This document shows positions 1-58,237 of a DNA stretch of 58,237 bases, one piece after another. Within the stretch, counting starts at the first letter, position 1. Every line of letters begins with the position of its first letter. This DNA is from Candidatus Accumulibacter aalborgensis (GTDB lineage: Bacteria; Pseudomonadota; Gammaproteobacteria; Burkholderiales; Rhodocyclaceae), in assembly GCF_900089955.1 (NCBI RefSeq), contig NZ_FLQX01000151.1, positions 1-58,237 of the forward strand. Direction: 5' to 3'. The position numbers and the translations under genes are program-made. The notes under the pieces were generated by a model that saw nothing but the letters and a program-made list of their open reading frames with translations, was not told the DNA's origin and did not search any database.

Positions 1-2
1 GC

Positions 3-65
3 TTTGCGATGCTCGTCGATCGCGAGCACGCGTATCGCGAGAATCGCCGCATCGCCCGCCTGTGA
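3..65 (+). pseudogene. IstB-like fragment (partial at window edge)
   Basis: A short open frame enters from the window edge and reads FAMLVDREHAYRENRRIARL before a stop. This resembles the N-terminal segment of IS21-family IstB helper ATPases, which carry an LLVD.E...REN+RLARLL pattern. The reading breaks where the neighbouring IS element begins (about base 61), so it is probably the start of another istB copy cut by that element. Only 20 residues are visible, so the call rests on one motif. Confidence 0.45.
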
Positions 66-102
66 GCGGCGGCGTGAATTCCACATAAATTTGGCGGTTT
101 GA
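61..102. repeat. Left terminal repeat region of the IS21-like element
   Basis: It contains the imperfect 11-bp tip at 61-71 and the perfect 15-bp inner repeat AATTTGGCGGTTTGA at 88-102. Compared with the right end, the left end has CGTGAATT separated from AATTTGGCGG by about 7 extra bases, as if part of the repeat were duplicated. Multiple transposase-binding repeats at each end are typical of IS21 elements. Confidence 0.7.
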
Positions 103-117
103 AATCCACGCTCCAGA

Positions 118-387
118 TCATTTTTTCGTGACCGTCACAAATCCGTATCGCTGCCCGAAAGCCAGCCATGCCCGTCGTGCCGAATGACGTGCCGGTTCGG
201 AGACCTCGACCCGTTCCAGGATGTTCAGCAGCGCCCGAAGTGGGGCGTCCTGCTCATGGCCGATGGCGTCGATGGCGTTTCTTTTGTCTCGCACCCGTTG
301 GGCGCGTTTGCGCTCTGTGCCAGTCATCGGCCGCTCACCCTTGAGCGGCCGACCAGGTTTCGTGACGGTCACCACGGGATCGGTCAT
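118..387 (-). CDS. Small basic protein encoded at the distal end of the IS21-like element
   Basis: An 89-residue protein of unrecognised function. Residues 11-36 read GRPLKGERPMTGTERKRAQR and onwards, resembling the short basic G-R-P...TGAER-R-R stretches of small DNA-binding proteins common in phage and IS neighbourhoods. The rest is predicted helical. Both termini contain a VTVTK motif produced by a palindromic DNA repeat. It is the last gene on the element, about 100 bases after istB on the same strand. It may be an accessory or regulatory protein of the element. Its start has no convincing ribosome-binding site, so coding status is likely but not certain. Confidence 0.5.
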   Translation of the reverse strand: MTDPVVTVTKPGRPLKGERPMTGTERKRAQRVRDKRNAIDAIGHEQDAPLRALLNILERVEVSEPARHSARRAWLAFGQRYGFVTVTKK

Positions 388-415
388 TTGTTTATCCAGG
401 TTTTGTGACAGTCAC
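128..415. repeat. Three GTGACNGTCAC palindromes around the small IS gene
   Basis: The 11-bp palindromes GTGACCGTCAC (128-138), GTGACGGTCAC (362-372) and GTGACAGTCAC (405-415) share one pattern. The first two lie inside the small gene and encode Val-Thr-Val-Thr at its C- and N-termini; the third is 18 bases upstream of its start. The spacing fits operators for a DNA-binding protein, perhaps the small protein itself. Function is inference. Confidence 0.4.
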
Positions 416-490
416 GACGTTCAAGGATTGGGGTACCGGCTCACTGATCTCAGGATTCGGGAGAGTGCACGGGGCGTGTCACGGCCCACG

Positions 491-1261
491 TCATGCTTCG
501 ATCCGCTCTTTCATGCGATAGCTTTTGCCCTCGATGACGACGGTTTCGGAATGGTGGAGCAGCCGATCCAGGAGGGCCGAGGTGAGGGTGCTGTCCTGGT
601 TGAAGATTTCCGGCCAGTGCTTGTAGGCGCGATTGGTGGTGATGATCAGGGCGCCGCGCTCATAGCGTTCGCTGATGATCTGGAAGAGCAGATCGGCGCC
701 ATGCTTGTCTATCGGGAGGTAGCCGAGTTCGTCGAGCACCAGCAGACGTGGCTGCAAGTACTTGCGCAGTTCGCGCTTGAGGTTGCCCTGCGCCTGGGCG
801 GCAGAGAGCGAGTTGATGATATCGATGGCGGTGGTAAACAAGACGGAATAGCCGCGCAGACAAGCGGCATGCCCGAGCGCGATACTGAGATGGCTCTTCC
901 CCAGGCCGACGTTGGCCATGAAGATCACGTTGCCCTTTTCCTCGATGAAGCGCAGTCGAAAGAGATTCTGGATCTGTGGCCGGTTGATTTTGGTCGGCCA
1001 TGTCCAGTCGAACTGATCAAGGGTCTTGAGCACTGGAAAGCGGGCGAGTCCCACCCGCCGCTGGATGCTGCGATCTTCGCGGGCATGCGCCTCGCCTTCG
1101 ATCAGCCGCGCCAGGTACTCGACGTGTGACCATTGCTCGGTGCCTGCTTCCTGAGCCAGGGGTTCAAAATGTTCGAGCAGATAAGGCAGTTTGAGGCTCG
1201 CCAACTGGGCGCGTAGCGCCTCGGTGGGGGCATTGGAAAGGGTCCGTCGGTCAGTGCCCAT
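491..1261 (-). CDS. istB: IS21-family helper ATPase IstB
   Basis: A 256-residue AAA+ ATPase that in IS21 elements assembles on target DNA and directs the IstA transposase. The N-terminal four-helix segment contains LKLPYLLEHFEPLAQEAG, followed by the IstB-type LARLIEGEAHAREDRSIQRR stretch. Walker A reads NVGLGKSHL and Walker B LLVLDELGYLP, and sensor-like TTNR is present. The start at 1261 is chosen because homologs begin just before this helix and it overlaps the 3' end of istA by 11 bases, the usual coupled arrangement; a longer upstream frame only reads istA in another frame. Walker A has serine where most relatives have threonine, which should be tolerated. It looks intact. Confidence 0.93.
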   Translation of the reverse strand: MGTDRRTLSNAPTEALRAQLASLKLPYLLEHFEPLAQEAGTEQWSHVEYLARLIEGEAHAREDRSIQRRVGLARFPVLKTLDQFDWTWPTKINRPQIQNLFRLRFIEEKGNVIFMANVGLGKSHLSIALGHAACLRGYSVLFTTAIDIINSLSAAQAQGNLKRELRKYLQPRLLVLDELGYLPIDKHGADLLFQIISERYERGALIITTNRAYKHWPEIFNQDSTLTSALLDRLLHHSETVVIEGKSYRMKERIEA

Positions 1262-2723
1262 CGCTGTGTCTTTCGTAAGGAGAGAGATCGGGGGCAGCGA
1301 TCTCGAGGTCCAGGAGATCCTGGCGGCGGGTGAGATGCAGCGCCCCCGGCTCGGGGGTTTCGCGAGCCCGCATCTCCAGGATGTTGGCGATGTACTCGCA
1401 ACTGTAGGCGGCGAAGGCGATGCCGTCCTGGATCGCTCGATCGACGGCGTCGACGCCATAGATCTCGCTCAAGGCGACGATCTTGCGGAGGTGATGACGC
1501 GGGTTCATGCGGCGTTGCTCGATGCCTTCGAGATAGACCTGCGCGTGTCTCGACAGGCTCAGGAACTGCACCAGCAAGCGCTGCTCACGGGCGTTGCGCC
1601 GTTGGGCGAGCAGCGCCTTCGGATGATCGGGGTTCTCTATATCCTGACGCCGATCATAGCTGCGAAGGTGACGCGCGATGAGTTTATCCTGGTGGTAAAT
1701 GCATACCCGATCCGGGTAAGCCTTGAGCGTCACGCGTTGGCTTGCAAACTCGGCCGGCACCGAATAATGGTTGGTGTCGAGCGCAACCCGGAACTGCTTC
1801 GAGGCGCGCTGGCTCTGGATGCGACCGATGTCGTAGGGCATCGGGTTGAGTGGCTGCAGCAGCGCCTGTTCATCCTTGAACCGATCCACGGGTCGTTGGT
1901 GCGTTTCACCATGGAGACGGACATTGGCGATGCTCGCCAGCCACACCTCGGCGGCCGGGTTCACCGCACTGAAGTCGAGGAAGTCAGTGCCATTCAGCAG
2001 GTTCTTTTTGATATAGCCCACGCCGTTTTCGACCCGCCCTTTCTCATTGCCTTTCGCAACGTTGCAGGGCGAGATGCCAAACCCCCAATGACGGGCGAAA
2101 TCCAGATACTGCGGATTGAAGACCGGCGCTTCGCCTACCAGGCGGCTGAGCACCGCTGACTTCAAGTTGTCGATCATGAGACGGCCCGGGCAACCGCCAA
2201 AGGCCGCGAAGGCATGCTCGTGCGCCGCGAGAAAGTGCTCCATCGTTTGTGAGACGGTGAATTCGACGTACATCAGGCGGCTATAGCACAGCACCATGAC
2301 GAAGAAGGAGAGCCGCCGGCGGGTCGAGCCCACGCCAATCGAGCCGTATTCACCCCAGTCGACCTGGGCGGCTTCACCCGGAGCAAACGAGAGCTTGAGG
2401 AAAGCTTCCCGACGCACCGGACGGACCCGGCGGACATAGTCCTTGACGATCGTGAAGCCGCCTTCGAAACCGCCCTCGCGCAGGCGCTGGTAGATTTGCT
2501 GCGCGCTGTACGGGTGCGTTTCGAGCAGACGAATGACTTGATCCTTGAACGGATCGAGCCGACTGCCTCGCGCTGCCGATTGCCGGGGGTGGAACTGCTC
2601 GCAGGCCAGCCATTTCACTACCGTTTGCTCATGCAGGCCAAGGGCACGCGCGGTCTGCGTGACGGTCAGTCCCTGCCGCTCGTGACAGTCCTTGATCTTG
2701 CAGTACAGCTCGTATTTGATCAT
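1251..2723 (-). CDS. istA: IS21-family transposase IstA
   Basis: A 490-residue DDE transposase. A helix-turn-helix at residues 18-42 (LTVTQTARALGLHEQTVVKW) should bind the terminal repeats. The RNase H-like core has candidate catalytic residues Asp122 (QVDWGEYG), Asp185 (LMIDNLKSAV) and Glu232 (KGRVENGVGYIK). The C-terminal half carries the usual Mu-like beta-barrel segment (NHYSVPAEFASQRV). Its ATG overlaps the stop of the winged-helix gene in ATGA, and its end overlaps istB, so the three are translationally coupled. It appears full length and probably functional. Confidence 0.95.
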   Translation of the reverse strand: MIKYELYCKIKDCHERQGLTVTQTARALGLHEQTVVKWLACEQFHPRQSAARGSRLDPFKDQVIRLLETHPYSAQQIYQRLREGGFEGGFTIVKDYVRRVRPVRREAFLKLSFAPGEAAQVDWGEYGSIGVGSTRRRLSFFVMVLCYSRLMYVEFTVSQTMEHFLAAHEHAFAAFGGCPGRLMIDNLKSAVLSRLVGEAPVFNPQYLDFARHWGFGISPCNVAKGNEKGRVENGVGYIKKNLLNGTDFLDFSAVNPAAEVWLASIANVRLHGETHQRPVDRFKDEQALLQPLNPMPYDIGRIQSQRASKQFRVALDTNHYSVPAEFASQRVTLKAYPDRVCIYHQDKLIARHLRSYDRRQDIENPDHPKALLAQRRNAREQRLLVQFLSLSRHAQVYLEGIEQRRMNPRHHLRKIVALSEIYGVDAVDRAIQDGIAFAAYSCEYIANILEMRARETPEPGALHLTRRQDLLDLEIAAPDLSPYERHSDGH

Positions 2724-3112
2724 GCGGTCCGTCCCAAGACGGCGCGCAACTGGCTGATTCGGACACTGATCTCATCAGCCCCGAGTTCGCTCCCTTCTCT
2801 GCGTGGCGATGAATCGAGCGACAAGACCTGATAGAGCGGGTGTTGATAGGCAATGAGGCCGATGCGCATCAGATCGCTGCGCGCCTGGCTCAGACGCGCA
2901 GGCGTCAGCGACAGGCAGCGACCGAGCGCGGCATCCGAGTAGTAGCTCAACCCCTGGGCATCGGCAACCGTCACCAGAAACAGGTACAACGCCGCCGCCG
3001 GAGGATCACAACGCTCGATGTAGCGCTCCCGCACCAGGCGGTGGTCGAGCCAACTGAATTGCATCGGGATCTGTCGGACCCGGTCCGGACAAAGAACACG
3101 CTTGAGGGTCAT
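2720..3112 (-). CDS. Winged-helix-like accessory protein of the IS21-like element
   Basis: A 130-residue protein beginning MTLKRVLCPDRVRQIP. Its middle, YYSDAALGRCLSLTPARLSQ and the following residues, looks like a helix-turn-helix or winged helix, similar to small replication or regulatory proteins. The start at 3112 is preferred because the longer frame upstream reads through the neighbouring zinc-finger gene. The stop overlaps the istA start as ATGA, so it is coupled to the transposase and may regulate it or assist target binding. Such a gene is not part of the minimal two-gene IS21 design. The specific function is unknown. Confidence 0.7.
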   Translation of the reverse strand: MTLKRVLCPDRVRQIPMQFSWLDHRLVRERYIERCDPPAAALYLFLVTVADAQGLSYYSDAALGRCLSLTPARLSQARSDLMRIGLIAYQHPLYQVLSLDSSPRREGSELGADEISVRISQLRAVLGRTA

Positions 3113-3611
3113 CGCCCATCCTCCCCGCCATGATGTCAGTGCCGAGTTGTACCAGCCGTCGGGTGCTTCGGGCGATGTCATCTTGTAACGTACTGCCCAT
3201 GAAATGGGCAATAAAGCCAATGACAACAGCCGGTTGGCCAAGCCAGACATCTTGTAACGCAGGTCGCAAGATGTCTTGAGGCGCCTGAGTCATTTCAAGG
3301 GGTTGCGCAGGGCAGACCTCTTGTAACGCAATCGGCTCCGCCGCTTCGGGCGCCGCTTCCCCTCTCTGGCCTTTCGGGCGTCGCCAATACCCCGGATGGG
3401 CTTCGCGCCATGACTTCACCCGCGCGACATTCTCGGCACCGCGAAAGTAGTTCCGGTTATCGCTCTTGGCCAGCCAGGCGCGATGACTGGCGGCCTTGCT
3501 CTCCTTGCGGCAAGCCGGCGCCGAACAGTATTTCTGGTGCCGCGCGTTGCGCGCATCAGCCACGAAAAATACCCCGCACAACAGACACTTGAGCTCTTCT
3601 GTACGCGCCAT
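3006..3611 (-). CDS. Putative zinc-finger protein, first gene of the IS21-like element
   Basis: A 201-residue frame starting MARTEELKCLLCG. Cys9, Cys12, Cys29 and Cys34 form a CX2C...CX4C pattern, as in small zinc ribbons, followed by a basic helical stretch (RKESKAASHRAWLAKSDNRN). The last 35 residues overlap the next gene's N-terminus in another frame by 107 bases and are proline-rich and unconvincing, so the functional protein may be mainly the first 170 residues. It is the promoter-proximal gene of the IS transcript. A role in DNA binding or regulation of transposition is plausible but unproven. Confidence 0.6.
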   Translation of the reverse strand: MARTEELKCLLCGVFFVADARNARHQKYCSAPACRKESKAASHRAWLAKSDNRNYFRGAENVARVKSWREAHPGYWRRPKGQRGEAAPEAAEPIALQEVCPAQPLEMTQAPQDILRPALQDVWLGQPAVVIGFIAHFMGSTLQDDIARSTRRLVQLGTDIMAGRMGDDPQACSLSGPGPTDPDAIQLARPPPGAGALHRAL

Positions 3612-3741
3612 GCTCCCCCTTCATTTCCCCCGAAATGCGGCGCAACAGCGCGCTGCTCAGCACACTATGAGCGCATGAGGGAAGGGAAAAAGCGAAGAAG
3701 GAAGAAGACCGAAGAGCGAGGAAGAAGAGTCAAAAAGACCT

Positions 3742-4146
3742 TCAGAGAAAAGCCGCTGAAGAAAAGCGACGAAGAAAATCCATGACGATCAAACCGCCAA
3801 ATTCACGTGACTTTCGGAACGCCCCTGACACATAAGCGAACAAATCGCCGAAATTCAAGCCCGCCGGGTGCCCACTGCCCTTGCCGAAGGCCACGAAAGC
3901 GGCGTAAGCGGCATGGGTCTCCGCCTCGCCGGGCGGAACCATCTCGAACAGCGGCAAGCGCAGCAAGTCATCGAGCAACACCACCGCACGCTGGCCCCGG
4001 CGACCATGAACCACGAGATGAGTCTCCACCACCGAGGGCGTGCTGACCAACACCCGACGCTTCCGCCGCATCAGGCCGAGGAAGGCTTCGCGCTCCGGTT
4101 CGCCGAAGACGACGGCCACCAGCGCCGAGGTGTCGACGACGATCAT
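3742..4146 (-). pseudogene. PIN-domain toxin VapC, C-terminus replaced by IS sequence
   Basis: VapC toxins are Mg-dependent RNases. The N-terminal 105 residues are normal: MIVVDTSALVAVVFGEPE with Asp5, the SVVETHLV glutamate and the HPAGLNFGDLFAYV motif holding the third acidic residue. After base 3831 the frame enters the right end of the IS element and reads VSGAFRKSREFGG and then unrelated residues. Family members normally continue with a LA+..G.PLLFKG.DF..TD segment that supplies the fourth acidic residue and the last helix. The toxin is therefore most likely inactive. Its ATG overlaps the vapB stop (ATGA), the standard operon layout. Confidence 0.85.
3789..3830. repeat. Right terminal repeat region of the IS21-like element
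   Basis: This is the inverted copy of the left end: 3789-3803 is the reverse complement of 88-102, and 3820-3830 nearly matches the left tip. The boundary at 3830 coincides with the point where the vapC reading frame to its right stops looking like a PIN domain. Confidence 0.7.
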
Positions 4147-4382
4147 GCGGGTAGTCCCTGTTCATCCCAGGCCAGAGGATTGAAAGCGTCGCTCCTGTCG
4201 GGTATACGGTCCATCTGCGCCAGCAACGCCTCGGCGTGCGCCGCCGGGTCATCGCTGCCCGCCATGTCACGCAGCAAGCGATCGACGGCTTGTTCGACCG
4301 CTGCGGTCTTGCTCAAACCGGTGGCCTTGGCCAACCGTTCCACTTTGTCGACTACCGTTGGATTGGCTATTTGCAGGGGCAT
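4143..4382 (-). CDS. VapB-type antitoxin (ribbon-helix-helix)
   Basis: A 79-residue antitoxin starting MPLQIANPTVVDKVERLAKA. Residues 1-45 resemble the short-strand, helix, helix DNA-binding fold of PSK/VapB antitoxins, with TGLSKTAAVEQAVDRLL as the helical core. The C-terminal tail (DRSDAFNPLAWDEQGLPA) would wrap the toxin. ATG at 4382 has GGAG six bases upstream, better spaced than the ATG at 4388. A 22-bp perfect palindrome just upstream is the likely autoregulatory operator. The partner toxin is truncated by the IS, so this antitoxin may now be orphaned. Confidence 0.82.
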   Translation of the reverse strand: MPLQIANPTVVDKVERLAKATGLSKTAAVEQAVDRLLRDMAGSDDPAAHAEALLAQMDRIPDRSDAFNPLAWDEQGLPA

Positions 4383-4393
4383 CGTCATCTCCA

Positions 4394-4415
4394 GTGATGT
4401 TGATATCAACATCAC
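4394..4415. promoter_or_regulatory. 22-bp perfect palindromic operator of vapBC
   Basis: Half-site GTGATGTTGAT is followed directly by its reverse complement, giving a 22-bp perfect palindrome 11 bases upstream of the vapB ATG. VapB-family antitoxins repress their own operons by binding such palindromes. The position makes this the likely operator. Confidence 0.75.
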
Positions 4416-4486
4416 CAATATACAGTCGACGTCGCTCTACCACAAGGAAATGCGCGCCCGACCCGAGTTTTCAGGTTTAATGCCCC

Positions 4487-6805
4487 ATGCGCAGCAGCAT
4501 CATTGCCTTTGCCCTCGGGGTCGGGTTTATCCAGATGCAGGAGAATCTGCCGGCGTGGCCGCTCGTCGTGGGCTTGCTGGTCGTCGCTCTTTTGCTGCTG
4601 TTCTGGCTAGGGCGGCGCCAGGACACGATCGGCCGCGCTGGCTCGACGCTGCTCTGCGCACTGCTCGGCCTGGCGTGGGCGGTGCTGCTCGCCGAACATC
4701 GCCTGCAAGACTACCTGCCAGCCGAGTGGGAGGGCCGCGATGTGCAGATCGTCGGAGTGGTCGCCGCGCTGCCGCATGCCTTCGAGCGCGGCGAGCGCTT
4801 CGAGTTTGACGTCGAGTCGGTCGACACGCCTGGCGCGCGACTGCCGCAACGGATCATGCTCTCCTGGTATCACGGCGTTCTGGAGGACGAGTGGCGCGAA
4901 AAGCTGGTGCTTCGTCCGGGTGAGCGCTGGCGCTTAACCGTTCGCCTCAAACGTCCGCACGGCAACGCCAACCCGCATGGCTTCGACTACGAGGCCTGGC
5001 TGTTCGAGCGCGGCCTGCGGGCGACGGGTTACGTGCGTCCGCGCGCTGTCGGAGAACGTCTCGACGACTTCGTCTTGCGGCCTGACTATGTCATCGAGCG
5101 CTGGCGCGAACGAATACGCCGATCGTTCTTCGAGGTCCTGCCCGATGCGCCCTATGGAGGCATTCTGGCGGCGCTGGCGATCGGTGACGAACAGGCGATT
5201 CCCAGCGACCAATGGCGCTTGTTCAGGCAGACCGGAGTGACGCATCTGATGTCGATCTCCGGCCTGCATGTGACGATGGTCGCGGCGCTGTTTGCCGGCC
5301 TGTCCGGTTGGCTGTGGCGGCGCAGTGAGCGGCTGATGCTGTTTCTGCCGGCACAGAAAGCGGCCGTCGCAGCCGGCTGGCTGGCCGCTGGTGGCTACTC
5401 GCTGCTCGCCGGCTTTGCCGTTCCGGCACAGCGGACGCTGTACATGCTGACCGTGGTGGCGCTCGCGCTGTGGTCGGGTCGCAACCTGGGCGCCAGCCGC
5501 AGCCTGTTGCTGGCGTTGCTGCTGGTCTTGCTGCTCGATCCCTGGGCCGTGCTGTCGCCCGGTTTCTGGCTCTCTTTCGCGGCTGTCGGCCTGCTCTTTT
5601 TCGTCGCCACCTCACGGGTCGGTGTTGCGCGTGGCTGGCGAGCGGTCCTTGCCGGTTGGAGCGCTACGCAGTGGGCAGTGACCATCGGCACGCTGCCCAT
5701 GCTGCTGTTGATGTTCCAGCAGTTCTCGCTGGTCTCGCCGGCGGCCAATGCGCTGGCCATTCCGCTGGTCAGCTTCGTCATCACGCCCCTGGCGCTGCTC
5801 TTCGCGGTTATCCCCTGGCCCTTGCTGCTGCAAGGCGATCACTGGCTGTTGTCCGCTCTGATGCATTTTCTGGAATGGCTCGCCGTCTGGCCCGTCTGGC
5901 AGCAGCCGGCGCCGCCGCTGGCAGCGGCACTGGTGGCCGTTCCGGGGGTGATCTGGCTGTTGCTGCCGCGCGGCTTTCCGGCGCGCTGGGTGGGCCTTTG
6001 TCTGCTCTTGCCGATGTTTTTCTGGCCAGCGCCACGGCCGGCTGCCGGTGACGCCTGGGTCGACGTGCTCGATGTCGGTCAGGGTCTGGCGGTCGTCGTG
6101 CGCACGGCCGGGCACACGCTGCTCTACGACACCGGGCCACTGTACAGCGCCGAATCGGATGCTGGTCAGCGCATCGTCGTTCCCTATCTGCGTGCGCAAG
6201 GCGTCGAGCAACTCGATGTACTGATCGTGACGCATCGCGACAAGGACCATTCGGGCGGCGTCGCCGCCGTCCGCGAAGCCTTGCCGCCGACGCGCACGCT
6301 GTCGTCGGTAGCCGAGTTGCAGCCTGAGCGCTGTGTTGCCGGTCAGGCCTGGGAGTGGGAAGGTGTCCGGTTTACTATCCTGCATCCGGTGGACGGCGAT
6401 TACGACCGCCGGGTGGCCAAGACCAACAACATGAGCTGCGTGCTGCGCGTGGAAAACGCTGCCGGCAGCGTCCTGCTGACCTCCGATATCGAGGCCCGAG
6501 ACGAGCAGGCGCTGCTCGCCAGGTCACCGGCGCTGCTGGCCAGCGATGTGTTGCTGGTCCCGCATCATGGCAGCGCGACTTCATCGACGCGCGCGTTCAT
6601 TGCCGCCGCCGGTGCGCGGGAAGTGGTCATTCCTGTCGGCTACCGCAACCGCTTCCAGCATCCACGGCCCGAGGTCGTCGAACGTTACGGCGCCAGTCGC
6701 CTCTGGCGCACCGACCGGGACGGAGCCGTACGAATCAGCCTCGCTGGCGGGGTCTCGCTCTCCTCGTATCGAACGGCGTATCGCCGTTACTGGCACGGAG
6801 AGTGA
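4487..6805 (+). CDS. comEC: DNA internalization competence protein ComEC/Rec2
   Basis: A 772-residue inner-membrane channel protein that moves single-stranded DNA into the cytoplasm during natural transformation. Order: two N-terminal membrane segments (about 1-70), a periplasmic OB-like DUF4131 region (about 75-210), a multi-helix Competence domain starting near residue 225 with the family motif SISGLHVTM near 255, and a C-terminal metallo-beta-lactamase-like domain from about residue 525 (VDVLDVGQGLAVVV, THRDKDHSGG near 583, LLVPHHGS). The length and domain set match the full-length proteobacterial form. No other competence gene is visible nearby. Confidence 0.95.
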   Translation: MRSSIIAFALGVGFIQMQENLPAWPLVVGLLVVALLLLFWLGRRQDTIGRAGSTLLCALLGLAWAVLLAEHRLQDYLPAEWEGRDVQIVGVVAALPHAFERGERFEFDVESVDTPGARLPQRIMLSWYHGVLEDEWREKLVLRPGERWRLTVRLKRPHGNANPHGFDYEAWLFERGLRATGYVRPRAVGERLDDFVLRPDYVIERWRERIRRSFFEVLPDAPYGGILAALAIGDEQAIPSDQWRLFRQTGVTHLMSISGLHVTMVAALFAGLSGWLWRRSERLMLFLPAQKAAVAAGWLAAGGYSLLAGFAVPAQRTLYMLTVVALALWSGRNLGASRSLLLALLLVLLLDPWAVLSPGFWLSFAAVGLLFFVATSRVGVARGWRAVLAGWSATQWAVTIGTLPMLLLMFQQFSLVSPAANALAIPLVSFVITPLALLFAVIPWPLLLQGDHWLLSALMHFLEWLAVWPVWQQPAPPLAAALVAVPGVIWLLLPRGFPARWVGLCLLLPMFFWPAPRPAAGDAWVDVLDVGQGLAVVVRTAGHTLLYDTGPLYSAESDAGQRIVVPYLRAQGVEQLDVLIVTHRDKDHSGGVAAVREALPPTRTLSSVAELQPERCVAGQAWEWEGVRFTILHPVDGDYDRRVAKTNNMSCVLRVENAAGSVLLTSDIEARDEQALLARSPALLASDVLLVPHHGSATSSTRAFIAAAGAREVVIPVGYRNRFQHPRPEVVERYGASRLWRTDRDGAVRISLAGGVSLSSYRTAYRRYWHGE

Positions 6806-6842
6806 TCCACTGGCGATGCACAGCGCCGATACCGTACCGATC

Positions 6843-7253
6843 TTACGCGGATCGATCCGGTGCGATCAGCATAACGCCGGGAAAATACGGGGCGTAGCGT
6901 CGTGAGTCCCTGGTCAGAACGGAATTGCCCGCCACCGCTGCGTGCGCCCCGATAAAGAAATCGCCAAGGACATTGCGCTTCGTGCCCCCTTGCCGCCGGT
7001 AACGCACAAACGCTTTGCCGGCGAGAAACAGGGCTGAGCGCGGTATCTCAATCATGACCAGGCCTAGGTCATTGAGGGCCTGATCCAGGGCTTCCAGCGT
7101 CGAAAAGGTCAGCGAAAGCTCGGAGTAGATGATCGGATTGATTGCCAGTCGATGAATTCTGGACTGAGCGCGCAATTGATGGGTCGACCAGTCGGCCCAT
7201 TCTGGGTCGTCCTCCAGAACATCGACCAGCACGTTGGTATCGACCAGCAGCAT
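6843..7253 (-). CDS. PIN-domain toxin (VapC family)
   Basis: A 136-residue putative RNase. MLLVDTNVLVDVLEDDPEW supplies Asp5, NPIIYSELSL the conserved Glu, and NVLGDFFIGAHAAV and SVLTRDSRRYAPYF the last acidic residues, so all four active-site positions appear present. It overlaps the AbrB-type antitoxin by one base (TGATG), so the pair is co-translated. Unlike the vapC at 3742-4146 it is complete. The target RNA cannot be read from sequence. Confidence 0.88.
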   Translation of the reverse strand: MLLVDTNVLVDVLEDDPEWADWSTHQLRAQSRIHRLAINPIIYSELSLTFSTLEALDQALNDLGLVMIEIPRSALFLAGKAFVRYRRQGGTKRNVLGDFFIGAHAAVAGNSVLTRDSRRYAPYFPGVMLIAPDRSA

Positions 7254-7492
7254 CAGCCCTCACCACGCAGGAGAGCCATCAAGTCGTCAGTTCGCCACTT
7301 TACGTCAGCCTTGCCACGGGCAGCATCGAAACGGTCCGGTTGACGGGTTGGGCAAGCGCCAACCTTGTGGATCACCACATGGCCATCGCGATTGACGGCG
7401 AAGTCCACGGCGCAGCCCGGTGCCAGATCGAGGGCATCGCGAATCTGTTTGGGGATGGTGACTTGTCGCTTGCTGGTAAGCGTTGTCGGCAT
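7253..7492 (-). CDS. AbrB/SpoVT-type antitoxin
   Basis: A 79-residue protein. Its N-terminal swapped-hairpin domain reads TTLTSKRQVTIPKQIRDALD then LAPGCAVDFAVNRDGHVVI, the standard AbrB-fold DNA-binding signature. The C-terminal tail should contact the PIN toxin encoded immediately downstream. The pair sits between comEC and tRNA-Ser and reads away from the tRNA. Autoregulation is expected from the family; no clear palindrome was seen upstream. Confidence 0.87.
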   Translation of the reverse strand: MPTTLTSKRQVTIPKQIRDALDLAPGCAVDFAVNRDGHVVIHKVGACPTRQPDRFDAARGKADVKWRTDDLMALLRGEG

Positions 7493-7530
7493 GGCCTATC
7501 TCCAGGGTATTACTCAGGAGGCTTAAACGA

Positions 7531-7562
7531 AAAACCCCGCAAAACATGGCGTTCAGCGGGGT
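7531..7562 (-). terminator. Rho-independent terminator after lysC/tRNA-Ser
   Basis: On the minus strand ACCCCGC and GCGGGGT form a 7-bp stem around a 15-base loop, followed by a T run (GGGGTTTTTCG). It lies about 40 bases downstream of the tRNA-Ser 3' end and upstream of the antitoxin gene, so it should end the lysC-tRNA transcript. Confidence 0.8.
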
Positions 7563-7599
7563 GTTCGTAAAAGCCTCAGACAGTGTGGGTCTGGTGTCC

Positions 7600-7693
7600 T
7601 GGCGGAGACGAAGGGATTTGAACCCTTGATGCAGGTTTATGCCCGCATGCTCCCTTAGCAGGGGAGTGCCTTCGACCTCTCGGCCACGTCTCC
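7600..7693 (-). tRNA. tRNA-Ser (anticodon GCU)
   Basis: Reading the minus strand, the acceptor stem GGAGACG pairs with CGTCTCC, followed by G and an encoded CCA. The anticodon arm CTCCC-CTGCTAA-GGGAG places GCT at the anticodon. A long variable arm (GCGGGC...GCCTGC-like region) and TTCAAAT T-loop fit a class II serine tRNA. Its first base is also the last base of the lysC stop codon, so it is cut from the lysC transcript. Confidence 0.96.
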
Positions 7694-8973
7694 TAGGAAG
7701 GCGTGATGATATCGGTTTCGCCTCGACCGGTCAAACCCAACTTCGATTTCGGCGGTTTCTCGAGGCCAAAGGCCTTGTGCAGAACGCGCACAGCGAGTTC
7801 CAGATACTTTTCTTCGATCACCACCGAAATCTTGATTTCGGATGTCGAGATCATCTGCAGGTTGATGCCCTCCTTGGCCAGTGCGCCGAACATCTTGCTC
7901 GCCACGCCCGGGTGTGATCGCATCCCGACACCGACGGCGGAAACTTTGCACGTCGTGTTGTCACCGGTGATGTCGCGCGCGCCGATCTTTTCCTTGACCG
8001 CCTGCAGGATGCTGATTGCCTTGCTGTAGTCGCTGCGATTGACGGTGAAGGAAAAATCCGTGGTGTCGCGCTGGCCGACGTTCTGGATAATCATATCGAC
8101 GTCGATGTTCGCATCGGCAATCGGCCCGAGGATTTGGTAGGCAATTCCCGGGCGGTCGGGAACCCCGAGCACGGTGAGTTTGGCTTCGTCCCGATTGAAA
8201 GCGATCCCTGAGATGACCGGTTGTTCCATGGTACCTCTTTCCTCCACTGTGATCAGCGTGCCTTCGCCTTCATCTTCAAAACTTGAAAGCACGCGGAGCT
8301 TTACTTTGTATTTTCCGGCGAACTCAACCGAGCGGATCTGCAGCACCTTCGAGCCGAGGCTGGCCATTTCCAGCATCTCTTCGAAAGTAATGGTATCAAG
8401 TTTGCGCGCTTCGGGCACCACTCGCGGGTCGGTGGTGTATACGCCGTCCACGTCGGTGTAGATCTGGCACTCGTCCGCCTTCAGCGCAGCGGCCAGCGCT
8501 ACTGCTGAGGTGTCGGAGCCTCCACGGCCAAGCGTCGTGATGTTGCCATCTTCATCGGCGCCCTGAAAGCCGGCGACAACCACCACGTTACCGTCGGCGA
8601 GTGCCTTGCGGATACGGTGCTGGTCGATCTTCAGAATCCGCGCCTTGGTGAAGGTGCTGTCGGTCAGCACGCCGACCTGTGGGCCCGTAAAGCTCTTCGC
8701 CTTGAGTCCTTCGGCATGCAGCGCCATGGCCAGCAGGCCGATGGTCACCTGCTCCCCGGTAGCAGCGATCACGTCGAGTTCGCGCGGGTCTGGCGACGGC
8801 GAAATCTCCTTCGCCATGGCGATCAGGCGGTTGGTTTCGCCGGCCATTGCCGAAGGAACGAGGACGATGCTGTGGCCTTGCGCCCGCCAGCGGGCGACGC
8901 GTCTGGCGACGTTTTTGATACGATCCGTCGATCCCACCGAGGTGCCACCGAACTTCTGAACGATCAGCGCCAT
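7693..8973 (-). CDS. lysC: Aspartate kinase, monofunctional
   Basis: A 426-residue enzyme that phosphorylates aspartate, the first step toward lysine, threonine and methionine. The kinase domain has VQKFGGTSVGS near residue 5, the FQGADEDGNITTLGRGGSDTS stretch and EMLEMASLGSKVLQ. Two C-terminal ACT domains (PVISGIAFNRDEAKLTV; VSAVGVGMRSHPGVAS) would bind feedback inhibitors. Start 8973 is chosen because MALIVQKFGG matches the family; the upstream extension has no support. The stop codon shares one base with tRNA-Ser. A threonine synthase gene lies far away at 28681. Confidence 0.96.
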   Translation of the reverse strand: MALIVQKFGGTSVGSTDRIKNVARRVARWRAQGHSIVLVPSAMAGETNRLIAMAKEISPSPDPRELDVIAATGEQVTIGLLAMALHAEGLKAKSFTGPQVGVLTDSTFTKARILKIDQHRIRKALADGNVVVVAGFQGADEDGNITTLGRGGSDTSAVALAAALKADECQIYTDVDGVYTTDPRVVPEARKLDTITFEEMLEMASLGSKVLQIRSVEFAGKYKVKLRVLSSFEDEGEGTLITVEERGTMEQPVISGIAFNRDEAKLTVLGVPDRPGIAYQILGPIADANIDVDMIIQNVGQRDTTDFSFTVNRSDYSKAISILQAVKEKIGARDITGDNTTCKVSAVGVGMRSHPGVASKMFGALAKEGINLQMISTSEIKISVVIEEKYLELAVRVLHKAFGLEKPPKSKLGLTGRGETDIITPS

Positions 8974-9093
8974 GCCAAATCCAGTTGGAAAACCCAAATC
9001 CGACATTCTAAAGCATTGTCTGACGGGGCGGCAAAGGGCGCTGGCGTTTCACGAGCCGACCAGCATTAGCCAGATGTTCTATCGAGATGCCAC

Positions 9094-9123
9094 TTGCAAT
9101 ATTCCGCGTCAATGCCTTATAGT
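9094..9123 (+). promoter_or_regulatory. Putative sigma-70 promoter for the small HTH gene
   Basis: TTGCAA (9094-9099) and TATAGT (9118-9123) are separated by 18 bases, about 100 bases upstream of the HTH gene start. The remaining leader contains a possible GACGGGAAGC/GCTTCCCGTC stem (near 9160-9185). Predicted from consensus only. Confidence 0.45.
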
Positions 9124-9219
9124 GTGCCGTGCTTTACCATGGTCATATGGTGTGATGTAGTGACGGGAAGCTGGCTTCCCGTCGGTTGACGTAGAGTCTA
9201 TGCAAGAAAGGATAGTCTC

Positions 9220-9525
9220 ATGAGTACCGTGAAAGTCGTTGAACGGGTCGATCCCCGCGAGATTCGTCGCAAGCTTGGTTTGAACCAACAGCAGTTCTGG
9301 TCAAGAATCGGTGTGACGCAGAGCGGTGGTTCACGCTATGAAAGCGGCCGCAACATGCCCAAGCCGGTGCGTGAGTTGCTGCGCCTTGTGCATGTCGAGC
9401 AGATCGATATTCAGCGCCTCAAGCGTGAAGACTTTGAAGTCGTCGAGTATCTGAAGGCGGAAGACCCGGACCTCTTCAAGACGCTCAAGAAGGCTGCCAG
9501 GAGCAAGGTGAAGAAGCCTGCCTGA
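9220..9525 (+). CDS. Small helix-turn-helix (XRE-like) regulator
   Basis: A 101-residue protein. Residues 12-50 (REIRRKLGLNQQQFWSRIGV then TQSGGSRYESGRNMPKPV) form a helix-turn-helix of the Cro/XRE type. The tail is acidic then lysine-rich (KTLKKAARSKVKKPA). AAGGA lies nine bases upstream of the ATG. It is monocistronic between lysC and recN, with its own promoter and a roughly 100-base leader. Target genes are unknown. Confidence 0.85.
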   Translation: MSTVKVVERVDPREIRRKLGLNQQQFWSRIGVTQSGGSRYESGRNMPKPVRELLRLVHVEQIDIQRLKREDFEVVEYLKAEDPDLFKTLKKAARSKVKKPA

Positions 9526-9567
9526 GCGTTTCGTCTCGGTCGAGGTGGCGGCAGGGGCGGACCCGGC

Positions 9568-11232
9568 TCACCTTGCTCGGGAGAGACGCAGCATTTCCCG
9601 CGCATGCTGGCGAGTGATCGACGTGATTTCAATGCCGCCCAGCATGCGGGCGATTTCCTCGACTCGCGCTTCGCCTTCGAGAGCAACGACCTGGCTGCGG
9701 ACCTGACCAGCTTCGGCAATCTTGCTGACCTGCCATTGCCAGTTGGCGCTGGCGGCCACCTGGGGGAGGTGGGTCACACAGAGCACTTGCCTTTCGGTCC
9801 CCAACTCGCGTAACAAGCGTCCGACGACCTCGGCGACGCCGCCACCAATGCCGACGTCGACTTCGTCAAAAACCAGTGTGGGTACTCTCGCCGCCTGACT
9901 GGTCACCACCTGGATGGCCAGACTGATTCGCGAAAGCTCGCCTCCTGAAGCGACCTTGGCCAGCGAGCGCGACTCATTGCCCGCCAGCCCGGCAATCCGG
10001 AACTCGATCTGCTCAAGGCCGGACGCATTCCCTCCATCGACCGCTACCAGGCCGACCTCAAAGCGACCGCCGCCAAGCGCCAGTTGCTGCATGACCTCGC
10101 TCACCTCGCGGCCAAGCGCTGTGGCCGCCTCGCTGCGACTAACGGAGAGACGCCGGGCAAGACCTTCGTAGTGCGCGCGAGCGGCAGCGACGCGTTCTGC
10201 CAAGGCGTCGACATCGGCCGCTTCGCCCAGTACGGCCAACCTCTCGTGCCAGCGCGCCAGCAAGACCGGCAACTCTTCCGGTTTGCAGCGGAATTTCCGC
10301 GCGCAGCCTAGAACTGCTTCGATGCGCTGCTCCACCTCCGCCAGCCGCCGGGGATCAAGCTCGGCGCGATTGCCGTAACGGCGCAGGGCGGAGATTGCCT
10401 CGGCGAGTTCGGCTTGTGCCGATTGCAGCAGCACGGCGACTTCGCAGAGCGCGGGGTCGTACTCGGAGAGCGCATCCAGCCGATTCGCCACCGCGGCTAC
10501 CTGGGCCTCGCAGGCAGCGTCACCGTCGGATAATGTCTGCAAGGAATACTGCGCGCCATCGACGAGGCTTGCCGCGTGCGCCAGACGCTTGTGCTCGTCG
10601 TTCAGCATCCGCCATTCGTCGACCGAAAAGCCAAGTGCTTCCAGTTCGCGTGCCTGCCAGTCCAGTTGTTCACGTTCGACAGCCCAGGCCTCAATGCCAT
10701 TGGTGGCCGTGTCAAGCATCATCCTGGCGGCGCGCCAGTCACGCCAGGCAGCAGCGACTTCCGTCAGTAGCGGGTCGAGTCTGGCATGCGAGTCGAGCAG
10801 CGCGCGCTGCGCTTCGCCACGCATCAGCGACTGATGAGCATGTTGTCCGTGAATGTCCACCAGCCCCTCGGCGACCTCACGCAACTGCACGACGGTGACC
10901 GGCGAGCCATTCAGGTAGGCACGTGAACGGCCGTTGGCATCGACCACTCGCCGCAGCAGCAAGCCACCATCGGTGTTCAGATCATGCTCCACCAGCCACT
11001 GCGCTGCCGCCGGTGAATTATCGAGGGCAAACTCGGCCGTCACTTCCGCCCGTTCCTGGCCGACGCGGACCACGCTGACGTCGGCACGCTCGCCCAGGGC
11101 GAAGGCCAGTGCGTCGACGAGAATGGATTTGCCGGCGCCTGTTTCGCCGGTCAGCGTACCAAATCCGGCCTGAAACTCGAGTTCAAGTCGATCGACCAGC
11201 ACGAAGTCGCGAATCGTCAAACGGCAGAGCAT
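9568..11232 (-). CDS. recN: DNA repair protein RecN
   Basis: A 554-residue SMC-like ATPase for double-strand-break repair. Walker A GETGAGKS is at residues 29-36. The central part is coiled coil (about 150-370). The C-terminal half carries the ABC signature ASGGELSRISLAIQ and Walker B PTLVFDEVDVGIGGG. Start 11232 (MLCRLTIRDFVLVDR) matches the family N-terminus; upstream sequence in the same frame is not RecN. It follows nadK on the same strand with a 37-base gap, a common proteobacterial pairing. Confidence 0.96.
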   Translation of the reverse strand: MLCRLTIRDFVLVDRLELEFQAGFGTLTGETGAGKSILVDALAFALGERADVSVVRVGQERAEVTAEFALDNSPAAAQWLVEHDLNTDGGLLLRRVVDANGRSRAYLNGSPVTVVQLREVAEGLVDIHGQHAHQSLMRGEAQRALLDSHARLDPLLTEVAAAWRDWRAARMMLDTATNGIEAWAVEREQLDWQARELEALGFSVDEWRMLNDEHKRLAHAASLVDGAQYSLQTLSDGDAACEAQVAAVANRLDALSEYDPALCEVAVLLQSAQAELAEAISALRRYGNRAELDPRRLAEVEQRIEAVLGCARKFRCKPEELPVLLARWHERLAVLGEAADVDALAERVAAARAHYEGLARRLSVSRSEAATALGREVSEVMQQLALGGGRFEVGLVAVDGGNASGLEQIEFRIAGLAGNESRSLAKVASGGELSRISLAIQVVTSQAARVPTLVFDEVDVGIGGGVAEVVGRLLRELGTERQVLCVTHLPQVAASANWQWQVSKIAEAGQVRSQVVALEGEARVEEIARMLGGIEITSITRQHAREMLRLSRAR

Positions 11233-11269
11233 ATTTTCGTCGTCGCGGGAATGGAGTAATGTTCCTGGG

Positions 11270-12196
11270 CTAATGTTCCTTGGGCCGCTCGCTCCAATGC
11301 AGCTTCTCACGCAGCATCGCGAAGTAGCTGTGACCGGGCGGATGGAGCAGACAGATCGAATACTCGGACCGGCGGATACGGACAGAATCGTCGCTGCGCA
11401 GATCGACCGTCACCTGACCATCGAAATGGGCACGAGAATCGGTGGCGTAGACGATCCGGATCTCGACCTCATTGCGGTCGCCGACCAGGATGGGGCGGTT
11501 GGACAGGGCGTGTGGGCAGAGGGGTACGAGCGCGATGGCGGATACCTGCGGATGCAGGATCGGGCCATTGGCCGATAGCGCATAGGCCGTTGACCCGGTT
11601 GAGGTGGCGACGATCAGTCCATCCGCGCGCAAGTGGTAGATGAATTCGCCATCAATGAACAGTTCGAACTCTATCATCCGGCCGGTGGCGCCCTTGTCAA
11701 CGACCACGTCGTTCAGTGCCAGATTGGCCGCCATACTTCGTCCGTTGCGCAGGATCTCGGCATCCAGCAGCATGCGGGTTTCGGGAATGAACTTGCCGTC
11801 GATCAGGTCGTCCATGCAAGTCAACATGTCGCTGCGTGCGATATCGGTCATGAAGCCAAGGCGCCCCTGGTTCACACCGACCAGCGGCACGCGATAACGC
11901 GCGAGCTGGCGTGCGGCATTGAGCATGGTGCCGTCGCCACCGACGACGATGGCCATGTCGGCATGCGCCCCGAGCCATGGAAAGCTACCGCTGGACCAGT
12001 TCCGCAGGTCGAGTTGGGCGACCACGTTGCGCGCGGTTTCTTCCTCGATCAGCACCGTCATGCCGCGTTCGTGCAGATACTTCGCCAGTACGCGGATCGA
12101 TTCGGCAATTTCCGGGCTCTGGTACTTGCCGATCAGCGCGATCGTCCGTGGTAGAGGCGCACTATCAGCCGACGCTTGAGGGAAGGCGTTGTTCAT
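11270..12196 (-). CDS. nadK: NAD kinase
   Basis: A 308-residue cytosolic enzyme making NADP from NAD and ATP. Motifs: [16 protein letters not shown] (GGDGT), [23 protein letters not shown] and [20 protein letters not shown]. Start 12196 gives [16 protein letters not shown], a short N-terminal extension before the conserved [16 protein letters not shown] core; the longer frame upstream overlaps hrcA and is not expected to be translated. It is divergent from hrcA with 74 bases between, a shared regulatory region. Confidence 0.95.
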
Positions 12197-12270
12197 GGGC
12201 GAATTAAACCACACTTCGGCCAGCTCCCGCGGCGCCCCGCTGACCACGGATTTTTTGTAGAATCGGGACC

Positions 12271-13299
12271 ATGCTCGACGAACGCTCGAAAACGCTGCTG
12301 AAGACGCTGATCCAACGCTATATTGCGGAAGGACAGCCAGTGGGTTCGCGTGCGCTGTCAAAGCACTCCGGGCTGGACCTGTCGGCCGCGACGGTGCGCA
12401 ATGTAATGGCCGACCTCGAAGATATTGGCCTGATCGCCAGTCCCCACACGTCTGCCGGGCGCGTACCCACGTCGCGTGGCTACCGTTTCTTTGTCGACAG
12501 TCTGCTCACCGTCAAGCCGCTGGACAAGGAGAAGATAGACGCCATCGAAGGACAACTGCGCCTCTCGCAACCGAGGCAGTTGATCAGCCATGCTTCACAT
12601 TTGCTGTCCGGGCTGAGCCATTTTGCCGGCGTCGTCCTGAGCGCCCGCCGCGTGGTGCCCAAGATTCGCCAGATCGAGTTTGTCAGTCTTTCGGAAAAGC
12701 GTATTCTGCTGATCCTTGTCACTGCCGATGGCGACGTGCAGAATCGCCTGCTCTTCCCTGGACGCTGCTATACCCCATCGGAACTCGTTGCAGCAACCAA
12801 CTACCTGAATCAGCATTTTGTCGGCCATGATTTCGAGCACATCCGTTGCCACGTCCAGGACGAACTGCACAGCTTGCGTGGTGATCTGCAGACTCTGATG
12901 GCCGCGGCACTGGCCGCCGGTGACGAGGCAATGAGCGGACCGGGCGACCGATATGTCATCTCCGGTGAGCGAAACCTGCTCGAAGTCGAGGAGTTTTCGT
13001 CCAACATGAAGCGCGTTCGCGAGCTGTTTGACCTTTTCGAGCAGCGCACCTCGCTGATGCAGTTGCTCGATCTCTCGCATCGAGCCGACGGCGTGCAAAT
13101 CTTCATCGGCGGTGAATCCGGACTGGCGCCGCTTGATGAATGCAGCGTCGTCACCGCGCCCTATGAAGTCGATGGTCAGATCGTCGGCTCGGTTGGCGTC
13201 ATCGGCCCAACCCGCATGGCCTACGAGCGGGTCATCCCCATTGTGGACATTACGGCCAAACTGCTCTCGTCCGCACTGACCTACCACGCCAACGGCTGA
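12271..13299 (+). CDS. hrcA: Heat-inducible transcription repressor HrcA
   Basis: A 342-residue repressor that binds CIRCE elements and is released during heat shock. The N-terminal winged helix reads [20 protein letters not shown] and [20 protein letters not shown]; the GAF-like core and the C-terminal [20 protein letters not shown] complete the family length. Its stop overlaps the hemH start (TGATG). No CIRCE repeat was seen in this window, so its targets (such as groESL) are probably elsewhere. Confidence 0.96.
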
Positions 13300-14402
13300 T
13301 GTCACGCTATCTCGCCGAGCCGTCGTACCGACACGGTTCGCCGGCTCTGACGGCTGTTCTGCTGATCAATCTGGGGACGCCCGATGCACCGACTGCGCCG
13401 GCGGTGCGCCGCTACCTCGGGGAGTTCCTCGCCGACGCGCGTGTGGTCGAGATCCCTCGCCTCGTCTGGTGGCTGATTCTGAACGGGATCATCCTCAACG
13501 TCCGGCCACGCCGATCGGCGGCAAAATACGCTGCGGTGTGGACTCCCGAAGGCTCGCCGCTGAAAGTGCATGTCCAACGTCAGGCCAAACTGTTGCGCGG
13601 AAGTCTTGGCCAGGCGGGACATCAGGTAGTTGTCGACTACGCGATGCGTTATGGGACCCCGTCGATTCCGGCAACGCTCTCTCGTCTCAAGGCCGGTGGC
13701 TGCACACGAATTCTGCTGCTGCCGCTCTATCCGCAATATGCGGCCAGTACGACGGCCACCGCCATCGATGCGGCCTGTGCGTGGCTGCAGACCGTCCGCA
13801 ACCAGCCCGAGATGCGCATGGTCAGGAGCTTCGCCGACCATTCGGGTTATATCCAAGCGCTGGCCGCCAGCGTTCGCGAGCATTGGGCCAGCAGTGGTCG
13901 GCCGACCAGCGCGTATCGCCTGGTCATGAGCTTTCATGGGCTGCCACGCTACACGCTGGACAAGGGCGATCCGTACCACTGCGAATGCCAGAAGAGCGGC
14001 CGCCTGCTCGCCGAGGCTCTGGGCCTGGCTCAGGAGCAATATCAGATCTGCTTCCAGTCGCGCTTCGGCCGTGCCCAATGGCTGCACCCCTACACCGCGC
14101 CAACGCTCAGGGCGCTAGCCGAACAAGGGGTGCAGAAGGTCGACGTGATCTGTCCTGGATTCCCGGCGGACTGCCTCGAAACACTCGAAGAGATCGCCAT
14201 CGAAGGCAAGAGCGAATTCCTCGCCGCCGGCGGCAAGGAATTCGGCTACATTGCTTGCCTCAACGAGCGCGATGACTGGATTCGTGCGCTGGCCGACATC
14301 GCCGCCAGCCACCTCCAGGGCTGGTCAACCACAAACTCTCGCGACCAGGGAAGCCCCGAACTCAGCGCGCTGCGCGCGAAGGCCATGGGCGCCGCGTCCT
14401 GA
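13299..14402 (+). CDS. hemH: Ferrochelatase
   Basis: A 367-residue enzyme inserting Fe(II) into protoporphyrin IX, the last haem step. Diagnostic stretches are [54 protein letters not shown] (metal-binding His), [15 protein letters not shown] and [17 protein letters not shown]. The start overlaps the hrcA stop, so the two are translationally coupled. The roughly 20-residue tail is unremarkable. Confidence 0.96.
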
Positions 14403-14403
14403 A

Positions 14404-14421
14404 GCCGGCCCCCCTGCCGGC
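14404..14421. terminator. Possible intrinsic hairpin between convergent hemH and kinase genes
   Basis: GCCGGC, a C-rich loop and GCCGGC again can form a 6-bp GC stem directly after the hemH stop. No T run follows on either strand, so a terminator role is only suggested by its position. Confidence 0.3.
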
Positions 14422-14447
14422 ATTACCTGGAAAGTCGCGCGAGCTTT

Positions 14448-15797
14448 TCAAAGTAGTTCGAGCGGTGGCATCAGGCCGAGACCGGAAGTCGAAAGGCTCC
14501 CTTGAACGGCCTTTTGGCCACCCAGTTTGGCCAGTACCTTGTTCGCTTCGCGCAAGCGGTGCAGCACCTTGGTCAGCAAGATCCTGTTGAAGCGCTCCTG
14601 TAGTTCGTCCGAACTCAGGGCCAGCGCTGCGCTGCTGATCTCGAGGAACTTGGTTTGTTGCAAGGTCACCACCGTCGCGTGACGCAGGGAATCGCTAGGA
14701 TGGAGGAAAGCCATCTCCCCGACCAGTTCACCTTCGCCAAGGCGGCAGATCACCTGTCCGTTCAACGATACCTCGACGAAGCCGTCAACGATGACACCGA
14801 ACTTGCGGTGACTGTCGCCTTCACGGATCAGCGTCACTTTTTCGGATATCTCCTTCCAGGCACTGACGCGCAGCACTTCCCACAACTCGATATCCTCGAA
14901 CTCGGCAAAGAACGACAAGCGTCGCAAGGCATCGAAGCGGGTCTGATCGCGGTCGCTCTCATCTTCATCGACCATCTGGTAGCGCACGGCAGAGAGATCC
15001 TTGGCGAACGCCGCACCGCTGTGGTAACGATTGTAGAGGTCCTTCTCGAGGGCCTTGCTGATGATCGGGTCCAGGCCGGCAGGCAATTCCGGGCGAATCG
15101 CACAGACCGGGTGGGCGTCCGTGTTGATGATTTTGTAGCGCAGTTGCCCGGCGTTTTTTGCGCGAAATGGCAGTCGCCCGGTAAGCAACTGGTAGAGGAC
15201 GACACCAAGCGAATAGAGGTCGGTTTTTTGATCGAGCGGGTAGTCCTTGACCTGCTCGGGGGACATGTAGGCGGGTGACCCGACGCCCATCACGAAGGTC
15301 GAGTTCTTGCCTGTGTTCTTGCCCAGCAGGCCGAGACCGAAATCGGCGATCTTCGGATTATCGTTGGCATCGATCAGGATGTTGGCCGGCTTGATGTCGC
15401 GATGCACGACTCCCTGCTTGTAGGCGTGATCGAGCGCCAGGCAACACTTGAAGATGATGCTGATGACGCGGTGCATCGGCAGCAGAGGGGTACGCGCACA
15501 GAATTTGTCGAGCGCCCCGCCGTCGACGAACTCCATGATCAGAAAGGCCCTCTCCGGTTCGATGACTGCGTCGTAAACCTTGACGATGTTCGGGTGATCG
15601 AGCCGGCGCCCGATCGAGTCCTCAGTGGCGAAGATCTTGCGCAGGCGCCGCGACATGGCCGCGTTGTTGTCCATGAACTTGATCACTTTGATGGCCACCT
15701 GGCGGTCTCGATCCGGATCGTGGGCCAGATAGACGTCAGCAGTCGCTCCTTTGCCAAGGGTGCGTATGATCTCATACTTGCCTAGCTTGTCCGTCAT
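14448..15797 (-). CDS. Serine/threonine protein kinase with C-terminal cyclic-nucleotide-binding domain
   Basis: A 449-residue protein. The N-terminal Hanks-type kinase has GKGATADVYLAHD (glycine loop), VAIKVIKF (lysine), VVHRDIKPANIL (catalytic loop), IADFGLG and YMSPEQVKDYPLDQKTDLYS. From about residue 290 a CRP/cNMP-like domain follows: FDALRRLSFFAEFED, GVIVDGFVEVSLNGQ and GELVGEMAFLHPSDSLRHAT, the last resembling the phosphate-binding cassette. No membrane segment is visible, so it should be cytosolic and perhaps controlled by a nucleotide or small ligand. Start 15797 begins MTDKLGKYEIIRTL. It lies opposite to hemH and grpE; any link to haem or heat shock is unsupported. Confidence 0.9.
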   Translation of the reverse strand: MTDKLGKYEIIRTLGKGATADVYLAHDPDRDRQVAIKVIKFMDNNAAMSRRLRKIFATEDSIGRRLDHPNIVKVYDAVIEPERAFLIMEFVDGGALDKFCARTPLLPMHRVISIIFKCCLALDHAYKQGVVHRDIKPANILIDANDNPKIADFGLGLLGKNTGKNSTFVMGVGSPAYMSPEQVKDYPLDQKTDLYSLGVVLYQLLTGRLPFRAKNAGQLRYKIINTDAHPVCAIRPELPAGLDPIISKALEKDLYNRYHSGAAFAKDLSAVRYQMVDEDESDRDQTRFDALRRLSFFAEFEDIELWEVLRVSAWKEISEKVTLIREGDSHRKFGVIVDGFVEVSLNGQVICRLGEGELVGEMAFLHPSDSLRHATVVTLQQTKFLEISSAALALSSDELQERFNRILLTKVLHRLREANKVLAKLGGQKAVQGSLSTSGLGLMPPLELL

Positions 15798-15919
15798 GCC
15801 GGTGCCGCGCCCCATCAATGACCACGGAAACCTCGCATGCTAGCAGCAGAAGCGCCAGGTGGCGGCAAGATTTTGCCTCGATTGCCTTTCTGCTGCCCGA
15901 AAGTGCGCCACAACAAAAG

Positions 15920-15946
15920 CTTGAAATCCAGGAACTCGCCCCAAAC
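15920..15946 (+). promoter_or_regulatory. Sigma-32-like heat-shock promoter upstream of grpE
   Basis: CTTGAAA at 15920-15926 and CCCCAAAC at 15939-15946, with a 12-base spacer, closely match the RpoH consensus (CTTGAAA ... CCCCAT-T). The grpE ATG lies 29 bases downstream of the -10 element. Confidence 0.8.
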
Positions 15947-15975
15947 TGTGAAGCGTTTTCTGGGAGATACCAATT

Positions 15976-16539
15976 ATGCAAGTAAACGACACCGAAGAAA
16001 TACCTGCTGCGCCGCAAATGTCGGAAACCTTCCAAGCTGCGCTAGAAGGCAATCCGGCAGCAAATAACGCGCCAAGTCTTGAAGAAACCCTTCGCGAGGC
16101 CGAACTGAAGGCTGCCGAGTTCCATGATTCCTGGCTACGTGCGAAAGCGGAAACCGAGAATGTCCGCCGCCGTGCGCAGGAGGATATCGCGAAGGCTGCG
16201 AAGTTCGCCATCGACCGGTTCGCGCGAGACCTGCTGGCCGTGAAAGACAGCCTGGAGGCTGCCTTGGCCACCGACGCAGGCACCGTCGACAGCTTCCGTT
16301 CGGGCACCGAACTGACCCTCAGGCAACTGGCCGCCGCTTTCGACAAAGCGGCCGTGACCGAAGTCAATCCGTGTGGCGACAAGTTCGACCCGCATCGCCA
16401 TCAGGCGATCAGCGTCGTGGAGTCGGAGCAGGAGCCCAACACCGTCGTGACTGTCCTGCAGAAGGGCTATCTGCTGGCCGACCGCGTTTTGCGGCCGGCC
16501 CTGGTCGTCGTCGCCAAGTCGAGCAGTTCCCCGACTTGA
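15976..16539 (+). CDS. grpE: Nucleotide exchange factor GrpE
   Basis: A 187-residue cofactor that opens DnaK for ADP release. An acidic N-terminus leads into the long coiled coil ([20 protein letters not shown] then [20 protein letters not shown]), followed by the beta-wing domain with [20 protein letters not shown] and [17 protein letters not shown]. It is the first gene after a heat-shock promoter and 98 bases upstream of dnaK. Confidence 0.96.
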
Positions 16540-16637
16540 AATCGTCGCCATAGTCCCCAATTGTCGGTCATTGCCAGGCATTCCGGTAGTGAGCGAATGT
16601 GGCCATACATTACTGAGATATTGAAAGGATTCTGAAA

Positions 16638-18563
16638 ATGGGCAAGATCATCGGCATCGATCTGGGCACGACCAACTCCTGCGTCGCGATCATGGAGAAC
16701 GGCAAGCCGAAAGTCATCGAGAACTCCGAAGGCGCGCGGACCACTCCATCAATCGTGGCCTATGCCGAAGACGGCGAGATCCTGTGCGGCGCGCCAGCCA
16801 AGCGTCAGGCGGTAACCAATCCGAGGAACACGCTGTACGCCGTCAAGCGGCTGATCGGTCGTCGCTTCGAAGAGAAGGAAGTGCAGAAGGACATCGCCCT
16901 GATGCCATTCAAGATTCTCAAAGCCGACAATGGCGACGCCTGGGTCGAGGTGCGCAACAAGAAGATTGCGCCGCCCCAGGTTTCGGCCGAAGTGCTGCGC
17001 AAGATGAAGAAGACGGCCGAGGACTATCTTGGCGAGGAAGTCACGGAAGCCGTCATTACCGTGCCGGCCTACTTCAACGATAGCCAGCGTCAGGCGACCA
17101 AGGATGCCGGCCGGATCGCCGGCCTGGAGGTCAAGCGGATCATCAACGAGCCCACCGCAGCGGCTCTGGCCTTCGGTATGGACAAGAAGCAGGGCGACAA
17201 GAAGATCGCTGTCTATGACCTCGGTGGCGGTACCTTCGACGTTTCGATCATCGAGATCGCCGAAGTCGACGGCGAGCATCAGTTCGAAGTGCTGTCCACC
17301 AACGGCGACACTTTCCTGGGCGGTGAAGACTTCGACCAGCGGCTCATCGATTACATCATCGACGAGTTCAAGAAGGAAACGGGGGTCAACCTGAAGGCCG
17401 ACGTGCTCGCTCTGCAGCGCCTCAAGGATGCCGCTGAAAAAGCCAAGATCGAGCTCTCTTCTGGCCAGCAGACCGAGATCAACCTGCCGTACATTACCGC
17501 CGACAGTTCCGGGCCCAAGCACCTGGCGCAAAAGATCACCCGCGCCAAGTTCGAGTCGCTGGTTGACGAACTCGTCGAGCGGACCATCGAGCCGTGCCGC
17601 ATCGCGCTGAAGGATGCCGGTTGCAAGGTCGGCGACATCGACGACGTGATCCTTGTCGGTGGTCAGTCCCGGATGCCCAAGGTGCAGGAGAAGGTGAAGG
17701 AATTCTTCGGCCGCGAACCGCGTCGCGACGTCAACCCGGACGAAGCGGTTGCCGTCGGCGCGGCGATCCAGGGCGGCGTGCTGCAGGGCGAGGTCAAGGA
17801 CGTTCTTCTGCTCGACGTGACCCCGTTGTCGCTGGGCATCGAGACGCTCGGCGGCGTGATGACCAAGCTGATCAAAAAGAATACGACCATCCCCACCAAA
17901 GCGCAGCAGGTCTTTTCGACGGCTGACGACAACCAGTCCGCCGTGACGATTCACGTGTTGCAGGGTGAGCGTGAAATCGCCTCCGGCAACAAGAGCCTAG
18001 GACAGTTCAACCTGTCCGACATCCCGCCGGCACCGCGTGGCATGCCACAGATCGAAGTGACCTTCGATATTGACGCTAATGGCATTTTGCACGTGTCGGC
18101 CAAGGACAAGGCAACCGGCAAGGAGAACAAGATCAAGATCCAGGCTTCTTCCGGTCTCAACGAGGAGGAAGTGCAGCGCATGGTGCGCGACGCGGAACTG
18201 CATGCAGAAGACGACCGGAAAGCGCGTGAGCTGGCTGACGCCCGCAATCAGTGCGACGGCATGATCCACACGGTCAAGAAGTCTCTGGCCGAATATGGCA
18301 AGGAACTCTCCGACAGCGAGAAGGGGGTCATCGAAGCGGCCATGAAGGAAGCCGAAGAGGCGATTCGTGGCGCCGATCTGGATGCCATCAGGGCAAAGAC
18401 CGAGGCACTCGGGACGGCGGCGCAGAAGCTGGGTGAGAAGATGTACGCCAAACAGAACGCGGACGGCGCCGAGGGTGCGGCGGGTCATGCTGCCGGTGAG
18501 GCGAAGAAGGACGACAGCGACGTCGTTGACGCCGAATTCACCGAAGTCAAAGACAAGAAGTAG
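16638..18563 (+). CDS. dnaK: Chaperone DnaK (Hsp70)
   Basis: A 641-residue ATP-driven chaperone. [20 protein letters not shown] starts the ATPase domain; [16 protein letters not shown] and [13 protein letters not shown] are the other phosphate loops. The interdomain linker [18 protein letters not shown] leads to the substrate-binding domain, and the tail ends [17 protein letters not shown], the typical DnaK terminus. AAAGGA lies upstream of the ATG. It appears complete and is flanked by its co-chaperones. Confidence 0.98.
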
Positions 18564-18631
18564 GCATCTGCCTTTCAGGGCGAGGCGTATAATCGCGCCT
18601 CCCCACTGCCCCACAAAGTGCTCAGAGACTG

Positions 18632-19750
18632 ATGGCTAAACGCGACTTTTATGACATTCTCGGCGTCAACCGTGACGCCTCGGAAGAAGAAATCAAGAAG
18701 GCCTACCGCAAGCTGGCCATGAAATACCATCCTGACCGCAATCCGGACAATCCCCGGTCCGAAGAGCACTTCAAGGAGGTCAAGGAGGCCTACGAGATCC
18801 TTTCCGATGGCCAGAAGCGTGCGGCCTACGATCAGTATGGTCATGCCGGCGTCGATCCGCAGGCAGGCATGGGTGCTGCGGGTGCGGGCGGATTCTCCGA
18901 CGCCTTTGGCGGCATCTTTGACGAAATCTTTGGCGGCGGTCGAGGCGCTCGCTCAAATGTCTACCGCGGCGCCGATCTGCGCTACAACCTCGAGGTCACT
19001 CTTGAGCAAGCGGCGTTCGGCACCGAAACCAAGATTCGCATTCCGACGATGGAGGTTTGCGACGCCTGCCGCGGCAGCGGGGCCAAGGCCGGTACTCAGC
19101 CGAAGACCTGCCCGACGTGTCAGGGGAGCGGTCAGGTTCGCCTGCAGCAGGGGTTTTTCTCGATACAGCAGACTTGCCCGAAGTGCCACGGCACCGGCCG
19201 CTTCATCGCTGACCCCTGCGCGCCGTGTCACGGCGCGGGTCGAGTCAAGCAGCACAAGACGCTGGCGGTCAAGATTCCGGCAGGGGTTGATGAGGGCGAT
19301 CGGATACGGCTCTCCAGCGAGGGTGAGCACGGCGTCAACGGCGGGCCATCAGGCGACCTGTACGTGCAGATTCACCTCAAGGCGCACTCGGTCTTTCAAC
19401 GCGAACAGAATGATCTGCACTGCGAAATGCCGATCAGCTTTACGACGGCCGCCCTTGGCGGCGAAATCGATATTCCGACCCTTGACGGAGCGGCCAAGAT
19501 ACGGGTCCCCCCCGAGACCCAGTCGGGCAAGACGTTTCGCTTGCGTGGCAAGGGCATCAAGGGGGTACGCAGTCACGCGCACGGTGACTTGCTCTGCCAC
19601 GTGGTAGTGGAAACACCGGTCCACCTGACGGAGCGGCAGAAGGAACTGTTACGCGAGCTCGAGGAGTCAAGTCGAGAAAATTCGGATCAGCATAACCCTC
19701 GCGCCAAGTCCTGGATGGATCGGGTGCGCGACTTCTTTGCCGCCACCTGA
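18632..19750 (+). CDS. dnaJ: Chaperone DnaJ (Hsp40)
   Basis: A 372-residue co-chaperone. The J domain has HPD at residues 33-35 ([10 protein letters not shown]); a glycine/phenylalanine region follows (about 75-115, [11 protein letters not shown]). The zinc-binding region has four CXXCXGXG repeats: [24 protein letters not shown] and [10 protein letters not shown]-terminal substrate domain completes it. It begins 68 bases after dnaK, consistent with one heat-shock transcript. Confidence 0.98.
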
Positions 19751-19927
19751 GACCGAGATCACCGCTGACCGTTGGCGCGAGCAAGTGATATTTGTTCCGC
19801 GAGGAGTCCCTACGGCGCTTTTTCCCGCCCATGTAAGGGTGGTGTCAGTTTGATTCGCCAACCTGCCGAGCTGGGCAGGGGTCGTTGACCAGCGATTCCC
19901 TCTTCCACACCACGGGAGAACGATCGC

Positions 19928-21070
19928 ATGGGGTTGGCCAAGGCCTTACTGTTTGCTCTGCTAAGCTGGGTCGGGTGCGTAGTTGCGGGTGAGGTGGGTG
20001 TAACCGACAACAGCATCCTGATTGGCATGACCGCGCCGTTTTCAGGGCCCAGCGGGCCCTACGGACTGGACATGAAGATGGTGATCAACGCCTATTTTCG
20101 CCAGGTCAACGAAAGCGGTGGCATCCATGGCAGAAAGCTTGAACTGCGCGCACTCGACGATGGTTACGAGAGTGATCGGGCGGTTGCCAATACCAGGGCA
20201 TTGATCAACCAGGAAAAGGTCTTTGCCTTGCTCGCGTCCTACGGTTCGAGTCCGACGACGGCGGCCATGAACGAGGTCTTCGGAATAGCCAAAGTCCCCC
20301 TCGTAGGAGCCATTTCCGGTGCCGACTCGCTTCGCCAGTCGCCCAGGGACAACCGCAACAATCGCTACATGTTCAACGTCCGGGCGAGCTACGCCAACGA
20401 GACCGAAGCGATCGTCAACCAGTTGGTTTCGCTCGGCTTCAAGAACATTGCGGTTTTCTACCAGAACGACGGTTTCGGCAATTCGGGCCTCGACGGCGTC
20501 GTTGCAGAGCTCAAGAAGCACAATCAGACGCCGTCGGCGGTCGCTACGGTGCAACGTAATACGGTTGAAGTCGGTCAGGCGGTGCAGGACATCGCCAAGG
20601 TGAACCCGCAGGCGGTGATCATGGTCACCCTGCACAAGGCGAGCGCGGCCTTCGTTCGTGAGATGAGGAAGGCCAGGCAGACGCCGCAGTTCATGACGCT
20701 TTCACCGGTCGGAGCCGATCTGCTGGTCCAGGAACTCGGCGACGAGGCGCGCGGCATCGGTATCTCCCAGGTCATGCCCTACCCATGGAACGACACCCTG
20801 CCGATGGTACGCGACTACCACAAGCTGCTCGGTCAGCCGGGACAGGCGTCGTACTTAGGCCTTGAAGCCTACGCCATGGCGAAAGTACTGGTAGACGCGA
20901 TTCGAAAATCGGGCAAGGATCTGACTCGCGAAAAACTCGTTGCCAGTCTGGAAAGCATGCAGAACCACGACCTCGGCGGCTATCGCGTCGGCTACTCGGC
21001 CAATGATCGGCGCGGGTCGCGCTTTGTCGATCTGACGGTCATCGGCAGTGGTGGCCGGATTCTTCGTTAG
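19928..21070 (+). CDS. Periplasmic ABC-transporter substrate-binding protein, branched-chain amino-acid type
   Basis: A 380-residue protein with a signal peptide (about residues 1-21, LLFALLSWVGCVVA then GEV) and a type I periplasmic-binding fold of the LivJ/Peripla_BP_6 group: ILIGMTAPFSGPSGPYG, AYFRQVNESGGIHGRKLEL, VFALLASYGSSPTTAAM and NIAVFYQNDGFGNSGLDGV. GGGAG lies just upstream of the ATG. No permease or ATPase genes are adjacent, so it either works with a distant transporter or feeds a sensor. The ligand is unknown. Confidence 0.85.
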   Translation: MGLAKALLFALLSWVGCVVAGEVGVTDNSILIGMTAPFSGPSGPYGLDMKMVINAYFRQVNESGGIHGRKLELRALDDGYESDRAVANTRALINQEKVFALLASYGSSPTTAAMNEVFGIAKVPLVGAISGADSLRQSPRDNRNNRYMFNVRASYANETEAIVNQLVSLGFKNIAVFYQNDGFGNSGLDGVVAELKKHNQTPSAVATVQRNTVEVGQAVQDIAKVNPQAVIMVTLHKASAAFVREMRKARQTPQFMTLSPVGADLLVQELGDEARGIGISQVMPYPWNDTLPMVRDYHKLLGQPGQASYLGLEAYAMAKVLVDAIRKSGKDLTREKLVASLESMQNHDLGGYRVGYSANDRRGSRFVDLTVIGSGGRILR

Positions 21071-21135
21071 CTTGCGGGGACGAGGCAAGGGCGGATGGAA
21101 ACGATGGGACCTGCGGCCTCAACTTCCCACCACCC

Positions 21136-22509
21136 TCATGCACGGCGCCAGCTTGTTCCTTTGGCGCCATCCTCGAGCACTACTCCGGCGGCCAGCAACT
21201 CGGCCCGAATCTGGTCAGCGGCCGCGTAATCCTTGCCTTTCTTGGCGGCCGCGCGGGCAGCAATCAACGACTCGATCTGCTCAACGCTTAGTTCGCCACT
21301 GCTGGTCGGCGCTGCCTGCAGGAAGGTCTGCGGGTCGCGCCTGAGCAAGCCGAGGAAGCCCGCCAAGGCGCGCAACTGGCTGGCCAGGGTGGGGGACTTG
21401 CTGCGGTTCACCTCGGCAGCCAGATCAAAAAGCGTTGCGCAGGCCTCGGGCGTGTTGAAATCATCGTCCATCGCCTGACTGAAGCGGCACGCGTGCGGTT
21501 CCTCCCAGTCAATCGGGAGAAGATCGGCATCGACTGCCTTCAGCGCGACATACAGGCGAGTCAGCGCCTGCCGAGCGTCGTCGAGATGACTATCGGAATA
21601 ATTGAGCGGACTACGGTAGTGGGCGCGCAGGATGAAGAAGCGCAGCACTTCGGGATCGTACTTCTTGAGAATTTCATGGATGGTAAAGAAATTGCCGAGT
21701 GATTTCGACATCTTTTCGTCATCAACGCGAACGAACCCGTTGTGCATCCAGTAATTCACGAAGCGGCAGTCGTGCGCGCCTTCCGATTGAGCGATCTCGT
21801 TTTCGTGGTGGGGAAACTGCAGGTCCTGGCCGCCACCGTGAATGTCGAAGGGCTGGCCAAGCAGGTCGGAACTCATTGCCGAGCACTCGATGTGCCAGCC
21901 GGGTCGGCCACTGCCCCAGGGTGAAGCCCAGAATGGTTCGCCTTCCTTGGCGTGTTTCCAGAGAACGAAGTCCAGCGGGTCCTCTTTCCCCGTATCGACG
22001 TCGACCCGCTCGCCGGCCCGAAGGTCGTCAAGCGCTTTTCCCGAAAGCTTGCCGTAGCCAGGAAACTTGCGCACCGAAAAATTGACATCGCCGTTGGGCG
22101 ACTGGTAGGCGAGGCCGTTTTTCTCCAGGCGACCGATCAGCTCAAGCATTTGCGGCACATACTCGGTGGCCCTGGGTTCGTGATCCGGCCTTTCAACGCC
22201 GAGCGCCGCCGCGTCGTCATTCATGAAGCCAATGAAACGGTTCGTTAGTTGGCTGATGCTTTCCTTGTTCTCGAGCGCCCGTTTGATGATTTTGTCATCA
22301 ATGTCGGTGATGTTCCGGACGTAGGTCACCGCTAGCCCGCTGGCGCGCAACCAGCGTTGAACGACGTCAAAAACCACCAGAACGCGGGCGTGGCCGATGT
22401 GGCAGTAGTCATAGACCGTCATCCCGCAGACATACATGCGGGCGCAGCCGGCAGTGGTCGGGACGAAGACCTGCTTTTCCCTTGCCAGCGAGTTGTAGAT
22501 TTTCAGCAT
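21136..22509 (-). CDS. cysS: Cysteinyl-tRNA synthetase
   Basis: A 457-residue class I synthetase that charges tRNA-Cys. The HIGH motif is [13 protein letters not shown] and the KMSKS motif is [15 protein letters not shown]. Zinc ligands are supplied by [29 protein letters not shown] and the [14 protein letters not shown] region. A full C-terminal anticodon-binding domain (about 320-457) is present. It is divergent from the TPR operon at 22601. Confidence 0.97.
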
Positions 22510-22600
22510 TTTTCGGGCTCACGGGTGTGCTCCGCGCCAACAGGGTCGTCTGCGGAGTCCTTTGGTTTCGACGCACTTCTTGTTAGAATTGGCTGCTTGA

Positions 22601-23704
22601 GTGACATCCCACCGCTGCATGGCGAAGTATACCCTATTGATGCGATCGAGATCCCCGAAGCCTTTGACGGCAAGCTTGCTGGCCGCGATCCTGGCCCTGG
22701 CGCTGGGCAGCGCAGCGTCCGTTATCAGGGCCGACGACCTGCTCGATGCACAGCGTCTGCAGAAGCAGGGTCAGTTGCCGCAGGCTCTCGAAAAGGTCGA
22801 TGCCGCCATTGCCAGCAAACCGAAGGATGCCCAGGGAAGATTCCTCAAGGGACTGATTCTCGCCGACATGGGACGTTCGACCGAGGCGGTTACCGTGTTT
22901 GCCAAACTTGCCGAGGACTATCCGGAACTGCCTGAGCCCTACAATAACCTCGCCGTCCTGTACGCGCAGCAGAAGCAGTACGACAAGGCGCGTACGGCCC
23001 TTGAAATGGCCATCAGGACGAATCCGGGCTATGCGGTGGCCTATGATAATCTGGGCGACGTCCACGCCAAACTCGCCAGCCAGGCTTATGAAAAGGCTCT
23101 GCAACTGGACGCATCGAACAAGCTCACCCGCTCCAAGCTGTCGATGATTCAGCAACTGGTCAATACCTCGACCAGCGCAGCGATCAAACAGGGCGCCGCG
23201 CCGCGCTCGACCGCTGAAGGTGACAAGGCGGTCGCAGTGGTGGTGGCACCGCTTGCTGCCGCAAGGCCAACCGTCGCCCAGACGGAAAAGCCCGGCGAGA
23301 AAGCGCTACACGACGCCGAGGCGGCCAGAGGCGATTTGTCGACGAGCACCTCGCCAGTGGGTTCCGGTGATGAGGCTGCGGTCAGCAAAGCCTTGCAGGA
23401 GTGGGCCGGTGCATGGTCACGGAAAGACGTCAGCGCTTATCTCGGCTACTACGCATCTGACTTCCAGACGCCGAACGGGGTGTCGCGCAAGGCGTGGGAA
23501 GCCGAACGTAGCCAGCGCATCGGCAAATCCGACAAGCTGCTGATCGAGGTCGATGAGCTCAAGGTGTCGTTCGACGGTGACAAGGCGACCGTGCGGTTCA
23601 AGCAGCATTACAGCTCGCCAACGGCCAAGGGTTCGGTGGGCAAGACAATTATCTTCGTCAAGGCTAGAGGTAGATGGCTGATTCAGCAGGAGCGCGTTGG
23701 ATGA
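22601..23704 (+). CDS. Secreted TPR protein with C-terminal NTF2/SnoaL-like domain
   Basis: The 367-residue frame has a signal-like hydrophobic segment (LTASLLAAILALALGSAASV then IRADD) near residues 20-45. Three to four TPR-like helical pairs follow (about 45-175, such as QARTALEMAIRTNPGYAVAY-like spacing), then a low-complexity linker and a C-terminal NTF2-like fold (LQEWAGAWSRKDVSAYLGYY ... [11 protein letters not shown]). The true start may be 22619 or 22640, since no clear ribosome site marks the first codon. Its stop overlaps the next gene (ATGA), placing it in an operon with two cyclophilins and suggesting a periplasmic assembly or envelope role. Function is unknown. Confidence 0.8.
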   Translation: MTSHRCMAKYTLLMRSRSPKPLTASLLAAILALALGSAASVIRADDLLDAQRLQKQGQLPQALEKVDAAIASKPKDAQGRFLKGLILADMGRSTEAVTVFAKLAEDYPELPEPYNNLAVLYAQQKQYDKARTALEMAIRTNPGYAVAYDNLGDVHAKLASQAYEKALQLDASNKLTRSKLSMIQQLVNTSTSAAIKQGAAPRSTAEGDKAVAVVVAPLAAARPTVAQTEKPGEKALHDAEAARGDLSTSTSPVGSGDEAAVSKALQEWAGAWSRKDVSAYLGYYASDFQTPNGVSRKAWEAERSQRIGKSDKLLIEVDELKVSFDGDKATVRFKQHYSSPTAKGSVGKTIIFVKARGRWLIQQERVG

Positions 23705-24285
23705 CCCGCGCCACGTCCGGGCTACTCGCCCTTTTCGCCGGCACTCTGTTCTCCTGTGCTGTCGTGGCCGCACCGACGGTCGAAATACAGACCAGTACGG
23801 GGAACATCGTGATCGAACTCGATGCCGAGAAAGCACCGAAAACGGTCCAGAACTTCGTTCAGTACGTTAATGAGGGTTTCTACAACGGAACGGTTTTCCA
23901 TCGCGTCATCCCGGACTTCATGATCCAGGGCGGCGGTTTCACGGCCGACATGGAGCAGAAGTCGGCTCCGCGAAAGGTGGAAAACGAAGGCAGGAATGGC
24001 TTGAAGAACGATCGCGGCACGATCGCCATGGCCCGCACTGCCGACCCGCACTCGGCAAGTTCACAGTTCTTCATCAATCACCGGAACAACGCCGCACTCA
24101 ACTATCCATCGCCTGATGGTGCGGGCTACGCGGTCTTCGGTAAGGTCACACAAGGCATGGACGTGGTAGACAGGATCGCCAGGGTGGCGACCGGTAACCG
24201 TTCGATGCACCAGAACGTCCCTCTTGAACCGGTCATCATTCAGTCGGTCAGGATCATTCCCGAGAAAAAACAAGGCAAGCCATGA
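23701..24285 (+). CDS. ppiA: Periplasmic peptidyl-prolyl cis-trans isomerase (cyclophilin)
   Basis: A 194-residue cyclophilin with a signal peptide ([20 protein letters not shown] then VAA). The core has [40 protein letters not shown] and [18 protein letters not shown], including the catalytic Arg and Phe of the FHR.IP.FM.QGG motif. Start 23701 overlaps the TPR gene stop in ATGA and is preferred over a longer frame starting at 23674. It is followed by a second cyclophilin, again through ATGA. Confidence 0.92.
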
Positions 24286-24773
24286 TCAAACTGCACACCA
24301 ATTTCGGCGTGATCGGTATCGAAGTCGATTCCGAGAAGGCCCCTCTGTCGGCTGGAAATTTTCTCGCTTACGCCGAGGCTGGGCACTACGACAACACGAT
24401 TTTTCATCGCGTGATTCCGGGCTTCATGGTCCAGGGCGGAGGCTTTACGCCGGGCATGAAGCAGAAGCCGTGCGGCGCGCCGATCAAGAATGAAGCGGAC
24501 AACGGTCTCAAGAACGATGCCTATACGGTCGCCATGGCGCGTACCGCCGACCCTCACTCGGCTACGGCACAGTTCTTCATCAACGTGGTGAACAACGACT
24601 TCCTCAATTTCCGTGCCGCGAACGCGCAGGGCTGGGGTTACTGCGTTTTCGGCAGGGTTGTCGAGGGAACCGAGGTCGTCGACAAGATCCGGGCCGTCAA
24701 GACGGGCACTTCCGGTTCTCACAGCGACGTGCCGGCAGAGGACGTGGTGATCGAGCGCGCCGAAGTCTGCTGA
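24282..24773 (+). CDS. ppiB: Cytoplasmic peptidyl-prolyl cis-trans isomerase (cyclophilin)
   Basis: A 163-residue cyclophilin without signal peptide: [60 protein letters not shown] and [20 protein letters not shown]. It is closely similar to the preceding periplasmic protein, suggesting a tandem duplication with divergent localisation. It overlaps ppiA by four bases. Confidence 0.95.
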
Positions 24774-24821
24774 CGCGCGCTTTGTCGATCTCTTGGTGCC
24801 CGCTGCGAAGTCTGTAGGCTC

Positions 24822-25553
24822 TTGATCCTGTTCACTTCCGACCTGCATCTCGCGCCGCAGGTGCCGGGCGTCACGCGCATCTTCCTTGATTTCCTCGCCG
24901 GTCGCGCGCGTGCTGCGGAGCGCTTGTTCATTCTCGGCGACCTGTTCGAAGCCTGGCCGGGCGATGACTGTCTCGACGACCCCGATGACGCATTCGCCGC
25001 GGCGATCGTCGACGCGCTGCGCGCGCTGGTGGCGGCTGGTGTCGAGGTATCGGTGATGCATGGCAATCGGGATTTTCTGCTCGGCGGCACCTTCGCCGCC
25101 CGGAGTGGTGCGCACCTGCTGCCGGACCCCTATGTTCTCTCGCTGCCTACCTGGCAGTTCGTTCTCTCGCATGGTGATGCGCTGTGCACCGACGACCATG
25201 AGTATCAGGCATTTCGGGCGCTCGTTCGCCCGCCGTCCTGGCAGACTGCCTTTCTGGCCAGGCCGCTGGCTGAGCGCAGGGCGATTGCCATGGCGCTGCG
25301 CCAGGGAAGCGAGAACGCCAAGCGCGCCAAGGCCGGCTACCTGATGGACGTCAATTCCGGCACGGCCGACGATTTCCTGCGCGCGCATGGCTACGCGACC
25401 TTGATCCACGGTCATACGCATCGTCCCGCGACGCACGATCACATCGTTGATGGGATCCACGTCGAGCGTTGGGTGTTGTCGGACTGGAACGATGGCGCGG
25501 GAGAGTGTCTGTCCTGGAACGGCGACGCTCTCGTCCGGGAGCCCCTGAGCTGA
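24822..25553 (+). CDS. lpxH: UDP-2,3-diacylglucosamine diphosphatase LpxH
   Basis: A 243-residue calcineurin-like phosphoesterase that makes lipid X in lipid A synthesis. Metal-binding motifs in order: [34 protein letters not shown] and [11 protein letters not shown]. The start is TTG at 24822; no in-frame ATG lies upstream and the family begins just before the DLHL motif. It follows ppiB, as often seen in betaproteobacteria. Confidence 0.95.
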
Positions 25554-25650
25554 TGCGACTCCCCGCATCGGCCGGGGGGACGTCTGTGACCCGTTCGCCT
25601 TCGGACAGGATCATGCGTCCTTACCGGCCGGCCCTGGACTTGTGCGGGCG

Positions 25651-27459
25651 ATGAATGTTTCGGTTGACCTCTTGCGCCGCGTTTTCGGCTACGCGTCTTT
25701 TCGTGGTCAACAGGCTGAGATAGTCGACCAGATCGTCGGCGGTGGTGACGCACTGGTGCTGATGCCGACCGGCGGCGGCAAGTCTCTTTGCTATCAGATT
25801 CCAGCGCTGTTGCGGCCGGGGGTTGGCGTCGTCGTCTCACCGCTGATTGCCCTCATGCAGGACCAGGTCGACGCCTTGCTGCAGGTGGGCGTCAAGGCTG
25901 CGTTCCTTAACTCGTCGCAGGATTTTCGCTCGCTGGTCGACACCGAGCGGCGCTTGCTGCGCGGCGAGCTGGATTTGATCTACGTGGCGCCCGAACGGCT
26001 GCTTACCGACCGCTTTCTCGGCCTGCTCGAGCAATTGATCGCGCGCGACCAGGTCGCCCTTTTCGCGATCGACGAAGCGCACTGTGTTTCGCAATGGGGG
26101 CATGACTTCCGGCCGGAGTATATCCAGCTCTCGCAACTTCACGAGCGCTTTCCCGGCATTCCGCGCATTGCGCTGACGGCGACTGCCGATCACCTGACCC
26201 GGCAGGAAATCATCACCCGCCTGGGTCTCGAGGAAGCGCGGCTGTTCGTTGACAGTTTCGATCGGCCCAACATTTGCTACACGATCGTCGAGCGGGACAA
26301 CCCGCGCAAACAACTGCTTAGTTTTCTCGCTGCCCATCATGGTGCGGCCGGAATCGTCTATTGCCTGTCACGCCGCAAGGTTGATGAGACCGCGGTCTGG
26401 CTCAATGCACAGGGAGTGACTGCCTTGCCCTACCATGCCGGGCTGGCGGCCGCCGATCGCCAGCGTCATCAGCAACGCTTCCTGCGCGAGGATGGCCTGG
26501 CGATGGTGGCGACCATCGCCTTTGGCATGGGCATCGACAAGCCTGACGTGCGTTTCGTCGCCCACCTCGATCTGCCCAAAAGCCTCGAAGCCTATTACCA
26601 GGAAACCGGGCGTGCCGGCCGCGACGGTGAGCCATCGGAAGCCTGGATGACCTATGGGCTCAACGATGTGGTCATCCATCGCCAGATGATCGAGGACTCT
26701 TCGTCGCCCGCCGAACAGAAACGCGTCGAACGACAGAAACTCGACAGCATGCTCGCTTACTGCGAATCGGCCAAGTGCCGCCGCGTCGTCCTGCTCAACT
26801 ATTTTGGCGAGGAAGCGACGCCTTGCGGAAACTGCGATGTCTGTCTCCAGCCCCCCGTGCTCTGGGACGGGACGGTGGCGGCACAAAAGGTCTTGTCGGC
26901 CGCCTTGCGTACCGGCCAGCGTTTCGGGGCAGGGCACCTGATAGACATCCTGCGCGGCAAGCCCACGGAAAAAGTGCAGCAGTTTGGCCACGATCGCCTG
27001 CCGACCTTCGGGGTCGGCGCTGAGTTGGACGACATGGGCTGGCGCTCGGTCTTTCGGCAACTGTTGGCCGGCGGTTTGCTTGCCGCGGACGCCAGCGCTT
27101 ACGGAGCGCTGAAGCTGACCGACAGTGCGCGGCCAGTGCTGAGAGGGGAGGTTCAGCTCAATCTCCGGCGTCAAAGCGCTCGACCAAAGGCCAAGGGGGC
27201 AAGGGCGAAATCGGTGCCGAGCAGTGTTCCGGGGACCCATGATTCACCCCTGTTTGCCAGGCTGCGCCACTGGCGGAGCGAAAAGGCGCGCGAGCAGGGG
27301 GTTCCGGCCTACGTCATTCTGCACGATCGTACCCTGCACGAGATAGCCACCTTGCTCCCCGACTCACCACAGGCCCTGCTCGCCGTACCGGGCATCGGGT
27401 TGGCCAAGGCAGACCGCTACGGCGAGGCATTGCTGGCCATTGTCGCCGGAGCAGACTGA
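25651..27459 (+). CDS. recQ: ATP-dependent DNA helicase RecQ
   Basis: A 602-residue 3'-5' helicase of recombination repair. Walker [16 protein letters not shown], Walker [20 protein letters not shown] and motif [12 protein letters not shown] are present. The zinc-binding domain carries [18 protein letters not shown] and CGNCDVC. A winged-helix region and a C-terminal HRDC domain ([20 protein letters not shown] ... [17 protein letters not shown]) complete it. ATG 25651 is preferred to the in-frame GTG at 25642, which has no better ribosome site. Confidence 0.96.
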
Positions 27460-27571
27460 CGAGGGACCGTGCGCAGCGCCTGCCGGCCAGTCCGGCAGCA
27501 GGTCCAGCTCTTGCGACGCCCATCGGTGTTAGAATCAACGGCTTTGCACCACTGCGTGTACGGGAATCGTC

Positions 27572-28429
27572 ATGATCTTTGCCGCCTTGCTCGAAGCGGA
27601 AATCGAACGTAACGTCGCTGCTGCGGTAAGTGAGGATGTCGGGAGCGGCGACCTCACCGCGCAACTGGTTCCCGCTGACGTGGTCAGTCGCGCTCAGGTC
27701 ATTGCGCGTGAGAACGCAGTCCTCTGTGGAAGCGCCTGGTTCAATCGTTGTTTCACGAAGCTCGATCCGACGATCACCATCATCTGGAAGGTGGACGATG
27801 GTCAGCGCGTGGCGGCAGGTCAATTACTCTGCGAAATCGAGGGTCCGGCCCGCGCGCTGCTGACTGCCGAGCGCAGTGCGCTCAATTTTCTCCAGTTGCT
27901 CTCCGGGGTAGCCACCAAGGTCGGGCAGTATGCCGAACTGGTCGCCGGAACCCGGGCGCAGGTGGTAGACACGCGCAAGACGATACCCGGTCTGCGCCTG
28001 GCGCAGAAGTACGCGGTCAGATGTGGCGGCGGCGGCAATCACCGCCTCGGTCTCTATGACGGGATTCTGATCAAGGAAAATCACATTCTCGCTGCCGGCA
28101 GCATTGCCGCGGCATTGACCGCCGCCAGGCAGCTTGCGCAGAGCGCGGCCGGCAATTGCCAGTTCATCGAGATCGAAGTCGAGACCCTGGCCGAGTTGCG
28201 GCAAGCCCTCGATGGCGGCGCGGAAATGGTCCTGCTCGACAACATGAGCCTCGACCAGATGCGTGCCGCCGTCACGATCGCCGACGGCCGAGCGGTACTC
28301 GAAGCGTCGGGCAATGTCAGCCAGGATACCGTGCGTGGCATCGCCGAGACCGGCGTGGACCGGATCTCCGTCGGCGGTTTGACCAAGGACGTTCGGGCTC
28401 TCGACCTGTCAATGCGTTTTCTGGCCTAG
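27572..28429 (+). CDS. nadC: Nicotinate-nucleotide pyrophosphorylase (quinolinate phosphoribosyltransferase)
   Basis: A 285-residue enzyme converting quinolinate to nicotinate mononucleotide in NAD synthesis. Diagnostic stretches: [76 protein letters not shown] and [20 protein letters not shown]. Upstream (27460-27571) is a short GC hairpin, CTGCCGG with CCGGCAG (27480-27498), and no gene. Confidence 0.96.
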
Positions 28430-28508
28430 TTCGCCCGCCGTTATATAATCTGACACGAGCGATACGAAAGCAGGCTGTGGTCTGCGCAAGACGAGAAAGG
28501 GTGATTCG

Positions 28509-28646
28509 ATGCTGTTTGCTCTGTTTTACGTATTGGCGATCACGATCCTGATCATGCACTTCACGGGATTTCTGGCTCGCCATAATCTGGAATGGCTGGT
28601 ACTACTGCTCGCCGCCGCCGTCTTTCCGGCCGTCATCTACCTCTAG
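28509..28646 (+). CDS. 45-residue two-helix membrane protein
   Basis: A short gene with ATG 28509 preceded by GAAAGGGTG as a ribosome site. The protein starts MLFALFYVLAITILIMHFTG, continues with the polar FLARHNLEWL and then a second hydrophobic helix (LLLAAAVFPAVIYL), so it should be an inner-membrane hairpin. It does not resemble a family I can name. It lies between nadC and the convergent thrC with little room for any other gene. Coding status is inferred from the ribosome site and clean hydrophobic pattern. Confidence 0.55.
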   Translation: MLFALFYVLAITILIMHFTGFLARHNLEWLVLLLAAAVFPAVIYL

Positions 28647-28680
28647 GCGGTAGATCAGGATTCAGCTCTTTGCAGTCGCT

Positions 28681-30168
28681 TTATGCATCCACCTGTTGCT
28701 CGATGAATCGCTTCACGGCATCGACACTGGCATCGATCACCTCGACCCGCTGCTGCAGGTCCTCGATGCCTTGCAGTCCGGCAGGTCTTTCTGGTTTGCG
28801 GCCAAGTGCCTCGACCATCGTTTCTTCGAACTTCGCTGGCAAAGCGGTCTCCAGCACGACCATCGGCATTTCCGGTGTCCTCATGGCGCTGCCGACCTTC
28901 AGTCCATCGGCAGTATGCGGATCGATCATCAGGCCGTACTTCTCGAACGTATGCCGAATGGTGGCCAGACGATCGGCGTGCGAGCTGGTGCCCGAAACAA
29001 AGCCGAATTCGGACAAGCGGGCGAAGAATGGCGTGCCGGAGAGGTCGAAACTGCCGCCCGCGTCGACCTCGGCCCATAATCTGCGAATCACTGCCGGATC
29101 GCGTCCCACGAGATCGAAGGCGAAGCGCTCGAAATTGGAGGCCTTCGAGATGTCCATCGAAGGGCTCGATGTGGTGCAGGTTTCGGCGGTGGCACGAGGG
29201 CGGTAGACGCCGGTACGGAAGAATTCGTCGAGCACGTCGTTCTCGTTGGTTGCCAGGACCAGTCGGCCGATCGGCAAAGCCATCATGCGCGCGATATGGC
29301 CCGCGCAGATGTTGCCGAAGTTACCGGAAGGCACGGCAAAAGCGACCTGTTGATCGTTGCTGCCACCCATGCCGCCGGTCGCCGCGAAGTAAGCCTTGAA
29401 GTAGTACACCACCTGAGCCGCCACACGCGCCCAGTTGATCGAGTTGACGGCGCCGATTTTGTACCTTGCCTTGAAGGCGTGGTCGTTGGAAACCGCCTTG
29501 ACGATGTCCTGGGCATCGTCAAACATTCCGCGCACGGCCATGTTGTAGATGTTGGCGTCGGGCAGCGAATACATTTGTGCCCGTTGAAACGGGCTCATCC
29601 GCTCGTGCGGTGAGAGCATGAATACGCGCACACCTTGTTTCCCGCGCAGCGCGTATTCGGCAGAGGACCCGGTATCGCCCGAAGTGGCGCCGAGAATGTT
29701 GATGGTTTCACCCTGTCTGGCGAGAACGTACTCGAAAAGATGACCGAGCAACTGCATGGCCATGTCCTTGAAGGCCAGTGTCGGGCCATTCGACAGTTCG
29801 AGGATCGCCAGTCCGCCTTCGCCACGGGCCGCGTCCGGCCTTTCCAGCCAGCGCAAGGGAGTGATCTCGCTTGCATCGGCAGGGACCCGCCCGTGCCCGT
29901 ACACCTCAGCCGTATAGGTCCTGGTGATCAGCGTCTTGAGATCGGCCGGCGGGATATCGTCAATGAACTTGCTCAGCACGGCGTACGCCAGCTCGGCATA
30001 AGGCAGTGCCCGCCATTGGTCAAGTTCGCCAATGCTGACCTGCGGATAGGACTCCGGTAGGTAGAGACCGCCGTCCGGCGCCAGGCCGCCGAGCAAAATA
30101 TCGGTAAATGTCGGGCCTGACGACTGCTGTGTTTGGGATGAAGGACCGCGAGTCGAGATGTAGCGCAT
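28681..30168 (-). CDS. thrC: Threonine synthase
   Basis: A 495-residue PLP enzyme converting O-phosphohomoserine to threonine, of the long bacterial form. MRYISTRGP starts the family N-terminus; NGPTLAFKDMAMQLLGHLFE holds the PLP lysine; LGATSGDTGSSAEYALRGK and VAFAVPSGNFGNICAGHIAR are phosphate and cofactor loops. No homoserine dehydrogenase gene precedes it in this window, unlike many relatives, where hom-thrC are paired. Confidence 0.96.
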   Translation of the reverse strand: MRYISTRGPSSQTQQSSGPTFTDILLGGLAPDGGLYLPESYPQVSIGELDQWRALPYAELAYAVLSKFIDDIPPADLKTLITRTYTAEVYGHGRVPADASEITPLRWLERPDAARGEGGLAILELSNGPTLAFKDMAMQLLGHLFEYVLARQGETINILGATSGDTGSSAEYALRGKQGVRVFMLSPHERMSPFQRAQMYSLPDANIYNMAVRGMFDDAQDIVKAVSNDHAFKARYKIGAVNSINWARVAAQVVYYFKAYFAATGGMGGSNDQQVAFAVPSGNFGNICAGHIARMMALPIGRLVLATNENDVLDEFFRTGVYRPRATAETCTTSSPSMDISKASNFERFAFDLVGRDPAVIRRLWAEVDAGGSFDLSGTPFFARLSEFGFVSGTSSHADRLATIRHTFEKYGLMIDPHTADGLKVGSAMRTPEMPMVVLETALPAKFEETMVEALGRKPERPAGLQGIEDLQQRVEVIDASVDAVKRFIEQQVDA

Positions 30169-30272
30169 GGCGATGACCGTAAGGGTGGCGCGGAGAAATA
30201 CTGGCGAGCCGTCAGTTTACCACGCCCGGTCTCCTGTGCAGGAGCCGTGCCGGGCAGCCGCCCAATGAAAGC

Positions 30273-30995
30273 TCAAGCGGTCACGACACAGTTCTTGCCC
30301 GCACGCTTGGCGGCATAGGTCGCCGTGTCGGCACGCACGATCGAGTCGGCCAACGATTCGCTCAGGTCCTGGAGCACGACGCCGGCGCTGAAGGTCACTA
30401 CGACGTCGCGACCCGGAACAGCCCGGGCAGCGAACTGACGCTGGAAGCGGGAAATTGCCGCTGCCGCCTCCGGCAGTGCGGTTTCGGGCAGCAGCACGAC
30501 AAACTCCTCGCCGCCGAAACGGCACAGGATATCCGATGGGCGCAGAGCGGCGCGCAATCCCGTGACCAGGTGAACAAGCGCTTCGTCACCCGCCTGGTGG
30601 CCCAGGGTATCGTTCAGGTGCTTGAAGTCGTCAAGGTCGATCAGGGCGAGAGCAAGTCGGCTGCCGTGTCGCCGAGCGCGAGCCACTTCGCGCCGGTAGG
30701 CATCTTCAAAACCTCGGCGATTGAGCGCGCCTGTCAAGGCGTCGGTAAAGGCAGCTGCGCGGGCTTCGCTCAAGGCTTCTTCAAGTTCGCCGATGCGCGC
30801 TTCGGCAGCCCGCAGGTTCACCAGCTCCTCGCCAGGTCTGCTCACCCCGCCGTGTCGAACATGCGTGTGGCTGCTGGCCGTAGGCGAAACGGCGCGCGCC
30901 TGCCCGAACAAGCGCATGGCGAAAGAACGACGGTGCAGCCGGCGCGACGCGTGGCGGGACGAATGAACGAGGGGTAACTGATCGTGCTTGAACAT
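30273..30995 (-). CDS. Diguanylate cyclase (GGDEF domain)
   Basis: A 240-residue protein. The first 80 residues are basic then coiled coil (LRAAEARIGELEEALSEARA). The GGDEF domain has the substrate region DALTGALNRRGFEDAYRREV, the signature GGEEF at 161-165 and the inhibitory I-site RPSD at 152-155, five residues upstream, so feedback by c-di-GMP is expected. No sensory domain or membrane segment is visible; an alternative start at Met27 would shorten the basic leader. It should synthesise c-di-GMP in the cytosol. Confidence 0.9.
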   Translation of the reverse strand: MFKHDQLPLVHSSRHASRRLHRRSFAMRLFGQARAVSPTASSHTHVRHGGVSRPGEELVNLRAAEARIGELEEALSEARAAAFTDALTGALNRRGFEDAYRREVARARRHGSRLALALIDLDDFKHLNDTLGHQAGDEALVHLVTGLRAALRPSDILCRFGGEEFVVLLPETALPEAAAAISRFQRQFAARAVPGRDVVVTFSAGVVLQDLSESLADSIVRADTATYAAKRAGKNCVVTA

Positions 30996-31130
30996 TTTTC
31001 TTGCTCCGTCGGATATGCCGGTGAAGCTGGCGATACCCCTAGAAACGGACGCTGTTCACGGATCTTGAGACTTTTTTCTCGAAGTCAAAGCAAGGTTCTG
31101 TTTACAATCCATAAAGCGCGCTGGCCGCGA

Positions 31131-32264
31131 TCAGAGCGAATTCCTGTCCGGCCCGGTAACCGATAGCGAACGAAGCAGAGCGACCACGAACAGCAGCATT
31201 CCGGTCGCTGCCAACCAGATTCCAGCGCTCACTCCCAGCGCCAGCAAGACACCGCCCAGGACAAACAACAGCGAGCGTGATGCGCCCCCGGCAGACAGTG
31301 CCGCCCGCATTCGGTCGCGGACCGGCGTTCGCTGGCCGGGGTGATACCACACGGGAAGCAACTGCGACAGCGCGCCGGTGATCAGTGGCAGGAGGAATCC
31401 GACCACAAACGCCGGCACGGCGTCCTGCCCAGCGAGAACACCGACGGCATGGGCCGCACCGAGCATGACCAGCAGCAGAAAACCCGACAGGGCCGCGACC
31501 AGGCCCGCGGCTGCACCATCCTCGACCAGCGTCCGCCAGGAATAGCGCCGCAACCACGAGTGAGCGGCGTTAAGGGCGACAGAGCACAACATGACGGCAC
31601 CCGCGAGCGCGAGCGGCCGCCAGAAGGCGGCGCCGATGGCGATAGCCAGGACAGAGCTTGCGGCGACCGGCAACTCACGCCGCAGCCTTGCCGCGGCATC
31701 GGCGTCAGGCCCGCTCAAAACCGTTGGCAGCAAGACCTGCAGGGTGCCCAGAGCGGCCAGGCCGATGAAGCCAAGGGTATTCAGATGCAGATGCAGCAGG
31801 CGCATCTCTGTTCTCATCGCCGGCCACCAGGTCATGGCCGGAACAAGAATCAGCGCCATGCAGAGGGAGGTGACGGCCGCGAGATACCAGCGCCAGCCAG
31901 GGTGCGGTCGGCCAAGCGTGTGTCGGGCACGCACGACCAGCCAGCCGGCAAGGATCAGCGCGATCAGCAGGGCGCCACCCGCCGCCAGGGGCAAGCTTCC
32001 CGTTGCCAGTTGGCCACTCAAGCCGAAAAAGGCTAGCGTGCCTGCCAACTGGAGGAGCAGTGGTGCCAGCAGCAGACTTCTGGGTGCCTTGCCACTGCGT
32101 GTCAGGACGGGAACGAAATGCGTGATGGCGCCAAAGATCAGCGGCGCGATACCGACCGCGAAGACCAGATGAGCCAGCGCCGGCCGCGTCGGGTGGCCAA
32201 GACACAGGAGCAGGAGGGCAGCCACGAAAACGACGACGGCCGATAGACCCAGGTAGATCAACAC
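31131..32264 (-). CDS. Multi-pass membrane protein with conserved histidines (NnrS/haem-copper-like)
   Basis: A 377-residue protein with about ten to twelve hydrophobic helices and a GTG start. Histidines lie at helix ends in FGAITHFVPVLTRSGKAPRS, LLHLHLNTLGFIGLAALGTL and QLLPVWYHPGQR, a pattern reminiscent of haem-binding membrane proteins such as NnrS or oxidase-like subunits. It reads in the same direction as, and just after, a DUF2249 protein, a domain common near denitrification and nitric-oxide genes. The family assignment is tentative; haem binding and any nitrogen-oxide role are inference. Confidence 0.5.
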   Translation of the reverse strand: MLIYLGLSAVVVFVAALLLLCLGHPTRPALAHLVFAVGIAPLIFGAITHFVPVLTRSGKAPRSLLLAPLLLQLAGTLAFFGLSGQLATGSLPLAAGGALLIALILAGWLVVRARHTLGRPHPGWRWYLAAVTSLCMALILVPAMTWWPAMRTEMRLLHLHLNTLGFIGLAALGTLQVLLPTVLSGPDADAAARLRRELPVAASSVLAIAIGAAFWRPLALAGAVMLCSVALNAAHSWLRRYSWRTLVEDGAAAGLVAALSGFLLLVMLGAAHAVGVLAGQDAVPAFVVGFLLPLITGALSQLLPVWYHPGQRTPVRDRMRAALSAGGASRSLLFVLGGVLLALGVSAGIWLAATGMLLFVVALLRSLSVTGPDRNSL

Positions 32265-32342
32265 GCCGCTAGCCGAGAGAAGAAGGCCTTGGGCAGGCTT
32301 GGCAGCAGCGGGGGTCTGGCGCCCAATCGCCTGCTGCTGGGG

Positions 32343-32600
32343 TCAAGCCTGGCGGGTGAAATCGATGACGATGGCCCCGTACTCGCGCTGCACGTAGTTG
32401 ATCGTCAGCGCATCGCCATAGCGAGCCTGGAGTTGGCCGAGCAAGGGCAGCGGGTCGTGGTCGTTGCAGAAGCGCATCGTTTCACCGACAACCAGGGCAT
32501 CAAGGGCGCCGAATATTGCCGCATGGCGAAAACGCTTGGCGACGCCGCGGGCATCGAAGGGATAGATGGCTTCCTGAGTGGGTTGGTCGCAAGCATGCAT
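32343..32600 (-). CDS. DUF2249 domain protein
   Basis: An 85-residue protein with the DUF2249 pattern: DARGVAKRFRHAAIFGALDA, GETMRFCNDHDPLPLLGQLQ, ARYGDALTINYVQREYGAIV and a terminal IDFTRQA. This small beta-rich domain is often found beside hemerythrin, NnrS and nitrite or nitric-oxide genes, but its biochemical role is unknown. It is 78 bases upstream of the membrane protein gene on the same strand and probably co-transcribed. Confidence 0.85.
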   Translation of the reverse strand: MHACDQPTQEAIYPFDARGVAKRFRHAAIFGALDALVVGETMRFCNDHDPLPLLGQLQARYGDALTINYVQREYGAIVIDFTRQA

Positions 32601-32862
32601 GGAGTTCTCCGCAGAAAAATGGGGTTAGGGGGAGTCGCATTCTGGAAGGCTTCAGGTCCCGTGTCTTTGATGTGGACAAGCGATTGACTTTGACCGCCAC
32701 ATCCGCCGATACTCATAGCGCGGTCGTTGACTCCCGACTTCAATGTCATGGGCGCTGGGAGGGCTTCCGCATCGACAAACGGTGCGAAAATTCACGGACT
32801 TTCCTGTTTTCCCTTGCTAGTCTACAGCCGATATTGCTGTCGACGGCACGAATGGTGTTCTT

Positions 32863-34422
32863 ATGATGCGCTGGCGAAATTTCTGTTCTTTGGCGGTGTT
32901 GGCGGTACTCTCCCTGGGCCAGTTGTCTTCGGTGCTAGCTGCCGAGCGCAGAGTCGCCCTGGTGATTGGTAACGCCAAGTACAAGGAAGCTCCGTTGACC
33001 AATCCGGTGAACGATGCGCGCGACATGGCGGCAGCCCTGCAGCGCACGGGTTTTGAAGTGATCATGGCGCTTGATGCCACCCAGAAGGAAATGAACCGCG
33101 CGATTGCCAAGTTTGGTGATCGCCTGCAGCAGGATACGGTAGCCCTGTTCTATTACGCCGGGCATGGCATGCAGGTCCGCGGCAAGAACTACCTGATTCC
33201 GATTGATGCCGAGATCAAGAGTGAATCTTCGGTGCGCGTTGAGTCTGTCGATGTCGACGGCGTGCTCGACCAACTCAGCACCAGCGACTTGAACGTCGTC
33301 ATCCTCGACGCCTGTCGCAATAATCCTTTCGAACGTCGGGCCAACCGCAGCGTGGGGGCGTCTGGTCTGGCGCAGATGGAGGCGCCCAAGGGCAGCATGA
33401 TCGCCTATGCTACGGCACCAGGGAGGACGGCAGCGGATGGCGATGGCCGCAACGGGCTGTACACGCAGGAACTCCTGAAACAGGTACAGGTGCCAGGCCT
33501 CACCCTCGAGCAGGTGTTCAAGAACGTACGCCGGGAAGTCGCCAAGGCGACTCGTGATGCACAGATTCCCTGGGAATCGTCATCGATGACCGGCGACTTC
33601 TATTTTAACCCCGGCGCGCATCAACCGGCGGCGGTCGCCCAGCAGGCTGCGGTACGTCCAGTCGACAGACCGGTCAGCGCCGCCCCCGTGCCGGCACCGG
33701 CGCAGGCGGCCACTGCGCCGGCCAGCGTGCCAGCGCCGCCTCAAACGGCGCAGCCTCAACCCACCGCAGCGGTGGAGCCGGCGGAGGCGTCGGCACCACG
33801 CTCCAAGCCGGAAATGCTGGCGGTCGTGTCCGTATCGCCGCCGCCTGCTCCTGGACCAGCGGCCAGCACGACCAAATCGGAGCAGCCTGCTGCGGCGACG
33901 GAGCGCGTGATCAAGACCGAGGCATTCACCGCGACCGGCAAACTGACGCTGGATGGAGCGAGCGGTGCGATGACCGGCGAAGGGATCATCGAGTGGGCAA
34001 ATGGTGACCGCTACGAGGGGACCATGGAATCTGGCCGGAAACACGGCAAGGGCATCTTCACCTGGCGCAACGGGCAGCGTTACGACGGCGAGTGGGCCGA
34101 TGACCTGATCAATGGCAAGGGCGTGCTCCACTACACCAACGGTGATCGCTACGAAGGGACCTTCAAGGATGGCGAGCCGCACGGCACCGGGACCTATACC
34201 TTGCGCAACGGCGATTTCTATACGGGTGCCTGGCTCAATGGCAACAAACATGGTTTCGGCCGCCTGACCTGGACCTCCGGTGACTACTGGGAAGGCGAAT
34301 TCCGCGATGGTCAGCAGACCGACAATGGGCAGTTGCAGTCGAGCCAGTCGCGGGCCGAGAAGCACGCCGAGAAAGCGGTCGCCCCGCCGGACAAGGATGC
34401 CGTGAAAAAGAAGGGCAAGTAA
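32863..34422 (+). CDS. Secreted caspase-like protease with C-terminal MORN repeats
   Basis: A 519-residue protein. A signal peptide ([20 protein letters not shown] ... LA at about 26) is followed by a peptidase C14 domain starting [20 protein letters not shown]. The catalytic dyad is His101 (YYAGHG) and Cys151 (LDACRNNP). A proline- and alanine-rich linker (about 250-345) leads to five MORN repeats (about 365-485, each with GDRYEG.....HGKG spacing) and a lysine-rich tail. It should act in the periplasm or outside the cell, perhaps attached to membrane or matrix through MORN repeats. Orthocaspases usually cleave after basic residues; substrates here are unknown. Confidence 0.88.
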
Positions 34423-34562
34423 GGCGAGGCAAGCCCGAGAGCCGAAGCTTGTCGCCCGCCCGGACCCCGATTGAGTACGCACCGAGGCTTGGCCTGATGC
34501 CCCTTGCCGGCCGCTGCCAGTCGCGGCACCGAGTCGGCGCGACAATAGCCATGGAGATAAGA

Positions 34563-35747
34563 ATGGCCAGCTCATCGACAGCCAGATTTTGCTGGGCAGA
34601 CCCCCTGCTCCTTGACGCGCAGTTGACCGAGGACGAGCGAATGCTGCGCGATGCGGCGCGCGACTACTGTCAGGGCAAATTGCTGCCGCGCGTCCTGGAG
34701 TCGTTTCGTCACGAGCGAAACGATCCCACGATCTACGTCGAGATGGGCGCGATGGGCCTGCTTGGCACGACGATTCCGATCGAGTACGGCGGTTCCGGCC
34801 TCAACTACGTGAGCTACGGTCTCGTCGCGCGAGAGGTCGAACGCGTTGATTCGGGCTATCGGTCGATGATGAGCGTGCAGTCGTCCCTAGTGATGCTGCC
34901 GATTCACGCCTTCGGTACCGAGTTGCAGAGGCGCAAGTACCTGCCGAAACTGGCGACCGGCGAGTGGATCGGCTGCTTCGGTCTTACCGAGCCTGATCAC
35001 GGCTCGGATCCCGGCAGCATGGCCAGCCGGGCACGACGGGTGGATGGCGGCTATAGCCTGTTCGGCAGGAAGATGTGGATCACCAATTCGCCGATCGCCG
35101 ACGTCTTCATCGTCTGGGCGAAGGACGACGCGGGCGCGATTCGTGGCTTCGTGCTGGAGAAGGCGATGCCGGGTCTTTTCACTCCGACGATTCACGGCAA
35201 GGTCGGCCTGCGCACGTCAATCACCGGCGAGATTGTGATGGACGAGGTGTTCGTCCCCGAGGAGAACGCTTTTCCGGACATTCGCGGACTCAAGGGGCCT
35301 TTCACCTGCCTCGATTCGGCGCGCTACGGCATCGCCTGGGGTGCGCTCGGTGCCGCGGAGTTCTGCTGGCATACGGCGCGTCAGTACACGCTGGACCGCA
35401 AGCAGTTCGGTCGCCCGCTGGCCGCCAACCAGTTGATCCAGAAGAAGCTGGTCGACATGCAGGCCGAGATCACGCTCGCCCTGCAGGGTTGCCTGCGCCT
35501 TGGGAGGATGAAAGACGAAGGTACGGCCAGCCCCGAGATCACCTCAATGATGAAACGCAACTCGTGCGGCAAGGCGCTCGCCATTGCCCGTACGGCGCGC
35601 GACATGCTCGGCGGCAATGGCGTCTCGGACGAGTTCGGCGTCATCCGCCACATGGTGAACCTCGAAGTGGTCAATACCTACGAAGGGACCCACGACGTCC
35701 ATGCGCTGATCCTCGGTCGGGCGCAGACCGGCATTGCCGCCTTCTGA
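34563..35747 (+). CDS. Acyl-CoA dehydrogenase, glutaryl-CoA dehydrogenase type
   Basis: A 394-residue flavoprotein. [20 protein letters not shown], the [20 protein letters not shown] stretch and [20 protein letters not shown] are acyl-CoA dehydrogenase signatures; the C-terminus [20 protein letters not shown] includes the catalytic glutamate position used by glutaryl-CoA dehydrogenases. Start 34563 is chosen because GGAG sits six bases upstream; the longer frame has no support. It is single in this region, convergent with the cytochrome gene. Glutaryl-CoA specificity is an inference from overall similarity, so no gene symbol is given. Confidence 0.88.
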
Positions 35748-35789
35748 CGCGACAGTAAATTTAACTGGCGAGATTGACGAGCAGGCGCT

Positions 35790-36236
35790 CTATTTGGCCT
35801 GGCCGACGATGTACTCCACTGCCGCCTTGATTTCGCCATCGCTGAGGTCGGCAGCGCCGCCCTTGGCAGGCATCGCGTTCTTGCCGTTGGTCGCGCTCTT
35901 GATCAGTGCCGGTATGCCGGTGGCGATACGCGGCGCCCAGGCGGCCTTGTCGCCCGTCTTCGGGGCACCGGCGGCGCCGCTGGCGTGGCAGGCCATGCAG
36001 ACCGAGTTATAGACAGTGGCACCGTCGCGCGGCTTGCCATCGGGCTTGGCGGCAACTGCCTTGGCCAGTTCTACCTTCGCCACCGGCTGGATACGGGCAT
36101 CTGCGTCGTCGGCACTGCCCGGCTTGGCACCGCCCTTGCCGAGCATCGACAATGGCCAGATGACGACGATCAGAATGATGGCGATAACGATCGTGATCAT
36201 CAGGATCGCCCGTGACGAGTGCTGTTCTTGAGCCAT
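35790..36236 (-). CDS. Membrane-anchored cytochrome c5-like protein
   Basis: A 148-residue protein with a single N-terminal membrane helix (RAILMITIVIAIILIVVIWP) and a soluble haem domain. The haem site is CMACH, with a distal methionine likely in GKNAMPAKGG, and the region AAWAPRIATGIPALIKSATN is typical of cytochrome c5. The start is at 36236; the longer frame upstream runs through tRNA-Arg and is not coding. It should carry electrons in the periplasm at the inner membrane. It is the last chromosomal gene before the island. Confidence 0.9.
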   Translation of the reverse strand: MAQEQHSSRAILMITIVIAIILIVVIWPLSMLGKGGAKPGSADDADARIQPVAKVELAKAVAAKPDGKPRDGATVYNSVCMACHASGAAGAPKTGDKAAWAPRIATGIPALIKSATNGKNAMPAKGGAADLSDGEIKAAVEYIVGQAK

Positions 36237-36356
36237 GCCAAAATCCTTGGTGGTCCGCGGGGTAAAGGGTGAATTGTACCGCTCTTTGGCGCTGCCTAGA
36301 AGTGCCAGGGGGGGTGGACTCCCCCGAGCAAACCGGTTAAGCTTGCCAGCCTGCAC

Positions 36357-36433
36357 GCGCCCGTAGCTCAGTTGGATAGAGTACTGCCCTCCGAAGGCAG
36401 GGGTCGGACGTTCGAATCGTCTCGGGCGTGCCA
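36357..36433 (+). tRNA. tRNA-Arg (anticodon CCG), island attachment site
   Basis: Acceptor stem GCGCCCG pairs with CGGGCGT (one G-U), followed by G and encoded CCA. D arm is TAGCTCAGTTGGATAGAGTA; anticodon arm CTGCC-CTCCGAA-GGCAG places CCG; T loop is TTCGAAT. The 3' half, from 36388 to 36433, is repeated exactly at 57388-57433, so the gene was used as an integration site and kept intact. Confidence 0.97.
36388..36433. repeat. Left attachment repeat (tRNA 3' half)
   Basis: A 46-bp direct repeat, identical to 57388-57433, covering the anticodon loop to the CCA end. It marks the left end of the genomic island. The flanking bases differ on both sides. Confidence 0.9.
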
Positions 36434-36568
36434 TGAATTCAATGGCTCAGGTCATCATGGCATGACATCCCCGAGTCTGTAGGGAATCCGGACGGAATTT
36501 CGCTCTTCAGGGCGACCACAAATATCCCCAATGTGTGCCACATACCCGCTGGCAGCGTGCTGTCGGCG

Positions 36569-36602
36569 CAAAAGGCCACACCTTCGGGTGTGGCCTTTTG
36601 CT
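36569..36602 (+). terminator. Strong hairpin terminator with TTCG tetraloop
   Basis: AAAAGGCCACACC, TTCG and GGTGTGGCCTTTT form a perfect stem with a stable tetraloop, with T-rich ends on either strand. It lies about 135 bases downstream of tRNA-Arg and inside the island, so it may end the tRNA transcript and insulate island genes. Confidence 0.85.
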
Positions 36603-36615
36603 GTCTGGAGACTGA

Positions 36616-36822
36616 AGGCGTATCTGGGCCTGCATCGATGGTTTCAACCTCTACTACGGTATCCATGATTCCGGGTGCAAATGGCTGAAGGGGTGGATGT
36701 CAAGCAAACGGGACTCCCTCGCTTTGGCCAATATCAGGCCCTTGGCGTTGACTACTCGCCAAGTTCCTCCAGAGCCTTTGCTCGGGTTCAGGTGCCGTGT
36801 CATGCGGATGGCGCTACGCTAG
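36616..36822 (+). pseudogene. Decayed NYN-domain fragment
   Basis: An open frame without a start codon reads CIDGFNLYYGIHDSGCKWLK near 36631-36690, matching the N-terminal DGFNLYYG motif of NYN/PIN-like RNase proteins. After about 30 residues the similarity stops and the frame ends at 36822. NYN proteins are frequent cargo of defence islands. This is most likely a remnant. Confidence 0.4.
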
Positions 36823-37213
36823 GTCGTCTATCCGCAAGGTATGCGCGCCTCCAGGCATTGGCCCCGAGAAGCGAGGGACACTCATATTCCACAGTCCTGG
36901 CCATCATTGCTTTGGATTATGCCGGATGTTACGGTACGGATGTTACGGTACATTTGCGGAGCGTCGTGTTTGTGGCTCCTCCTCGCCAGAATGCTTGTCC
37001 CAACGAAGGCCTGTTCTCCTGATCGTGGTCAATTGCCGCCGACAGTGGTGTAGCCAACGGGCGCGGGGAACGATCATCGTCAGCTCTTGTGAGCGCGCGA
37101 TTCAACGGCAGGGAGGGCGGCGGCTATCAGTGCCCTCCGAACAGTGCCAACCCGCTATGATGCAGCAGAACAAGACCACCCTCCGGTGGCAAGAAAAACG
37201 ACTGAACTCGACC

Positions 37214-39838
37214 ATGTCCAACCCCTTCTTTGACCACCCGATTCTCAACTCTCCCTACGACTGCCCGGTGAAGCACTGGGGTCAGGTGGAAGCCGTGGAA
37301 ACCGCGATCTGGCTCACCGAGGTCGCGCCGCAGTCCAGACACGGCAAACGCGTTCTCGACCATCTCGCTGCGGCGAACAGGGACGCCAATCCCGAGTTGA
37401 TGCGCCTCGCTCTGAAACTGGCCACCGGCGCCGGCAAGACCACGGTCATGGCCATGCTCATCGCCTGGCAGACGATCAATGCGGTGCGCCGACCGGGCAG
37501 CAAGAGCTTCACGCGCGGCTTCCTGATCTGCGCTCCCGGTCTGACGATCAAGGATCGCCTGCGCGTCCTGCAGCCGAATGACCCGGACAGCTACTACAAG
37601 GACCGCGAATTGCTGCCCGGCGACCTGCTCGACGACATGAGCCGCGCCAAGATCGTCATCACCAACTACCACGCCTTCAAGATGCGCGAGCGCATCGAGA
37701 TTTCCAGGGGTGGGCGGCAACTCCTGCAGGGCCGCACCGGCGATGAACTCAAGACGCTCGAAAGCGAAGGCCAGATGCTCCAGCGAGTGATGCCCGACCT
37801 GATGGGAATGAAGAACATCCTCGTCATCAACGACGAAGCGCATCACTGCTACCGGGAAAAACCGAAGGACGCCGATGACGAGGACCTGAAAGGCGACGAC
37901 CGGAAGGAAGCCGAGAAAAACAACGAAGCCGCCCGCCTGTGGATTTCGGGCCTCGAAGCCGTCAACCGCAAGCTCGGTACGACCCGCGTCATCGACCTGT
38001 CGGCGACGCCATTCTTCCTGCGTGGCTCCGGTTATGCCGAGGGCACGCTTTTTCCCTGGGCGATGAGCGACTTCTCGCTGATGGACGCCATCGAATGCGG
38101 CATCGTCAAGCTGCCGCGCGTACCGGTGGCCGAGAATATTCCCGGCAACGAAATGCCGATGTTCCGCAACCTCTGGGAGAACATCAGCAAGGACATGCCC
38201 AAGAAGGGCCGTGGTCAGAGCGAAGACCTCGACCCCCTCAAACTCCCGACCCGCTTGCAGACAGCACTGCAGGCGCTCTATGGGCACTACGAGAAGACCT
38301 TCAAGCTGTGGGAAGCGAAGGGCATCAAGGTGCCGCCCTGTTTCATCGTCGTTTGCCAGAACACCGCCATTTCCAAGCTGGTTTACGACTTCGTCTCCGG
38401 CTTCCAGCGCAGGAATGACGACGGCACGACGACGCTGGAGAACGGGCGCCTGCCGCTGTTCCGCAATTTCGACGAAACCACCGGCAACCCGCTGCCCCGC
38501 CCGAACACGCTGCTGATCGACAGCGAGCAACTCGAGGCCGGCGACGCCCTCGACGACAACTTCCGCAGCATGGCGGCGGACGAGATCGAGCGTTTTCGCC
38601 GCGAGATCGTTGAGCGCTCCGGTGATGCCCGTTCCGGCGACCACATCAGCGATCAGGAGTTGCTGCGCGAAGTCATGAACACCGTCGGCAAGCCCGAGCA
38701 GCTTGGCGGCGCCATCCGCTGCGTCGTCTCGGTGTCTATGCTCACCGAAGGCTGGGACGCCAATACCGTCACCCACGTGCTCGGCATCCGCGCCTTCGGC
38801 ACCCAGTTGCTCTGCGAGCAGGTCATCGGCCGGGCGCTGCGCCGCCAGTCCTACGAATTGAACGAGGAAGGGCTATTCAACGTCGAGTACGCCGACGTCT
38901 TCGGCATCCCCTTCGACTTCACCGCCAAACCGGTCATTGCGCCACCGCAGCCGTCGCGCGAGACGGTACAGGTCAAGGCCGTTCGCCCCGAGCGCGACGC
39001 GCTCGAAATCCGCTTTCCCCGGGTCGAGGGCTATCGCGTCGAGTTGCCCGAGGAACGGCTGATCGCCGACTTCAACGACGAATCGATCCTGGAACTCAGC
39101 CCCGACCTGGTTGGCCCGTCGATTACCCGCAACTCCGGCATCATCGGCGAAGGCGTGGACATGAGCCTGCAGCACCTCGGCGACATGCGCCCCTCGACGC
39201 TCGTTTTCCAGGTGACCCAGCGGCTGCTGTACACCAAATGGCGCGATCCCGGCGAGGAGCCCAGGCTCTACCTCTTTGGCCAGCTCAAGCGCATCACCCG
39301 GCAGTTCCTCGGCGAACGCCCGATCAAGGCGCTGCTCGACCCCTACAACCCGACCGGATCGACCACGCACGTCCGCTTCAACACCTCGAAGCCCGACCGC
39401 TGGGAGACGAGTTCGCAATCCTGCCACATCAACTGGGTGATCCTCGACAGCGACTGGGAGGGCGAATTCTGCCGCGTTGCCGAGTCGCACCCCAAGGTTC
39501 GCGCCTATGTGAAGAACCACAACCTCGGCCTGGAAGTGCCGTATCGCTACGGCTCCGAGACGCGCAAGTATCTGCTCGACTTCATCGTGCTCGTGGAGGA
39601 TGGCCACGGCCCCGATGACCTGCTGCATCTCGCGGTCGAGATCAAGGGCTACCGGCGCGAGGACGCGAAGGAGAAGAAATCGACCATGGACACCTACTGG
39701 GTGCCGGGCGTAAACCATCTCGGCAGCTATGGCCGCTGGGCGTTTGCCGAGTTCTGCGAGGTTTACCAGATCGCGTCCGATTTCAAGGCCAGGGTCGAGG
39801 GCGAGTTCGCCAGAATGATCGAATCGGTTGCAGAATAA
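37214..39838 (+). CDS. BPTD_3080-type restriction helicase-nuclease (type III-like Res)
   Basis: An 874-residue protein. MSNPFFDHPILNSPYDCPVK is the typical BPTD_3080 family start. Walker A is LATGAGKTTVM (about 70-80), Walker B VINDEAHHCYRE (about 205), and VSMLTEGWDANTVTHVLGIR and QVIGRALRRQSY are helicase motifs V and VI. The C-terminal stretch RKYLLDFIVLVEDG ... LAVEIKGYRRED has the D...EXK pattern of a PD-(D/E)XK nuclease. Family proteins usually have about 100 residues between HW and the QVEAVETAIWL segment; here they join directly, suggesting an in-frame deletion. It is the restriction partner of the methyltransferase two genes downstream. A start at 37157 is possible. Confidence 0.85.
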   Translation: MSNPFFDHPILNSPYDCPVKHWGQVEAVETAIWLTEVAPQSRHGKRVLDHLAAANRDANPELMRLALKLATGAGKTTVMAMLIAWQTINAVRRPGSKSFTRGFLICAPGLTIKDRLRVLQPNDPDSYYKDRELLPGDLLDDMSRAKIVITNYHAFKMRERIEISRGGRQLLQGRTGDELKTLESEGQMLQRVMPDLMGMKNILVINDEAHHCYREKPKDADDEDLKGDDRKEAEKNNEAARLWISGLEAVNRKLGTTRVIDLSATPFFLRGSGYAEGTLFPWAMSDFSLMDAIECGIVKLPRVPVAENIPGNEMPMFRNLWENISKDMPKKGRGQSEDLDPLKLPTRLQTALQALYGHYEKTFKLWEAKGIKVPPCFIVVCQNTAISKLVYDFVSGFQRRNDDGTTTLENGRLPLFRNFDETTGNPLPRPNTLLIDSEQLEAGDALDDNFRSMAADEIERFRREIVERSGDARSGDHISDQELLREVMNTVGKPEQLGGAIRCVVSVSMLTEGWDANTVTHVLGIRAFGTQLLCEQVIGRALRRQSYELNEEGLFNVEYADVFGIPFDFTAKPVIAPPQPSRETVQVKAVRPERDALEIRFPRVEGYRVELPEERLIADFNDESILELSPDLVGPSITRNSGIIGEGVDMSLQHLGDMRPSTLVFQVTQRLLYTKWRDPGEEPRLYLFGQLKRITRQFLGERPIKALLDPYNPTGSTTHVRFNTSKPDRWETSSQSCHINWVILDSDWEGEFCRVAESHPKVRAYVKNHNLGLEVPYRYGSETRKYLLDFIVLVEDGHGPDDLLHLAVEIKGYRREDAKEKKSTMDTYWVPGVNHLGSYGRWAFAEFCEVYQIASDFKARVEGEFARMIESVAE

Positions 39839-39937
39839 ATGGAGCATTTGCTGCGACATTTCAGGCGACACATTTTTTTGCGCAAAATCCTATATTGATG
39901 AAAAATAAACACAGTTTGCAATAAAGCGGCGGACATT

Positions 39938-41149
39938 ATGAACGACAAAATATTGCTCAAAGACTGTTCCGACCTCTCTCGCAGGATTGACACCGACCGC
40001 TTCGGCCCCTTCGTCTTCCAGCCCGGATTCACGGTGGCGGCTGTCGAACTGGCGCTCCACCGCGTCGAAGACGCGCACGCACGCTTCGTCGCCTCCCCTC
40101 TTTCGCAGGTGGCGAACCGATTGCAGCAGGAGATCCTGGTCAGCAGCGTGTTCGGCACCAACACTATCGAGGGCGGCACGCTGAGCGAAGAAGAAACCGC
40201 CAGTGCCCTGACCCTCGATCCTCGCCAGGTGCAAGCGGTCGAGCAACAACGCGCACTCAACATCAAGGCCGCCTACGACCTGTCCCAGGCTGCCGCAAGA
40301 ACCCCTGGCTGGTCGCTGACGACAGAATTCATCGTCGACCTGCATCGACGGATCACCGCGGATATCCCGGACGAAGACAATCGCCCCGGCCTGATCCGCG
40401 ACAACCCGAAAACCCGCGTCACCTATGTCGGCGACGCCGCGCATGGCGGCCGCTACAAGCCGCCGCAATACGGCAAGGACATCGAACGTCTGCTCTCTGC
40501 GCTGATCGCCTGGCATGGCGAGCTCGAAGCGGCTGGTGTTCCGGCGCTGATCCGCGCGCCGCTCGTGCATCTCTACTACGAACAGATTCATCCCTTCTGG
40601 GATGGCAATGGCCGCGTCGGTCGCGTCATCGAAGCCACCTTGCTGCAGGCCGCCGGTTACCGCTACGCCCCCTTCGCCCTGGCGCGCTACTACCTGCAGA
40701 ATATCGACGCCTACTTCGCACTCTTCAATGCTTGCCGCAAGGCCGCCGAGAAAGGGCGAGACGCCCCCAATCAGGCTTTTGTCGACTTTCACATCGAAGG
40801 GATGCGCCAGACGATCAATACGCTGCATGATCGCGTCAATCGACTGGTCAACATGCTGCTCTACGAGAGCAGGATCCGCCGCGCCCTCGACGACAAGCGA
40901 ATCAACGCCCGGCAATACACGATTCTTTCGATGCTGCTGGATCGTGGGCGACCGCTGCCCCTCGACGAAGTCCGGCACGCGCCCTGGTACACCAGCCTCT
41001 ATCTGAAGCTCAACGACAAGACGCGCCAGCGTGATCTGCACCGCCTGCGGGAGCTGGGACTGGCTTTCCTCGGTACCGACAACGCGCTGTGGCCAGGCTT
41101 CGTCGTCCCCACGAACATCAAGCCGCTGGGGAAGCCGGAATCACCGTAA
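39938..41149 (+). CDS. Fic family protein with N-terminal inhibitory motif
   Basis: A 403-residue Fic protein, probably an AMP transferase or related nucleotidyl transferase. The active loop HPFWDGNGRVGR is at residues 218-229 with the catalytic His218. TNTIEG at 74-79 matches the [S/T]xxxE[G/N] inhibitory helix, so the enzyme should be held inactive in its own chain (class II type). A C-terminal winged-helix-like region (about 310-403) follows, as in many Fic proteins. It lies between the restriction and methyltransferase genes. An AT-rich 99-base gap precedes it and could hold its own promoter. Confidence 0.9.
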   Translation: MNDKILLKDCSDLSRRIDTDRFGPFVFQPGFTVAAVELALHRVEDAHARFVASPLSQVANRLQQEILVSSVFGTNTIEGGTLSEEETASALTLDPRQVQAVEQQRALNIKAAYDLSQAAARTPGWSLTTEFIVDLHRRITADIPDEDNRPGLIRDNPKTRVTYVGDAAHGGRYKPPQYGKDIERLLSALIAWHGELEAAGVPALIRAPLVHLYYEQIHPFWDGNGRVGRVIEATLLQAAGYRYAPFALARYYLQNIDAYFALFNACRKAAEKGRDAPNQAFVDFHIEGMRQTINTLHDRVNRLVNMLLYESRIRRALDDKRINARQYTILSMLLDRGRPLPLDEVRHAPWYTSLYLKLNDKTRQRDLHRLRELGLAFLGTDNALWPGFVVPTNIKPLGKPESP

Positions 41150-41160
41150 TGCGACCAGCA

Positions 41161-41210
41161 AACGGTCATGACTCTGCAAGACACCCGCGATCATGGAAGT
41201 CATGACCGTT
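41161..41210. repeat. Inverted repeat after the Fic gene
   Basis: AACGGTCATGACT at 41161-41173 pairs with AGTCATGACCGTT at 41198-41210, a perfect 13-bp inverted repeat with a 24-base loop, 12 bases after the Fic stop. It may be a terminator-like or operator structure separating the Fic gene from the methyltransferase. There is no T tract. Confidence 0.5.
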
Positions 41211-41262
41211 TCCCTCACCCCCGACCCCTCTCCCGCCAGCGGGCGAGGGGCGATTCGCGAGT
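41211..41262. repeat. Dispersed CCCTCACCCC...GCGGGCGAGGGG intergenic repeat
   Basis: A hairpin of CCCCTCTCCCGC (41225-41236) and GCGGGCGAGGGG (41239-41250), preceded by CCCTCACCC, matches a dispersed intergenic repeat widespread in Proteobacteria (the usual CTCACCCC...TCTCCCGC...GCGGGAGAGGGG form). It sits directly upstream of the methyltransferase gene. Confidence 0.65.
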
Positions 41263-41288
41263 CGCTTGCGCGACTTCCACAGTAGGGC

Positions 41289-44114
41289 ATGACCATGGCC
41301 AGACCCAGCAACGCCAAGACCGTCGAATCACTGACCCATGACGAGGCTCGGCGCAAGAACATCCCGACCGCCGAATACCAGTCCGTGCTGCCGACCGAGC
41401 AGCAGCAGCCGAAGCAGATCGGCTACCCGCGCCCCGACGCCGACAAGCTGGGCAAGGAGAAGTCGGCCAGAAATCGCGACCTCGACCCGCAGCTCGTCTG
41501 GCGCGGCAAGGACGAGCAGGACTGGAGCGACCTCGTCGTCTCGGCGCCACCGCTCTACATCCAGGAGAAGGTGCACCCCAAGGTGCTGATCGACGATCTG
41601 CTGCGCAGCACGAAGGAGCGCAAGCACGAGGCCGGGCAGATCACTGCCGATCTCTTTGCCGACTTCAACGGCATTCCCAAGGGTGCCGACAAGACCGATT
41701 TCTACCAGCACGACCAGAACTGGACCAACCGCATGATCCTCGGCGATTCGCTGCAGGTCATGGCCAGCCTCGCCGAGCGCGAAGGCCTGCGCGGCAAGGT
41801 GCAGTGCATCTACCTCGATCCGCCCTATGGCATCAAGTTCAACAGCAACTTCCAGTGGTCCACCACCAGCCGCGACGTCAAGGATGGCAACGCCGGCCAC
41901 ATCACGCGCGAGCCGGAGCAGGTCAAAGCGTTTCGGGATACCTGGCGGGATGGGATTCACAGCTACCTGACCTACCTGCGGGATCGGCTGACCGTGGCGC
42001 GGGATTTGCTGACCGAGTCGGGGTCGATCTTTGTGCAGATTGGCGATGAGAACGTGCACCGGGTGCGGGCGGTGATGGATGAGGTGTTTGGGGAGCATAA
42101 CTTCATCAGCCAAATTACAGTCCGCAAAACGACCAGCGAAGGAAACACCTTGCTCGGTGCCACATGCGATTTCGTACTCTGGTTCGGAAAGCACAAGGAG
42201 GCGACAAGAGCGCGAACGCTCTACGCTAGCCGCAGCGAGGATTCGGAAGGGCGCTATACCTCAGAGTATTTCGACGGCTCATTTTACCGACTGGATAATG
42301 TCACCAGCTCACGTCCGGCCGGCGATGGCGACGTGACCAATTTTCAGTGGTTTGGCGAAGAGCACACGCCTGGCAAAGGCACGTTTAAGACCAAGGAATC
42401 GGGCCTCATTCGCTTGGGAAAAGCCGACCGTTTTGTCGTCACAAAGAACGGCAAACTCAACTATCGCAGGTCTCAAGCAGATTTTGGATACGGCGCGATG
42501 GGAAACCTTTGGGCAGACATTAGCGGTGCTGTACAAAGCAGGTCCGATCCCAAGATCTATGTCGTTCAAACCTCGACGAGCATCGTCGGGCGTTGCTTGC
42601 TACTGGCCACCGACCCCGGCGACCTAGTCCTCGACCCGACCTGCGGTTCCGGCACCACCGCCACCGTCGCTGAGCAATGGGGCCGCCGCTGGATCACGAT
42701 CGACACCTCGCGCGTTGCACTCGCGCTGGCCCGCGCCCGCATCATGGGCGCACGCTATCCGTTCTACCTGCTTGCCGACTCCCGCGAAGGCCAGCTCAAG
42801 GAAGCCGAAGTCACCCGCAGCGCGCCGAGCACGCAGCCGGTGCACGGCAACCTCCGCCACGGTTTCGTCTATGAGCGCGTGCCGCACATCACGCTCAAGT
42901 CGATCGCCAACAACGCCGAGATCGACGTCATCTGGGAGCAGTGGCAGGGGAAGCTCGAACCCTTGCGCGAAGCGTTGAACGCCGCGCTAGGGAAGACCTG
43001 GCAGGAGTGGGAGATTCCGCGCGAGCTTTCAAAATCCGTTCGCCCTGAGCTTGTCGAAGGGCGCGCTTCGACAGGCTCAGCACGAACGGCTGAGGAACTT
43101 CACCGTGACTGGTGGCAGGCGCGCATCGCGCGGCAGAAGGAAATCGACACCTCGATCGCTGCCAGGGCCGATTTCGAGACGCTCTACGACAAGCCCTACG
43201 AGAACAAAAAGTGCGTGCGCGTCGCCGGCCCCTTCACCGTCGAGAGCCTGTCGCCGCACCGCATGATCGGCGTCGACGAGGACGACGAACTGATCGACGG
43301 TTTCCAGGAAGACCGCGCCGAGTACAGCGCCCGGCAGTCCTTCCCGCAGTTGATTCTCGAAAACCTCAAGACCGCCGGCGTGCAGCAGGCGCATAGGGAG
43401 GACCGGATCAGCTTCACCGCGCTGACCCCGTGGCCGGGCGAAGGGGCGATCTGCGCCGAAGGGCGCTATCTCGAAGGCCAGGAAGGTGAAATGCGCGAGA
43501 AACGTGCCGGAATCTTCATCGGCCCCGAGTTTGGCACCGTGCAGCGCAGCGACCTGGTCGAAGCCGCCCGCGAGTGCGGCGAAGCCGGCTTCGACGCGCT
43601 GATCGCCTGCGCCTTCAACTACGAGGCGCACGCCACCGAGTTCAGCAAACTGGGGCGAATCCCGGTGCTCAAGGCGCGCATGAACGCCGACCTGCACATG
43701 GCCGCCGACCTCAAGACCACCGGCCAGGGCAATCTCTTCGTGATCTTCGGCGAGCCGGACATCAGCCTGCTACCGCAGGACGACGGCAAGCTGTGCATCA
43801 AGGTGAACGGCGTCGATGTCTTCAAACCGCAGACCGGCGAGGTGGTCAGCGACAGCACCGATGGCATCGCCTGCTGGTTCATCGACACCGACTACAATCA
43901 GGAAAGCTTCTTCGTCCGCTACGCCTACTTTCTCGGCGCCAACGACCCCTACAGCGCATTGAAAACCACGCTCAAGGCGGAAATCGACCCCGAAGCCTGG
44001 GCCAGCCTGAACAGCGACACCTCGCGTCCGTTCGAGAAGCCGAAATCAGGGCGGATCGCGGTGAAGGTGATCAATCATCTGGGCGATGAAGTCATGAAGG
44101 TGTTCAAGGTGTGA
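41289..44114 (+). CDS. Site-specific DNA adenine methyltransferase (type III Mod-like)
   Basis: A 941-residue methyltransferase of the beta class: catalytic motif IV DPPYG at about 177-181 precedes motif I LDPTCGSGTTA at about 447. RMILGDSLQVM and YLRDRLTVARDLLTESGSIF are neighbouring family motifs. The region between motifs (about 270-440) should hold the target recognition domain and has clearly lower G+C than the flanks. Near residues 583-600 the chain reads KSVRPELVEGRASTGSARTA, encoded by a palindromic repeat inserted in frame. AGGG at 41284-41287 fits better with a start at the second ATG (41295). It probably protects host DNA from the helicase-nuclease. Confidence 0.9.
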   Translation: MTMARPSNAKTVESLTHDEARRKNIPTAEYQSVLPTEQQQPKQIGYPRPDADKLGKEKSARNRDLDPQLVWRGKDEQDWSDLVVSAPPLYIQEKVHPKVLIDDLLRSTKERKHEAGQITADLFADFNGIPKGADKTDFYQHDQNWTNRMILGDSLQVMASLAEREGLRGKVQCIYLDPPYGIKFNSNFQWSTTSRDVKDGNAGHITREPEQVKAFRDTWRDGIHSYLTYLRDRLTVARDLLTESGSIFVQIGDENVHRVRAVMDEVFGEHNFISQITVRKTTSEGNTLLGATCDFVLWFGKHKEATRARTLYASRSEDSEGRYTSEYFDGSFYRLDNVTSSRPAGDGDVTNFQWFGEEHTPGKGTFKTKESGLIRLGKADRFVVTKNGKLNYRRSQADFGYGAMGNLWADISGAVQSRSDPKIYVVQTSTSIVGRCLLLATDPGDLVLDPTCGSGTTATVAEQWGRRWITIDTSRVALALARARIMGARYPFYLLADSREGQLKEAEVTRSAPSTQPVHGNLRHGFVYERVPHITLKSIANNAEIDVIWEQWQGKLEPLREALNAALGKTWQEWEIPRELSKSVRPELVEGRASTGSARTAEELHRDWWQARIARQKEIDTSIAARADFETLYDKPYENKKCVRVAGPFTVESLSPHRMIGVDEDDELIDGFQEDRAEYSARQSFPQLILENLKTAGVQQAHREDRISFTALTPWPGEGAICAEGRYLEGQEGEMREKRAGIFIGPEFGTVQRSDLVEAARECGEAGFDALIACAFNYEAHATEFSKLGRIPVLKARMNADLHMAADLKTTGQGNLFVIFGEPDISLLPQDDGKLCIKVNGVDVFKPQTGEVVSDSTDGIACWFIDTDYNQESFFVRYAYFLGANDPYSALKTTLKAEIDPEAWASLNSDTSRPFEKPKSGRIAVKVINHLGDEVMKVFKV
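43036..43089. repeat. Palindromic dispersed repeat inside the methyltransferase gene
   Basis: CCGTTCGCCCTGAGCTTGTC begins an imperfect palindrome that ends CAGCACGAACGG, with GAAGGGCGCGCTTC at the centre. This is a known dispersed repeat type of beta- and gammaproteobacteria whose translation as SVRPELVEGR...STGSAR is often seen. Here it lies within coding sequence and keeps the frame open. Confidence 0.85.
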
Positions 44115-44135
44115 GGCCGCAACTTATAGCGAGTT

Positions 44136-44161
44136 TATCTTGTTATACTTAAAATAAGATA
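44136..44161. promoter_or_regulatory. AT-rich inverted repeat before the AAA ATPase gene
   Basis: TATCTT (44136-44141) and AAGATA (44156-44161) flank an AT-rich spacer with TATACT inside, about 25 bases upstream of the ATPase start. It could be a promoter with an overlapping operator for the second half of the island. The gap is strikingly AT-rich for this genome. Confidence 0.35.
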
Positions 44162-44185
44162 TAACCACTAATAACTCTGTAGAAC

Positions 44186-45376
44186 ATGGACCCGATCACG
44201 AACCCATTTTCCCCTGGCGCCGGTTCGCCACCGCCCGAACTGGCCGGGCGCGGACCGATACTCGAGGAGGCCCGCATCCTGCTGGGCCGTATTCGATTAG
44301 GGCGGCCAGAAAAGAGTCTGTTGCTGACCGGCTTGCGCGGTGTCGGCAAGACGGTGCTACTCAATGAAATTCGCCACATGGCTCGGGAGACGGGCTATCG
44401 CACGGTGTTCATCGAGGCGCACGAGGACAAGCCGCTCGGTCCGCTGATTGCATCGCCGTTGAAGTCGGTGTTTTTCGAACTGGATCGAATGGCACAAACG
44501 GGAGATCGCGTGAAACGCGGCTTGCGGGTGCTGCGCAGCTTTCTCGGCGGCTTGAAAGTGAAGCTGGGCGAGATTGAAATCGGGCTGGACATCGAGCCTG
44601 AAACCGGCGCCGCCGACAGTGGCGACATTGAGATTGATCTGCCCAATCTTTTCGAGGCACTGGGCGATGCGGCCAAGGAAAAGAACAGTGCCGTTGCTGT
44701 CTTGATTGACGAAATCCAGTATCTCCAACCCAAGGAGTTGGGGGCTTTGATCATGGCCATGCACCGCATGCAGCAGCATCAACTGCCTGTGCTTCTACTT
44801 GGCGCGGGCCTGCCGGTGCTGCCCGGACTGGCCGGGGAGTCGAAGTCCTACGCGGAACGCCTGTTCGCGTTCCCTGATGTCGGGGCACTCTCCAAAGAGG
44901 ATTCGATCAGGGCAATCAGCGAACCTGCCCTAGCCGCCGGTGTGGAAATCAGTCAGGAGGCGCTTGAGGAAACCTGGCGCCTGACGAAGGGGTATCCGTA
45001 TTTCATTCAGGAATGGGGCTATCAGACCTGGAATCTGGCACAGAGCAGTCCGATAGCCAAATCTGTTGTCGAGTCGGCTGCGGCTACCGCGATACAGCGG
45101 CTGGACCAGAACTTTTTCCGCGTTCGCTTTGATCGGCTGACGCCCAGCGAGAAGAACTTCCTGCGTGCCATGGCGGAACTGGGGCCGGGGGCGAGCCGTA
45201 CCGGCGATATTGCCGCTTGTCTCGGGGTGAAAGTAACCAGTATCGGACCGGTCCGCTCCAAACTGATCAGGAAAGGCATGATCTACAGCCCGGCTTACGG
45301 CGACATGGCCTTCACCGTGCCATTGTTTGATGAGTTCATGAAACGAGCCATCCCGGACTTCCACCGCAAAGGCTGA
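44186..45376 (+). CDS. AAA+ ATPase with C-terminal winged helix
   Basis: A 396-residue ATPase. Walker A GLRGVGKTVLLN is at about 49-60, Walker B VAVLIDEIQYLQ near 171-180, and LLLGAGLPVLPGLAGESKSY acts as the sensor region. The C-terminal part (ASRTGDIAACLGVKVTSIGP, VRSKLIRKGMIYSP) looks like a DNA-binding winged helix, so the layout resembles Orc1/Cdc6-like or archaeal-type ATPases common in mobile islands. It is followed by the UvrD-like gene after only 6 bases, so both belong to one unit. Its exact defence role is unknown. Confidence 0.85.
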   Translation: MDPITNPFSPGAGSPPPELAGRGPILEEARILLGRIRLGRPEKSLLLTGLRGVGKTVLLNEIRHMARETGYRTVFIEAHEDKPLGPLIASPLKSVFFELDRMAQTGDRVKRGLRVLRSFLGGLKVKLGEIEIGLDIEPETGAADSGDIEIDLPNLFEALGDAAKEKNSAVAVLIDEIQYLQPKELGALIMAMHRMQQHQLPVLLLGAGLPVLPGLAGESKSYAERLFAFPDVGALSKEDSIRAISEPALAAGVEISQEALEETWRLTKGYPYFIQEWGYQTWNLAQSSPIAKSVVESAAATAIQRLDQNFFRVRFDRLTPSEKNFLRAMAELGPGASRTGDIAACLGVKVTSIGPVRSKLIRKGMIYSPAYGDMAFTVPLFDEFMKRAIPDFHRKG

Positions 45377-45382
45377 TGCGAC

Positions 45383-47518
45383 ATGGAATTCCGCATCGCC
45401 GACACCTTCACCGATAGCCTGGCGCGGCTGACCGGCGACGAGCAGCGAGCGGTCAAGACCACCGCCTTCGACCTGCAGCTCAACCCGGCCAACCCCGGCA
45501 TGAGCCTCCACAAGCTGGACAGGGCGAGGGACAGGAATTTCTGGTCGCTGCGGGTCAGCAGCGACATTCGCCTGATCGTGCACAAGAGCGATGCGAGCTT
45601 CCTGCTCTGCTACGTCGACCACCATGACCGGGCCTATGACTGGGCGGAACGGCGCAAGCTGGAGACGCACCCGAAGACCGGCGCCGCGCAATGGGTCGAA
45701 ATCCGCGAGACCGTGCAGCAGGTGTTCGTACCGGTGTATGTGCAGGCGGAACTGCCGCTCGCCCCGCCAGCCGCCCCGGTGCTGAAGCTGCTGTTCGCCG
45801 GCCGGAGTGACGACGAACTGCTGGCCTACGGCGTGCCCGCCGAGTGGCTGGACGACGTCAGGCAGGCAACGGAGGACACGCTGCTGGCCTTGTCCGACCA
45901 TCTGCCTGCCGAGGCGGCCGAGGCCCTGCTGGAACTGGCGACGGGCGGCAAACCGCGGGTGCCGACACTGCCGCCGGCAACCACCAACCCCTTCGACCAT
46001 CCGGACGCGCAACGCCGCTTCCGGATCATGACCAACGTCGAGGAACTGCAGCGCGCTCTCGATTACCCGTGGGAAAAGTGGACGGTCTTCCTGCACCCCG
46101 AACAACGGCAGTGGGTCGAGCGTGATTACGCCGGGCCGGCGCGGGTTTCCGGCTCGGCGGGCACGGGCAAGACCATCGTCGCCCTGCATCGGGCGGCATT
46201 TCTCGCGCGCACGCACGCCGATGCCCGTGTGCTGCTGACGACTTTCTCCGACGCGCTGGCCAGTGCCCTGCACACCAAGCTGCGGCGACTGCTCGATCAT
46301 GAGCCACGCCTTGCCGAACGCATCGACGTTCATTCGCTCAATACCATCGGTCTTCGTCTCTACAAGGCGCACATCGGGCCAGCGGCGATTGCCAGCCGCG
46401 AAATGGTCCGCGAAGTGCTGAATGAGGCGGCGCGTGCCGTAGCCAACCACAAGTTCGGCCAGCACTTCCTGCTGGCGGAATGGGAGCAGGTGGTCGATGC
46501 CTGGCAGTTGTCGACCTGGGAGGACTACCGCGATGTGGCCCGGCTGGGCAGGAAGACCCGGCTGCCGGAGGCGCAGCGCGCGCTGCTGTGGTCGATCTTC
46601 GAGCGCGTTCGTTCGGCCTTGCACGAACGCAAGCTGGTCACCCACGCCGAGCTGTTCACTGCGCTGGCCGCCGTGCTCTCGACGAGCACGCACCCAGCAT
46701 TCGACTTCGCAGTCATCGATGAGGCGCAAGACATCGGCGTCGCCCACCTGAGATTTCTGGCGGCACTCGGCGGTCACCGGGCCAACGCGCTGTTCTTCGC
46801 CGGCGACCTCGGGCAGCGCATCTTCCAGCAGCCCTTTTCCTGGAAGTCGCTGGGCGTGGACATCCGTGGTCGGTCGCGCACCCTGCGCGTCAATTACCGG
46901 ACTTCGCATCAGATTCGCACGCAGGCCGACCGCCTGCTGGCATCGACGGCCGCCGACTGCGATGGCAACAGCGAGGAGCGCAGCGATACGATTTCGGTAT
47001 TCAACGGACCGCCGCCAGCGATTCAGACTTTCCGGGATGAAGGCGAGGAAACACGCGCCGTCGGCGCCTGGATCGCCGAGCGTGCCTGGGCGGGCGTGCT
47101 GCCGCATGAGTTCGGCGTGTTCGTCCGCTCGGCGGCGCAGTTAGCACGTGCCGAAGAAGCGGTCCAGCGATCGGGACTCGCCTACAGGATTCTCGATGAA
47201 CACGTCGAAACGGTCAGCGGGCACGTGTCGATCAGCAGCATGCATCTCGCCAAGGGCCTGGAGTTCCGCGCCGTGGTGGTGATGGCCTGCGACGACGAGG
47301 TCATCCCGCTGCAGGAGCGCATCGAGACGGTCGGTGACGATGCCGACCTGCAGGAAGTCTACGACACCGAACGCCACCTGCTGTACGTTGCCTGCACCCG
47401 CGCGCGGGATCATCTGCTGGTGACGAGCGTGGCCCCTGGGTCGGAGTTTCTTGACGACATGCGGATGGATGGGGATTCGCGAGTCCGGAAGGTCGGGGGC
47501 TGGATTTCTGGCAAGTGA
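45383..47518 (+). CDS. UvrD-like superfamily I helicase with RelE-like N-terminal domain
   Basis: A 711-residue protein. Residues 1-90 (FTDSLARLTGDEQRAVKTTA, LHKLDRARDRNFWSLRVSSD, IRLIVHKSDASFLLCYVDHH) look like a RelE/YoeB-type toxin fold. The rest is a superfamily I helicase: Walker A SGSAGTGKT near 256-264, FAVIDEAQDIGVAHLRFLAA near 445, NYRTSHQIR, and SSMHLAKGLEFRAVVVMACD with LLYVACTRARDHLLV. It should be a DNA translocase whose toxin-like domain may bind or cut nucleic acid; toxicity is unproven. It is tightly linked to the AAA ATPase. Confidence 0.85.
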   Translation: MEFRIADTFTDSLARLTGDEQRAVKTTAFDLQLNPANPGMSLHKLDRARDRNFWSLRVSSDIRLIVHKSDASFLLCYVDHHDRAYDWAERRKLETHPKTGAAQWVEIRETVQQVFVPVYVQAELPLAPPAAPVLKLLFAGRSDDELLAYGVPAEWLDDVRQATEDTLLALSDHLPAEAAEALLELATGGKPRVPTLPPATTNPFDHPDAQRRFRIMTNVEELQRALDYPWEKWTVFLHPEQRQWVERDYAGPARVSGSAGTGKTIVALHRAAFLARTHADARVLLTTFSDALASALHTKLRRLLDHEPRLAERIDVHSLNTIGLRLYKAHIGPAAIASREMVREVLNEAARAVANHKFGQHFLLAEWEQVVDAWQLSTWEDYRDVARLGRKTRLPEAQRALLWSIFERVRSALHERKLVTHAELFTALAAVLSTSTHPAFDFAVIDEAQDIGVAHLRFLAALGGHRANALFFAGDLGQRIFQQPFSWKSLGVDIRGRSRTLRVNYRTSHQIRTQADRLLASTAADCDGNSEERSDTISVFNGPPPAIQTFRDEGEETRAVGAWIAERAWAGVLPHEFGVFVRSAAQLARAEEAVQRSGLAYRILDEHVETVSGHVSISSMHLAKGLEFRAVVVMACDDEVIPLQERIETVGDDADLQEVYDTERHLLYVACTRARDHLLVTSVAPGSEFLDDMRMDGDSRVRKVGGWISGK

Positions 47519-47560
47519 TCGCGGGGCAACAAGCATCAGGAGACTGCATCAAGAGTTGCT

Positions 47561-50500
47561 TTGACGAATGTCAGGTTAGGAGTGCGTGAAGTGCATCCAA
47601 TTCAGAAGTGGCAGGGCAGCTTCTTGAGACGGCGAGGGGCCGACTATCCGACCGGGCGTCCGCTGTACACCTATCGAGTTACTGACGAGGAGTTTTCGGA
47701 TCTCGAGACGATGATGCGGGACTGCCTTGGCACTTGGCTACGGACCGTTACGCTCGGAGACGTTGCCCGCAACGTCTCCGGCTTTCCACCCCTGTTCGTT
47801 CTCTATGCGGCGGAATGGTGGCGTCGCAGCTATGACGGAACAGGATTCGCGTGGGAACCGATTGTCAGTGCTATCGGCGCTTCCGGTGAAGAGTGGAGTC
47901 ACGCAGAGCGCAGTGAATGTGTCGAGAAGGGACTGCAAGGTTGGCGGCTGCGCTTGTCGAGCTTGCACGGACTACGGTACCTGGGAAGTATCGCCTTCCA
48001 GGGTGGCCTGCCGATGCGACTGCTGGCAGGCGCACAGGGCCCTATCGGCGGCATACTGAAGCGGGCGCTCAAGCTTGCGGGCGGTGGCGGAACGGACGCT
48101 GTGGAGATCCTTGAATGGATTAGGAGCCTTGCCAATTTCTTGCCGAATTCCTATCGGCAGAACGAAGTCTTCGTGCTGCTCACCGAGGTTGTCCTCACGA
48201 TTTTGCGTCTGAAGCAACAGGCCAATCTGACCATTGGCGCGGATGTGGTCGCCGAACTTGACCGGGCCGCCCAGGGATGGAGAGACGAGTTTCCGCTGCC
48301 GATCGATGACCATCAGGCGATCGAGCTGTTCAAGCTGGCTATCGGTGTCCCGCCAGGCGAGCAAGACCATCGCCACCAGGGAATCCTCGTCGAGCGATGG
48401 CTGGACACTTCGGATCAAGGCTGTTTTCAGCTCCGATCGGAAATCGTGCTGCCAGAGTTTCTGGACTCGGCACCACTGGGGCGGCTTCTTGGAATCCAGC
48501 CAGAGAATCTGGGCCGCACCCTGACCTTGCGGTTTCCGCGGGGCGAGCAAGCGGTGGATGTCTCCCTGCGCAGGCTGGCCGGCCAGGATCGCTACCGTGT
48601 CGAACGGCGCTCTCTGGACAGGCGCGGAGATCTCGCAACCGCCGAACATACGATGTTGCTCCTGATCGCAACCGGGGAGGAGCGCCACAAGGAAATTGCT
48701 CGCGGCGAAGCGCTCGATCCCGAGTTGCCCTGGATATTCGAGCAGGGCACTGATTCGGCGAACCCTTGTCGATTGATTCGCCAAGGTTCCGGGGCAATCG
48801 CCGGGTTTGAGGGAATCCTGTGCATTCCGCAGGACTGGAATTTGCGGCCCGACGATGGCGCATCCGTGGATTGCAAAGGCGAGCTATCGGGAGGCACTCG
48901 AAGGGTATGGACCATCCGCGGTGGCATTCGGATCGATGCTTGCGACGGACTGCACTACCGGGTGAGGTGCGGGCAGGCTGCGGCGACCGAGGATCGGTTT
49001 GAACTACGCGGGCAGCGGTACTGGGATCTGTTTGATCACCCCGCAGTTGCGTTTCGTGGCGTGCCAAACCTGTACCAGGTGTCCGAGAACGGTCTGGATG
49101 GAATGGCTCAAGGCACGCTCGCCTGGCGAGTGCCGGGGGGACGGTTTACGCAGCGCCCCGAGGAAATCTCCGGTCCGGTGAGCGCGATCTGGCCAGCGCA
49201 AGGGGAAACCAGATGGCGTACGCGCGTCGTCCTCCTGCCAGCGCAGGCGAGCATGGCGGTCGAGCCCGGTGCTGATCCGTCGAGCGGCGCACTGCGCTTC
49301 GCTAACTGGGATCTGTTGACGGTGGATTGCGACACGCTGGGAGTCTCGTCGCAGACGCGCATCAACGGCGCGAGCGTCGTGCTTGATCTGAGGTTACAGG
49401 GCGAAGGCCATCCACCCGAGTGGTGCTCGGTCAACGCGGTGTGGCGTGGCAACCCCAATGTCGTCCGACTGAGGGTGCCATTCCCGGCCAAGGGGGTGCG
49501 TACCATCGCCACCGATGGCAAGCAGCTCGAGGATGGCGCCCTGCTCGCCGTCGGCCGGGTATGCGGCACTCGTATGGTGGGTTTTCTCGGGCCTGGAGCC
49601 TACCAGGCGACGCTGAGGCTTGGGCTTCATCGCGGAAATCACGCTCATCCGGTCAGCAAAGTGGAGCACACGATCAAGGCCAATGTCGGAGGGAGTCGCG
49701 TCGAGATTCGCCTGGTCGACTATGTGAACGACATCCAGAGAATGCTCGCCGACGCAGACACCCTCGATGCCCATGTGAGTGTCAGATTGGGCTTGCCCGG
49801 TGGCGAATCGTCGACGCTGCGAGTGGCCCGTTACGAGTTCGAACTCGAACGACTGGCAATGATGTCGCAGCTTGGTTTGCCCCAGGAACAACTCCGTCGC
49901 TTCTCGGCGGAGGATATCGCCCGTTTTTCGGTAGTCGCACTTCGGATCGACGCCCCAGGAGATGAGCCTATTCGCTTGGCTCCTGTTCTTTCCGAGGGTG
50001 TGTCGACCGGAAACTGGATGTTCCCGTCTGCCGATCTTTCACCCGGAGCCTGGCTGATCCATCCGGGTGCCGGTTCCCAAGTGGCTTTCCGCCCGATGTT
50101 ATGGCCCGTTCTGGCGCCTAGTGAAGCCCTGCCAGAGATGCAAGACGCAGAGGAAGCCCCTGAGGTTGAAGTCACTCTGACTACAGCGCTTGGCATTCCG
50201 ACAGAACGACAGCGTCTGGATGCCCTTGATGCTGTGATTGCCGCGTTGGCGCAGGACTTCATCAGCGACGATTGGCGCCTGGTTGAGCAGCTTGCGGTGC
50301 AACTGGGCCACCTGCCCCTGTCGACTCTCGATCTGTGGCGTTGCTTCGCCCAGTCCATGACCGGCCTGGCTGCACTTGCGGTGCGCATGGCCGGCCTGCC
50401 CGCTGGATTTGCCGAGCGATTTCCCATCGAGCTGCCTACTGTTTGGGAAATGATTCCCTTGACCGCATGGGTTCAGGCAATGCGCGCAACCATGGCGCAG

Positions 50501-51124
50501 GGCACGTCCTGGTACGGACCTGAGGCTGGCACCCTCGTTGTTTCGGAATACCTTGATCGGCGAGTTCAGGCACTGGCATCCGCTTGCCCATCACTTCGAG
50601 TGTTGCTGGAAGCGGCGCGCGGGACAGCGACCGGGAAAATCAACCAGGACCTGAGGGCAGCCCAAAACCCAGGGATGGACCGCTTCTTTTCTGGGCAACT
50701 GTTCGATGGTGAAAACTCAAGGGTTCAGCACCTGCTGCGCAACAACGCCGACCGGAAGTGGCCCGGTGGATTCGCGGCGGAACTGACCGTCGCCGGGCAG
50801 CACGGAGCCAGGCCGTATTTCTGTCCGATGAACCACGGATTTCATGACCCGGTAATCAACCTGCCCATGCTGTTGGCACTCACACTCAATACGACGATGG
50901 ACCTGCACGTTGATTGGAGTCACCACCCAAACCTCATCAGGAAGGTACGAGAGGTTCAGTCATTCGACCCGGAATGGTTCGCCGAGGCTTTTGACTTGAC
51001 CGTAGCTCGCTGTCTCGCCACAGGACGAATTGACCTTCCTCCACCTGATGTTCCTCGATTGCCACGACGATTGGATGATGATGGAAGAAGAGTATTTCGG
51101 GTCCCTCCTCGCGGCCCTCGCTAG
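47561..51124 (+). CDS. druH: Druantia type III DruH-like protein
   Basis: A 1187-residue protein without a family motif I can name. It is mostly mixed alpha/beta with no Walker, nuclease or membrane signature; WWRRSYDGTGFAWEPI and YFCPMNHGFHDPVINLPML stand out. The symbol rests on position: in Druantia type III a large protein of unknown fold directly precedes the giant helicase DruE, and these two genes overlap here. The start is uncertain: TTG 47561 is the longest, but GTG 47591 with AGGAG eight bases upstream may be used. Confidence 0.75.
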   Translation: MTNVRLGVREVHPIQKWQGSFLRRRGADYPTGRPLYTYRVTDEEFSDLETMMRDCLGTWLRTVTLGDVARNVSGFPPLFVLYAAEWWRRSYDGTGFAWEPIVSAIGASGEEWSHAERSECVEKGLQGWRLRLSSLHGLRYLGSIAFQGGLPMRLLAGAQGPIGGILKRALKLAGGGGTDAVEILEWIRSLANFLPNSYRQNEVFVLLTEVVLTILRLKQQANLTIGADVVAELDRAAQGWRDEFPLPIDDHQAIELFKLAIGVPPGEQDHRHQGILVERWLDTSDQGCFQLRSEIVLPEFLDSAPLGRLLGIQPENLGRTLTLRFPRGEQAVDVSLRRLAGQDRYRVERRSLDRRGDLATAEHTMLLLIATGEERHKEIARGEALDPELPWIFEQGTDSANPCRLIRQGSGAIAGFEGILCIPQDWNLRPDDGASVDCKGELSGGTRRVWTIRGGIRIDACDGLHYRVRCGQAAATEDRFELRGQRYWDLFDHPAVAFRGVPNLYQVSENGLDGMAQGTLAWRVPGGRFTQRPEEISGPVSAIWPAQGETRWRTRVVLLPAQASMAVEPGADPSSGALRFANWDLLTVDCDTLGVSSQTRINGASVVLDLRLQGEGHPPEWCSVNAVWRGNPNVVRLRVPFPAKGVRTIATDGKQLEDGALLAVGRVCGTRMVGFLGPGAYQATLRLGLHRGNHAHPVSKVEHTIKANVGGSRVEIRLVDYVNDIQRMLADADTLDAHVSVRLGLPGGESSTLRVARYEFELERLAMMSQLGLPQEQLRRFSAEDIARFSVVALRIDAPGDEPIRLAPVLSEGVSTGNWMFPSADLSPGAWLIHPGAGSQVAFRPMLWPVLAPSEALPEMQDAEEAPEVEVTLTTALGIPTERQRLDALDAVIAALAQDFISDDWRLVEQLAVQLGHLPLSTLDLWRCFAQSMTGLAALAVRMAGLPAGFAERFPIELPTVWEMIPLTAWVQAMRATMAQGTSWYGPEAGTLVVSEYLDRRVQALASACPSLRVLLEAARGTATGKINQDLRAAQNPGMDRFFSGQLFDGENSRVQHLLRNNADRKWPGGFAAELTVAGQHGARPYFCPMNHGFHDPVINLPMLLALTLNTTMDLHVDWSHHPNLIRKVREVQSFDPEWFAEAFDLTVARCLATGRIDLPPPDVPRLPRRLDDDGRRVFRVPPRGPR

Positions 51125-54100
51125 TCGCGCCAGTCTAGGAACGGTTGGCTGGCTGGGATTCGCGAACGCGCCTTTGCGTCGGCACCTGATGGAGGTCTTT
51201 GCGCGTCCATTTGGCGATACCGGCAGTTTCCTCGCGGATCCCAGCTTCGAAGCGGTATTTGGCTGGGAGCCGAGCAGCAGTCGCATGAGCGATCTGGCGG
51301 GCAATCTACTCACGCCATCGCTGGTAAGCGCGATGGATTCGCCGCCACCCGAGTTGGCCGACGAATATCGCTTTGCCAAGGAGCGGGCACCCTACGCCCA
51401 CCAGTTGCAGGCGTGGCAGATTCTGGCGCAGCAACCCGCCAGGTCTCTGGTCGTGACCAGCGGCACCGGATCGGGAAAAACCGAGTGCTTCATGGTGCCG
51501 ATTCTGGATCGACTGGCGCGCGAGCAGTTGGCTTTGGGTGGCCAGCTTGTCGGGGTTCGCGCGCTGTTTCTCTATCCGCTGAATGCGCTGATCAACAGCC
51601 AGCGCGATCGTCTTCGCGCCTGGACGTACGGATTCGGCAACAAAATCCGCTTTTGCCTCTACAACGGGCTGACCCCGGAAACCGTGCCGGCGCACGCCCT
51701 TGCACCGGCCGACAGCGAGGTGAAGGACCGTCGGAGCTTGCGCGCAGCACCGCCGCCGATTCTGGTGACCAACGCGACGATGCTCGAGTACATGCTGGTC
51801 AGAGCCCAGGATGCCAGCATTCTTGAAAAGTCGAGCGGCAAGCTTGAGTGGATCGTCCTCGACGAAGCGCATACCTATGTGGGCTCGCAGGCCGCTGAAC
51901 TGGCACTGCTGATTCGACGCGTCGTTCACGCGTTTGCTGTCAAGCCGGAGAACCTTCGCTTCGTGGCAACGTCAGCAACGATGGGCGATCCGGACGGGCC
52001 CGCCGGAGAGCGCCTCAGGGAGTTTCTGGCGCAGGTCGCAGGTGTCGATGTTTCGCGCGTTCATCTGGTATCGGGGGCTCGGCAGATTCCCTTGCTACCT
52101 TCGGCAAGCGATTCCTGCCGTTTGTCCGTGGCCGAATTGCGCGCGATCGATTCGGGTAAGGATGAAACGCCGAATCGCTATCGCGCTCTGTCAGGGCACC
52201 CCATCGCGCGGAAGCTGCGCGAGCTTTTCGTCGACCGCAAGGCGGCACCGGTCGCGAAGATATCGGAAGCATGCTCAATGATCTTCGGCCCTGCGCCGGC
52301 CCATTCTCTTGCGCAGCAGCAGGAATCCTTGAGCTGGCTTGACCTGCTGACGAGTGCGGTGGATACCGGCGGTACACCTTTCCTGCCACTGCGGGCGCAC
52401 GTGTTTCACCAGACCTTGACCGGCCTGTGGTGCTGCGCCGACTCGCGATGCTCTGACAAGCGCGGATCACGACTCGACGACCCCGCCTGGACGTTCGGGA
52501 AGGTCTTCCTGGAACCTCGAAATCATTGTACCTGCGGCGCCCCCGCGTTCGAGTTCGCGTCCTGTGAGGAATGTGGAGCGGCCTACCTTCTGTCCGAAGA
52601 GAGGAAAGGGGCGGTGGTACAGGCGTCGAGTGAATCGGCAGTCGATGAATTCGAGCTGGAAACCGACGAGGACGACTCCGAAACGCTGGATGCCGACGAT
52701 GATCGGCCCGTCGAGAGTGGCCATGCGATCCTGATCACCAACCGCAAGCTGCCGCATGCGGGCGAAATGCACATCAACCGCCAGACCCAGCAGATTGTCG
52801 ACGCGAGCGATCCGGACGCGATTGCCCTGATTGTCTGCGAGGACGGCGGGGATGGTCTGGGCTGCCCGGCGTGCGGCGCGACACCTGCTCGCACTGGTCA
52901 CCTCTTCCGCAAGGCCCGAATCGGTGCGCCTTTCCTGCTGGGTGGCCTGCTGCCGACCTTACTGGAGTATGCGCCAGACGGTGCCAGGCCCGCCGACCAG
53001 CCCTATCGAGGGCGCCGTCTGCTGACGTTCAGCGACAGCCGCCAGGGCACGGCGAGGCTGGCCGCCAAGTTGCAGCAGGATGCGGAGCGAACAAAAGCGC
53101 GCGGGCTGATTTATCACCACGTGCTCAAGGCGATGACCGAGGCAGCCACGCCTGAGCTGGCAGGCATTGAGATTCGGATTCAGAGGTACGAAAAAATCCT
53201 TGCTACACCGAGAATGCTCGAGGAGGCGAAGGATCAGGTTACTGAGTTGTTGAACACGGACCGTATGCTGCTTGCTACTGCAGCAGTGCCGCCACCAATG
53301 CCTTTTCAGCAGCTACAGGCGGCAATCGCTCAGGAGGGGCAGGAGTTCCGGTGGATTCTTCAGACCTACCAGGGGTACTCCCGCGAGGTCTTTGGCGGCC
53401 ACGAGGGCGCGTCGAATCTCGCGGGGATGCTCTTGGTCCGGGAGCTGGGCCGACGACCAAAACGGCAGAATAACCTCGAAACGATGGGGATGATCGCTGT
53501 ACGCTATCCGCGCCTCGATCAGCTCAACACGGCCCCCGTCGATTGGACCAGCCGGGGTTTCACCTTGCCGGAGTGGAAGGATTTCCTGAAGGTGGCTGTC
53601 GACCATTTCGTTCGCGGTGGCGGCAGTCTCGATATCCCGGATCTTTGGCGAAACTGGATCGGCATACGTTTTCCGCGCAACTGGATTGTTCCTCCCAATC
53701 AGGATGAGGCTGCTCGTGGCCAGCGCCGATGGCCATCTGCCAGACGCTCAAGGGACCGGAGCGCACTGGTCCGCCTCCTGGCCCACCTGTTGAAGGTCGA
53801 CGTAGACACCGACCCGGGGCAGGATGCCGTCGACAGCCTGCTGATCGCCGCATGGGAACAGGTCAAGACGATGCTGTCCTTGACTGCCAGTGGATACATT
53901 CTGCGATTGCAGGACCTGGCATTCTCGCCAGTGGCCCACGCCTGGGTTTGCCCGGTGACGCGGCGATTTCTTGATACCACCGTACGCGGCGTCACGCCGT
54001 ACCTTCCGCGAATCATGCGTGAGGAGATCGCGGTCTGTGAGCGCAGGGAGATCCCGGTCTACGACCTACCCTTCGGTGGAGAAACCGATGGTGGGCTCCG

Positions 54101-57100
54101 CCTCCGGCGAGCGCGCGACTGGCTCGCACAGCAGGTGCTGCTCACCAGCCTCCGCGAAGACGGTCTTTGGGCAAACGTCAACGATCGAGTCATCGAATCT
54201 GCGCCCTATTTTGCAGCTGCCGAGCACTCCGCACAGCAGGCTTCTGAACTCCTGGACAAATACGAGAGACGCTTCAAGGAGGGATCGATCAATCTGCTCT
54301 CCTGTTCGACCACGATGGAAATGGGCATCGACATCGGTGGCGTCCAACTGGTGGCCATGAACAATGTGCCACCTCACCCGGCCAACTACCTGCAGCGTGC
54401 AGGCAGGGCGGGTCGGCGCCGGGAGACAAGATCCACGGCCGTTACCTTGTGCAAATCCAATCCGCATGATCAGAATGTGTTTTTGAACACACGCTGGGCG
54501 TTCGATGCCAAGCTGCCGCCGCCGGTGGTATCACTGAACAGTGCAGTGATCGTGCAGCGCCACGTCAATGCGATGATCCTCGCCCGTTTTCTGGCCGACC
54601 TGCTGCAAACCAATCCTCAGGACATGACACGTCTGAACTGCGGCTGGTTCTTCGATGATCGCGAAGATGCGCCATCGAAGCGATTCGTCCGTTGGTGTGA
54701 GGCCTACCTGCCGACGGCTCAGGAGCAAGTGGATGGCGGTTTGCGGCGACTGGTTCGTCACACGCTTTTCGAGGGTCAGGAGACTGAGCGGCTCGTTCGA
54801 CAGGCGGGTGTCGAAATGGAGGTGGCCTTCGACGAATGGCAGGCTGAGTGGCAGGCGCTCATCGAGCAGGAATCCGGCCTGGGACCAGGGGCCGCGATCG
54901 ATCCGGCTGCGAGGGCCATCGGTTTCCAGAAGAAGCGGTTGGCCGAGGAGTATCTGCTGCGCGAGCTGGCGACCCAGGGCTTTCTTCCAGGCTATGGATT
55001 CCCGACCTCCATTGCCAGCTTTGACAACACGACAGTCAGTGCTGCGAGGCGTTTACCACCTCCGGACGAGCCTGCCAAACGTGGTCGCGACGACAATCGT
55101 TTTCAGAAACGGGATCTCGCCAGCCGAGACCTGGTGACCGCTCTGCGCGAATACGCCCCCGGTGCCGAGCTGGTGATGGACGGACTGGTTTATCGTTCGG
55201 CGGGAATCACCCTGAACTGGCATATCCCGGCAGATCAGGAGGGCGCCAGGGAAACCCAGGCGATCAAGTTCGCGTGGCGGTGTCGAAGCTGTGGCGCGAG
55301 TGGCACGACGATGTCGCTGAAGCTTGCCTCGAACTGTGACGCTTGCGGTGCGAGGGTACATGCCAACGATATCCAGCAGTTTCTAGAACCAGCCGGGTTT
55401 TCGGTCGACTTCTATGAAGAGCCGCACAACGACGTGACGAGACAGCAGTTTGTCCCGGTCGAGCGCCCATGGATCAGCGCGAGAGGAGATTGGTCCCCCC
55501 TGCCGAATCCGGCCTTGGGGCGGTTTCGCGTGACCACCGACGGACGTGTGTATCACCATTCGGCCGGTCTTCATGGCCAAGGCTACGCTCTGTGTCTGAG
55601 TTGCGGGCGTGCCGAGCCGATGCTTGCGGACGGGAAGCCGCCAAAGCCTCTCGCACCAGGTTCAGAACACAAGAAGCTGCGCAGCCGCGCGGCTGACAGG
55701 GTGTGCAGCGGCAGCACCAATCGATACCAGATCAAGACTGGAATCGCGCTCGGACATCAGGTACGCACGGATGTTCTGGAGATTCAACTTCGCGATCTCA
55801 ACGGCCAGTGGATCACCCATCGCGGCATCGCACTGACCATTGCCGTCGCCTTACGTGACGCGCTTGCTGCATTGCTTGGCGTTCAGACGAGCGAGCTGGG
55901 ATGCGATGTTCAGGAAACCCTCGCCGCGGACAACCAGCGTTGCCAGTCCGTTTTCGTCTTCGACCGCTATGCTGCAGGCTATGCGTCGAGCGCCGAACGT
56001 CTGGTCAACGACATGTTCCGGGAAGCAGCCAAGCGTCTGGATTGCCCGAAGGCGTGCGACAGCAGTTGCCCACATTGCATCCTCGATTTCGATCAGCGAT
56101 TCGAGGCCGGGGTGCTCGACCGATTTGCAGCACTGGCTGTCATTTCGACCGACTGGCTGGACATGCTGAAGATTCCGGAATCGCTTCGCTACTTCGGAGG
56201 CAGCTCCAAGGTCGAGATCTCGGGAATGGTCGCGGCGCTGTTGCGGGAAAGCAGCCATCCGGATGCGCTGCAAACACGCCTGTTCGCGGGTGGCGCGTCG
56301 GACAGCATCGACCTTGCGGCTTCCTCGCTCAGGCTTGTCGCCTACCGTCTCGCGGCACTTGCACGTCCGATCGAAATCGTGATCGAGAAGTCCTTGTTTG
56401 ACAGGCTTTCCGAAGCGAACAGGTTTGCTTTGTCGAGTCTGTCCGACCACCCCGGAATCAGCGTTGGCCTGGCGACCGCCTTACCGCGCGCTGCGGGCGC
56501 CTGCATCCTTGCCGAGGTCAGTCACGGGGCGTCTGGCGTAGCGTGGGCCAGTACCGACGGCGAATCGATAATACCGAATGAGGGATGGGGAGCTTCCAGG
56601 TCGCCATTGGTCATTGGCACGCTCGCGGGAGGGACCGGCGCGGTGAGCACAAGACTTGAATCAGGCCAGATAAGGCCGCAGGTACTTGCTGCTGGCGACC
56701 GCGAGATCGTCCTGCATCATCAGGTGGATGGTCCGCTCCAGGGATTCGGAACGAGATTATGGCAGGTCATTGCCGACGAACACCATGGGACCTTGCAGCA
56801 AGTCCAGAACTCCAGCGCGGATGTGGTCGCGATAACGTACAGTGACCGCTATCTCTTTACCCCGCTGTCAGTTGCGCTACTGGTGGATCTCGTCAGCCGT
56901 CTCAAGGCGATCGTGGGACAGGCGCGCTGGGACGATCCGGATCTTACGATCACCACGACTGCAGTTCGCGGCAGCGGGGAGATCCGCGCGTTCAACCGCG
57001 TTTTCGCCGATTGGCCTGACCTGAGTGTCCGCAACGCTGTGGCAAGAGGGGCGTTCGAGTACCTGGGGATGCGCACGACAGTCCTGGCATCTGACAGATT

Positions 57101-57338
57101 CTCCGTGCAACATGGCCGCGTACTGGAAGTCAGGTTTTCTGATGGCAAGACGCTGACGGTGCGGCTGGACCAGGGAGTCAGCTACTGGCGTGTGCCCGCC
57201 TTTTCGGGTTCAAAGCAGTGCCCGGTGGCATTCGATTTCACCAGACCAGTAGACGATCAGATCAGAGATGTGGTGGAGATGCTCGTTCCTGTTGAAGGAA
57301 GTGCGTTACCTACCGAATTGTTTGTGAAGCTTCGGTAG
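51030..57338 (+). CDS. druE: Druantia DruE-like giant helicase with DUF1998 region
   Basis: A 2102-residue protein. Superfamily II helicase motifs: TSGTGSGKTECFMVPIL near 143-159, WIVLDEAHTYVGSQ near 273, SCSTTMEMGIDIGGVQLVAM and YLQRAGRAGRRRETR near 1115-1132. Cysteine clusters at CTCGAPAFEFASCEECGAAY, GLGCPACGATPA and CRSCGASG...CDACGAR suggest zinc ribbons. A DUF1998-like region follows (about 1600-1710), with SVFVFDRYAAGYASSAERLV and CPKACDSSCPHCILDFD. The combined size and order fit DruE, the hallmark Druantia gene, rather than the separate DrmA and DrmB of DISARM. The start is TTG 51030 or an ATG at 51048-51081; either way it overlaps druH. Confidence 0.85.
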   Translation: MTFLHLMFLDCHDDWMMMEEEYFGSLLAALASRASLGTVGWLGFANAPLRRHLMEVFARPFGDTGSFLADPSFEAVFGWEPSSSRMSDLAGNLLTPSLVSAMDSPPPELADEYRFAKERAPYAHQLQAWQILAQQPARSLVVTSGTGSGKTECFMVPILDRLAREQLALGGQLVGVRALFLYPLNALINSQRDRLRAWTYGFGNKIRFCLYNGLTPETVPAHALAPADSEVKDRRSLRAAPPPILVTNATMLEYMLVRAQDASILEKSSGKLEWIVLDEAHTYVGSQAAELALLIRRVVHAFAVKPENLRFVATSATMGDPDGPAGERLREFLAQVAGVDVSRVHLVSGARQIPLLPSASDSCRLSVAELRAIDSGKDETPNRYRALSGHPIARKLRELFVDRKAAPVAKISEACSMIFGPAPAHSLAQQQESLSWLDLLTSAVDTGGTPFLPLRAHVFHQTLTGLWCCADSRCSDKRGSRLDDPAWTFGKVFLEPRNHCTCGAPAFEFASCEECGAAYLLSEERKGAVVQASSESAVDEFELETDEDDSETLDADDDRPVESGHAILITNRKLPHAGEMHINRQTQQIVDASDPDAIALIVCEDGGDGLGCPACGATPARTGHLFRKARIGAPFLLGGLLPTLLEYAPDGARPADQPYRGRRLLTFSDSRQGTARLAAKLQQDAERTKARGLIYHHVLKAMTEAATPELAGIEIRIQRYEKILATPRMLEEAKDQVTELLNTDRMLLATAAVPPPMPFQQLQAAIAQEGQEFRWILQTYQGYSREVFGGHEGASNLAGMLLVRELGRRPKRQNNLETMGMIAVRYPRLDQLNTAPVDWTSRGFTLPEWKDFLKVAVDHFVRGGGSLDIPDLWRNWIGIRFPRNWIVPPNQDEAARGQRRWPSARRSRDRSALVRLLAHLLKVDVDTDPGQDAVDSLLIAAWEQVKTMLSLTASGYILRLQDLAFSPVAHAWVCPVTRRFLDTTVRGVTPYLPRIMREEIAVCERREIPVYDLPFGGETDGGLRLRRARDWLAQQVLLTSLREDGLWANVNDRVIESAPYFAAAEHSAQQASELLDKYERRFKEGSINLLSCSTTMEMGIDIGGVQLVAMNNVPPHPANYLQRAGRAGRRRETRSTAVTLCKSNPHDQNVFLNTRWAFDAKLPPPVVSLNSAVIVQRHVNAMILARFLADLLQTNPQDMTRLNCGWFFDDREDAPSKRFVRWCEAYLPTAQEQVDGGLRRLVRHTLFEGQETERLVRQAGVEMEVAFDEWQAEWQALIEQESGLGPGAAIDPAARAIGFQKKRLAEEYLLRELATQGFLPGYGFPTSIASFDNTTVSAARRLPPPDEPAKRGRDDNRFQKRDLASRDLVTALREYAPGAELVMDGLVYRSAGITLNWHIPADQEGARETQAIKFAWRCRSCGASGTTMSLKLASNCDACGARVHANDIQQFLEPAGFSVDFYEEPHNDVTRQQFVPVERPWISARGDWSPLPNPALGRFRVTTDGRVYHHSAGLHGQGYALCLSCGRAEPMLADGKPPKPLAPGSEHKKLRSRAADRVCSGSTNRYQIKTGIALGHQVRTDVLEIQLRDLNGQWITHRGIALTIAVALRDALAALLGVQTSELGCDVQETLAADNQRCQSVFVFDRYAAGYASSAERLVNDMFREAAKRLDCPKACDSSCPHCILDFDQRFEAGVLDRFAALAVISTDWLDMLKIPESLRYFGGSSKVEISGMVAALLRESSHPDALQTRLFAGGASDSIDLAASSLRLVAYRLAALARPIEIVIEKSLFDRLSEANRFALSSLSDHPGISVGLATALPRAAGACILAEVSHGASGVAWASTDGESIIPNEGWGASRSPLVIGTLAGGTGAVSTRLESGQIRPQVLAAGDREIVLHHQVDGPLQGFGTRLWQVIADEHHGTLQQVQNSSADVVAITYSDRYLFTPLSVALLVDLVSRLKAIVGQARWDDPDLTITTTAVRGSGEIRAFNRVFADWPDLSVRNAVARGAFEYLGMRTTVLASDRFSVQHGRVLEVRFSDGKTLTVRLDQGVSYWRVPAFSGSKQCPVAFDFTRPVDDQIRDVVEMLVPVEGSALPTELFVKLR

Positions 57339-57387
57339 CTTTGCCGTGAACTGAGATTCGAAGACTGCATTGGACCCTCGTTCCCGT

Positions 57388-57433
57388 CCTCCGAAGGCAG
57401 GGGTCGGACGTTCGAATCGTCTCGGGCGTGCCA
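57388..57433. repeat. Right attachment repeat (tRNA 3' half copy)
   Basis: A perfect 46-bp copy of the tRNA-Arg 3' half at 36388-36433, without the 5' half. It marks the right island boundary; 16 bases later the chromosomal aminotransferase gene ends. Confidence 0.92.
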
Positions 57434-57449
57434 AACTTCACGCCATCGC

Positions 57450-58178
57450 TCAACCCAGGAATCGGCGGATTCTGTCGACCGCTTCGGCCAGGCGCTCAAC
57501 GCGGGTAGTGTAAGCAAAGCGCAAGTGCTTCTCTGGCGCATTGCTACCGAAGTCGAGGCCTGGTGTGGCAGCGACACCCGCCGACTCAAGCAGATCGCGG
57601 GCAAAGCGATCACTGTCCTGGGTCAGCCCCCCGCAGTTGGCGTAGATGTAGAAGGCGCCTTCCGGCTTGGCCGCGACGTGGAAGCCAAGGTTCGCCAGCG
57701 CCGGAGCGAGAAAGTCCCGCCGGCGCTGGAATTCCTTGCGCCGCGATTCGAGAATGCTCAGCGTGGCGGGTGCGAAGGCGGCGAGCGCAGCGTACTGGGC
57801 CGGCGTCGGGGGTGATATGAAAAGATTCTGTGCCAGCTTTTCGATGTCGCGTGTGAAGCGCTCGGGGACGACCAGCCAGCCGAGCCGCCAGCCAGTCATA
57901 CTGAAGTACTTGGAAAAGCTCTGCACGACAAAGATGTCATCGCCGAACTGCAGCGCTGTTTGCACCTCACGCTCGTAGGTAAGTCCGTGGTAAATCTCGT
58001 CGACGATCAGTTGCCCGCCCTTGTGCCGGACAAAGCCTGCGATGGCAGCCAGCGTTGCGTCATCGAGGAGCGTGCCGGTGGGGTTGGCTGGCGAAGCGAA
58101 GAGCGCCCCTGCCGTGCGCTCATGCCAGTGCTCTTCGAGGTCGGTGAGCGTCGGCTGGAAGTTGTTCTCGGCGTGGTG
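57450..58178 (-). CDS. PLP-dependent aminotransferase, N-terminally broken
   Basis: The C-terminal 243 residues of a class I/II aminotransferase (aspartate/alanine type). From the broken end: AENNFQPTLTDLEEHW, ALFASPANPTGTLLDDATLA, GGQLIVDEIYHGLTYERE, the PLP lysine in VVQSFSKYFSMTGWRLGWLV and SAGVAATPGLDFGSNAPEKH with the substrate arginine near LRFAYTT. Upstream of AENN (base 58172) the frame reads two histidines then TAA, so the N-terminal third is missing or displaced. Sequence beyond 58173 may be an inserted element or an assembly join. The rest is intact and ends next to the island. Confidence 0.85.
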   Translation of the reverse strand, partial: HHAENNFQPTLTDLEEHWHERTAGALFASPANPTGTLLDDATLAAIAGFVRHKGGQLIVDEIYHGLTYEREVQTALQFGDDIFVVQSFSKYFSMTGWRLGWLVVPERFTRDIEKLAQNLFISPPTPAQYAALAAFAPATLSILESRRKEFQRRRDFLAPALANLGFHVAAKPEGAFYIYANCGGLTQDSDRFARDLLESAGVAATPGLDFGSNAPEKHLRFAYTTRVERLAEAVDRIRRFLG

Positions 58179-58237
58179 TTAACGGCGTCGTCATTCCGTA
58201 GAAATCTGGCGTCGACAGTTTTGCAGCGTAGCCCGCA

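Follow-up and report, generated by a model that had tools for sequence, protein, structure and literature searches.

A divergent Druantia type III gene pair in a tRNA-Arg island of Candidatus Accumulibacter aalborgensis

The window analysed here, a stretch of 58,237 nucleotides of contig NZ_FLQX01000151.1 from Candidatus Accumulibacter aalborgensis, contains a tRNA-Arg gene, a downstream repeat of its 3' end and seven genes in between, all on one strand. The features are the following.

36357-36433, + strand: tRNA-Arg(ccg), left attachment site (ARAGORN); the repeat part is 36388-36433
36797-47518, + strand: five-gene module upstream of the pair in the same island, not Druantia (profile matches and comparative neighbourhoods)
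36797-39838, + strand: BPTD_3080-family REase (NCBIfam 1178 bits, cut-off 800)
39938-41149, + strand: Fic (profile match)
41289-44114, + strand: DNA methyltransferase (PADLOC: type III)
44186-45376, + strand: AAA_16 ATPase (profile match)
45383-47518, + strand: RelE-UvrD/GajB-like fusion; RelE-like part with a HigB-like Pfam match of 16.3 bits, below the cut-off of 27
47561-51124, + strand: druH (YjiT / STY4851-ECs_5259 family), 1187 aa, TTG start (NCBIfam, PADLOC and PDB matches)
51030-57338, + strand: druE, YprA-family SF2 helicase with, by homology, a C-terminal PLD-type nuclease region, 2102 aa, TTG start (PADLOC, PDB, Pfam)
51468-51482, + strand: DruE Walker A, GSGKT, residues 147-151; K150 corresponds to K121 of the studied DruE (alignment to 9tu7)
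51861-51872, + strand: DruE DEAH box, D278-H281 (D251/E252 of the studied DruE; 9tu7 alignment), invariant in 10 sequences
56838-57188, + strand: putative active C-terminal PLD module of DruE, Y1937-x-D1939-R1940-Y1941, H2028-x-R2030, D2047-Q-G and Y2052-W2053
57388-57433, + strand: right attachment repeat, 46/46 identical to the tRNA 3' end, 49 nt past the druE stop

The tRNA island proposed in an earlier note on this DNA was borne out, as 46 nt of the tRNA-Arg 3' end are repeated without mismatch. These perfect 46-bp repeats, 21,000 bp apart, bound one unit with the gene pair (0 expected in shuffles), and this unit is a compact defence island inserted at the tRNA gene. An integrase gene was looked for between the repeats and none was found, and the right flank is rearranged in comparison to the congeners examined; the element itself may therefore be degenerate. 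Island and left flank have the same G+C content (0.614 each), so that a recent transfer is not apparent from composition.

Two overlapping giant genes had been described at 47561-57338, and both open reading frames were found there. As listed, they overlap by 95 nt on the + strand. Since the DruE3 match begins at residue 19 and ATG codons are present at 51075, 51078 and 51081 within the druE start region, the start of druE likely lies at 51075-51081, and an overlap of ~44-50 nt is more likely. The two genes are probably translated together.

The larger protein matched PADLOC DruE3 with 2312.6 bits over residues 19-2100, compared with 545 bits for DruE1, 381 for DruE2, 350 for DruE4, 92 for DpdJ and 46 for DrmA, and PDB entry 9tu7 with 1201 bits. 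Its description as an SF2 helicase with several zinc clusters and a DUF1998-like region agrees with the Pfam domains above cut-off, namely DEAD, Helicase_C and MZB (MrfA Zn-binding, DUF1998 region; PF09369, 35.1 bits, cut-off 24.2, residues 1605-1684), and with invariant cysteines in a 10-sequence alignment. The upstream protein had been considered to lack recognisable motifs. This holds for Pfam, in which 0 families were found with an E-value of 0.1 or lower, whereas NCBIfam and PADLOC do recognise the protein: it matched NF038336 (YjiT/STY4851 family) with 648.6 bits (cut-off 150) and DruH3 at E=3.2e-119. In the PDB it matched 9tud at E=4.9e-24, and its C-terminal half reached the same entry at E=5.6e-21 using a 10-sequence profile. 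The pair is thus Druantia type III, as had been proposed: the full-length DruE is of type III, scoring above types I, II and IV, and DruH adjoins it on the same strand with an overlap. Judged from these sequences and by analogy, the window very probably encodes a complete system, druH followed by druE, whose mechanism is most likely that of the experimentally studied relatives.

Published DruE residues were compared using the PDB rows as reference with an offset of +4; K97, R649 and N1536 mismatched and were set aside, and N1987, Q1990, Y1995 and R2075 fall outside the comparison, because the PDB rows end short of the C-terminus. The E. coli copy L152, a different allele, was dropped as numbering reference, and its alignments were kept for the analysis of invariant columns. 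Seventeen of the 28 placeable residues taken from the sections of PMC13192584 used here are identical in the window copy, including K121, R165, D251, E252, R1135, R1139 and R1372 as well as N156, R207, N221, Y227, R231, R647 and R652 (numbering of the studied protein). In the SF2 core, comprising the Walker A lysine, DEAH and the motif VI arginines, K150, D278, E279, R1126 and R1130 are identical; the helicase pocket is kept, and so are most ssDNA-contact residues. The remaining 11 residues are either changed or aligned with a gap. R1258 of the studied DruE, whose mutation abolishes defence according to the same sections of PMC13192584, is replaced by Q1258 with R1257 adjoining, in a column that varies in the family, and each of the five positions checked in the CTD interface is changed (H1415Q, K1546A, H1572R, H1574Q, E1913Q). 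R1258 and the CTD-interface residues are features of one studied protein and do not define the family.

Druantia type III is characterised by two PLD-like domains at the C-terminus of DruE, of which the last is active. In the C-terminal region of DruE, the motifs Y-x-DRY, H-x-R and DQG together with Y2052-W2053 are invariant in all 10 DruE proteins aligned. The Pfam search of DruE yielded no PLD domain, and a model of the region from a two-row alignment was of low confidence (pLDDT 50.9). Using this model, Foldseek returned weak PLD-fold matches mixed with unrelated folds, with 1 of 734 at E<=0.001; polyphosphate kinase 2o8r, MITD1, PLD 7e0m, F13 and PLD4 were among the matches that we take to be PLD-like.

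The alignment of DruH to 9tud, which stops at chain residue 964 and leaves the ATP-site residues R1064 and K1067 beyond it, showed 13 of 21 published residues to be identical in the window copy. Nine of 14 loss-of-function residues are identical, while the other five differ and are mutated solely within multiple mutants in the sections of PMC13192584 considered. Seven of the 46 columns invariant across 10 DruH proteins are loss-of-function positions (E85, R89, W98, W128, L141, G148, G149), and the N-terminal DruH surface, essential in the studied system, is mostly kept. A single-sequence AlphaFold2 prediction of all 1187 residues had a mean pLDDT of 33.7 with no residue >=70, and no search was built on it. 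By homology, DruH is a probable phage sensor with nuclease activity.

The view that the mechanism of DruH is poorly understood has been overtaken by two papers from 2026, PMC13192584 and PMC13316683, which in the parts drawn on here describe DruH as a likely phage sensor and DruE as a 3'-ssDNA-loading helicase-nuclease. In analogy, DruH of the window would sense infection, probably via a late structural protein of the phage tail or baseplate, and the DruH dimer would nick DNA. DruE would load where replication intermediates of the phage have 3' single-stranded parts, open the DNA by its SF2 helicase core and assemble along the strand; its C-terminal PLD module would cut, and phage replication would stop. 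With respect to DruH-DruE binding, the parts of the two papers cited are at odds, as no stable complex was reported in PMC13192584 and an interaction is required according to PMC13316683. What the sequences establish directly is the family of both proteins, their adjacency, the conservation of the ATPase residues and most ssDNA contacts of DruE and of most of the essential DruH surface, and an intact set of family-invariant motifs in the part of DruE that would form the C-terminal nuclease. From the studied relatives, we infer expression of the pair, its role in defence, its triggering phages, and an oligomerisation of DruE as described despite the changed interface.

The E. coli Druantia III system (DruH 9tud, DruE 9tu7-9tuc; PMC13192584, as far as excerpted here) has the same druH-druE order and DruE homology over nearly the whole length. 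It has in common with the window the helicase motifs, the ssDNA path residues, the MZB/DUF1998 region, a C-terminal nuclease region that is putative in the window copy, and most of the N-terminal DruH surface, but the window copy is devoid of R1258 and of the five CTD-interface residues checked, and no Zorya gene is present among the seven window proteins scanned. The system of Mycolicibacterium smegmatis, likened by description, is of the same two-component type; the excerpts of PMC13316683 used name a phage tail protein as trigger and a block of phage DNA replication. The mechanism of Druantia III is already described, and the window pair is a divergent but ordinary copy. Because this copy keeps the pocket of the helicase, the path of the ssDNA and the greater part of the DruH surface, but differs at R1258 and at the CTD-interface residues checked, it is useful as an outgroup and can test which features of the 2026 model hold generally.

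A decaying, inactive copy would be in line with no integrase gene being found between the repeats, the rearranged right flank and the truncated DruE of the relative G247. However, neither frame is interrupted over its 1187 or 2102 codons, and the copy retains the catalytic and family-invariant residues, which makes decay very unlikely. It is scarcely conceivable that the helicase comes from a different YprA-family system, be it DISARM, Dpd, ARMADA or a Druantia of another type, next to a gene unrelated to druH, although the genes just upstream give the island the look of an ARMADA-Druantia island: they encode a methyltransferase, an SF2 helicase and a RelE-UvrD fusion that resembles ArmD of ARMADA II. 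ARMADA type II and DISARM, as presented in the portions of PMC12458937 used, have the YprA-family helicase in common with the window, whose island also has a RelE-UvrD fusion and a DNA methyltransferase. The fixed order in ARMADA II is ArmA (BrxHII-like helicase), ArmB (PglX-like methyltransferase), ArmC (YprA helicase) and ArmD (RelE-GajB), whereas the YprA helicase of the window is a DruE with DruH, placed after the RelE-UvrD and methyltransferase genes, and the upstream SF2 protein is of the BPTD_3080 family, with no BrxH match in PADLOC; ARMADA type II was rejected on these grounds. The exclusion of ARMADA rests on the DruH partner and on the PDB match rather than on a profile, since none of the PADLOC hits was to an ARMADA model. 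In DISARM, DrmB and DrmC are proteins apart from the DrmA helicase, in contrast to the MZB region fused in one protein here, and this system was rejected as well (DrmA <=46 bits in PADLOC and 11 bits in NCBIfam, cut-off 999). Neither DrmA nor any of the other helicase profiles named above scored near the nearly full-length DruE3 match, no second YprA homologue was found among the seven proteins scanned, and the upstream protein, far from being unrelated to DruH, lies >4x above the DruH/YjiT cut-off. The refuting outcomes named in the earlier note thus did not occur.

Apart from the complete Druantia type III pair favoured here, the five upstream genes are part of a restriction-like core of their own. 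This core, made up of BPTD_3080 REase, methyltransferase and RelE-UvrD, is very conserved and has two cargo slots; the RelE-like call also leans on the likeness to the published RelE-UvrD fusion. The three-gene core shows ~60-90% identity (best segments) across phyla, and known effector types interchange in the two slots. No description of the whole core was found in the literature searched for it (PMC12458937 being the one hit examined in text); this less described part of the island may matter more than the Druantia copy. It is unlikely that the seven genes act together as a single defence unit carrying Druantia as co-transcribed cargo. That they share a strand and lie within the same pair of attachment repeats, with 42 nt from the RelE-UvrD stop to druH, would fit such a unit, as would the occurrence of both modules in one region of G247, one other genome of the class, and the synergy of Druantia III and ARMADA II stated in the parts of PMC12458937 used, where ArmD is a RelE-UvrD fusion. 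In contrast, DruH/DruE stood beside the RelE-UvrD family in 0 of 80 loci kept (downstream sequence >=3 kb in 53, >=8 kb in 44), and a crude first-ORF comparison of the 53 showed no conservation of what follows RelE-UvrD. Joint presence, at 1 of 368 genomes with 11 and 7 single presences and the window's genome left out, is weak at most. We give a similarly low probability to a 21-kb layered cassette, in which Druantia III would be docked directly behind a widespread restriction-like core with exchangeable effectors in two slots, the core marking or exposing foreign DNA and DruE finishing it, in the manner reported for ARMADA II and Druantia III in combination.

DruH matches were obtained in 12 of 369 genomes of the class sampled, including that of the window, 10 of them above the curated cut-off. 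DruH neighbourhoods were retrieved from eight further genomes of the class, and DruE adjoins DruH in seven of them; in the eighth, G247, DruE is truncated and lies on the opposite strand. The closest relatives found, G310 (L146) and G021 (L147) of the same class, have the same gene order with identities of 52% for DruE and 38% for DruH, which points to a new, fairly divergent Druantia III member. They group with the window copy in a small tree of 10 DruE proteins that serves as context (support 100/99), and no match to the five upstream genes was present in the 19-20 kb examined of each. The identity to the E. coli allele L152 is ~37% for DruE and ~23% for DruH. The expectation that a divergent copy would be informative proved only modestly true, since the copy is divergent but one of many. 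An alignment search of viral_contigs for DruH yielded 18 stretches fitting the pattern, of which 0 were confirmed. For DruE, 17 viral relatives were found by alignment search, most at 23-44% identity, of which L168 only was used; some of them are probably other YprA helicases.

The two large genes at the right end of the island almost certainly constitute a Druantia type III locus. The earlier note had described an overlapping pair of about 1190 and 2100 residues, which is borne out by the plus-strand frames 47561-51124 (druH, 1187 residues) and 51030-57338 (druE, 2102 residues), and its assignment of the pair to Druantia type III holds as well. DruE matched the PADLOC model DruE3 with 2312.6 bits over residues 19-2100, compared with 545, 381 and 350 bits for the models of types I, II and IV and 92 bits for DpdJ, and its best PDB match was 9tu7, the solved Druantia III DruE (1201 bits). 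A better match to DISARM or an upstream protein unrelated to DruH would have spoken against this identity; neither was found, DrmA reaching just 46 bits. The description of DruH as lacking recognisable motifs is explained by Pfam, where no family matched it at E up to 0.1; it stands for Pfam and fails beyond it, since DruH matches the YjiT or STY4851/ECs_5259 family of NCBIfam (NF038336, 648.6 bits against a curated cut-off of 150) and PADLOC DruH3 (E=3.2e-119). In a plain phmmer search of the PDB at E up to 1, the sole distinct sequence matched was 9tud, the solved 'DruH', and a profile covering the C-terminal half, built from 10 DruH proteins, also matches this chain. The 95 nt listed for the druH/druE overlap is probably too high a figure, since the DruE3 match starts at residue 19, the PDB alignment starts at residue 15, and three ATG codons lie at 51075-51081.

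The DruH family was matched in 12 of 369 sampled genomes of the class, the window's genome counted (10 over the cut-off), and in 0 of 14 control genomes. DruH surroundings were fetched for eight of the nine other genomes over the cut-off; in the ninth, G314, the locus sits at the start of a contig. In seven of the eight, DruH is immediately adjoined by an open DruE frame, and the eighth, G247, has a truncated DruE encoded on the other strand. The Druantia III copy described here is a new, fairly divergent member. The nearest relatives found (genomes G310 and G021) share 52% identity with its DruE and 38% with its DruH; for the E. coli copy L152 the values are 37% and 23%.

A preprint of May 2026 based on cryo-EM structures and mutants (PMC13192584) describes DruE as a dimeric SF2 helicase of the YprA family, a family assignment also given in a 2025 preprint (PMC12458937). 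According to the 2026 preprint, DruE is loaded at 3' ssDNA, forms assemblies on long ssDNA and cuts, and it carries two C-terminal PLD domains, the last one active. DruH is presented there as the likely phage sensor, with a nuclease activity that needs dimerisation. For Druantia III of M. smegmatis, a minor tail protein is reported as the activator and DruH-DruE binding as required (PMC13316683, June 2026); the second point is at odds with the report in PMC13192584 that a stable DruH-DruE complex was not found.

We infer that the pair studied here quite probably works like these relatives. Published residues were transferred to the window proteins by script over the PDB alignments; of 31 DruE positions tried, three were set aside for disagreeing with the PDB row once the +4 offset was applied, and 17 of the 28 scored are identical in the window copy, the other 11 differing or falling in a gap. 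Among the identical ones are K121, D251, R165 and R1135 at or near the ATP site, mutation of any of which abolished defence (PMC13192584), the ssDNA contacts N156, R207, N221, Y227, R231, R647 and R652, and the context-dependent R1372. R1258 is replaced by Q, and none of the five CTD-interface residues tried is identical. For DruH, 13 of 21 published residues are identical; nine of 14 loss-of-function mutant residues are kept, and the five that differ were, as reported in PMC13192584, mutated solely in combination with others. An alignment of 10 DruH proteins has merely 46 invariant columns, seven of which are N-terminal loss-of-function positions. The last 166 residues of DruE contain Y-x-DRY, H-x-R and DQG-x-x-YW without exception in 10 DruE proteins, and on these motifs the region is taken as the putative active PLD module; a Pfam search of DruE gave no PLD domain, and the structure model of its C-terminal region was poor.

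Islands at tRNA genes have been described (PMC12458937), and the location of the pair inside one was confirmed by an exact recurrence of the 3' 46 nt of tRNA-Arg beyond druE, the two copies forming a perfect direct repeat:

36388-36433, left copy, 46 bp, 3' end of tRNA-Arg
57388-57433, right copy, 46 bp, starting 49 nt past the druE stop

The spacing of these attachment repeats is exactly 21,000 bp, and they enclose a unit of seven defence genes. A scan of the seven island proteins and of two small ORFs at the ends (36675-37022 and 57257-57613) gave no integrase. In a congener (G387) this tRNA-Arg is occupied by another island, whose repeats are 23.8 kb apart and whose phage-type integrase is encoded some 125 bp from the right repeat. 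Its right arm matches window positions 57363-57433 with 91% identity over 71 bp, on the strength of which an integrase of a related kind may have served the window island, which either lost the gene or borrowed it. The G387 island (G387:C2:545-24462; loci L134 and L135) is itself defence-like, encoding a RepB-type primase, DUF499 and DUF1156 proteins, a PLD-SNF2 helicase and an nSTAND NTPase. About 2 kb to the left of the window's tRNA-Arg, a caspase (Peptidase_C14) protein with MORN repeats is encoded at 32863-34422.

The right flank (57434-58237) is unusual. It contains an aminotransferase gene beginning at 57450, and a search of 27 other genomes in the genus found this gene in all 27. In the four examined, a distance of 4-5 kb separates it from a further tRNA-Arg-like sequence, which is 81% identical to the window's tRNA-Arg over 63 nt. 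In the genome from which the window comes, the remainder of that locus is carried by contig C1, starting next to the place that the aminotransferase gene would occupy. On the simplest reading, the sequence at the right repeat was either rearranged or joined during assembly. Seven further places in the genome carry copies of the final 64 bp of the window (58174-58237), each copy having flanking sequence on one side alone and thus lying at a contig end; these 64 bp probably represent one end of an insertion sequence that interrupts the aminotransferase gene.

The five genes upstream of druH are part of another system. Relatives of its RelE-UvrD fusion (45383-47518) are encoded in 519 stretches of genome_contigs, and the best 80 of these, which were kept, have 68-83% identity and come from several phyla, judged by record title. 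Among these 80, a BPTD_3080 REase and a methyltransferase were matched in 34 of the 37 loci whose upstream sequence extends for 7 kb or more, the exceptions being L079, L080 and L083. The three-gene core comprises the BPTD_3080 REase, a DNA methyltransferase of about 940 residues and RelE-UvrD, with roughly 60-90% identity across phyla in the best segments. Gaps were measured between matched ends in 37 loci where all three core genes could be ordered. The REase-methyltransferase gap was 24-58 bp in 19 and 358-1831 bp in 18; the methyltransferase-RelE-UvrD gap was 6-75 bp in 13 and 0.8-3.7 kb in 23, one being uninterpretable owing to a stray match. Filled gaps held 67 ORFs of at least 90 residues, some possibly spurious as both strands were taken; grouping them gave 14 sets with 2-6 members each, plus 32 singletons. 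Pfam matches, some below the curated cut-off, were obtained for 15 of 19 such ORFs checked and none for the other four; they comprised Fic (2), DUF4062 (2), a YhcG-type PD-(D/E)xK nuclease, Bro-N, SIR2, HerA, DndB, GmrSD, HNH, AAA_16 and three others. The window's own slots are filled by Fic and an AAA_16 ATPase. The module at 36797-47518, with its core and two slots that are closed (6-75 bp) or filled by varied effector-like genes, resembles a modular defence system of the restriction type.

DruH or DruE adjoined this core in 0 of 80 loci (the best 80 of 519 RelE-UvrD relatives), and a crude first-ORF comparison of 53 loci gave nothing conserved downstream of RelE-UvrD; the adjoining Druantia is therefore a feature of the window's island and not of the core system. 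RelE-UvrD occurs in eight of 369 class genomes (E 1e-100), and besides the window's genome G247 alone has it together with DruH. There, both modules occupy one region (L150, G247:C2:2811000-2830999): pieces of the methyltransferase precede DruH, the truncated DruE lies on the opposite strand, and some 21 kb separate RelE-UvrD from them.
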